Source: Bordetella parapertussis (GTDB lineage Bacteria; Pseudomonadota; Gammaproteobacteria; Burkholderiales; Burkholderiaceae_B). Taken from it: DNA of 34,694 bases. A model generated the notes under the pieces. The model ran no database searches. It saw nothing but the letters and a program-made list of their open reading frames with translations, and had not been told where the DNA came from. The translations under genes were made by a program, and so were the position numbers. The first letter of the stretch is position 1. The number at the start of each line of letters is the position of its first letter. The stretch is from assembly GCA_945887835.1 (NCBI GenBank), contig CAMCZQ010000013.1, forward strand, positions 1 through 34,694. The letters run 5' to 3'. Positions 1 to 34,694 of the stretch are shown here, piece after piece.

Positions 1-697
1 GGGTGATTAACGTTGTACCGCGACGTTGCAAGAATAACTCTGGTGAAAACGATAAAACCGTTTGCTCATCGTCTTCGATAAACGCGGCATGCGCGCTTGG
101 ATGTTGATTGGCGAGCTGACGATACAACGCTTGTGCAGATCCTTGCGTAGATACGTTCAGGGCAAAAGTGCTATTGATTTGATAGACCTCGCCCTGCGCG
201 ATCCATTCTTTGATTTTTTGAATTCTGTCAAAGTAATCGGTTTGCGACAGGCTTGCTGTCACTGAGGTAATGCAGGCCTTGGCTACGGCCGAGGCAGAGC
301 CGCTGCTCACCCAAGGTTTTTCAACGGTGACTGAATCGAAGACCAAGGCGGTTAAACGGCTACGCGGCTTGAGGTGAGTTTGCGCAGCGCCAGTTGGTGT
401 TGGCAGTTCAGCCTGTGCAGCGCGTGCGGTTGGTTGCAGTGCTGGCTCAAACCACTCGCCGAGCTCGTAGTCGAGCATGAGAGCGATCCAGTGGCCGGCG
501 CCTTGTGCGGTTTGTATCGCCGCAAAGGCTGCAGGCAGCTCAGCCGCACTACGCGCAGTAATGCGTTGGCGCAAACCAGACAAAACCTTCGCTTCGCCCG
601 CTAGCCGATCTTCAAAACAACACTGAGTCACGCCTGTCGCTCCGCGATGAAAAATATTGCGTGATGGTTCACTGCCCGCCACCGCACTCTTTACCAT
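1..697 (-). CDS. pabB: Aminodeoxychorismate synthase component I (PabB), partial; C-terminus beyond window start
   Basis: This is the N-terminal 232 codons of a chorismate-binding enzyme, read on the minus strand and open to the left edge. PabB converts chorismate with ammonia to 4-amino-4-deoxychorismate in cytoplasmic folate synthesis. The visible protein has a PabB-like N-terminal block (GHWIALMLDYELGEWFEPAL) and then the start of the chorismate-binding domain, FDRIQKIKEWIAQGEVYQIN followed by STFALNV. That matches the conserved GDVYQVNLT-type motif of PabB/TrpE. The ATG at 697 follows an in-frame TAG and has no convincing ribosome binding site. A better start (ATG at 740, after the purine-rich AGAGAGAAG) opens a second frame that reads like the usual PabB N-terminus and stops at 669, so the 5' end may carry a frameshift. 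The gene lies 112 nt downstream of uvrA on the same strand. Whether a PabC domain is fused at the C-terminus cannot be seen. Confidence 0.85.
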   Translation of the reverse strand, partial: MVKSAVAGSEPSRNIFHRGATGVTQCCFEDRLAGEAKVLSGLRQRITARSAAELPAAFAAIQTAQGAGHWIALMLDYELGEWFEPALQPTARAAQAELPTPTGAAQTHLKPRSRLTALVFDSVTVEKPWVSSGSASAVAKACITSVTASLSQTDYFDRIQKIKEWIAQGEVYQINSTFALNVSTQGSAQALYRQLANQHPSAHAAFIEDDEQTVLSFSPELFLQRRGTTLIT

Positions 698-809
698 CAC
701 TGATGACGTTGTCTATAAGGCAAAACGCGGTCTTGTTCATCACGCTTCTCTCTGCCGTAAACGTGCGGTTCTGGTGTTAGACGTCGCAGGCAGTTGTGGC
801 CGATTGATG

Positions 810-3800
810 TCAAGCACGATGCATAAACTCATGCAGCACTTCGCCCGTGTGCGATTTTGCACGTACCTTCATCACCTGCTCAGGCGTCCCTTCGATCACA
901 AGCTTGCCGCCACCCGTGCCGCCTTCTGGGCCCAAGTCCAGCAACCAGTCAGCCTCAGCAATGATGTCAAGATTATGCTCGATCACTACCACGGTGTTAC
1001 CGGCCTCAACGAGTCGATGTAAGACACGAATTAATTTCTCGACGTCAGCCATGGATAGGCCAACGGTTGGTTCATCCAGCACGTAAAGTGTGTGGGGCAG
1101 GCGCGAGGCACGGCCGGTTGTAATCACGCCTTCTGTCATCCTGGCCTTGGCAAGCTCGGTCACTAATTTGATCCGTTGCGCCTCGCCACCGGACAGCGTC
1201 GGGGAGGGTTGCCCGAGCGTGATGTAGCCCAAGCCTACGTCTTGCATCAATTGCAGCGGGTGCCGAATTTTCGGATGCGCAGCAAAGTAGCCAATCGCGT
1301 CATCGACCTCGAGCGATAGCACTGCGCCAGCATGCTTCTCGCGCATATGTACGCCTAAGGTGTCGGTATTGAAACGCGCACCACTGCACGCATCGCACGG
1401 CACCTTAATGTCTGGCAAAAAGCTCATCTCGAGGGTGCGCATGCCTTGTCCTTCGCACAGCGGGCAGCGGCCATCGCCGGTGTTGAACGAAAAGCGTCCT
1501 GCACCCCAGCCGCGAATTCGCGCCTCTTGGGTGTCGGCAAATTGCTTGCGCACGTCATCCCAAAAGCCGATATAGGTTGCGGGGCATGAGCGTGGCGTTT
1601 TACCAATCGGCGTTTGATCGACTTCAAGTACGCGATCGATAGCGTTCCAACCCTCAATGCTGTCACAGCCGTGCCATTGTGGGTCTGCGCGCAGCGAAAC
1701 TGCAGCGCCCAGATTATCGAGTAATACTTCACGGGCTAACGTTGATTTGCCTGAACCCGATACACCTGTGACCACGCTCAGGCGTCCGATTGGGAAATGT
1801 GCCGTGAGGTGACGCAAGTTATGCAGTTTTGCACCCTTGACGGTAATCATCGGCGTATCTTTTGCGACCAGCCTGCGCGGCTGCAGAGGGTGTGCCAAGG
1901 GGTGTTTTAAGTAATGCCCAGTTGTAGACTCTGGCGCATCCATCAGGTCTTGCAAACTACCTTGCGCGACCACACGCCCGCCGCGAATGCCCGCGCCGGG
2001 GCCAATATCAATGATGTGTTCGGCGCGGCGAATGGTGTCATCGTCGTGCTCAACCACTACCAAAGTATTGCCATTTTTTTCAAGCCGCGACAAGGCGCCC
2101 AGCAAGATTCGATTGTCGCGTGGATGTAAGCCAATTGTGGGTTCGTCAAGCACGTAGCAAACGCCTTGCATGTTTGAACCCAGTTGCGCGGCTAAGCGGA
2201 TGCGCTGTGCTTCGCCACCAGACAACGTGGGTGCGGCGCGATCGAGCGCGAGGTAGCCTAGCCCCACTTCTTGCATAAATTGCAGACGTCCACGAATCTC
2301 AGACAAGATGTCACGCGCAATCTCGGCATCGCGTCCGCGTAAGACCAACGCTGTAAAAAAGGTGTGAGCGTCTGAGACAGCCAAACCGGCAAGCTCGGCA
2401 ATCGACTTATCGCGCCAGAGTACTGCGCGCGAAATCGGGTTTAAGCGCGCACCCTGACAACTGGTGCATGTCGTTGCCTCGCCTTCGAACCAGGCGTTCC
2501 AGGCGGTTTCTTCGCCTGTTTGTGCTTCGTCAAACCCTTGTAACTTTAAGCCTGTGCCAAAACAGCCGTGGCACCAGCCGTGCTTTGAGTTGTACGAAAA
2601 CATGCGTGGATCAGGTTCTGGAAAGCTCGTGCCACAGCTTGGACATGCGCGCTTAACTGAGAAATGCGTTTGATCAAGTTTGGCCGACATATTCGCGTGC
2701 AGTCTGTCCAGCGATGAGACTACACTCATGACGCCTTGGCCATGTTCAAGTGCGCTGCGAACACACTCACGCAATTGTGCCTCGTTGTCGGTGCCGACAA
2801 CGAGGTCAGCTACGGGTAACTCAATGGTGTGCTCTTTGAAGCGATCTAGACGCGGCCACTTTGCGGTACCAATAAATTCGTCATCGACCCGCAGATGGGT
2901 GTAACCCTTGCCGGCAGCCCATTTTGCCAGATCGGTATAGAAGCCTTTACGGGCTGTGACTAACGGGGCTAGCAAACCGATGCGCTGTCCCTTGTGGTCG
3001 CGCATGATCCGAGCGACGATCTGATCGGCACTTTGTGGTTCGACGCTGACCTGACATTGCGGGCACATTTGCGTGCCCAGTTTCATGTACAACAGACGCA
3101 AGAAATGGTGAATTTCAGTCATCGTGGCAACGGTCGATTTTCGACCGCCACGGCTGGTGCGTTGTTCGATTGCTACTGTCGGTGGGATACCAAAAATAGC
3201 GTCGACGTCTGGCTTGCCTGCAGGTTGCACAATCGCACGCGCATAGGCATTTAACGATTCAAGGTAACGGCGTTGCCCTTCGTTAAACAAGATATCGAAC
3301 GCCAGTGTTGACTTGCCCGAACCCGACACGCCCGTAATGACAGTGAACTTATCGTGCGGGATACTGACGCTGATATTTTTAAGATTGTGCTCGCGTGCGT
3401 GCAAGATATCAATGGTGGCGGCCTGACGTTTTTCTTTTAAGAAGGTTTGCAGCGAACGGCCTGAGGAGTTGCCCGTTGCGCCAGCGGGCTCGCGCAACGC
3501 ACGGGCTGCTTGTCGAGGATCGTCGGTTGCGAGAACGTCGAGCATCGACGCACCAATCGCGTCAGGCGTCATGGCGACCGCATAATCGCGTAGCGCTGCG
3601 CCGGTGTGCGAAGTAGGGTGTGCCATGACTTGTTCAGGGCTGCCTGAAACAATGAGCTCACCACCAGTATCGCCACCTTCTGGTCCTAAATCAATCACCC
3701 AGTCTGCTGCGCGAATCACATCAAGATTATGTTCAATGATTAATAGTGTGTGGCCGGCACCCAGTAATTTTCTAAAGGCACGCATCAAGCGCGCCACATC

Positions 3801-6473
3801 GTCAAAGTGCAAACCAGTCGTCGGCTCATCGAATAAAAATAAACTGCCTTTTTTGGCAAGTTTGGCTGTCGAAATACCGCTCCGCGCGGCTTCGGCTAAG
3901 TGGCCCGCGAGCTTTAAACGTTGCGCTTCGCCTCCTGAGAGCGTGGGCACAGGCTGGCCGAGCTTGACGTATTCAAGGCCCACATCTTCAAGTGGCGCTA
4001 GGCCTAACTGCACATCGCGCAGACCCTTAAAAAATTCAAGTGCTTCAGAGACCGTCATGTCGAGCACGGCATCGATCGACGCGCGTCGGCCCAGATGCTC
4101 GATTTCAACTTCACGTACTTCGGGTCTAAAGCGCTTGCCATCGCAATCTGGGCAACGAATATAAACGTCAGATAAAAACTGCATCTCGACGTGTTCAAAG
4201 CCCGTGCCACCACAGGTCGGGCAGCGCCCGTCGCCACTGTTAAAACTAAAGGTGCCCGCGGTGTAACCCCGCTCGCGAGCGACCGGCGCTTGAGAAAACA
4301 GTTTGCGAATCGGATCAAACGCGCCTACGTAGCTGGCTGGATTCGAGCGAGCCGTTTTGCCAATCTGGGCCTGATTGACCATGACGACCTCGGCCAACTG
4401 CTCGGCACCAAGAAGCCGGTCAAAGGCGCCGGGCGATTCGGTGGGTTTGCCCATGATCTTGAGCAAACCTGGATAGAGCACATCTTGGATCAAGGTCGAC
4501 TTACCCGATCCCGAGACGCCTGTGACGCAGACCAAACGACCGAGCGGGATTTCGATTGAAACATTTTTGAGATTATTGGCAGTCACGCCTTCAAGTAGCA
4601 GGCGAGGGGTGTTGGGCGCAACGGGTAAAGGCCGGGGGGCCTCGACCTTCATGCGACCGCCCATGTATTTGCCGGTTAAGGTTGTGGCGTCACGCAGTTC
4701 AAGTGGGGTGCCATCAAAGACGATTTGGCCACCACGCTCACCGGGCCCCGGACCCACGTCAATGACACGGTCGGCAGCGATCATGACTTGTGGGTCGTGT
4801 TCGACCACCACCAAGGTATTACCCGCATCACGTAAGCGATGCATCACTTCAACGACTCGATGAATGTCGCGTGGGTGCAGGCCAATTGAGGGCTCATCCA
4901 GCACAAACAAAGTGTTGACTAAAGACGTGCCTAGCGCAGTGGTCAAGTTGATGCGCTGCACCTCGCCGCCCGAGAGCGTACGGCTTTGTCGATCAAGCGT
5001 CAGGTACCCTAGGCCAACGTCACACAAAAACTTTAGTCGTGCACGCACTTCGGTTAACACCAGATCCATCGCGGCATCCAGGCCACCGTCAAACTTGAGC
5101 GTATTCGCAAAGGCGCGTAATTGAACGATCGGGGTCAACATCAAATCTTGAATCGATTTGTGTTCGATTTTCCAGAGCAGCGCGTCGGGCTTCAGGCGCG
5201 CGCCATGGCAGGTGGGGCAGGGGGTATAGCTGCGATACTTTGAGAGCAACACCCGCACGTGCATTTTGTACGACTTGGTCTCAAGCCAGTTAAAGAATTT
5301 TTGTACGCCGTACCATTGGGTTTTCCAGGCACCGCTGCCACCTTTCCAGAGTGGGTCGCCATCCAGCACCCAGTCTTTATGCTCTTGGGGCAAATGGCGC
5401 CACGGGGTGTTGATTGAAACGTTGGCACGTTTGGCGTACTTCAACATCTCTTCGTGGCACTCTTTGTAGCTTGGTGTTTGCCAAGGCTTCACAGCACCTT
5501 GCTCGAGCGTTTTGTTCTCGTCCGGGATGACTAAGCCAAAATCGATCCCGATGACACGACCAAAACCGCGGCAGGCCTCACAGGCGCCAAGCGGCGAGTT
5601 AAACGAAAACGTGCTGGGTAAGGGGTCGCTATAACTGATGTTGCAGTCAGCGCAGTGCAACTTGTCGCTGAATTTCCAGACCTCTGTGTCAGCGCCCTCT
5701 TGATCAATCGCATGCACGGCGATCAAACCATTGCCCATTTTCAAGGCAATATCAAAGGCCTCCATTACGCGTGACGCCTCAGCCCCTTCAAAGCGAAACC
5801 GGTCTTGCACCACGCGAAGCGTGCGTAATTGAGGCGATAGCATCGCTGATTTTTTTGAAGTCTTTTTGGCGGGCTTGGCTGAGACGGCAGCAGCGACTGC
5901 GTTTGGCTGCGTCGGGCTCTCGTCCGCATGCACACGGGTGTAGCCTTGATGGTCCAAAAAGCCCCGCACCTCATCTTCGGTAAAGTTGGCTGGGACTTGC
6001 ACGGGAAACGTCACGACCAAGCGTGGATTGCCGACCTGGGCAGCGCGTTGAGCCATGGCAGAAAAAATCGAGGCCGTGCTGTCGCGACAAACCGCTTGCC
6101 CACAGCCGCGACAAAATAAGTGCGCACCGCGCGCAAAAAGCAGCTTCAAATGATCATTGAGCTCGGTCATGGTGCCCACGGTGCTGCGTGAGCTGCGCAC
6201 TGGGTTGGTCTGATCAATCGCGATCGCGGGCAAGATGCCTTCAATGCGATCGACCACCGGCTTATCCATGCGGTCTAAAAACTGTCGCGCGTAGGGCGAA
6301 AAGGTTTCGACGTAGCGCCGCTGCCCCTCGGCGTACAACGTATCAAACGCGAGTGAACTCTTGCCCGAGCCGCTCACGCCCGTAATCACGGTCAAGTCGC
6401 CAGTGTTCAGGGTCAAGTCAAGATTCTTGAGATTGTTCTGGCGCGCGCCAGTAATGCGGATCGTTGGGTTCAT
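810..6473 (-). CDS. uvrA: Tandem (double-length) UvrA-family excinuclease ATPase
   Basis: This 1887-aa protein is about twice the usual UvrA length (around 940 aa) and consists of two complete UvrA-like halves. UvrA is the ATP-driven damage-recognition subunit of nucleotide excision repair. Four Walker A motifs of the type GVSGSGK(S/T) lie near residues 32, 653, 1051 and 1573, and four ABC signatures are present (LSGGEVQRI, LSGGEAQRL and two LSGGEAQRI). Both halves keep the zinc-finger CxxC pairs, for example CPTCGGTGFEHVEMQFLSDV and CPLCEGQGMRTLEMSFLPDI, and the UvrB-interaction/insertion region (STVGTMTELNDHLKLLFAR in half 1, STVATMTEIHHFLRLLYMK in half 2). The first half ends and the second begins near residue 1020. 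No stop or frameshift separates them, so this is a genuine fusion. It may act beside a normal single-length uvrA elsewhere. I see no LexA-like box in the 125-nt divergent region upstream. Confidence 0.96.
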   Translation of the reverse strand: MNPTIRITGARQNNLKNLDLTLNTGDLTVITGVSGSGKSSLAFDTLYAEGQRRYVETFSPYARQFLDRMDKPVVDRIEGILPAIAIDQTNPVRSSRSTVGTMTELNDHLKLLFARGAHLFCRGCGQAVCRDSTASIFSAMAQRAAQVGNPRLVVTFPVQVPANFTEDEVRGFLDHQGYTRVHADESPTQPNAVAAAVSAKPAKKTSKKSAMLSPQLRTLRVVQDRFRFEGAEASRVMEAFDIALKMGNGLIAVHAIDQEGADTEVWKFSDKLHCADCNISYSDPLPSTFSFNSPLGACEACRGFGRVIGIDFGLVIPDENKTLEQGAVKPWQTPSYKECHEEMLKYAKRANVSINTPWRHLPQEHKDWVLDGDPLWKGGSGAWKTQWYGVQKFFNWLETKSYKMHVRVLLSKYRSYTPCPTCHGARLKPDALLWKIEHKSIQDLMLTPIVQLRAFANTLKFDGGLDAAMDLVLTEVRARLKFLCDVGLGYLTLDRQSRTLSGGEVQRINLTTALGTSLVNTLFVLDEPSIGLHPRDIHRVVEVMHRLRDAGNTLVVVEHDPQVMIAADRVIDVGPGPGERGGQIVFDGTPLELRDATTLTGKYMGGRMKVEAPRPLPVAPNTPRLLLEGVTANNLKNVSIEIPLGRLVCVTGVSGSGKSTLIQDVLYPGLLKIMGKPTESPGAFDRLLGAEQLAEVVMVNQAQIGKTARSNPASYVGAFDPIRKLFSQAPVARERGYTAGTFSFNSGDGRCPTCGGTGFEHVEMQFLSDVYIRCPDCDGKRFRPEVREVEIEHLGRRASIDAVLDMTVSEALEFFKGLRDVQLGLAPLEDVGLEYVKLGQPVPTLSGGEAQRLKLAGHLAEAARSGISTAKLAKKGSLFLFDEPTTGLHFDDVARLMRAFRKLLGAGHTLLIIEHNLDVIRAADWVIDLGPEGGDTGGELIVSGSPEQVMAHPTSHTGAALRDYAVAMTPDAIGASMLDVLATDDPRQAARALREPAGATGNSSGRSLQTFLKEKRQAATIDILHAREHNLKNISVSIPHDKFTVITGVSGSGKSTLAFDILFNEGQRRYLESLNAYARAIVQPAGKPDVDAIFGIPPTVAIEQRTSRGGRKSTVATMTEIHHFLRLLYMKLGTQMCPQCQVSVEPQSADQIVARIMRDHKGQRIGLLAPLVTARKGFYTDLAKWAAGKGYTHLRVDDEFIGTAKWPRLDRFKEHTIELPVADLVVGTDNEAQLRECVRSALEHGQGVMSVVSSLDRLHANMSAKLDQTHFSVKRACPSCGTSFPEPDPRMFSYNSKHGWCHGCFGTGLKLQGFDEAQTGEETAWNAWFEGEATTCTSCQGARLNPISRAVLWRDKSIAELAGLAVSDAHTFFTALVLRGRDAEIARDILSEIRGRLQFMQEVGLGYLALDRAAPTLSGGEAQRIRLAAQLGSNMQGVCYVLDEPTIGLHPRDNRILLGALSRLEKNGNTLVVVEHDDDTIRRAEHIIDIGPGAGIRGGRVVAQGSLQDLMDAPESTTGHYLKHPLAHPLQPRRLVAKDTPMITVKGAKLHNLRHLTAHFPIGRLSVVTGVSGSGKSTLAREVLLDNLGAAVSLRADPQWHGCDSIEGWNAIDRVLEVDQTPIGKTPRSCPATYIGFWDDVRKQFADTQEARIRGWGAGRFSFNTGDGRCPLCEGQGMRTLEMSFLPDIKVPCDACSGARFNTDTLGVHMREKHAGAVLSLEVDDAIGYFAAHPKIRHPLQLMQDVGLGYITLGQPSPTLSGGEAQRIKLVTELAKARMTEGVITTGRASRLPHTLYVLDEPTVGLSMADVEKLIRVLHRLVEAGNTVVVIEHNLDIIAEADWLLDLGPEGGTGGGKLVIEGTPEQVMKVRAKSHTGEVLHEFMHRA

Positions 6474-6598
6474 GGTGCGATTTTAAGGCGGGTGCCAGAG
6501 TTCTTGCTTTCCAAACTAGCAATACCCCTAAAGCGGGTCCAAACCCTGTTGTTAGCGGTTTTAGAGTACTATTACAGGTTCCCTACCGGAGAATTGCT

Positions 6599-6730
6599 AT
6601 GGCTTCTGAAACAAAACGTACGCGCCGCAACACGCTCGAACGCCGTTGCTTAGGCAAGGCCTTCAAGCGCCTGTTCGTCAACGCCCCTAAAGGCGTGTTC
6701 AAAATGCTTGAAAAAGTCAAAAAAGCCTAA
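6599..6730 (+). CDS. Small, highly basic 43-aa protein, function unknown
   Basis: The ATG at 6599 is preceded by a good ribosome binding site (GGAGAA, 6588-6593) and the frame ends at TAA 6728-6730. It encodes 43 residues, from MASETKRTRRNTLERRCLGK to KMLEKVKKA, with 8 Lys, 6 Arg, 3 Glu and no Asp. The estimated net charge is therefore about +11. There is no signal peptide or membrane segment. The dense basic N-terminal half and amphipathic second half (AFKRLFVNAPKGVFKMLEKV) suggest nucleic-acid or ribosome binding, but I do not recognise a named family. It is a stand-alone unit between the divergent uvrA and the downstream catabolic operon, and a strong intrinsic terminator follows 31 nt after the stop. 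The signals make it very likely real, and a longer in-frame extension upstream (from 6464) is unlikely because it would lack a ribosome binding site. Confidence 0.75.
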   Translation: MASETKRTRRNTLERRCLGKAFKRLFVNAPKGVFKMLEKVKKA

Positions 6731-6761
6731 GTTTTATAGGGTCTTTTTTGGTGAGCTAAAG

Positions 6762-6794
6762 GCTCAGTCATGAAAATGACTGAGCTTTTATTTT
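6762..6794 (+). terminator. Rho-independent terminator of the 43-aa protein gene
   Basis: A perfect 10-bp stem GCTCAGTCAT / ATGACTGAGC (6762-6771 and 6776-6785) closes a GAAA tetraloop and is followed directly by TTTTATTTT. This is a classical intrinsic terminator on the plus strand, placed just after the small basic gene. Confidence 0.93.
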
Positions 6795-7009
6795 GGTGTG
6801 GCCAAACAGTTGGGCCTCATGTTGTCCACTTAAGCCGTTTCGCCATAGCCTGGCGCTTTTGAATGCCATTTTCCCCAGCGTACTGAATCGATCGCGCATC
6901 GGTTGGGTTTGTTGGGTGACAAGGGTTATCCCTAGGTGCCTCGTGGGCATTTTGCACCCACGCCGCGAGTGATAATCGATCAATCAATAAAACAAACGGA
7001 GATATCAGC
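6795..7009 (+). promoter_or_regulatory. 215-nt intergenic leader of the catabolic operon
   Basis: No gene is visible here. The stretch should carry the promoter and 5' leader of the operon starting at 7010. I find no convincing -35/-10 pair. TGATAAT (around 6970) could be a -10 element without a matching -35. A GTGGG (6943-6947) / CCCAC (6957-6961) inverted repeat lies upstream of it. The ribosome binding site of the next gene is GGAGA, just before 7010. Confidence 0.35.
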
Positions 7010-8065
7010 ATGAGCAGCTCAACAAGATGGGTAAAGCGTCCAGAAGGCTCAACCTGGGGCGACTTCGGACCCGATGATCAGCGCGGCCGCATTAACTTGC
7101 TGACCCCTGAAAAAATCAAACAGGGCGTGGCCGAGGTCGAGCACGGTCTTGCCTTTTGTTTGAGCCTGCCGCTTGATCTGCCTGGCGGCAATTTACTGAA
7201 CCCGCGCCGTTTTCCGCCCGTCATCCGTCCGACCCTACGCGACGGGCGCCCAAACATGAACTATCGTTTGTTTAGCGACAATGATCAGCACACAGATGTC
7301 ATCAGCGATGATCTGGTCGTGATGCATCTGCAGTACTCAACCCAATGGGACAGTCTGGCGCACGTTGGTTCGCTGTTTGATGCGAATGGCGACGGCATCC
7401 CTGAAGCCGTCTACTACAACGGCTATCGCGCCGGGAAAGATATTCAAGGTCCGACCGATGGAAAAGATGCGGGCGTGCCCCTACCCGGTGATCAGCGCAG
7501 CACCTCGAACGCGATTGCTCTGGGCATACAAAATATGGCCGAGTCTTGCGTACAAGGCCGCGGCGTGATGATTGATTTTCATGCGCACTTTGGCAACAAG
7601 CGTGAAAACATTAGTTACGACACCTTGATGCGCATCATGGAGCAAGACCAAGTGGTCGTTGAGAAAGGCGATATGGTTTGCCTGCATACGGGCTTTGCGC
7701 AGATGTTGATGGACATGAACGGCAAGCCCGATCTCAAGCTTTTAAATAATAGTTGCGCAGCCTTAGATGGTCGCGATAAAAAGCTGTTGAACTGGATCAC
7801 CGACAGTCAGTTGGTGGTGTTGATGGCCGATAACTATGCGGTTGAAGCGCATCCGGCAACGAGTCACATTGGCTGTTGCGCCACCTTGCCGATTCACGAG
7901 CATTGCTTGTTTAAGCTGGGCGTGCACTTGGGCGAAATGTTTTATTTGACACAGCTGGCGCAATGGTTGCGCAAGAATGGTCGCAACCGTTTCTTGCTGA
8001 CCGCACCTCCGTTACGCTTACCTGGTGCGGTGGGCTCGCCTTCGACTGCGGTGGCGACTGTTTAA
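7010..8065 (+). CDS. Cyclase-family (kynurenine formamidase-like) metal-dependent hydrolase
   Basis: This 351-aa cytoplasmic protein belongs to the cyclase family (PF04199), whose members hydrolyse amides, lactones or cyclic acids with a metal held by His/Asp residues. It is of the longer, roughly 350-aa type. The classical HxGTHxDxxxH metal motif appears in the variant form QWDSLAHVGSLFD (about residues 110-122), followed by YYNGYRAG. A second His cluster, IDFHAHFG, and a late AVEAHPATSHIGCCATLPIHEH complete a plausible metal site. The start ATG has a GGAGA ribosome binding site. The gene opens the operon and its stop overlaps the next start (TAATG at 8063-8067), so translation is coupled to the AtuA gene. 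The family is clear. The substrate is unknown, but its position suggests opening or hydrolysis of a cyclic intermediate in the same pathway. Confidence 0.82.
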   Translation: MSSSTRWVKRPEGSTWGDFGPDDQRGRINLLTPEKIKQGVAEVEHGLAFCLSLPLDLPGGNLLNPRRFPPVIRPTLRDGRPNMNYRLFSDNDQHTDVISDDLVVMHLQYSTQWDSLAHVGSLFDANGDGIPEAVYYNGYRAGKDIQGPTDGKDAGVPLPGDQRSTSNAIALGIQNMAESCVQGRGVMIDFHAHFGNKRENISYDTLMRIMEQDQVVVEKGDMVCLHTGFAQMLMDMNGKPDLKLLNNSCAALDGRDKKLLNWITDSQLVVLMADNYAVEAHPATSHIGCCATLPIHEHCLFKLGVHLGEMFYLTQLAQWLRKNGRNRFLLTAPPLRLPGAVGSPSTAVATV

Positions 8066-9420
8066 TGAAAGACGTCATCCGAATCGGTTCAGGTGCGGCG
8101 TGGTGGGGCGACCGCGTTGAACCCGCTGCGCTCAATGCCGAGAAAGGTCAGCTAGATTATCTGTGCTTTGAAACGATGGCCGAGGCGACTGTCTCGGCCG
8201 CTCAAGTGCGCGCACGGCGTGACCCTTCCTTTCCAGGCTATGACACCTATCTAGATGATCGGATGAAGGCGGTGTTGCCCGCTTGCATCAAAAACGGCAC
8301 CAAGATCATCACCAATCAAGGCTGGATCAATCCAGATGCCGCTGCCAAACGGATTGTGTATTGGCTGAATGAGTTTGGTTTTAAAGGCATCAAGGTCGCC
8401 TCGGTCAATGGCAGCTTAATTACCGAACACGTGCTGGATTTGACTGACGTGATTTTAGAAAATGGCCTACCCACTTCGACGTTGAAGTCGAATTTAATAT
8501 CGGCTGAAGTCTATCAAGGCGCCGAGCCGATTGTCGAAGCCCTGAAAGCGGGTGCCCAAATCGTGATAACAGGCCGTGTTGCCGACCCCTCAATTTTTAT
8601 GGCTCCGATGATGTATGAGTTTGGCTGGGATCCACTCGATCACGTCAAACTGGGTCAAGGTAATGGCATCGGTCACTTGCTTGAGTGCGGTGCGCAAGCG
8701 ACGGGCGGGTATTTTTCAGATCCGGGGTTTAAAGATGTGCCAGAGCCCTGGAACTTTGGTTTTCCGATTGCTGAAGTGAGTCGCGATGGCACTGCGGTCA
8801 TCACCAAAGTGGCCGGTACGGGCGGTGCGATTACGCTCGAAACGATTAAAGAACAGATGCTGTACGAAGTGCATGATCCCGCAAATTATCTGACCCCCGA
8901 TGTGGTGGTTGATTTCACCACCGTGCACATTGAGCAGGTTGGAGCAGATCGTGTCCGTGTCAGCAAAATTGGTGGAAAGCCGCGCACACCAACCTTGAAA
9001 GTCTCGCTTGGGTGTACCGAGGGTTTCATTGGCGAGGATATGTTTTTTTACGCAGGCCCGGGTGCCTTGCGCCGCGCTGAATTAGCCAAAAAAATTCTTG
9101 AAGAGCGCTTCAAAATCGTCAAGTTGCAGGCCGAAGAGATCAGAATTGATTACTTGGGCTTGAACGCCATTCACGGCGCAGCAACACCCGCTGATGCCCC
9201 AGAGCCTTATGAAGTGGCTGTACGTGTTGCCGCTCGCACTAAAACGCGTGAAGAAGCGGCTAAAGTGGGTCGTGAGATCGATGGAATGGCTGTGTCGGGT
9301 ATTGCCCACACGGGCAAACGGGTGCCTCATCAGGATCGCACCCGTGAAGTGATTGGCGTGTGGTCGTCACTGGTGGCACGCGAAAAGGTGTTCGCCTCTG
9401 TCAATTATTTTGTGAGCTGA
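8065..9420 (+). CDS. AtuA family (DUF1446) acyclic-terpene-utilisation-like protein, core domain
   Basis: This is a 451-aa protein starting at the ATG that overlaps the preceding stop; a longer upstream reading would run through the cyclase gene and is rejected. It is recognisable as DUF1446/AtuA by the N-terminal IRIGSGAAWWGDRVEPA, DYLCFETMAEATVSAAQ, the central ITGRVADPSIFMAPMMYEFG, and GNGIGHLLECGAQATGGYF. AtuA is encoded in the acyclic terpene (citronellol/geranyl-CoA) utilisation operon of Pseudomonas and is needed for growth on those substrates, but its chemical role is not settled. In Pseudomonas AtuA the core is fused to a C-terminal domain, while here that domain is the next gene. 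The genes around it (cyclase, PRISE reductase, thiolase-like, DUF35) support a role in degrading a cyclic or isoprenoid-like carboxylic acid. Genes for geranyl-CoA carboxylase are not seen in this window. Confidence 0.88.
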   Translation: MKDVIRIGSGAAWWGDRVEPAALNAEKGQLDYLCFETMAEATVSAAQVRARRDPSFPGYDTYLDDRMKAVLPACIKNGTKIITNQGWINPDAAAKRIVYWLNEFGFKGIKVASVNGSLITEHVLDLTDVILENGLPTSTLKSNLISAEVYQGAEPIVEALKAGAQIVITGRVADPSIFMAPMMYEFGWDPLDHVKLGQGNGIGHLLECGAQATGGYFSDPGFKDVPEPWNFGFPIAEVSRDGTAVITKVAGTGGAITLETIKEQMLYEVHDPANYLTPDVVVDFTTVHIEQVGADRVRVSKIGGKPRTPTLKVSLGCTEGFIGEDMFFYAGPGALRRAELAKKILEERFKIVKLQAEEIRIDYLGLNAIHGAATPADAPEPYEVAVRVAARTKTREEAAKVGREIDGMAVSGIAHTGKRVPHQDRTREVIGVWSSLVAREKVFASVNYFVS

Positions 9421-9423
9421 GCC

Positions 9424-9786
9424 ATGAAAGTCAAACTACAACATGTGGCGCACGCACGCTCTGGCGACAAAGGCGATACCTCAAATATTGCTGTCTATGC
9501 CTATGTGCCGGCGTTTTATCCCTTGCTCAAAGAGCAGCTGACTGCCGATAAGCTCAAAGCCTTTTACAAAGGGGCGATTAAAGGCCCAGTGACACGCTAC
9601 GAAGTTGAGAATTTGCACGCGATGAATTTTGTTGCGCAAGGGGCCTTAGGGGGCGGCGTCTCGAGAAGCCTTTGCTTAGACAACTATGGCAAGGCGTTGT
9701 CGGCCGCGATTCTTGGTTTTGAAATTGAAGTGCCCGAGGCATTGCGCTCTTCATTACGCGGCCAACATTTGCTGGCGAACACCTGA
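9424..9786 (+). CDS. AtuA C-terminal domain as a stand-alone protein
   Basis: This 120-aa protein starts 3 nt after the AtuA core stop. It carries the hallmark AHARSGDKGDTSNIAVYAY and later YEVENLHAMNFVAQGALGGG, both typical of the ferredoxin-like C-terminal domain of AtuA proteins. Splitting one protein into two adjacent, translationally close genes implies that the products form a complex. The start ATG at 9424 gives a complete domain, and no frame joins it to the upstream gene because the UGA at 9418-9420 is in the way. It has no signal peptide. No independent enzymatic activity can be assigned. Confidence 0.85.
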   Translation: MKVKLQHVAHARSGDKGDTSNIAVYAYVPAFYPLLKEQLTADKLKAFYKGAIKGPVTRYEVENLHAMNFVAQGALGGGVSRSLCLDNYGKALSAAILGFEIEVPEALRSSLRGQHLLANT

Positions 9787-9821
9787 TTGTTTATCAATAG
9801 AACTTTGCGTCTGACCTTGTG

Positions 9822-10907
9822 ATGAGAAAAAAACACACCATACTAATTGTCGGGGCGAGCGGCGTTGTGGGTGCAGCCGCCTTGAATCATTTTGCCTCGC
9901 TGCCCGACTGGAACGTGATCGCCTTATCGCGACGCTTTGTGAATTTGCCCTTTTTGGCACAACACGTCAGTGTTGATCTCACGGATCGCAAAGCCTGCGA
10001 GCAAGCAGCTACAGGCCTATCAGACGTCACGCATATTTTTTACGCGGCACTCTATGAGTTGCCCGAGCTTGTGGCGGGATGGCAAGATCCCAAACAGATG
10101 GCGGTGAACGAGGCGATGCTGCGCAATTTGCTTGATGCGCTCGCACCTGTCGCAAAAAAATTACGTCACATCACAATGATGCAAGGGACCAAAGCTTACG
10201 GCGGTCATGTCGAACCGGCGCGTGTACCAGCAAAAGAGCATTGGCCCCGCCATCCACATAAGAACTTTTACTGGTTGCAAGAAGATTTATTACGTGAACG
10301 GCAAACCAAAGCGGCTTGGACCTTCACAATTTTGCGGCCACAGATCGTGTTTGGTTATTCGGTATTTAGCCCGATGAATATCGTCGCGGCGATTGGTGCG
10401 TATGCAGCGTTGCAGCGTGAGCAAGGCTTGCCCTTAAGTTTTCCGGGGGGTGGGCGTTATATCAACGGTGCAAGTGACAGCCGTCTGATTGCACGCGTGG
10501 CTGAGTTTGCGGCGACAAACGAGATTGCAGCCAACGAAACCTATAACGTTGTGAATGGCGACGCACTGGTTTGGCATGATATCTGGGGTTCGATTGCGGC
10601 AAAGTTCAAAATGCCAGTGGGTGAGCCTGCGCCGCTCAGTCTCGCCGACAATATGCCTCAGCACGAGGCGCTTTGGGCGCAACTCGTCAATAAACATGAC
10701 CTCGCGTCCTTTACGCTGAGTGAAATTATTTCTAGCTCTTGGGAGTTTACCGACCGGGCGTTTGCCCACGGAGTTGAACATCCGGCCAACTCAGTGCTGA
10801 GTACGATTAAATTGCGTAAACATGGCTTCGATGATTGCTATGACACTGAAGAGTCTTTGCATGACTGGTTAGAGCTGATGCAAAAGAATAGATTGTTACC
10901 CCGCTAA
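9822..10907 (+). CDS. PRISE-like (progesterone 5-beta-reductase / iridoid synthase type) NAD(P)-dependent enone reductase
   Basis: This 361-aa SDR protein has an N-terminal Rossmann motif (VGASGVVGAAA, G11/G14/G17). Its internal motifs match the PRISE group: MQGTKAYGGH (K124) where plants have TGxKHYxGPF, NFYWLQEDLL (Y150) where they have NFYYxxEDIL, and RPQIVFGYSVFSPMN where they have RPxxIFGFSPxSxMN. PRISE enzymes reduce activated C=C bonds of enones and enals, such as progesterone or 8-oxogeranial. They are best studied in plants but occur in bacteria. The exact catalytic role of K124/Y150 is inferred by motif position. ATG 9822 is preferred over the GTG at 9819. The gene is 35 nt after the AtuA pair and 25 nt before the TctC gene, so it is most likely in the same operon. 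Its likely job is reduction of an unsaturated carbonyl intermediate. Confidence 0.8.
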   Translation: MRKKHTILIVGASGVVGAAALNHFASLPDWNVIALSRRFVNLPFLAQHVSVDLTDRKACEQAATGLSDVTHIFYAALYELPELVAGWQDPKQMAVNEAMLRNLLDALAPVAKKLRHITMMQGTKAYGGHVEPARVPAKEHWPRHPHKNFYWLQEDLLRERQTKAAWTFTILRPQIVFGYSVFSPMNIVAAIGAYAALQREQGLPLSFPGGGRYINGASDSRLIARVAEFAATNEIAANETYNVVNGDALVWHDIWGSIAAKFKMPVGEPAPLSLADNMPQHEALWAQLVNKHDLASFTLSEIISSSWEFTDRAFAHGVEHPANSVLSTIKLRKHGFDDCYDTEESLHDWLELMQKNRLLPR

Positions 10908-10932
10908 TACAAACGTTTTTACTGGAGTGAAG

Positions 10933-11925
10933 ATGAAAAGAATCAAAAACGCCGTCAAGTTTTTTGGATGCTCAGTGATTAGTGCGGCTGCGGCGTACCT
11001 CGCCTTACCTAGCGCATCAGCGCAAACGACGTTTGCGGACAGACCGATTCGCGTGGTCGTACCGTATCCTGCTGGCGGCACAACAGACTTGCTCGCGCGC
11101 GCAGTCAGCGGGCGCTTAGGTGAGTTGCTTGGGCGCACTGTTGTCATTGACAACAAACCGGGCGCAGGCGGCGTCATTGGCTCGCAGCAAGTGGCTAAGT
11201 CAACGCCTGACGGTCATACGCTGGTGTTTGCCAGTATTGCCTCGCACGGCATTATCCCTGCACTGCAAACTCCACCGCCCTATGATGCGGTGAAAGACTT
11301 TATGCCGATCACGTTAGTGGCTAGCACGCCCAACGTGTTGCTTGTGAATGTGAATCTGCCTGTCAAAAATGTGCAAGAGTTGATCGCCTTAGCAAAGGCC
11401 AAGCCCGGTACGGTTAATTTTGGCTCGACCAGCCACGGTGGTTCGCCTCACATGACGGGTGAGCTGCTTAAAACCATGGCGGGTATCGATATTGTCCACG
11501 TGCCCTACAAAGGCGGCTCGCCTATGTTGATCGATTTGATTGGTGGGCAGGTCGCGATGGGGTTTGATAATCTTCCGTCGTCAATGGCAAATATCCGTGC
11601 TGGTAAGGTGCGAGCCTTAGCGGTCACGACAACCACCCGTTGGCCCGGCGCACCCGACATCCCGACAATGAGTGAAGCTGGGGTGACAGGTTTTGACGTC
11701 TCGGCGTGGTTTGGCTTGTTGGCGCCTGCCGGCACACCACAGCCGTTAATTGATTTGCTCAGTAAGCACCTTATGGCGATCCTGCGTACCGATGCGATCA
11801 AGGCGCAGTTTTTAGAACTGGGTGCGTCGCCTGTGGGCGACACGCCGGCCGAATTCAAACGCTTCATTGAAATCGAGCGCGAAAAGTGGAGCAAGGTTGC
11901 TCAGACTAACAACATCAAACTTTAA
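10933..11925 (+). CDS. Tripartite tricarboxylate transporter receptor (TctC/Bug family)
   Basis: This 330-aa periplasmic protein has a signal peptide (MKRIKNAVKFFGCSVISAAA, cleavage after SASA before QTTFADRPI). The start ATG at 10933 sits 5 nt after GGAG (10924-10927), so it is chosen over the GTG at 10927. Family motifs are RPIRVVVPYPAGGTTDLLAR, VIDNKPGAGGVIGSQQVAKS, and HVPYKGGSPMLIDLIGGQVA. Bug receptors bind carboxylic acids and similar solutes for TctAB membrane components. No tctA or tctB is present in the window, which is common in Alcaligenaceae, where dozens of orphan receptors occur. Lying inside the catabolic operon, it probably captures the operon's substrate. The ligand cannot be read from sequence. 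Confidence 0.93.
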   Translation: MKRIKNAVKFFGCSVISAAAAYLALPSASAQTTFADRPIRVVVPYPAGGTTDLLARAVSGRLGELLGRTVVIDNKPGAGGVIGSQQVAKSTPDGHTLVFASIASHGIIPALQTPPPYDAVKDFMPITLVASTPNVLLVNVNLPVKNVQELIALAKAKPGTVNFGSTSHGGSPHMTGELLKTMAGIDIVHVPYKGGSPMLIDLIGGQVAMGFDNLPSSMANIRAGKVRALAVTTTTRWPGAPDIPTMSEAGVTGFDVSAWFGLLAPAGTPQPLIDLLSKHLMAILRTDAIKAQFLELGASPVGDTPAEFKRFIEIEREKWSKVAQTNNIKL

Positions 11926-11928
11926 TGA

Positions 11929-13074
11929 ATGATGAAACAAGCATTTATTAAGGGTGTCGGTAACACCGCCTTTGGCCGGCTTGAGGGCCGCAATACCCTT
12001 GATTTGATGGCTCAGGCGGCCAAGGATGCTTTGACCGCGGCCGGTTTGGTTCGCGCAGAAATCGATGGCGTACTCTGTGGCTATGCCACGACGATGCCGC
12101 ATTTGATGTTGGCTAATTTGTTCTGTGAGCGTTTTTCTTTACGCCCCCAATACGCCCACGGCATGGCGGCAGGGGGGGCAACCGGTGCGGCAATGCTGAT
12201 GCTTGCGCGCGAACTGGTGCAAAGCGGGCGTTGCCGTAACGTGTTGGTGGTGGCCGGTGAAAACCGCTTGAGTGGCCAGACACGAGATAGTTCGATTCAG
12301 ACGCTCGCGCAAGTGGGTCACGCAGATTTTGAAGTGCCCAATGGGGCCTCGGTGCCCGCCTATTACGGGTTGATGGCTTCGCGCTATATGCATGAGGCTG
12401 GCGTCACCCGCGCAGACCTCGCTGAATTCGCGGTACTGATGCGTAACAACGCGCGTCGCCATCCAGACTCGCATCTCACACAAGAGATTTCTGTTGCCGA
12501 TGTGTTGGCGTCAAAGCCGATTGCTGAGCCTTTGCATCTGTTGGATTGTTGTCCGCTCTCTGACGGTGCGATGGCCTTGGTGGTGTCGTCTGAACCGGGT
12601 TCAGGCGTTCGCGTCAAAATGCTTGGGGCAGGCCAGGCTCACTTTCATCAACACTTAACAGCGTTGCGGGATGTGATGGACACGGGCGCTGCTGCGGCTG
12701 CGAAGATTGCGTTTAAAGAAGCAGGCCTCACGATCAAGGACATCGATTATTTAGGCGTCTACGATTCCTTCACGATTACATTGTTGATGCTTCTCGAAGA
12801 AGTCGGTTTCGCGCCTCGGGGGCATGCGGCAGAACGTGTGAGACAAGGTGATTTTTCGCAACTCGGCACTGTGCCCTTAAATACGCATGGCGGTTTGTTA
12901 TCGTTTGGACATTGTGGTGTGGCGGGTGGTATGGCGCACACCGTTGAGGCGTACCGGCAGTTCGTCGAGCAAGCGGGGCCGCGTCAGGTCAAGACACCCA
13001 CGCATGCTTATATTCATGCAGACGGTGGCGTGATGTCGTCGCACGTGAGTTTGCTACTGTCGCGCGAGGGTTAA
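11929..13074 (+). CDS. Thiolase-like protein without the nucleophilic Cys; possible Ltp2-like retro-aldolase
   Basis: This 381-aa protein has the SCP2-thiolase fold. By alignment with the canonical paralogue in this window (31522-32682), the nucleophile Cys of GACASGG is Gly (G83 in GGATG), and the C-terminal catalytic Cys of GVACTV is replaced by Ser (VMSSHV). The HDCF motif reads VYDSF, with Tyr at 278. SCP2-like aldolases such as Ltp2, which cleave steroid side-chain CoA thioesters together with a DUF35 partner, are thiolase-like proteins of this kind, and a DUF35 gene follows 3 nt downstream here. The His of the GH motif remains (FGHCG). Thiolysis is therefore unlikely, and a retro-aldol or non-catalytic function is more plausible. 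The gene follows tctC by 3 nt. ATG 11932 is an equally possible start. Confidence 0.85.
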   Translation: MMKQAFIKGVGNTAFGRLEGRNTLDLMAQAAKDALTAAGLVRAEIDGVLCGYATTMPHLMLANLFCERFSLRPQYAHGMAAGGATGAAMLMLARELVQSGRCRNVLVVAGENRLSGQTRDSSIQTLAQVGHADFEVPNGASVPAYYGLMASRYMHEAGVTRADLAEFAVLMRNNARRHPDSHLTQEISVADVLASKPIAEPLHLLDCCPLSDGAMALVVSSEPGSGVRVKMLGAGQAHFHQHLTALRDVMDTGAAAAAKIAFKEAGLTIKDIDYLGVYDSFTITLLMLLEEVGFAPRGHAAERVRQGDFSQLGTVPLNTHGGLLSFGHCGVAGGMAHTVEAYRQFVEQAGPRQVKTPTHAYIHADGGVMSSHVSLLLSREG

Positions 13075-13077
13075 CAG

Positions 13078-13464
13078 ATGACGATCAACGCACACGCGAG
13101 CGTTTCACTGGCCCAACCTTATGTTGAGGGTTTGGCCGAACAGCTGCTGCGTTATCAGCACTGTGAGTCATGCGCTAGCGCGCAAACTTTTGCGCATGAT
13201 GCTTGCCAGTTTTGTGGTGCAGAGACGCTGTCCTGGCGCACGTCAAGTGGCCACGGACGCGTTCTCGCTGTGACCGTCGTCGCACGTGCGCCCTCAGATT
13301 ATTTTCGTTCGCTGGCGCCTTACACCTTGGTCGTTGTAACGCTTGACGAAGGTGCGCGAGTGATGGGACACGCTGCAGCGGGCATACAAATCGGCCAAGC
13401 AGTGATTGCGACATTTTTTAAACATCTGGATCAAACGCTGGTGCGTTTCGAGCCCCATCCCTAG
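13078..13464 (+). CDS. DUF35 protein: zinc-ribbon plus OB-fold partner of the thiolase-like protein
   Basis: This 128-aa protein has an N-terminal rubredoxin-like zinc ribbon with four cysteines (C29, C32, C43, C46 in CESCASAQTFAHDACQFC), followed by an OB-fold (GRVLAVTVVARAPSDYF, PYTLVVVTLDEGARVMGHAA). DUF35 proteins pair with SCP2-type thiolases or aldolases and help bind the acyl-CoA. The gene starts 3 nt after the thiolase-like stop, as is usual for such pairs. Its stop at 13462-13464 is followed, in the same frame, by the acyl-CoA synthetase remnant. Confidence 0.87.
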   Translation: MTINAHASVSLAQPYVEGLAEQLLRYQHCESCASAQTFAHDACQFCGAETLSWRTSSGHGRVLAVTVVARAPSDYFRSLAPYTLVVVTLDEGARVMGHAAAGIQIGQAVIATFFKHLDQTLVRFEPHP

Positions 13465-14275
13465 TATCTCTCTCGCGGCATCACCCGGAATCTTTATCGG
13501 ATCAATCCAAGTCGTGAAAAAGTGCAAGGCTTAAAAAGCTACGCATCACTCGCTCAGTTGCCCGAAGTGCCCGAGCTTGTGTTGATCGTGGTGGCGGGCG
13601 ATAAGGCTGTTGAGGCGGTTGAGGATTGCGCGGCGCGCGGTGTCAAGTCAGTGGTGGTGATGGCCTCGGGCTTTGCGGAAATCGGCCCTGAAGGCCGTGC
13701 TACGCAGCAGCGCATGACTGATGCAGGGCGTGCGACGGGTATGCGCATCTATGGCCCCAATACGCATGGCCTGGCAAATTTCGGCACGGGTGCGATTGCA
13801 GGCTTCTCGACTATGTTCATTGAACGTCCGCCCCAAGATGGGCCCGTTGCGGTGTTGAGCCAAAGTGGCGGCATGAGTGCGATGGTGTACGGCTTGCTGC
13901 GCGAGCGTGGCATCGGTGTGCGTCACGTACACGCCACCGGCAATGAAGCTGACGTCACTGTGGCTGAAATGGCCTGGGCGATTGCACATGACCCTGAGAT
14001 CAAACTCATGTTGCTGTCACAATTTTTGAATCACAACGCAAAAAACTAACAGAAATGAAGGTCAGTCACGAAGGGATTATTGTGGCTGCGATGAGCCTAT
14101 GGATGTCAAAGCCTTTGCGCAGGTCGCGGTATCGGTCGGCCGTCTGAGTCTGATGATGCAGGCTGGGCCAAGTATCGCGTCGTTGGACCTAAATCCCGTC
14201 ATGGTGGGAGCGGTCGGCGAGGGGGCTGTGGTGGTCGATGCCTTGCTCGAACGAGGGCCGACTGGATCAAAGTGA
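13465..14275 (+). pseudogene. Remnant of an ADP-forming acyl-CoA synthetase (CoA-binding / ligase and ATP-grasp)
   Basis: Two fragments of one enzyme class are seen. The first (13465-14049) begins without a start codon right after the DUF35 stop with RNLYRINPSREKVQGLKSYA and carries VMASGFAEIGPEG, RIYGPNTHGLANFGTG and GPVAVLSQSGGMSA, typical of the CoA-binding and ligase domains. It is lost after ALMLL-type sequence (IKLMLLSQFL) and ends at a stop. The second (about 14087-14275) is the C-terminal end of an ATP-grasp domain: DEPMDVKAFAQVAVSVGRLS and SLDLNPVMVGAVGEGA, then stop. The N-terminal first part of the CoA domain and most of the ATP-grasp middle are missing. An intact enzyme is about 700 aa, and only about 250 aa remain. 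A GTG at 13522 could still start a partial peptide, so expression is possible, but catalysis is not expected. It would have supplied acyl-CoA activation for the operon. Confidence 0.85.
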
Positions 14276-14294
14276 TGTACGGCGCGCTAGAAGA

Positions 14295-14310
14295 TCAGGG
14301 AAATCCCTGA
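14295..14310. promoter_or_regulatory. Palindrome TCAGGGAAATCCCTGA upstream of the ABC importer operon
   Basis: A 7-bp perfect inverted repeat with a 2-nt centre (TCAGGGA-AA-TCCCTGA) lies 38 nt upstream of the -35 box of the candidate promoter at 14348. It could be an operator for a dimeric regulator, or a weak hairpin ending the upstream operon; there is no T-run after it. No regulator gene is adjacent. Confidence 0.35.
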
Positions 14311-14347
14311 AATATTCTTAGTCCGAAGCGTTACACTGATGGTTTCA

Positions 14348-14376
14348 TTGACGCACTCGCCACAGTGCGGCAATAT
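14348..14376 (+). promoter_or_regulatory. Candidate sigma-70 promoter of the dipeptide-type ABC importer
   Basis: TTGACG (14348-14353) and CAATAT (14371-14376) are separated by 17 nt, which is the optimal spacing. The match lies 35 nt before the ATG of the substrate-binding protein gene, whose ribosome binding site is AAGGAA (14400-14405). It follows the pseudogene and would give the importer its own transcript. Confidence 0.6.
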
Positions 14377-14411
14377 CCTAGACAATCAACACTCTATTTA
14401 AGGAAAACACC

Positions 14412-15983
14412 ATGCGTCGCCCACTGCTTGTCGCTGCGATTGCCGCCGCGATGCTCTTGCCGAGTTTAGGCACAGCTAAAACCTTTAAATGGACCAGTCA
14501 GGGCGATATCCTGACACTTGATCCGCATTCGCAGAACGAAGGCTTGAACATCGCAGCGAACTTGTGGGTGTATGACCCACTGTTGAATTACAACGAAAAG
14601 TTTGAGGTGGTCCCAGGGTTGGCAACATCTTGGGAACAAATCAATCCCTCTTTGTGGCGCTTTAAATTACGTGCGGGAGTAAAGTTTCATGATGGTTCTG
14701 CGTTCACCGCAGACGACGTCGTATTCTCGCTTAAGCGTGCCATGGCACCCTCGTCGCAATTCAAGTCATATGTTGCTGGCGTCAGTGATGTCAAGGCGAT
14801 CGATCCCTTAACCGTTGAGATCTCAACCGCCGGACCAAACCCCGTGTTGTTGCGCCAGTTGCCTACGCTAGGCATGATGAGCAAAGCGTGGTCAGAAAAA
14901 AACAACGCGACCTTGCCTCAGGATTTCAATAAGAAGGAAGAAAGCTTCGCGGCGCGTAACGCGATGGGTACAGGCCCTTACATGTTGAAAACGCGAGAGG
15001 TCGACATCAAAACGGTCTATGTTGAAAATCCGAACTGGTGGGGTAAGCCGACCAAGCAGGGTAACGTGACTGAAATTGTTTACACACCGATTAAGCAAAA
15101 CGCCACGCGCACGGCGGCCCTGTTATCTGGTGAAGTGGATTTTGTATTGGACCCTGCAGCGCAAGATATCGAGCGCCTGCGTTCTCAAGTGAAAGTGTTG
15201 GATGGTAACGAAAATCGTACGATTTATATTGCGATGGATGTGAAAAGCCCTGAGTTGAAGTACAGCAACATCAAGGGAAAAAATCCACTGACTGACGTTC
15301 GGGTGCGCGAGGCACTTTATCGTGCGATTGATATTGAAACAATCAAAAAGGCCGTCATGCGTGGCATGTCGTTGCCCACTGGCGCGATGATTTCACCCCA
15401 AGTCAACGGGTACTCAGAGGCGCTCGGCCAACGCGTGCCTTATGACTTGGTCAAGGCTCGCGCCTTATTAAAAGAGGCTGGTTACGACAACAATCTTGAG
15501 TTTACGATTGATTGTCCAAATAACCGTTACATCAATGACGAGGCTATTTGCCAAGCTGTTGTTGCCATGTGGGCGAAAATTGGCGTTAAAACCAAGCTCA
15601 ACGCCATGCCGCGGGCAACGTTCTTTCCAAAGGTTGCTAACGGCGACACCAGTATCTATTTGTTTGGTTGGGGCGTCCCCACTTTTGATGCGTACTACAC
15701 ACTCGAGTCCCTGATTCGCAGCAAGGGTACGGGCGCTGCAGGTGCCTTTAACTATGGTGGTTATTCAAATCCCAAAGTTGATGAGCTGATCGATGCGGTC
15801 AAAACAGAGATCAACGATGCCAAACGCACCGCGATGATTCAAGAAGCCTTCACGATCCATGCAAAAGAATTCGGGACGATCCCCTTGCATGATCAGGTGA
15901 TCCCTTGGGCGATGAAGAAAAACATCGACATCAAGCATCAACCGAATAATCGTCCGGTTGTAGAAAGAATCACCATCAATTAA
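14412..15983 (+). CDS. ABC importer periplasmic substrate-binding protein, peptide/nickel type (SBP_bac_5)
   Basis: This 523-aa protein has a cleavable signal peptide (MRRPLLVAAIAAAMLLPSLG, cleavage after GTA) and the DppA/OppA-type fold: DILTLDPHSQNEGLNIAANL, then LNYNEKFEVVPGLATSWEQI, and KFHDGSAFTADDVVFSLKRA. The ATG is preceded by AAGGAA at 14400-14405. Members bind di- and oligopeptides, but also glutathione, opines, sugars or other solutes, so the ligand is open. It heads a complete five-gene importer operon (binding protein, two permeases, two ATPases). A short hairpin (16000-16019) follows its stop, a usual arrangement for keeping binding-protein mRNA more abundant than the rest. Confidence 0.94.
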   Translation: MRRPLLVAAIAAAMLLPSLGTAKTFKWTSQGDILTLDPHSQNEGLNIAANLWVYDPLLNYNEKFEVVPGLATSWEQINPSLWRFKLRAGVKFHDGSAFTADDVVFSLKRAMAPSSQFKSYVAGVSDVKAIDPLTVEISTAGPNPVLLRQLPTLGMMSKAWSEKNNATLPQDFNKKEESFAARNAMGTGPYMLKTREVDIKTVYVENPNWWGKPTKQGNVTEIVYTPIKQNATRTAALLSGEVDFVLDPAAQDIERLRSQVKVLDGNENRTIYIAMDVKSPELKYSNIKGKNPLTDVRVREALYRAIDIETIKKAVMRGMSLPTGAMISPQVNGYSEALGQRVPYDLVKARALLKEAGYDNNLEFTIDCPNNRYINDEAICQAVVAMWAKIGVKTKLNAMPRATFFPKVANGDTSIYLFGWGVPTFDAYYTLESLIRSKGTGAAGAFNYGGYSNPKVDELIDAVKTEINDAKRTAMIQEAFTIHAKEFGTIPLHDQVIPWAMKKNIDIKHQPNNRPVVERITIN

Positions 15984-15999
15984 TCCCCCTAACGGTCCT

Positions 16000-16019
16000 G
16001 GCCGAGCGAGCGCTCGGTC
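16000..16019 (+). other. Intra-operon hairpin between substrate-binding protein and permease genes
   Basis: GGCCGAGCG (16000-16008) and CGCTCGGTC (16011-16019) form a 9-bp inverted repeat (one G-U pair) around AG. No T-run follows, so it is not an intrinsic terminator. The position between a binding-protein gene and its permeases fits an mRNA-stabilising or differential-expression hairpin. Confidence 0.6.
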
Positions 16020-16043
16020 AAGACTGGTCTACGTCGAGAGCCC

Positions 16044-17033
16044 ATGTTTGCTTTTATTTTGCGCCGCTTGATACAAGCCGCGGGCGTCTTGCTTGCGGTT
16101 GCGCTTCTTGCTTTCGTGCTCTTTCAGTACGTGGGCGATCCGGTCATGATTATGTTGGGGCAAGAGGGGACACCTGCAGAGCGTGATCTGCTTCGAAAAG
16201 ATTTAGGCCTGAATGATCCAGTGATCGTGCAGTTCTATCATTTTTTGACTAACGCGATTCAGGGCGATTTTGGGCTGTCGTTGCGACAAGGTCAAAAGGT
16301 CTCGACCTTGCTGCGGGAACGCTTGCCCGCTACGCTAGAACTCTCGATTGCAGCCGCTTTGATTGCGTTGCTGGTGGGCTTGCCCTTGGGCGTGTATACC
16401 GCGTTAAAGCGCCATGGCAAGTTGTCGCAAGCGCTGTTGGCTTTTTCCTTGTTGGGCGTATCTTTGCCAACATTTTTAATCGGGATCTTGTTGATCTTGA
16501 TTTTTTCGGTGTCGTTGGGTTGGTTGCCTAGCTACGGTCGTGGTGACACGATCAAGCTTGGCTGGTGGACAACGGGGTTGCTGACCAAAAGCGGTTGGAC
16601 GCATCTTGTGTTGCCGGCCGTGACTTTATCGTTGTTTCAAGTCGCCCTGGTTTTGCGTTTGGTTCGCTCTGAAATGCTCGAGGTCTTGCGCACGGATTAC
16701 ATTAAGTTCGCCCGCGCACGTGGCTTAACCAGACGGGCCATTCATTTTGGGCATGCCCTGAAAAACACGCTTGTGCCGGTGATCACGATCATGGGGCTGC
16801 AGTTAGGTGGCATCATCGCTTTCGCGATTGTCACTGAAACCGTCTTTCAGTGGCCTGGCATGGGGTTACTGTTTATTCAAGCCGTGCAGTTTGCTGATAT
16901 CCCTGTGATGGCGGCTTACCTGTGTTTGATTTCTCTCATTTTTGTGTTGATTAACCTGACCGTTGATTTGTTGTATTTTGCAGTCGACCCGCGCTTAAGA
17001 GCCGGCTTAGGCAAACACTCGGGTGGGCACTAA
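16044..17033 (+). CDS. ABC importer permease, DppB type
   Basis: This 329-aa inner-membrane protein starts with a hydrophobic helix (MFAFILRRLIQAAGVLLAVA) and has further membrane helices, for example LLAFSLLGVSLPTFLIGILL. It includes the EAA loop (DYIKFARARGLTRRAIHFGH) that contacts the ATPase. The N-terminal FQYVGDPVMIMLGQEGTPAE is typical of DppB-type permeases. Its TAA shares bases with the next start (TAATG at 17031-17035), so it is translationally coupled to the DppC-type gene. Confidence 0.94.
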   Translation: MFAFILRRLIQAAGVLLAVALLAFVLFQYVGDPVMIMLGQEGTPAERDLLRKDLGLNDPVIVQFYHFLTNAIQGDFGLSLRQGQKVSTLLRERLPATLELSIAAALIALLVGLPLGVYTALKRHGKLSQALLAFSLLGVSLPTFLIGILLILIFSVSLGWLPSYGRGDTIKLGWWTTGLLTKSGWTHLVLPAVTLSLFQVALVLRLVRSEMLEVLRTDYIKFARARGLTRRAIHFGHALKNTLVPVITIMGLQLGGIIAFAIVTETVFQWPGMGLLFIQAVQFADIPVMAAYLCLISLIFVLINLTVDLLYFAVDPRLRAGLGKHSGGH

Positions 17034-17947
17034 TGAGAAGCGCTCTCTCGAAATTTTGGGAAGGTGATCTGGCGTGGTCGTGGCGACATACGCCGGTGGC
17101 AATTGTCGCCACAGTACTGTTAGCGATTTTGCTAATTGCTTCGTTCGGCGCAGATGTGTTGGCACCACACAACCCCTTTGACCTTGCGACAATCAATTTG
17201 ATTGATGCCTTAAAGCCGCCGGTGTGGCACCCGGATGGCACACAAGAGTACCTGCTTGGGACAGATAGCCAAGGTCGTGATCTGCTCTCTGCGTTGATGT
17301 ATGGCATGCGCGTGTCTTTGCTGATTGGTTTGGCGGCTGTGATCGGCGCGATGTTTTTAGGCATCGTGCTGGGTTTGATCTCAGGCTATGCGGGTGGTCG
17401 AATTGATGCCTTGATTATGCGGATTGCTGATGTCCAGTTATCGTTTCCGGCAATTTTGATTGCGTTACTGATTGACGGCGTAGCGCGTGTCGTGGTGCCG
17501 GGCGACATGCATGAGGTAATTGCGTTTCCAGTGTTGGTCGGTGCGATTGCACTAGCTGGTTGGCCTCAATATGCACGCACGGTGCGCGGTTCAACACTGG
17601 TTGAAAAAAATCGGGAATACGTGCAAGCGGCCCGTGTAATCGGCATCTCATCACCGGTCATTATGTTCAGACACGTGTTGCCCAACGTGCTGGGGCCCGT
17701 ATTGGTATTGGCAACCGTGCACTTGGCCACTGCGATCATCACCGAGGCGACTTTATCCTTTTTAGGCGTGGGTGTGCCTCCGACGTCGCCCTCTTTGGGT
17801 ACCTTGATTCGCGTTGGTAACGATTTTTTGTTTTCAGGTGAATGGTGGATTACGATTTTTCCAGGAGCGGCGCTGGTGCTATTGGTGCTGTCGGTCAACT
17901 TGTTGGGTGATTGGCTGCGTGATGCCTTGAACCCGCGTTTAAGTTGA
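17033..17947 (+). CDS. ABC importer permease, DppC type
   Basis: This 304-aa inner-membrane protein of the BPD_transp_1 type is the partner of the DppB-like permease and shares its start codon with the previous stop. Family features are LAPHNPFDLATINLIDALKP, YLLGTDSQGRDLLSALMYGM, and the EAA loop YVQAARVIGISSPVIMFRHV ending in LPNVLGPVLVLA. The C-terminal FPGAALVLLVLSVNLLGDWL is also characteristic. The next gene starts 8 nt after its stop. Confidence 0.94.
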   Translation: MRSALSKFWEGDLAWSWRHTPVAIVATVLLAILLIASFGADVLAPHNPFDLATINLIDALKPPVWHPDGTQEYLLGTDSQGRDLLSALMYGMRVSLLIGLAAVIGAMFLGIVLGLISGYAGGRIDALIMRIADVQLSFPAILIALLIDGVARVVVPGDMHEVIAFPVLVGAIALAGWPQYARTVRGSTLVEKNREYVQAARVIGISSPVIMFRHVLPNVLGPVLVLATVHLATAIITEATLSFLGVGVPPTSPSLGTLIRVGNDFLFSGEWWITIFPGAALVLLVLSVNLLGDWLRDALNPRLS

Positions 17948-17955
17948 GCCGCCTG

Positions 17956-18936
17956 ATGTCAAATATTCTTGAAGTCAAAAACCTAAGCGTTGAATTCACG
18001 ACGCGTCACGGCACACTTAAGGCCTTAAACGAGGTGTCTTTCAGCATCGCAGCGGGTGAGGTTGTGGGCGTTGTCGGCGAATCGGGCGCGGGTAAGTCTT
18101 TGACAGGCGCTGCGATTATTGGCCTGCTTGAGCCGCCGGGGCGTATCTCTGGTGGCGAGATTTTGTTGGCCGGGCGTCGCATCGATCAATTGCCAGACGA
18201 TCAAATGCGCAAAATTCGTGGGCGCGAGATCGGTGCCATTTTTCAAGATCCGCTGACGTCGTTGAATCCGTTGTACACCGTTGGGCATCAGATCACCGAA
18301 ACCATCGTGACGCACTTGCCTCTGACTTGGTCGCAAGGGCGCAACCGTGCGATTGAATTACTTGAGGCCACGGGGATCCCAGCGGCGCGCGAGCGCATCG
18401 ATCATTATCCTCATCAATTCTCAGGTGGTATGCGTCAGCGCGTGGTGATTGCCCTGGCGCTGGCGGCCGAGCCCAAGCTGATCGTGGCCGACGAACCGAC
18501 CACCGCGCTTGATGTTTCGATTCAAGCGCAGATTATTGAGTTGCTTAAAAAGCTCTGTCGCGAACAAGGTGCTGCGGTCATGTTGATCACACACGACATG
18601 GGTGTGATTGCCGAGACGGCTGACCGTGTGGTGGTGATGTACGCAGGTCGTATTGCCGAGGTTGGTAAAGTGCGTGACGTCATCCACGCGCCACGGCACC
18701 CGTATACGGTAGGGTTAATGGGTTCAATTCCCTCTATTCACCAACACGTTGAGCGCTTGGTTCAGATTGATGGCACCATGCCGCGCCTGAACGCGATCCC
18801 GCAAGGGTGTGCGTTTAACCCAAGGTGTGTGAAAGTGATGGAGCGTTGCAAACTTGAGCGTCCAGAGCTTCAAACGCGCGGAAGTTCGCAAGCGGCTTGC
18901 TGGTTGCATTTAGAGGTTGAAAACAATGCAAGCTGA
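17956..18936 (+). CDS. ABC importer ATPase, DppD type
   Basis: This 326-aa cytoplasmic ATPase has Walker A GESGAGKS, the Q-loop FQDPLTSLNPLY, signature FSGGMRQRVVIALAL, Walker B LIVADEPTTALD and switch TLITHDMG-like MLITHDMG. The oligopeptide/dipeptide-specific C-terminal extension with the iron-sulfur-type cysteine motif (GCAFNPRCVKVMERC) is present. ATG 17956 is chosen; a TTG at 17944 would extend it by 4 residues only. It overlaps the DppF-type gene by 11 nt. Confidence 0.93.
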   Translation: MSNILEVKNLSVEFTTRHGTLKALNEVSFSIAAGEVVGVVGESGAGKSLTGAAIIGLLEPPGRISGGEILLAGRRIDQLPDDQMRKIRGREIGAIFQDPLTSLNPLYTVGHQITETIVTHLPLTWSQGRNRAIELLEATGIPAARERIDHYPHQFSGGMRQRVVIALALAAEPKLIVADEPTTALDVSIQAQIIELLKKLCREQGAAVMLITHDMGVIAETADRVVVMYAGRIAEVGKVRDVIHAPRHPYTVGLMGSIPSIHQHVERLVQIDGTMPRLNAIPQGCAFNPRCVKVMERCKLERPELQTRGSSQAACWLHLEVENNAS

Positions 18937-19972
18937 TCAGATTGTTGAGGCACAGCCTTCTGTGGCCAAACAGGTTTCATCTCAACCACTTATCGAAGTC
19001 AAAAACGCTGCCCGTTGGTTTGATGTGTCATCTCCTTGGCTTGAGCGTGTCTTAGCGCGTAAGCCGCGTAGCGTATTGCGTGCAGTTGATGGCGTGTCGT
19101 TTTCGATTCGTAAAGGCGAGACGCTAGCCCTAGTTGGTGAGTCAGGTTGTGGCAAATCAACGATTGCACGCTTGTTGGTAGGCTTGTATCCACTCACTCA
19201 CGGATCGATTACGTTTGATGGTCAGCCCCTGTCGAACATGCAAGGGCGCAAAGGCTTGGCATTACGCAAGCGTTTGCAAATGATCTTTCAGGATCCGTAT
19301 GCAAGCTTGAACCCACGCTGGCGAGTTGGACGCATCATCGCCGAACCCATGCTCGCGCATACGCAACTGAGTGCAGCTGAACGCGATGAACGGGTCAGCG
19401 CGCTACTCACCCAAGTGGGTCTTCATCCTAGCGACCAAAGTCGTTACCCGCACCAGTTCTCGGGCGGGCAACGGCAGCGGATTTCGATCGCGCGTGCGCT
19501 TGCCGTCAACCCAGAATTTTTAGTGTGTGATGAGCCGACCTCGGCACTTGACGTGTCAGTGCAGGCGCAGGTCTTGAACATCATGAAAGATCTGCAGCGC
19601 AGGCTTGGCCTGACCTATTTGTTTATCTCGCACAATCTCGCGGTCGTGCATCATGTGGCCGATCGCGTGGGGGTGATGTACCTGGGGCGCATCGTCGAAA
19701 TCGCAGATCGCGACGCCTTGTTTACAACTCCCCAGCACCCCTACACCCGCCTGTTGCTCGCAGCGATCCCTGATCTGACTGGCCAGGGCAAGTCACGCAC
19801 GCCCGTTGCAGGCGAGGTCCCCAACCCCCTGAACCCACCCTCAGGCTGCACCTTTCACCCCCGCTGCCCGCACGCGCGCGAGCAGTGCAAAGCTGAAGCT
19901 CCCGTCATGCAAAACTTCAAAGGCATCCAAGTGGCTTGCCACGGGGTGGTGCAGGGTTGGGAGATGGGCTAA
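18926..19972 (+). CDS. ABC importer ATPase, DppF type
   Basis: This 348-aa ATPase has Walker A GESGCGKST, Q-loop FQDPYASLNPRW, signature FSGGQRQRISIARAL, Walker B FLVCDEPTSALD and the C-terminal motif GCTFHPRCPHAREQC. It completes the importer. ATG 18926 lies inside the end of the DppD-type gene, giving an 11-nt overlap. The ORF could start from TTG 18917, but ATG is preferred. The operon ends here, facing the minus-strand gene at 19988 with only a 15-nt gap and no recognisable terminator. Confidence 0.93.
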   Translation: MQADQIVEAQPSVAKQVSSQPLIEVKNAARWFDVSSPWLERVLARKPRSVLRAVDGVSFSIRKGETLALVGESGCGKSTIARLLVGLYPLTHGSITFDGQPLSNMQGRKGLALRKRLQMIFQDPYASLNPRWRVGRIIAEPMLAHTQLSAAERDERVSALLTQVGLHPSDQSRYPHQFSGGQRQRISIARALAVNPEFLVCDEPTSALDVSVQAQVLNIMKDLQRRLGLTYLFISHNLAVVHHVADRVGVMYLGRIVEIADRDALFTTPQHPYTRLLLAAIPDLTGQGKSRTPVAGEVPNPLNPPSGCTFHPRCPHAREQCKAEAPVMQNFKGIQVACHGVVQGWEMG

Positions 19973-19987
19973 GGTCTTGCGGGCAGC

Positions 19988-20503
19988 CTAGTGTAAAGGC
20001 CCCTTAGGCGGGTTCAAGTCGCCGCCGTCATCTTCAAACCCCACATCATCTAACTCATCATCACCCAAGTCTTCAAGCAGCTCAAGGTCAGGGTCTGGTA
20101 GCTCTTCATCAGATAATTCAAACGGTAGTAATTCAGCCAGTTCATTCGAAAAATCAAACTCGTCGCCGTTGTGATCCAGGCGCACGAAACGTGCCTCTGG
20201 ATCCTCAGTGATTTGTATAGACCAGAGGTACTGGCAATCGTAGACCTCAGTATCCAGATCTAGCCCGCCTCGCCCGCCCACAAACCGCGCACCGGGGCCG
20301 CCCATCTGTACGTGCATGGCCGTTTCGTCAGGCTTTTCGTCAATACCTAGCGGGATCGCAAAAATCACCCATTCGGCGTCGTCATCGAGCCCCACTTCGG
20401 CGAGCACCGACTTGCCCATATAGGCGCTTAAGCCATCTGCGGTCTTGCCTAGCATTAAGAGTTCTTGTTCGGTAAAGCGCAGGGTTAAATCAGGTGTGGT
20501 CAT
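19988..20503 (-). CDS. Acidic conserved-looking hypothetical protein
   Basis: This 171-aa cytoplasmic protein shows no motif I recognise. It starts MTTPDLTLRFTEQELLMLGK, contains a beta-rich middle (DAEWVIFAIPLGI, YDCQYLWSIQITEDPEARFV), and ends in a strongly acidic tail (LSDEELPDPDLELLEDLGDD) before a GDLNPPKGPLH end. ATG 20503 is preferred because the alternative 40-residue extension upstream (to 20623) is low in coding character. It is divergent from ettA across 149 nt, and its tail is unusually rich in Asp/Glu. Function is unknown. Confidence 0.7.
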   Translation of the reverse strand: MTTPDLTLRFTEQELLMLGKTADGLSAYMGKSVLAEVGLDDDAEWVIFAIPLGIDEKPDETAMHVQMGGPGARFVGGRGGLDLDTEVYDCQYLWSIQITEDPEARFVRLDHNGDEFDFSNELAELLPFELSDEELPDPDLELLEDLGDDELDDVGFEDDGGDLNPPKGPLH

Positions 20504-20652
20504 CGTGGGCTGGCCCCAAGAAGGGCAAAAATTGAAAAATAAAGTATTCGGTAGAGCGGAGCCACCATCATAGCCGCAAGCCTGCCCCCCAAGCCCCGCC
20601 CCAAGCTCTACAATAGACACCATCGATTATTTTCAATAGAGCGACAGACCAA

Positions 20653-22326
20653 ATGGCCCAGTACGTTTACACCATGCACCGCGTCGGTAAGACCGTGCCC
20701 CCCAAGCGTCAGATTTTGCGCGATATTTCGTTATCGTTTTTTCCGGGTGCCAAGATTGGCGTGCTGGGCACAAACGGGTCGGGTAAATCGACCCTGCTGA
20801 GGATTATGGCCGGTGTCGATAAAGAGATCGAGGGCGAAGCCGTACCGATGCCTGGGCTGAATATTGGTTATCTTGAACAAGAACCCAAGCTCAATCCAGA
20901 CCACACCGTGCGCGACGCGGTCGAAGAGGGCTTGGGTGCGGTGGTTGCCGCGCGCAAACGCCTCGATGCCGTGTATGCAGCCTACGCCGAGCCCGATGCT
21001 GATTTTGATGCGTTGGCAGCTGAGCAGGCTGAACTCGAGGCGGTGATCGCAGCGGCAGCTTCGAGCGGTTCAGACGATATCGAAACCCAGATGGAAATCG
21101 CGGCCGACGCCTTGCGTCTGCCACCTTGGGATGCCAACGTAGGCAAGCTGTCGGGCGGTGAAAAACGCCGGGTCGCCTTGTGCCGCTTGTTGCTGTCTAA
21201 GCCCGACATGTTGTTGCTTGACGAGCCCACCAACCACTTAGACGCTGAAAGTGTTGAGTGGCTTGAGCAATTTTTAGCGAAATTTCCCGGCACCGTGGTG
21301 GGCGTGACCCACGATCGTTATTTTTTGGATAACGCCGCTGAATGGATTCTTGAGCTTGACCGTGGCCATGGCATCCCCTGGAAAGGCAACTACAGTTCGT
21401 GGCTCGAGCAAAAAGGCGCACGCTTAAAAACTGAAGAATCGACTGAATCGGCACGCCAAAAGACCATCAAAAAAGAACTTGAATGGGTCCGTCAAAACGC
21501 CAAGGGCCGTCAGGCAAAATCCAAGGCACGTATGGCGCGCTTTGAAGAGTTGTCATCGCACGAATATCAAAAGCGTAACGAGACACAAGAAATCTTCATC
21601 CCCGTAGCAGAGCGCTTAGGTAACGAGGCGATTGAATTCGTCAACGTCAGCAAAGCCTTTGGCGATCGCTTGTTGATTGATAACTTAAGCTTTCGCGTGC
21701 CGCCGGGCGCGATTGTTGGCATCATTGGCCCGAACGGTGCCGGTAAATCAACCTTGTTTCGCATGATTGCGGGCCAAGAAAAACCCGATAGCGGTCAGGT
21801 CAATATTGGCTCGACCGTCAAAATCGCGTTTGTGGATCAATCGCGCGATTCGTTACCCAACGATAAAACCGTGTTTGATTCGGTAGCCGATGGCGCCGAT
21901 ATTTTGACAGTGGGTCGCTTTGAAATGCCCGCACGTGCTTACCTAGGGCGTTTTAACTTCAAAGGTGCCGATCAAGGCAAGATGGTGGGGCAATTATCAG
22001 GCGGTGAGCGTGGCCGCTTGCACTTGGCTAAGACCTTGATCACCGGCGGCAACGTGTTGCTGCTTGACGAACCCTCAAACGATCTTGACGTTGAAACACT
22101 GCGCGCCGTTGAAGACGCCTTACTTGAGTTTGCCGGCTCAGTCATGGTGATCAGCCACGATCGCTGGTTTTTAGATCGTATCGCCACACATATCTTGGCC
22201 TTCGAGGGCGATTCGCAGGCGGTATTTTTTGATGGTAACTATCAAGAGTATGAGGCTGATAAGCGCCGGCGTTTAGGTGAAGCGGGTGCGGCGCCTAAAC
22301 GGATTCGGTATAAGGCGTTGCGTTGA
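20653..22326 (+). CDS. ettA: EttA, energy-dependent translational throttle protein (ABC-F ATPase)
   Basis: This 557-aa ABC-F protein starts MAQYVYTMHRVGKTVPPKRQ, very close to E. coli EttA. It has two ATPase domains: Walker A GTNGSGKST with signature LSGGEKRRVAL and B site LLLDEPTNHLD, and Walker A GPNGAGKST with signature LSGGERGRLHL and LLLDEPSNDLD. The linker/P-site-tRNA-interacting region lies between them (GNYSSWLEQKGARLKTEEST through KGRQAKSKARMARFEEL). EttA binds the ribosomal E site and gates the first elongation steps according to ATP/ADP level. It is followed, 11 nt downstream, by a small metal-binding protein gene. Confidence 0.96.
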   Translation: MAQYVYTMHRVGKTVPPKRQILRDISLSFFPGAKIGVLGTNGSGKSTLLRIMAGVDKEIEGEAVPMPGLNIGYLEQEPKLNPDHTVRDAVEEGLGAVVAARKRLDAVYAAYAEPDADFDALAAEQAELEAVIAAAASSGSDDIETQMEIAADALRLPPWDANVGKLSGGEKRRVALCRLLLSKPDMLLLDEPTNHLDAESVEWLEQFLAKFPGTVVGVTHDRYFLDNAAEWILELDRGHGIPWKGNYSSWLEQKGARLKTEESTESARQKTIKKELEWVRQNAKGRQAKSKARMARFEELSSHEYQKRNETQEIFIPVAERLGNEAIEFVNVSKAFGDRLLIDNLSFRVPPGAIVGIIGPNGAGKSTLFRMIAGQEKPDSGQVNIGSTVKIAFVDQSRDSLPNDKTVFDSVADGADILTVGRFEMPARAYLGRFNFKGADQGKMVGQLSGGERGRLHLAKTLITGGNVLLLDEPSNDLDVETLRAVEDALLEFAGSVMVISHDRWFLDRIATHILAFEGDSQAVFFDGNYQEYEADKRRRLGEAGAAPKRIRYKALR

Positions 22327-22337
22327 TAGGACTCGAC

Positions 22338-22550
22338 ATGGAAGCGATCAATTTAAGTATCACCGGTATGACCTGCAGCAACTGCGTGAAGCATGTTGAA
22401 AAAGCGCTTAAAGGCGTTGCGGGTGTGACAGGGGTTGAAGTCGATTTAGCCGCCGGCGCAGCGCACGTGGTAGGTGACTTCTCAAAGGGCACAGCGGCAC
22501 TGATTGACGTGTTGAACGAAGAGGGCTACCCCGCGCAGGTCAAAAAATGA
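22338..22550 (+). CDS. Heavy-metal-associated domain protein (CopZ-like copper chaperone)
   Basis: This 70-aa HMA-domain protein has the metal-binding motif GMTCSNC (C13 and C16) and the usual beta-alpha-beta pattern ending GYPAQVKK. CopZ-like proteins pass Cu(I) to P-type ATPases. No copper ATPase is nearby, so it may serve an unlinked one. It starts 11 nt after ettA, which suggests co-transcription. A TTG at 22323 is a less likely start because it adds only MIGLD. Confidence 0.9.
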   Translation: MEAINLSITGMTCSNCVKHVEKALKGVAGVTGVEVDLAAGAAHVVGDFSKGTAALIDVLNEEGYPAQVKK

Positions 22551-22607
22551 ACATGTTCCACTAGATGCAATTGTTGAGCGACAACGAACACACCGTCACT
22601 AAAGGCC

Positions 22608-23210
22608 TTACATCGAGTGAATCTTTGGTTTAGCCGGCGACTGAAGATTTAGTTTTTTGCGATCGGGCTCAATTTCGCTAAGCGGATCCACACACTGCAT
22701 CGTGGCCAAGCAGCGTTCGGTCAGCAATTGATATTGACCGGTGCCCATTGATTTCCAGGCGATCTCTTGGTCTTTCAGCTCGCGCACCACCTTTGCCGGT
22801 GCACCCAACACCATGCTGCGCGGCGGGATGATCATGCCGGCTTTGACAAAGGCCGAGGCCCCAACGATGCTGCAGGTACCCACTACCGCCTCATCCATCA
22901 CCACAGCATTCATCCCGACCAACGCGTTACGTTCAACCCGGCAGCCATGCAAGATGGCACCATGGCCCACGTGGCCATCCGCCTCAACCACGGTTTCGCG
23001 ATCTGGAAACCCATGCACCACGCAGCTATCCTGAATATTGGCCCCTTCTTCGATCACAATCCGCCCAAAGTCTCCACGTAAGCTTGCCAAAGGCCCGATA
23101 TAACAACGTGCGCCAATGATGACGTCACCGATCAACACCGCGGTGGGGTGTACGTACGCGGTTGGGTGAACGACAGGGGTGACTCCGTCGATGGCATAGA
23201 CCTTTAGCAT
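22608..23210 (-). CDS. paaY: PaaY-like hexapeptide-repeat protein (gamma-carbonic anhydrase fold)
   Basis: This 200-aa left-handed beta-helix protein is close to PaaY/Cai[21 protein letters not shown], then [20 protein letters not shown] and [20 protein letters not shown]. Metal-ligand His residues of the gamma-carbonic-anhydrase type are visible (H66 in VVHGFP, H83 and H88 in [11 protein letters not shown]), with the 5-residue spacing of the last two. PaaY is a thioesterase linked to phenylacetate degradation and protects the pathway from stalled CoA esters. No other paa gene is in the window, so here it may serve another acyl-CoA pathway. The ribosome binding site AGGATAAG precedes the start; the gene is divergent from the thioesterase. 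Confidence 0.9.
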
Positions 23211-23284
23211 ATTGGCTTATCCTGTGTGTCATGAGCTTAATAGCCTTGTTATCATACTTCTCATTAAACCTAAACAGAGACATC

Positions 23285-23743
23285 ATGAGCCGAGCCCCAG
23301 CCCAAACCCGTGACGCGTTCGCACACTTTCACAAAATCGAAACCCGTTGGAAAGACAACGACGTCTTTGCTCACGTCAATAACGTTGTGTACTACTCGTA
23401 CTTTGATACGGCGGTCACCGCTTTTTTGATTAAACAGGGCGTGCTCGAATTGCAAAAGTCAAAGCTCGTGGGCTTAGTGGCTGAAACGCATTGCCGCTTT
23501 ATCAGTTCGATGGCGTTTCCGGATACCGTGTATGTTGGCATACGCTTGGGCAAACTTGGTAATAGCAGCATTCGCTACGAAATCGGTATTTTCAGAAATG
23601 ACGACATGCAGGCTTCGGCGCAAGGGTATTTTGTGCATGTGTATGTTGATTTAGCCACCAATAAAGCCGTACCTGTGCCAGAGTCACTGCTTAAGGCTGC
23701 AGACCTATTGCGCGTACCAGGCTTAGGTGTCGTCGAACATTAA
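23285..23743 (+). CDS. 4HBT-type acyl-CoA thioesterase
   Basis: This 152-aa hotdog-fold protein has the 4HBT signature KIETRWKDNDVFAHVNNVVY, with the catalytic Asp in WKDNDVFAH. Such enzymes hydrolyse acyl-CoA or hydroxybenzoyl-CoA esters in the cytoplasm. The start ATG 23285 is used because the upstream extension from 23231 carries no conserved sequence. It is divergent from the PaaY-like gene with a 74-nt spacer, and the MBL gene follows 57 nt downstream. The substrate is not predictable. Confidence 0.87.
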   Translation: MSRAPAQTRDAFAHFHKIETRWKDNDVFAHVNNVVYYSYFDTAVTAFLIKQGVLELQKSKLVGLVAETHCRFISSMAFPDTVYVGIRLGKLGNSSIRYEIGIFRNDDMQASAQGYFVHVYVDLATNKAVPVPESLLKAADLLRVPGLGVVEH

Positions 23744-23800
23744 CGTCAGTCTCGTATTCATTCTTTATAACGCCAGCTAAAAGCGAAGGACACACCGCTT

Positions 23801-24562
23801 ATGAAAATGCATATTCTCTCTGGCGGTCGTCTACGCTTGCGTAAAAGTATTTATATGCCGGATGCTGAGCGAGCAGAGCTTATCGACCTACCGGTGAATT
23901 GCTATCTGTTGCGCCATCCAGAAGGCAATGTCTTGTTTGATACGGGCTGTCATCCTTCAACCACCAAAGATGCCGCAGGTCGTTGGGGTTCGATTGCAAA
24001 GGCGATTGTGCCGATTTCAAAGCCAGAAGAAAATCTCATCGATCAATTAGCGCTGGTTGGTTTACAACCAAACGATATCGACGTAGTGGTGAATTCACAT
24101 TTTCATTCTGATCATTGTGGCTGTAACGAGTTTTTTAAAAAGGCAACGGTGATTTGCCACGCTAAAGAACTTGAGGCAGCTAGCGAACTTGGCGCTGAAA
24201 AAATGGGCTACCTGGCGGTGGATTGGAAACACTCATTACCCACCGAAACGATCACCGAGCAGCGTGACTTGTTTAATGATGGCCGCATCGTGTTGCTGCC
24301 TATGCCAGGTCATACCCCGGGCATGACAACCGCACTAGTGGGTTTAGATCGCTCTGGCTCATTTTTACTAGCTTCAGATGCGGTGGCGTTGCGCGCAAAT
24401 CTGGATTTGGATATCAACCCCCGCAACACCTGGAGCCCTGAGCATTCAAGTCAATCGATGAGTGAAATTCGAAAAATCGAAAATGCTGGCGTCACGGTCT
24501 TGTTTGGGCACGATGGCGAGCAGTGGAAGGGCTTGCTGAAAGGGGTTGAGTTTTACGACTAA
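23801..24562 (+). CDS. Metallo-beta-lactamase-fold hydrolase, N-acyl homoserine lactonase-like family
   Basis: This 253-aa MBL-fold protein has all metal-binding motifs: HFHSDHCG (H100, H102, D104, H105), MPGHTPGM, LASDAV and the final FGHDGEQW. Overall length and the FGHD end match the AHL-lactonase-like (AiiA-type) subgroup. Ribosome binding site AAGGA precedes ATG. It has no signal peptide and is likely cytoplasmic. It may hydrolyse a lactone or similar ester, and quenching of acyl-homoserine-lactone signals is only one option. Its end overlaps the convergent 304-aa gene by 4 nt. Confidence 0.87.
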   Translation: MKMHILSGGRLRLRKSIYMPDAERAELIDLPVNCYLLRHPEGNVLFDTGCHPSTTKDAAGRWGSIAKAIVPISKPEENLIDQLALVGLQPNDIDVVVNSHFHSDHCGCNEFFKKATVICHAKELEAASELGAEKMGYLAVDWKHSLPTETITEQRDLFNDGRIVLLPMPGHTPGMTTALVGLDRSGSFLLASDAVALRANLDLDINPRNTWSPEHSSQSMSEIRKIENAGVTVLFGHDGEQWKGLLKGVEFYD

Positions 24563-25473
24563 AAGCCAAATGTTTGCTGCAAGGGGGCTCGGTGTTCATG
24601 AACACGGGTAATGGCGTACTCCATTCTTAGCCCGTGATCTGTAACGGATTGAATTTTTCTGAGATCAACGCAGAGCACATCTCCTTTTCCAAAGCGTTCG
24701 ACTCCAGCGTTTATTTTTTCAATAAAACTAGAGTCTGAGATTTCGCTAAAAAATGAACTACCGCCATCACTGAAACGCCATTTATGATCATCTTTGAAAA
24801 CGGCGGATTCAATCTGCAGCAAAACGCGTTCGGCTAGGGTGTCAGAGACAATATCTGCCTCTGATTCTGACAACTCAAACCAGCACGCATCAGTTTTGCG
24901 AATCACTTCAGAAGTGCTTCCATCTTTGCCGGCCGAAAAAATATCTATGCCATCGCGCTCTAGCGGTTTGACAACGCTCGCTAACGCTTTTCTAACGACT
25001 CGGCTCTGATAGAGCTTGCTAGTGACCAAGTTAATCTCAAATGTTTCGACGCTGGACGCTTCAGTGATCTCAAAAATGACGCGATCGCCCGTTGTGCGGA
25101 TAAGGGAGGGTTTGCGCCCTCGTAACCACTTGGTGAGCCCGATCAGGCCGCAACCAGCGCCGCCGATGAGCCCAAGGGCTTCAAGTATGGTTTTGAGATT
25201 TGAAAACGCAGCTGCCTCAGGGCCTGACAGCATTGAAACAATCTGATTCGTAATGCTTTGCACTGCAATTAAGTCAACACCGAATGAGCCGCCCTTAAAG
25301 TTGCCTTGAATATTGACTTTTACACTTTCAGAATTTGGGAATACGACCTTGTTGGCCTCTTCGAGCATATTAGATAGAGCGATCAGAGCAGGCGCTAGCT
25401 CTCTAACATCCATTTGATGGCTTTGTAGGGCGGGGCCATCATATTTAATCGAGAAGTGAATTGAATTTGCCAT
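24559..25473 (-). CDS. Uncharacterised 304-aa protein, possible accessory gene
   Basis: This 304-aa protein has no family I can name. It starts MANSIHFSIKYDGPALQSHQ. A single hydrophobic segment lies near residues 98-114 (EALGLIGGAGCGLIGLTKWL), followed by the basic RGRKPS, which suggests membrane association. The N-terminal 90 residues carry VKVNIQGNFKGGSFGVDLIA, and the C-terminal end is VDLRKIQSVTDHGLRMEYAI and then TRVHEHRAPLQQTF. Codon usage and composition look more AT-rich than in the flanking genes, consistent with horizontal acquisition, though I have not computed this. It overlaps the convergent MBL gene by 4 nt. Confidence 0.7.
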   Translation of the reverse strand: MANSIHFSIKYDGPALQSHQMDVRELAPALIALSNMLEEANKVVFPNSESVKVNIQGNFKGGSFGVDLIAVQSITNQIVSMLSGPEAAAFSNLKTILEALGLIGGAGCGLIGLTKWLRGRKPSLIRTTGDRVIFEITEASSVETFEINLVTSKLYQSRVVRKALASVVKPLERDGIDIFSAGKDGSTSEVIRKTDACWFELSESEADIVSDTLAERVLLQIESAVFKDDHKWRFSDGGSSFFSEISDSSFIEKINAGVERFGKGDVLCVDLRKIQSVTDHGLRMEYAITRVHEHRAPLQQTFGF

Positions 25474-25690
25474 ATGACTCAGGACATGACTGTCGCTGAG
25501 CCATGCATAAAAAATTAATGGATTTGAGACTGAGACAGTACCGACGGCGCGGTGGTTAAATAGGCCTCAGTGATCTATCCCGAGCGAGACGTAATTATAT
25601 TTTTAATTAGATGTCGAATCGCTGACTCCGCCTAAGATTTACATCTTTTACATTTGTGCGCAGCGCTGAGGTCTGATAATCGCTCAGAGC
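25474..25690. repeat. AT-rich spacer with three CTGAG/CTCAG inverted pairs
   Basis: This 217-nt stretch between the start of the 304-aa gene and the end of livF has no gene. It contains six copies of CTCAG/CTGAG that form three possible hairpins: 25478-25482 with 25496-25500, 25530-25534 with 25566-25570, and 25666-25670 with 25683-25687 (the last extends to GCGCTGAG/CTCAGAGC with one mismatch, right after the livF stop). It may hold the promoter of the 304-aa gene and an end signal for livF. No T-run follows any stem. Confidence 0.45.
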
Positions 25691-26395
25691 CTACGACAAA
25701 TAACTATTCACCAACTCGCGACTGTTTAAAAGCTCTTTGGCCGGGCCTTGCATGGCGCAGGCGCCGTTACGAAGCACCAAGGCTCGATCAGCGTATTCAA
25801 GCGCTAGCATGGCGACTTGCTCGACCAACAAAATCGCCAAGCCTTGATCGGCTAAGCCTCGTAAGGTCGTCATAATCAACTGCACAATCTGCGGGGCTAA
25901 ACCTAGCGAAGGTTCGTCTAGCATCAACACCTTGGGCTGCATCATTAGGCCGCGCGCAATCGCCAGCATTTGTTGTTCACCACCTGATAGTGAACTGCCA
26001 GAAATTTTTTGACGCTGTTCAAGCACCGGAAACCGTTGCCATTGTTCTTGCATGCGTTGGGTGATGACGCTTTGGCTTAAGCCGATGTTGATGGCACCAA
26101 TCGTGAGGTTATCGCGCACTGACAGGCCAGGAATAATCTGACGGCCTTGCGGGACGTGAATTAAGCCTGCGCGCGTCAGTTGATGGGCTTGAACCTTGCC
26201 GGTGCTTTGGCCATTAAAAGAGATCGCGCCTGATTCAAGAGGCAAGAGGCCGGACAGCGCACGTAGCAACGATGTTTTGCCGGCACCGTTCGCGCCGATC
26301 ACTGCAAGCATCTCGCCTGGCCCTAAATCAAGACTGATATCTCTTAATACTTGATTGGCGCCAATGTTTGCGCAGAGGTCTTTGGCGTGAATCAT
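25691..26395 (-). CDS. livF: Branched-chain amino acid-type ABC transporter ATPase (LivF-like)
   Basis: This 234-aa ATPase has Walker A GANGAGKT (residues 34-41), signature LSGGEQQMLAIARGL and Walker B VLMLDEPSLGLAP, typical of LivF. It is the second ATPase of an HAAT-type importer. Its ATG overlaps the previous stop by 4 nt (ATGA, 26392-26395), so translation is coupled. It is the last gene of the liv operon. The substrate is set by the LivK-type protein and is probably an organic acid rather than an amino acid, given the adjacent catabolic genes. Confidence 0.95.
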   Translation of the reverse strand: MIHAKDLCANIGANQVLRDISLDLGPGEMLAVIGANGAGKTSLLRALSGLLPLESGAISFNGQSTGKVQAHQLTRAGLIHVPQGRQIIPGLSVRDNLTIGAINIGLSQSVITQRMQEQWQRFPVLEQRQKISGSSLSGGEQQMLAIARGLMMQPKVLMLDEPSLGLAPQIVQLIMTTLRGLADQGLAILLVEQVAMLALEYADRALVLRNGACAMQGPAKELLNSRELVNSYLS

Positions 26396-28218
26396 TTTTT
26401 CGCCCCAGTGCCAAGATAGGCCTCGATCACTTCTGGATTATTCTGGATCTCTGCAGGCGTGCCGCAGGCAATCAACTTGCCAAAGTTCAGCACACTAATG
26501 GTGTCGCATACCGACATCACGAACTCCATGTTGTGTTCAACCAGCAAGATGGTGATGCCATGTTCGCGCAGTTTACGGATGACTTGCGCAATCGCCTTGG
26601 CTTCTTGGGTATTCATCCCTGCAATCGGCTCATCAAGCAACAGCATTTTTGGCCGCTGTGCAATCGCGCGTGCCAACTCAATGAGCTTGCGGTGGCCGTA
26701 GGGCAATTGTGTAGGTAGACGATCTGCAAACTGTGCAAGCCCAAAAAACTCTAAGATGGCAAAAGCCTCTTTGCGCTCGTCACCTTCGAGTTCACCGCCT
26801 GATATGAATGTGACAAAATCTTTGCCGTATGAATGTTTGTGGGCGACTCCTAACAGCACATTGTCGAGTACCGAGACGCCTTCGATGAGTTGAAGGTTTT
26901 GAAAGGTGCGCGCTAAACCTAAGTTGGCGCGCTTGGCAATATCCAATGAAGACAGATCAAGGTCGCCCAAGTGGATTGAGCCCTCATCCGCACGATAAAT
27001 GCCTGCAATCATGTTGATGATGGTGGATTTTCCGGCGCCATTGGGGCCGATCAAGCCGTGGATTGTGTTTGGCTTGACCTCGACTGAGACTTGATCAACG
27101 GCCTTTAGGCCGCTATAGCTTTTGCTGATACCTTGAATGCTAAGCGAGGTATTGCCGCCTTGCTGCATAGGCAGTGCGCCGGTGTTAGAGGTAGCTGGGG
27201 CAAGATCTGACGCCGCTGCGTTTGCACTCGTACCGCTTAAAGATGTACCCCCTTTGAAGCGCAGCGCCAGACTACTAATCAAACCTGCCGCACCTTTCGG
27301 AAACGCCAGCAGCACGATTAATAAAATCGAGCCATAAATCAGCAAGCCATATTTATGAATATCCGCAATCACCTCAACAATCGCCATTAAGATCAAGGTG
27401 CCTAGCAAGGGCCCGGTCTTGGTGCCCAGGCCGCCGACAACTGTAGCGATTAAGAGGGCGATACTCAAGCGCACTGAAAATGCATCACTGCCCACATACC
27501 CAGACTGGTGTGCAAAAAACGCACCACCCAAGCCGGCCAAGGCTGCAGCAAAGGCAAAGATGGCGGCTTTCCAGAGGCTGACGTCAACGCCCACTGACGC
27601 GGCAAAGACTTCTGATTCACGAATCGCACGTAGGTTGCGCCCGAGCCGGCTTTGATTGATAAAGTCAGCCAACAGCTGCACGATAATCAGGCTTGCACCC
27701 GAGACGTAAAAGAACACCGTGGCTGACATCTTAGGAAAGCCCAGATCAAGGCTTGGTACCCCTGACAAGCCCATCGCGCCACCGGTCAAGCTGATCCAGC
27801 GTTGCCCAACGATATCCAAAATATAGCCAACGGCAAGCGTCGTCATGGCTAAATACAAGCCACGGGTACGCAACGCAAAGACGCCAACCAAGCCACCACC
27901 GATGGCGGCAATCAAGACGCCAAACGTGATCGACAGCGGCACAGGCCACCCCAGCTTCAGCGAGGTGAGTGCCGAGCCATAGGCGCCAAGCGCATAGAAG
28001 CCCGCCTGACCGATCGACATCTGGCCAGAGAGTCCAAGCAACAGATTCAAACCCGTGACGGCAATCGCGGTATAGAAAAATGTTTGTGCCAGAAACAGAT
28101 AAAAGCCGTTGATGGGCAACCAGGGCAATAACAAAAAGATCGCAATCGCAATCGCGTAAGGCAAACGGTTTGATTGCTGTGCTGGCATCGTGCGCACGTG
28201 CAGAGTGTTATCTGACAT
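26392..28218 (-). CDS. livM: Fused LivM permease and LivG ATPase of a branched-chain-type ABC importer
   Basis: This 608-aa protein joins two subunits that are usually separate. Residues 1 to about 320 are a LivM permease with many hydrophobic helices and motifs such as NLLLGLSGQMSIGQAGFYAL and GGLGTKTGPLLGTL. A low-complexity linker (near GGTSLSGTSANAAASDLAPA) leads to a LivG ATPase from about residue 355, with Walker A GPNGAGKST (near 390), Q-loop LARTFQNLQLI, signature LPYGHRKLIELARAI and Walker B MLLLDEPIAGMN. ATG 28218 is preferred over 28260 because the longer start reads deep into livH. The gene overlaps livH by 11 nt and livF by 4 nt. LivM-LivG fusions are known in some proteobacteria. 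Confidence 0.93.
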   Translation of the reverse strand: MSDNTLHVRTMPAQQSNRLPYAIAIAIFLLLPWLPINGFYLFLAQTFFYTAIAVTGLNLLLGLSGQMSIGQAGFYALGAYGSALTSLKLGWPVPLSITFGVLIAAIGGGLVGVFALRTRGLYLAMTTLAVGYILDIVGQRWISLTGGAMGLSGVPSLDLGFPKMSATVFFYVSGASLIIVQLLADFINQSRLGRNLRAIRESEVFAASVGVDVSLWKAAIFAFAAALAGLGGAFFAHQSGYVGSDAFSVRLSIALLIATVVGGLGTKTGPLLGTLILMAIVEVIADIHKYGLLIYGSILLIVLLAFPKGAAGLISSLALRFKGGTSLSGTSANAAASDLAPATSNTGALPMQQGGNTSLSIQGISKSYSGLKAVDQVSVEVKPNTIHGLIGPNGAGKSTIINMIAGIYRADEGSIHLGDLDLSSLDIAKRANLGLARTFQNLQLIEGVSVLDNVLLGVAHKHSYGKDFVTFISGGELEGDERKEAFAILEFFGLAQFADRLPTQLPYGHRKLIELARAIAQRPKMLLLDEPIAGMNTQEAKAIAQVIRKLREHGITILLVEHNMEFVMSVCDTISVLNFGKLIACGTPAEIQNNPEVIEAYLGTGAKK

Positions 28219-29107
28219 CGGCGCTCCGCTCTGAAAACAGACCAGAAGGTTTGATCGCAATGATCACCAAGGCCGCAAGCAGGGGGTATAAGTCACCAAA
28301 GCCTGAATCGACATAATTTGAAATCGATTCGAATACACCAAACAAAATCCCACCAATCAAGATACCCACCGGATTGGCAAAACCGCCAATTGCCGCCACG
28401 ATCAAGGCTTTGATGGTGAGCACCAAGCCCATCTGGGGGTTAATGGTGACGATTGGGCCAATCAGGACACCGGCCACTGCAGCCAGAATCGATGCAATCA
28501 CAAACACACCAACCTTGACGCGGTTGGTATGAATGCCCAGTAGCATGGCCGCCTCTGGATTAAACGCAACGGCTTGAATCGCCTTGCCCCAACGCGAATG
28601 AAACATAAAACCGTAAAACAGGCCGACGATTAACACCGCGGCCACAATCACTAAGATTTCTTCTACGAACAACCCTGCACCCAAGATCTGCACCACCTCA
28701 TCGCGCTTTGAGCTAAACAGCGGGGCTGAGTATTGTGAAGTCTTGCCAAAGCCAAGTTCGATCACGTTTTGTAAAATCAAGGCAACGCCTGCGGTAGTCA
28801 GCATCCATGAATAGGCACCAATCAAGGTATCTTTTTTGCGATCAAGTGGACGAATCGCGACGCGATCTAACAGCCAGCCCATAACGGCAAGAATCACTAG
28901 AACCGCTACCACGGCTAAGCCAAGCGGGATGTCGAGCTTGCGAAACAGCAAGAGCAAAAATGCCCCCACCATTAAAAAGTCGCCTTGCCCAAAGTTAACG
29001 CGATGGGTCGTGAGGTGGGTGATGTAGAGGCCAAGCGCGACGAGGACGTAAATCGCCCCCATCGCCAGGCCGCCCGACAGCACCTGGATCAGGTTGCCGA
29101 GCTCCAT
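28208..29107 (-). CDS. livH: Branched-chain amino acid-type ABC permease (LivH-like)
   Basis: This 299-aa polytopic inner-membrane protein of the LivH type carries GGLAMGAIYVLVALGLYITH and VNFGQGDFLMVGAFLLLLF near the N-terminus, then GLVLTIKALIVAAIGGFANP, all characteristic of LivH. It starts 1 nt downstream of the stop of the substrate-binding protein gene (29109) and overlaps the fused livMG gene by 11 nt. It forms the transmembrane channel with the LivM half of the fusion. Confidence 0.94.
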   Translation of the reverse strand: MELGNLIQVLSGGLAMGAIYVLVALGLYITHLTTHRVNFGQGDFLMVGAFLLLLFRKLDIPLGLAVVAVLVILAVMGWLLDRVAIRPLDRKKDTLIGAYSWMLTTAGVALILQNVIELGFGKTSQYSAPLFSSKRDEVVQILGAGLFVEEILVIVAAVLIVGLFYGFMFHSRWGKAIQAVAFNPEAAMLLGIHTNRVKVGVFVIASILAAVAGVLIGPIVTINPQMGLVLTIKALIVAAIGGFANPVGILIGGILFGVFESISNYVDSGFGDLYPLLAALVIIAIKPSGLFSERSADVR

Positions 29108-29108
29108 C

Positions 29109-30251
29109 TTAGTATTTCAAACGTGTCACAACACCTTTTGTCCAGACGCCCAAGAAGACGTTTTCGTAGTCAAGGCATTCGTGATCCGTTGCGCTGAAGG
29201 GTTTAGCGGGTGTGGCTGAAACAGCTTCAATGCCAGAGATATTTTCAATCGCATCGCGGATAGCATTTGGATCGGCTTTGCCGACTTGATTAACGGCTTT
29301 AAAAACGATTTGCGCAGCGTCGTACCCTAACGAGGTTACGACAGGCCAACGGTATTCTTTGCCGTATTCTTTTTGCATCCGCTCATCAAAGCTTTTAGCG
29401 CGTGGTGTGTTGACATCAAGTGCCTGGCCCATCACGGTGCCTTCGATGGCGTCTTTGCCAACGATTTCAAGAACCTTTTGTGATGACAGACCCCAGTTAC
29501 CCGCGACAACAGGCTTGTAGTTGATCCGTGGCATTGGGCGGAAAGGTAATTCGAAAGATTCGTGAAAGTTCAAGACGAGTTCGGCTTTGGCATCACGCAG
29601 TTTGACCATTTGCGGGGTCAGGTCGTTGACGCCCGGTGCAGCGGCCTCGATGGCGACTAACTCCATGCCACGCTTTTTGAGCCCCTCTTGAATCTCTTTG
29701 GCGGCAAAGTTGCCGTAGCCGGTGGTTGAGTGCACCAGGCCGATACGCTTAAAGGTTTTTGCACCCCAGTCAAGCATTTGATCGATTTGAAATTTCTCTA
29801 CCATCGAGCATCTGAAGATGTAGCTGGGCTTTTCGTTTATGAACTGGGTCGTGATGTTGGTGGCAATGCCAGGGCCCGCCATCAAAGGAATACCAGCCTT
29901 TTGCAAGATCGGTGCCATCGCCAGCACGTTACCGCTACTGACCGTACCGATGACGACAGGCACTTTGTCATTTTGGATCAGACGTTGCGCTAAGGACACT
30001 GCACGCTGTGGATTGGCCTCGTCGTCATAGACGACCAGTTCAATTTTGGTCTTGCCACCGGCAGCTTGATAATCTTTGAGTGCAAGCTTAATACCCTGAA
30101 GGTACGACTCGCCAAAGTCTACGATTGCAGGCGGACCGCTGAGGCCTTGGATGACACCCACTTTGACTTGCGCAAGCGAGGTGGCTGCGCAGGTGATAAA
30201 GGCTGAGGCCAGTGCGACTTGCCAGATGCTACGTTTGAAGGCTGTCTTCAT
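29109..30251 (-). CDS. LivK-type periplasmic substrate-binding protein
   Basis: This 380-aa protein has a signal peptide (MKTAFKRSIWQVALASAFIT, cleavage after SLA) and the type I binding-protein fold: KVGVIQGLSGPPAIVDFGES, then YLQGIKLALKDYQAAGGKTK and DEANPQRAVSLAQRLIQNDK. It is the receptor of the liv-type importer and the first gene of that operon, with a CCGGAG ribosome binding site. Ligands of the family include amino acids, aromatic acids, amides and urea; the adjacent acyl-CoA genes favour a carboxylic acid. Confidence 0.94.
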   Translation of the reverse strand: MKTAFKRSIWQVALASAFITCAATSLAQVKVGVIQGLSGPPAIVDFGESYLQGIKLALKDYQAAGGKTKIELVVYDDEANPQRAVSLAQRLIQNDKVPVVIGTVSSGNVLAMAPILQKAGIPLMAGPGIATNITTQFINEKPSYIFRCSMVEKFQIDQMLDWGAKTFKRIGLVHSTTGYGNFAAKEIQEGLKKRGMELVAIEAAAPGVNDLTPQMVKLRDAKAELVLNFHESFELPFRPMPRINYKPVVAGNWGLSSQKVLEIVGKDAIEGTVMGQALDVNTPRAKSFDERMQKEYGKEYRWPVVTSLGYDAAQIVFKAVNQVGKADPNAIRDAIENISGIEAVSATPAKPFSATDHECLDYENVFLGVWTKGVVTRLKY

Positions 30252-30363
30252 TTTGTTGACTCCGGGTTGATATTTGGTTTTTAATCAGACCTACTGTGTT
30301 TTTCGCTTATTTAGGCTGATGCTGATACAAAACTCTACTATGATTTTTTACAAATAAACACCC

Positions 30364-31158
30364 CTAATTACCCTTAAACTTAGCCTCGCGACGCTCTTTG
30401 AACGAGGCGACGCCTTCTTCAAGATCGGCGGTAAAAGCCACATCTCTAAACGAACGCGACTCCCATTTCAGGGCCTCGTCCATATGCATGCCCATTGAGC
30501 GGCGCACCACTTCTTTGGCAAAGCGGTGCGACAACGGCGCACGCGTCGCGAGCATGGTGGCGTAATCCAAGGTCTTTTGTAGTAGCTCTGCCTGCGGGTA
30601 AATGCGATTGACCAAGCCGATGCGATACGCATGCTCGGCATCGACCCGCTCGCCCGACAAGATGATCTCCATCGCGTGACCCATACCAACGATTTGCGGC
30701 AAGCGGATCAACCCGCCATCGCAGGCATGAAACCCCCATTTGGCGTCTTGCAGGGCAAACTCAGCGTTGGGTGAGCAAAAGCGCAGATCGCAAGCCAGCG
30801 ACAATTCAAAGCCCCCCGAAATCGCAAAACCGTTCACGGCGGCGACAATGGGTTTGTCGATATCAAGGTTGCGCGTGATACCGCCAATGCCCGGACCGTT
30901 GGTATATTTTTTACGAAACTCTTGCGCGGGCGCTCGGGCAAAATCCATCGTGTAGGTTTTTAAGTCTGCTCCTGCGCAAAAGGCTTTGTCGCCTGCGCCG
31001 GTGATGACCGCAGCGCGCGCTGACTCATCATTATCAAACTCGTGCCACGCAGCCACTAGATCGTCGTTGGCTTCAAAATTTAACGAATTCATTTTGTCAG
31101 CGCGGTTGATTGTGATCAGTCGCACTGCGCCGTGCTTTTCATAGGAAATATCAGACAT
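30364..31158 (-). CDS. Enoyl-CoA hydratase/isomerase (crotonase family)
   Basis: This 264-aa crotonase starts at ATG 31158; the longer version from 31230 overlaps the DUF35 gene and has a Pro-rich extension. It carries the oxyanion-hole motif AFCAGADLK and GFAISGGFELSLACDLRF. The first catalytic acid is present (E118 in GGFEL). The second position, Glu in FGQPE of the rat enzyme, is Asp (D138 in FALQDAKWG). The activity may thus be altered, although crotonase relatives with other acids exist. It overlaps the DUF35 gene by 8 nt and ends a four-gene unit with the ligase and thiolase. Confidence 0.9.
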   Translation of the reverse strand: MSDISYEKHGAVRLITINRADKMNSLNFEANDDLVAAWHEFDNDESARAAVITGAGDKAFCAGADLKTYTMDFARAPAQEFRKKYTNGPGIGGITRNLDIDKPIVAAVNGFAISGGFELSLACDLRFCSPNAEFALQDAKWGFHACDGGLIRLPQIVGMGHAMEIILSGERVDAEHAYRIGLVNRIYPQAELLQKTLDYATMLATRAPLSHRFAKEVVRRSMGMHMDEALKWESRSFRDVAFTADLEEGVASFKERREAKFKGN

Positions 31159-31519
31159 TCTTTTGCACTCGAAAGGTGGGTGTGGCGGGGCCTGTTGGCT
31201 CGGCCACGGTGGTGGGGACGGCAACAACACGGTCGCTCAACTGATCGCCGTCTTCGGGCAAAAAGCGGCCGGTGACACGAAAGCCGTTGTCCAGATCAAA
31301 GACGCCCACGTGATACATGCCGTCGGCCTTAAAACGTAAAGGCGGCTTGCGCACAGTCGTCCAGCTCACGAGCTTACCAACGCCGGCAATTTGTACTGGG
31401 CTCATCTCGCTGGCCAAGCATTTCGCGCAGGTGTTAATGCAAGCTGCATCCAAGGTGCCGCATTTGGCGCATTGGTGAAACGTCAGCATCTCTGGCTTGA
31501 AGAGGGTTGCGTTCGACAT
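31151..31519 (-). CDS. DUF35 protein (zinc-ribbon and OB-fold), partner of the canonical thiolase
   Basis: This 122-aa protein has a zinc ribbon (C17, C20, C31, C34 in CAKCGTLDAACINTCAKC) and OB-fold strands such as GKLVSWTTVRKPPLRF and YHVGVFDLDNGFRVTGRF. It follows the thiolase gene by 2 nt and overlaps the crotonase by 8 nt. As in other SCP2-thiolase operons, it is expected to form a complex with the thiolase at 31522-32682. Confidence 0.88.
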   Translation of the reverse strand: MSNATLFKPEMLTFHQCAKCGTLDAACINTCAKCLASEMSPVQIAGVGKLVSWTTVRKPPLRFKADGMYHVGVFDLDNGFRVTGRFLPEDGDQLSDRVVAVPTTVAEPTGPATPTFRVQKNV

Positions 31520-31521
31520 GA

Positions 31522-32682
31522 TTAATCGCGCCCTAAAATATTCACGGTGCAGGCAACGCCGGTGCCACCTAGGTTGTGCGTCATACCGATGCGCGCATTG
31601 GCGACTTGATTGGTGTGTTCGCCACGTAGCTGTTTAACCACTTCGTAAATTTGACCGATACCGGTTGCGCCCACGGGGTGCCCCTTGGCCAGCAAACCAC
31701 CGCTTGGGTTGATGGCCACGTCACCGTGCATACCGGTGCGCCCTTCGGCGGCCCATTTACCGCCCAAGCCACGCGGGACAAGGCCTAAGTCTTCGCTGTC
31801 GATAACCTCGGCAATCGAAAAGCAGTCATGCAACTCACAGACGTCGATATCTTTTGCTTGAAGACCAGATTGCTCGTAAGCCTTTTTTGCGGCGGTGACG
31901 GTGGCATCAAACGAACACAGGTCAGGGTGATTAGCGATACGGGGTGAGCCACTGGTTTGAGCCGAGGCGAGCACACGAATTTTGTTTTGTCGTGCCTGAC
32001 GGGATAGCAAAGGCTCGGCGCACAGCACGATCGCGGCGGCACCGTCGCTGGCGGGGCAGCAATCAAACATTTGCAAGGGGTCTGCGATCATGGCTGACGC
32101 ACAAATTTGCTCAAGGGTGAGCGAGGCCCCCATTTGTGCCAAAGGGTTCTTCAAACCATTGGCTTTGTTTTTGATGACAACTGCCGCGATGTCTTGGCGC
32201 GTGGTGCCGTACTGATTCGCGTGGATGCGCCAAGCCATACCAAACAACCCCGGAAACGTCAGGCCACTGGGACCATCGTTTTCGTTATCCATGGCGCAGT
32301 TCAAGGCCGAGGTCACTTCAGCGGTTGACGCGTGGGTCATTTTTTCAACGCCCACCACCATCACGGCATCGCACATGCCGCTAGCGATCGCAATCCAGGC
32401 GTGCCTGAAGGCGATACCGCCCGAGGCGCAGGCGCCTTCGACCTTGGTGCAGGGAATATTGCCCAATCCTAAGCGCTCGCCTACGATGCCGGCCAAGACC
32501 TCTTTGCCGGTGAGAGGGCCGCTGATGAAGTTGCCTAAATACAAGGCACCGATCCGCTCGCGGTCGATGCCTGACTCAACGATGGCACGTGCCGCCGCTT
32601 CAACGGCCAACGATTCAATCGGCGTAGCGATATGTTTGCCAAAGGTGGTCGAGCCGATACCCGCTACAAAGACGTCACGCAT
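31522..32682 (-). CDS. SCP2-type thiolase (acetyl-CoA acetyltransferase family), catalytically complete
   Basis: This 386-aa thiolase retains all active-site motifs: the nucleophile C85 in VEGACASGG, HDCFSIAE, NPSGGLLAKGHPVGATG, and the C-terminal Cys in NLGGTGVACTV. It should cleave or form 3-oxoacyl-CoA in the cytoplasm. It sits 2 nt from the ligase stop and 2 nt before the DUF35 gene. It is the canonical counterpart of the Cys-less protein at 11929-13074. Confidence 0.93.
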   Translation of the reverse strand: MRDVFVAGIGSTTFGKHIATPIESLAVEAAARAIVESGIDRERIGALYLGNFISGPLTGKEVLAGIVGERLGLGNIPCTKVEGACASGGIAFRHAWIAIASGMCDAVMVVGVEKMTHASTAEVTSALNCAMDNENDGPSGLTFPGLFGMAWRIHANQYGTTRQDIAAVVIKNKANGLKNPLAQMGASLTLEQICASAMIADPLQMFDCCPASDGAAAIVLCAEPLLSRQARQNKIRVLASAQTSGSPRIANHPDLCSFDATVTAAKKAYEQSGLQAKDIDVCELHDCFSIAEVIDSEDLGLVPRGLGGKWAAEGRTGMHGDVAINPSGGLLAKGHPVGATGIGQIYEVVKQLRGEHTNQVANARIGMTHNLGGTGVACTVNILGRD

Positions 32683-32684
32683 GA

Positions 32685-34208
32685 TTATTTTCCTTTGGCG
32701 AGTTGCTTGCGCAGCTCTGTTTTAAGAATTTTTCCGTAATTGTTTTTTGGCAAATCGTCGCTGAAGAAATATTCGCGTGGGCGCTTAAAGCGCGCCATGT
32801 TGTCCAAACACAAGGTGTCCATTTCGTCAGTCGTGATCGTCATGCCGGGTTTGACCACGACAAAGGCAACGGGCTCTTCGCCTAGGTCCGGCTCTTGGCG
32901 CCCCACCACCGACACCTCTGCTAAAGCTGGGTGACGCAACAACACTTCTTCGATTTCGCGCGGATAAATATTTGAACCCCCGCGAATGATCATATCTTTT
33001 GAGCGATCGCGCAGTGTCAGGTAACCCTTGGCATCCATAGTGCCGATGTCGCCGGTCCAGAGCCAGCCGTCTTTGATGGCCGACGCAGTGGCTTTGGGGT
33101 TGTTCCAATAGCCCAGCATGCGGGTGTCACTGCGTGACACCACTTCACCGAGCTCACCCGGGGGTAACTCTTTGCCGTCTTCGCCGACGACGCGTACTTC
33201 GACACCGGTGCGTGCTGTGCCGCAAGACGCTAAGCGCGCCATGTGTGCCTCGTCACGCGGGCCTTCGTGATCCAGCTTTGACAGCGCAGTCATGGTCATG
33301 GGGCTTTCGCCTTGTCCATAAATCTGTACCAGACGAGGGCCAAGTAAATCGAGTGTCTGCACTAGATCGCTGACATACATTGGACCGCCACCGTAAAACA
33401 CAGTCAGCAGATTACCCGCGGGGTTCTTGATGCCTTCGGCTGAGCGAATCATGCGCGACAGCATGGTGGGCGCAGCAAACAAGGTTACGTCTGGATACTG
33501 TTGTAAGGCTTCAAAGACTAGATCCGTACTGAAGCTTGCTTCAATGACTTGGTGTCCGCCGCCAAATAAATGCGGCAGGGCATAGAGCCCAGCGCCATGT
33601 GAGAGGGGTGCGACGTGCAACATGGTTTGGCCGCGCCGCACGCAGTCAACGTCCGCACCATACTGCAAGCTCATGCTGATCAGGTTGCGGTGCGACAGCA
33701 TCGCGCCTTTGGGGACGCCGGTCGTGCCACTGGTATAAAAAATCCAGGCCAAGTCATCGGGCAACATCGAGGCGCACGGCACAGCTTTCGAGTGTACATA
33801 GCCTTCGTAGGCATCATCGTCAACCACAATGATTTGTCGTTGACCGGGTAAATCGGCCAGTGCTTCGGCCAGCCCAGCAACCAAAGAGGCACTTGTAAAA
33901 ATCACGGCCGCAGCAGAATCTAACGCGATCGGTTTCACTTCGCGCGGATGCAGTTTTGCGTTCACGGGCACCGCGCAGAGCCCTGCGGTCCAAGTGGCAA
34001 ACAGCACCTCCATAAACGCGTTGCAGTTTTCCATGCATAAGATCACGCGCGAACCGGGCGCAAGATGCAAAGTGTTGAGCAAGCCACCCGCCAAACCATG
34101 CACGCGCTGTGCAAGTTGGCCATAGGTGAGTGTTTGTTTGCCGCAGGTCAGCGCACGAAGCTCAGGATGACTGAGTGCGCGCGTTAGAAAGGATTTTGCA
34201 ATATTCAT
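32685..34208 (-). CDS. AMP-forming acyl-CoA ligase (ANL superfamily, FadD-like)
   Basis: This 507-aa enzyme activates a carboxylic acid with ATP and CoA. It has the P-loop YTSGTTGVPKGAMLSH (about residues 157-170), YGQGESPMTMTALS, GWLWTGDIGTMDAKGY, the hinge DRSKDMIIRGGSNIYPREIE, and the catalytic Lys near the end in NNYGKILKTELRKQ. It heads the four-gene catabolic unit. Substrates could be fatty, aromatic or terpenoid acids. It might also supply activated substrate for the 7-14 kb operon, whose own synthetase is broken. Confidence 0.94.
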   Translation of the reverse strand: MNIAKSFLTRALSHPELRALTCGKQTLTYGQLAQRVHGLAGGLLNTLHLAPGSRVILCMENCNAFMEVLFATWTAGLCAVPVNAKLHPREVKPIALDSAAAVIFTSASLVAGLAEALADLPGQRQIIVVDDDAYEGYVHSKAVPCASMLPDDLAWIFYTSGTTGVPKGAMLSHRNLISMSLQYGADVDCVRRGQTMLHVAPLSHGAGLYALPHLFGGGHQVIEASFSTDLVFEALQQYPDVTLFAAPTMLSRMIRSAEGIKNPAGNLLTVFYGGGPMYVSDLVQTLDLLGPRLVQIYGQGESPMTMTALSKLDHEGPRDEAHMARLASCGTARTGVEVRVVGEDGKELPPGELGEVVSRSDTRMLGYWNNPKATASAIKDGWLWTGDIGTMDAKGYLTLRDRSKDMIIRGGSNIYPREIEEVLLRHPALAEVSVVGRQEPDLGEEPVAFVVVKPGMTITTDEMDTLCLDNMARFKRPREYFFSDDLPKNNYGKILKTELRKQLAKGK

Positions 34209-34297
34209 CAGACTTTTTAATTATTTTGAAAAGTTCAGATTAGAGGGTTGTCGCCTCAGATGATCATATCGCAAACTGAACCGTTCGTTGACCAAAA

Positions 34298-34341
34298 GTA
34301 AAAAACCCCAAACAATTGAATGGGTATTCAACGTTTTGGGG
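34298..34341 (-). terminator. Intrinsic terminator downstream of minE
   Basis: On the minus strand, CCCCAAAACGTTGAAT pairs with ATTCAATTGTTTGGGG (34326-34341 and 34306-34321) around ACCC. The stem has 13 pairs and one 3-nt internal mismatch, and TTTTTTACTTTT follows. It lies 40 nt after the minE stop and before the ligase operon. Confidence 0.85.
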
Positions 34342-34381
34342 CTCTTCAAAGCGCTTCCGCTTTTTGGCGTTTGCTTTGGCT

Positions 34382-34636
34382 TCAGCGTTGCGGCATCTCG
34401 ATTTTGACTTCGAGGACTTCAAGGCTATCTTGTCGTTCAAGATTGACTTTGATGTCTTCGGGATTGATTTTGACGTACTTAGAAATCACTGCGATCAATT
34501 CGCGTTGCAACGCTGGCAGGTAGTCTGGCGCTGCGCTATGCCCACCACGCTCGTGGGCCAAAATAATCTGCAGGCGCTCTTTGGCAACGTTGGCGGTATT
34601 TTTCTTCTCGCCAAGCAAAAAAGACAGAAAAGACAT
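34382..34636 (-). CDS. minE: Cell division topological specificity factor MinE
   Basis: This 84-aa MinE starts [20 protein letters not shown], with the membrane-targeting helix and the MinD-interacting region ([14 protein letters not shown]), then the dimerisation part ending [20 protein letters not shown]. MinE drives MinD oscillation and places the division site. Tandem ATG codons at 34639 and 34636 precede it. The second is preferred because it is 6 nt from the GGAGG sequence and gives the usual MinE N-terminus. It overlaps the minD stop by 1 nt (TGATG). Confidence 0.96.
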
Positions 34637-34694
34637 CATTTGCCTCCAAACAGGCGCTTAAATAGGCCTGGCTTTTCGTAGTCAACAAAGCGCA
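34636..34694 (-). CDS. minD: MinD, C-terminal end only (partial at window edge)
   Basis: The last 18 codons before TGA (34638-34636) read [18 protein letters not shown]. This is the C-terminal amphipathic membrane-targeting helix of MinD, the ATPase partner of MinC and MinE. It runs off the right edge. The ribosome binding site GGAGG of minE lies inside it. Confidence 0.85.

Follow-up and report, generated by a model that had tools for sequence, protein, structure and literature searches.

Gene content and layout of the operon

What might a bacterium degrade with an operon in which a PRISE reductase, an AtuA protein divided in two and a thiolase-like protein without its nucleophilic Cys stand side by side? 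The operon, like every feature discussed below, lies on the forward strand of the window, by which we mean the whole 34,694-nucleotide stretch of DNA that was analysed. Open frames, sequence and Pfam matches agree with the gene content, order and spacing that the initial annotation gave for 7010-13464. With ATG starts, the gaps from the cyclase gene to the OB gene are -1, 3, 35, 25, 3 and 3 nt, and the AtuA ATG begins on the final base of the cyclase stop; GTG starts at 9819 (PRISE) and 10927 (TctC) would make the two wider gaps 32 and 19. Upstream, at 6757-6790, lies a strong terminator-like hairpin of 15 pairs with a T-rich tail behind it. The region as a whole has 10 terminator-like sites against a shuffle mean of 10.7, which is no excess; promoter-like sites are about as frequent as in shuffles, and an Rfam search of 6300-14500 gave no match at the gathering score.

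The first gene (7010-8065) encodes a cyclase-family protein, a predicted metal-dependent hydrolase (PF04199, 37.8 bits, cut-off 23.1), whose nearest solved chain is the uncharacterised 5ibz (E 6e-34). The canonical PF04199 metal motif is HxGTHxDxPxH. The window cyclase reads QYSTQWDSLAH, which retains just two residues of that motif, the Asp and the final His, and the form QYSTQWD....H is invariant in 18 sequences. Because the AlphaFold model of the protein has a pLDDT of 45, the function we propose for it rests on family and neighbourhood.

Binding proteins are found both within and beyond the operon. The TctC/Bug-type periplasmic binding protein (10933-11925, Pfam PF03401) has nearest solved relatives that include 2dvz, 5oei and terephthalate-binding proteins, and that indicate no ligand; LivK of the related locus L060 has mostly amino-acid-type binding proteins as its nearest solved relatives, again with no ligand indicated. 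Downstream is a peptide-type ABC transporter, with a family-5 substrate-binding protein (SBP5, from Pfam) at 14412-15983 and two permeases and two ATPases at 16044-19972, the frames and translations of the latter four read by eye. The order of these four genes is identical in loci L047 and L049.

Candidate C-C cleaving enzymes

Where in such a pathway would carbon-carbon bonds be broken? The initial annotation had assigned this step to a retro-aldolase-like pair, and that pair is indeed present: a thiolase-like protein of the SCP2 type (11932-13074, alternative start 11929; PF22691, PF00108) and an OB/DUF35 partner (13078-13464; PF01796, 46.5 bits). All 25 of the thiolase-like sequences lack Cys at residues 76-80, the nucleophile site as placed by eye; residue 75 is a Cys in those of loci L062 and L113. 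A standard thiolase was rejected on the absence of the nucleophilic Cys. The Y277-D-S-F motif and H327 are present, Y277 being invariant in the 25 sequences, and the zinc ribbon of the OB partner (C29, C32, C43, C46) is invariant in 12, its zinc-ribbon profile scoring 21.1, below the cut-off of 23.2. The pair thus resembles the steroid side-chain aldolases Sal/Shy and Ltp2/ChsH2, in which a Cys-less thiolase-like protein also works with a DUF35/OB zinc-ribbon partner and in which the Tyr of the YDxF motif is likewise found. It differs from them in the second catalytic residue, and no hydratase gene adjoins the thiolase-like gene in the operon. According to a passage of PMC12329534, the Sal site is Tyr302/Cys304/Gln352 and the Ltp2 site Tyr294/His296/Tyr344; the equivalent positions in the window protein, Tyr277/Ser279/His327, follow neither pattern.

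The retro-aldolase-like pair is not the sole unit predicted to cleave C-C bonds. The AtuA core (8065-9420; PF07287, 475 bits, cut-off 22.8, the profile spanning residues 1-436 of 437) is predicted to have the fold of citramalate lyase CmlA (9erq, 9evf). Its predicted structure, of middling confidence (pLDDT 64), matches 9evf with a Z of 23.5 and an rmsd of 3.7 over 291 aligned residues, the next Z being 5.2. The two differ widely in sequence, at 16% identity, and the comparison is one of core folds alone. In a Foldseek search 9evf was the sole match at 0.001 or better (E 3e-16, TM-scores 0.49 and 0.48). To 9erq, one of whose molecule names is AtuA family protein, the core shows weak sequence similarity (E 0.0018 and 0.00013). 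The AtuA_ferredoxin (AtuFd) domain is encoded as a separate protein (9424-9786; PF23544, 104 bits), for which a PDB sequence search gave no match; in locus L153 it is fused to the core in an AtuA of 622 aa. Given the match of the core to citramalate lyase, the split AtuA/AtuFd pair probably cleaves C-C bonds with release of acetate. A passage of PMC4847356 lists AtuA, among proteins characterised or tentatively identified, as an acetate lyase of the Atu pathway. With fold and listing both pointing that way, AtuA makes a second candidate for C-C cleavage beside the thiolase-like/OB pair.

Is the operon then an Atu pathway? With that pathway of Pseudomonas and Thauera it shares an AtuA family protein with a ferredoxin-like domain and a branched-acid logic, and some AtuA clusters (L056, L135, L136) also contain an acyl-CoA dehydrogenase and an SDR. 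In the window, however, AtuA is split in two and is accompanied instead by the cyclase, PRISE and the thiolase/OB pair. By Pfam search of the operon, the carboxylase AtuC/AtuF (geranyl-CoA carboxylase) and the hydratase AtuE are absent from it, and the full Atu pathway was rejected as the operon's content on that ground.

PRISE reductase and synthetase remnant

The reductase (9822-10907; PF22917, 53.9 bits, cut-off 27) matches progesterone 5-beta-reductase structures over the whole length of the profile, with a best E of 4.7e-61. Its glycine motif, R38-R39, K125 and Y151 are invariant in 14 of 14 sequences, and K125 and Y151, which we take to be the catalytic Lys and Tyr of the plant enzymes, align with residues of solved PRISE structures. 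As judged from profile and residues, then, the earlier assignment as a PRISE-type reductase is well placed: the Arg pair, Lys and Tyr of known PRISE reductases are kept, whereas the window protein is bacterial and sits in a catabolic operon.

The last gene, at 13465-14272, is the remnant of an NDP-forming acyl-CoA synthetase, in pieces at about 13465-14016, 14010-14096 and 14090-14272 that sit in different frames. Relative to the intact gene of L046, about 0.13, 0.99 and 0.20 kb are missing, as summed from alignment ends. The gene had been described as decayed, and a remnant with three deletions is what we find; loci L044, L046, L047 and L049 carry intact copies of 698-725 aa. Against the close relatives L046 and L047, the seven intact genes of the window have dN/dS values of 0.011-0.167, indicating purifying selection.

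Co-occurrence in other genomes

Do these genes travel together? From a named collection 80 PRISE loci were kept, 28 with a PRISE at least 65% identical and 52 others, with gene matches taken at E 1e-6. Among the 28 close loci, AtuA occurs in 24, AtuFd in 24, a TctC-type protein in 22, OB in 20, the thiolase-like gene in 19, the synthetase in 18 and the cyclase in 17, and SBP5 adjoins the cluster in 7. The corresponding counts among the 52 others are AtuA 0, OB 4, thiolase 6, synthetase 3 and cyclase 1. The chance estimate covered 121 genomes of the family, with pairs at most 15 kb apart, random placement and a genome taken as 4.2 Mb. PRISE-AtuA pairs number 6 against 0.31 expected, PRISE-cyclase pairs 3 against 0.13, and AtuA-cyclase pairs 4 against 1.16, a weak excess; these pairs are not independent, a single genus accounting for every PRISE-cyclase pair and for three of those between PRISE and AtuA. 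Chance adjacency was rejected on the pair excess together with the co-occurrence in the 28 close loci.

The co-conserved cluster foreseen by the initial annotation, with an intact synthetase, exists in relatives. The case that the annotation said would refute it, a failure of the genes to co-occur in relatives, is not what we find, with some qualifications. The AtuA family gives 128 matches in 68 of the 121 genomes; an AtuA of at least 77% identity is present in 13, the window's own genome counted, and PRISE adjoins it in 3 of these and is absent beside it in 10. In G108 and G060, of the same genus, the cyclase with a peptide-type transporter and AtuA with TctC are separate units without PRISE. 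Among 300 sampled genomes of the order, none of 12 other PRISE places (E 1e-90 or better) had the cluster, some of the flanks being cut. On a tree of 47 AtuA rows, PRISE adjacency takes 4 changes against 15.0 in shuffles, though near-copies inflate such clustering. G108 and G060 branch beside PRISE-bearing Alcaligenaceae, inside a larger, mostly PRISE-bearing group in which several forks are weakly supported, and this position suggests that PRISE adjacency was lost in both.

Alcaligenaceae and other Burkholderiales retain the full set, in two different gene orders, and across classes AtuA, thiolase, OB, synthetase, IclR and Liv stay together. The core of AtuA with thiolase/OB/synthetase is found also where neither PRISE nor cyclase is present, and in some clusters the position of the cyclase is occupied by an SMP-30 lactonase. 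In Methylobacterium aquaticum, thiolase-OB-synthetase-TctC runs divergently from TctC-AtuA (75%)-AtuFd-SMP30-TctBA-Liv-IclR; G081, G063 and G095 group AtuA-AtuFd-SMP30-TctC-PRISE, and a second G063 locus (L030) has PRISE, TctC, an SMP-30-like gene, synthetase, thiolase and OB. In Variovorax and Microvirga the cyclase and PRISE are again found with thiolase/OB. PRISE relatives also adjoin an HMGL-like lyase, CoA transferases and an acyl-CoA carboxylase (L032), and lie near a fused AtuA and carboxylase subunits (L164). Rather than a single invariable operon, the gene set is modular: a core to which accessory genes are joined. Most of it is carried by the isolates Sheuella amnicola NBD-18 and Jezberella montanilacus, the synthetase not being found in the Jezberella locus L062 nor TctC in the Sheuella locus L049. 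The host bacterium is akin to lake- and river-dwelling Alcaligenaceae.

Discussion

What, then, is the operon for? We lean, by a modest degree, toward an operon that is conserved, linked to transporters and used to catabolise a carboxylic acid or lactone of branched or alicyclic, isoprenoid-like structure. Six steps, which we propose as an unordered set, would make up the pathway. The substrate would be taken up by TctC, Liv or peptide-type transporters. The cyclase-family hydrolase may open a lactone-like ring, a role proposed because the SMP-30 lactonase replaces it in related clusters. PRISE would reduce a conjugated enone with NADPH, and a synthetase would form the CoA ester. The thiolase-like/OB pair may act as a retro-aldolase that cleaves a C-C bond with no acyl-enzyme formed on Cys, and the split AtuA/AtuFd lyase would cleave a tertiary 3-hydroxy acid with release of acetate.

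Could the genes instead be a patchwork of two or three independent small pathways, adjacent by happenstance? TctC-AtuA-AtuFd would then serve an imported hydroxy-di/tricarboxylate, the cyclase and peptide-type transporter a second compound, and PRISE with thiolase/OB/synthetase a third. The separate TctC-AtuA-AtuFd-TctC and cyclase-SBP5 units of G108 and G060 fit such a scheme, as do the Comamonadaceae OTU4NAUVB1, where a LysR gene stands beside AtuA-AtuFd-TctC without the remaining genes, and the absence of AtuA from the examined stretch in 52 of the 80 PRISE loci. The persistence of the full set in two different gene orders, and of the AtuA-thiolase-OB-synthetase-IclR-Liv group across classes, argues against it, and we regard a patchwork as unlikely, if far from negligible. 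Less probable still is the view that the break in the CoA synthetase, which has three internal deletions, has left the operon of this organism in decay and without function. Against this stand the seven other genes, intact and under the constraint given above, which reflects the recent past rather than today, and a different synthetase could act in trans. The break may also be a misassembly of the draft genome, though overlaps at the junctions, at 5-13 nt, are short for an error of that kind.

A steroid or bile-acid side-chain pathway would make the thiolase-like/OB pair the equivalent of Sal or Ltp2, and PRISE a steroid 5-beta-reductase. The solved relatives of the thiolase-like protein do include the lipid-transfer proteins 9myr and 6ok1, and PRISE has its progesterone 5-beta-reductase matches. 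The Tyr/Ser/His residues, however, depart from the catalytic positions in the PMC12329534 passage, and ring-degradation genes were not noticed in the neighbourhoods read, so that we consider this reading very improbable.

The isoprenoid-like acid or lactone remains our preferred substrate. The combination of enzymes appears undescribed: as the initial annotation had supposed, we found no description of a characterised pathway with this exact gene set in the open-access literature. A bolder reading, which we put forward tentatively and think doubtful, is that a plant-type PRISE enone reductase and two chemically different non-thiolytic C-C cleavages form an undescribed class of pathway degrading terpenoid-like lactones in fresh water. 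One cleavage would be made by the split AtuA pair, with its citramalate-lyase fold, on a free tertiary hydroxy acid, and might require a nucleotide, ADP and pyruvate being present in the solved 9evf structure; the other would be made by the Cys-less thiolase/OB aldolase with its Tyr/Ser/His site.

Under these proposals AtuA, bacterial PRISE and the Cys-less thiolase/OB pairs, three families in bacteria about which little is understood, each gain a role that can be tested. If AtuA is of the citramalate-lyase type, many genes now called 'acyclic terpene utilisation' may be unrelated to acyclic terpenes, and could be renamed.

Cluster genes and predicted chemistry

Open frames, sequence and Pfam bear out the initial annotation's account of seven intact genes (cluster, 7010-14275, + strand) and their spacing: cyclase, AtuA core, AtuFd (the AtuA ferredoxin-like domain), PRISE reductase, TctC, a thiolase-like protein and an OB/DUF35 protein. 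These genes are under purifying selection (dN/dS 0.011-0.167 against two close relatives), and a peptide-type ABC transporter lies downstream. The eighth gene, rightly described as decayed, is what is left of an NDP-forming acyl-CoA synthetase: alignment with the intact copy of a close relative (L046) shows that about 0.13, 0.99 and 0.20 kb are missing in three internal deletions. The remaining pieces overlap by 5, 10 and 13 nt at the junctions, which resembles biological deletion more than misassembly, though the draft state of the genome (292 contigs, 86.6% complete) precludes certainty. A small basic frame of ~43 aa (6601-6732), read by eye, lies directly upstream of the operon, followed by a strong hairpin with a T-rich tail (6757-6790).

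Two further loci of the same genome were noted. On the minus strand of the window, at 25691-34208, a second catabolic cluster was read by eye, with a Liv-type ABC transporter, enoyl-CoA hydratase, SCP2-type thiolase and AMP-dependent synthetase; this thiolase keeps its Cys (GACASGG), and a small frame occupies the position expected for an OB-type protein. A second, distant PRISE (L037, G000:C178:976-2019), about 31% identical, has TctC genes on its flanks.

What might AtuA do? Its AlphaFold model (pLDDT 64, pTM 0.72) has a sole structure match at or under 0.001, PDB 9evf ("Citramalate lyase - ADP - pyruvate complex"), with E 3e-16 and TM-scores of 0.49 and 0.48; a second aligner gave Z 23.5 with 291 residues aligned, against 5.2 for the next row. 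By sequence the likeness to citramalate lyase is weak (E 0.0018, or 0.00013 with a profile), and we found no description of 9evf in open-access full texts. AtuA is split in the window (451 + 120 aa), and a 622 aa fusion at another locus (L153) carries both domains. DUF1446 is the old name of PF07287, the AtuA family. According to PMC4682846, a DUF1446 gene adjoins methylaspartate ammonia-lyase in enterobacteria, and what becomes of citramalate in the strain tested is unclear, in agreement with a citramalate lyase role.

The profile of seven PRISE relatives aligns over its whole length with progesterone 5-beta-reductase and iridoid synthase structures (best E 4.7e-61), and all 14 sequences compared keep K125 and Y151; plant PRISEs, according to PMC11643720, reduce enones. 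None of 25 thiolase-like sequences has a Cys at the nucleophile site, which was assigned by eye; all share Y277 and H327, and all except the two most distant rows Ser279. For the alignment, 9myr was read as Sal by its YDCY motif and 6ok1 as Ltp2, both steroid side-chain aldolases. By PMC12329534 and this alignment, Sal and Ltp2 have a different catalytic set. The four-Cys ribbon of the OB protein is invariant in 12 sequences. The cyclase keeps only the Asp and last His of the canonical metal motif, and of all these proteins it is thus the one whose chemistry can be predicted least surely.

Co-occurrence and gene order

Is the cluster a fixed unit? PRISE had matches in 15 of 121 family genomes, from which 18 neighbourhoods were fetched, and a scan of a named collection with a PRISE alignment confirmed at least 557 relatives, the best 80 being kept and gene presence scored at E 1e-6. 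Among these best 80, PRISE is at least 65% identical at 28 loci, which include several near-identical species and are not 28 independent cases; they hold AtuA (24), AtuFd (24), TctC-type (22), OB (20), thiolase-like (19), synthetase (18), cyclase (17) and IclR (10) genes. Two of the four loci missing AtuA (L044 and L061, the others being L053 and L069) are cut at or near PRISE. The 18 close loci of at least 14 kb have AtuA in 16, thiolase and OB in 17 each, synthetase in 15 and cyclase in 13. At the 52 lower-identity loci of the best 80, AtuA was found in none within the sequence covered, a cyclase of this kind in one, thiolase in six, OB in four and synthetase in three. Outside the 80, three loci (L028, L029, L031) pair a PRISE of about 43-44% with an AtuA of 38-39%.

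The Alcaligenaceae loci (Sheuella, Jezberella, uncultured relatives) run cyclase-(IclR)-AtuA-AtuFd-PRISE-(TctC)-thiolase-OB-synthetase-peptide transporter, and a Liv transporter lies upstream of some of them; TctC was not found in the Sheuella locus (L049), nor synthetase in that of Jezberella (L062). Other Burkholderiales (Limnohabitans, Polaromonas, other assemblies) have Liv transporter-cyclase-IclR-thiolase-OB-synthetase-(TctC)-AtuA-AtuFd-PRISE-TctC, some loci lacking one or more of these genes, and Polaromonas (L056) adds acyl-CoA dehydrogenase, SDR and a two-subunit CoA transferase. Upstream of the cyclase in one close relative (L047, 2-6851) we read by eye genes that resemble those of an aldehyde dehydrogenase and a sulfatase and of a full TctC-TctB-TctA transporter; unlike L047, four loci (L045, L049, L051, L052) have a uvrA-like frame upstream. 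Record titles and species names suggest a fresh-water life for the related hosts.

The proposal of a single operon is not refuted, in that the genes co-occur in relatives, but the association is not fixed, and parts stand separately in two same-genus genomes. Both carry TctC-AtuA-AtuFd-TctC and cyclase-SBP5 (a family-5 substrate-binding protein) at different places, with no PRISE match at E 1e-10. AtuA of at least 77% identity occurs in 13 of the 121 family genomes, including the window's, and PRISE adjoins it in only three. Three more genomes (L134-L136, AtuA 64%) show the order IclR-thiolase-OB-TctC-synthetase-TctC-AtuA-AtuFd with neither PRISE nor cyclase, SDR and acyl-CoA dehydrogenase being added in two; this core recurs with AtuA on the opposite strand in two of the 13 (L129, L131) and on a Comamonas endophytica plasmid. 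Of 300 genomes sampled evenly across the order, 11 had PRISE at E 1e-90 or better, and the window's cluster was found at none of the 12 other PRISE places, some with cut flanks; one (L155) has Liv, IclR and synthetase genes near PRISE, and another (L153/L164) has a fused AtuA with carboxylase subunits farther along. On a tree of 47 AtuA rows the PRISE-adjacent ones group together (4 changes against a shuffled mean of 15.0).

The core also crosses classes. On a plasmid of the alphaproteobacterium Methylobacterium aquaticum, thiolase-OB-synthetase-TctC is divergent from TctC-AtuA-AtuFd-SMP30-TctB-TctA-Liv-IclR, with AtuA 75%, thiolase 56%, synthetase 57% (over the remnant) and OB 40% identical to the window's; compared with their counterparts in Burkholderiales relatives, identity is 61-73% for the Liv components and 50% for IclR. 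Here SMP-30, of a lactonase family, takes the place expected for a hydrolase. Three genomes (G081, G063, G095) have AtuA-AtuFd-SMP30-TctC-PRISE adjacent, no thiolase, OB or synthetase being found within the sequence covered; their SMP-30 shares about 85% identity with that of L031, assigned by Pfam. We infer that SMP-30 and the cyclase share the same job. A second G063 locus (L030, 8969-19899), which may represent a third form of the pathway, has on one strand PRISE-TctC-SMP30-like (30%)-synthetase-two dehydrogenase-like genes-thiolase-OB-TctC, and AtuA is absent from it. In Variovorax paradoxus and Microvirga lenta, thiolase and OB again accompany cyclase and PRISE, and a cyclase-family gene accompanies PRISE and IclR in Sinorhizobium. 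One stretch of a Sinorhizobium americanum plasmid (L143) holds cyclase, carboxymuconolactone decarboxylase family protein, PRISE, IclR, 3-keto-5-aminohexanoate cleavage protein and fumarylacetoacetate hydrolase, and is another PRISE-with-lyase neighbourhood. On one alphaproteobacterial contig (L073), about 2 kb separates two PRISE genes of opposite orientation.

A candidate pathway

What, then, might the cluster degrade? TctC, AtuA and AtuFd occur in several genomes without the other cluster genes, a unit that looks like import and CoA-free cleavage of a hydroxy-carboxylate. To this the operon would add a second C-C cleavage as well as hydrolysis, enone reduction and CoA activation. Elsewhere, genes for HMGL-like lyase, CoA transferase and acyl-CoA carboxylase adjoin a PRISE relative (L032), and an Atu-like set lies near another (L164); these neighbours point to branched, isoprenoid-like acids as substrates. 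The initial annotation knew of no characterised pathway with this exact set, and in agreement we found no description of the gene set in open-access full texts. The components all come from known families; what is new is the combination and the predicted chemistry of AtuA.
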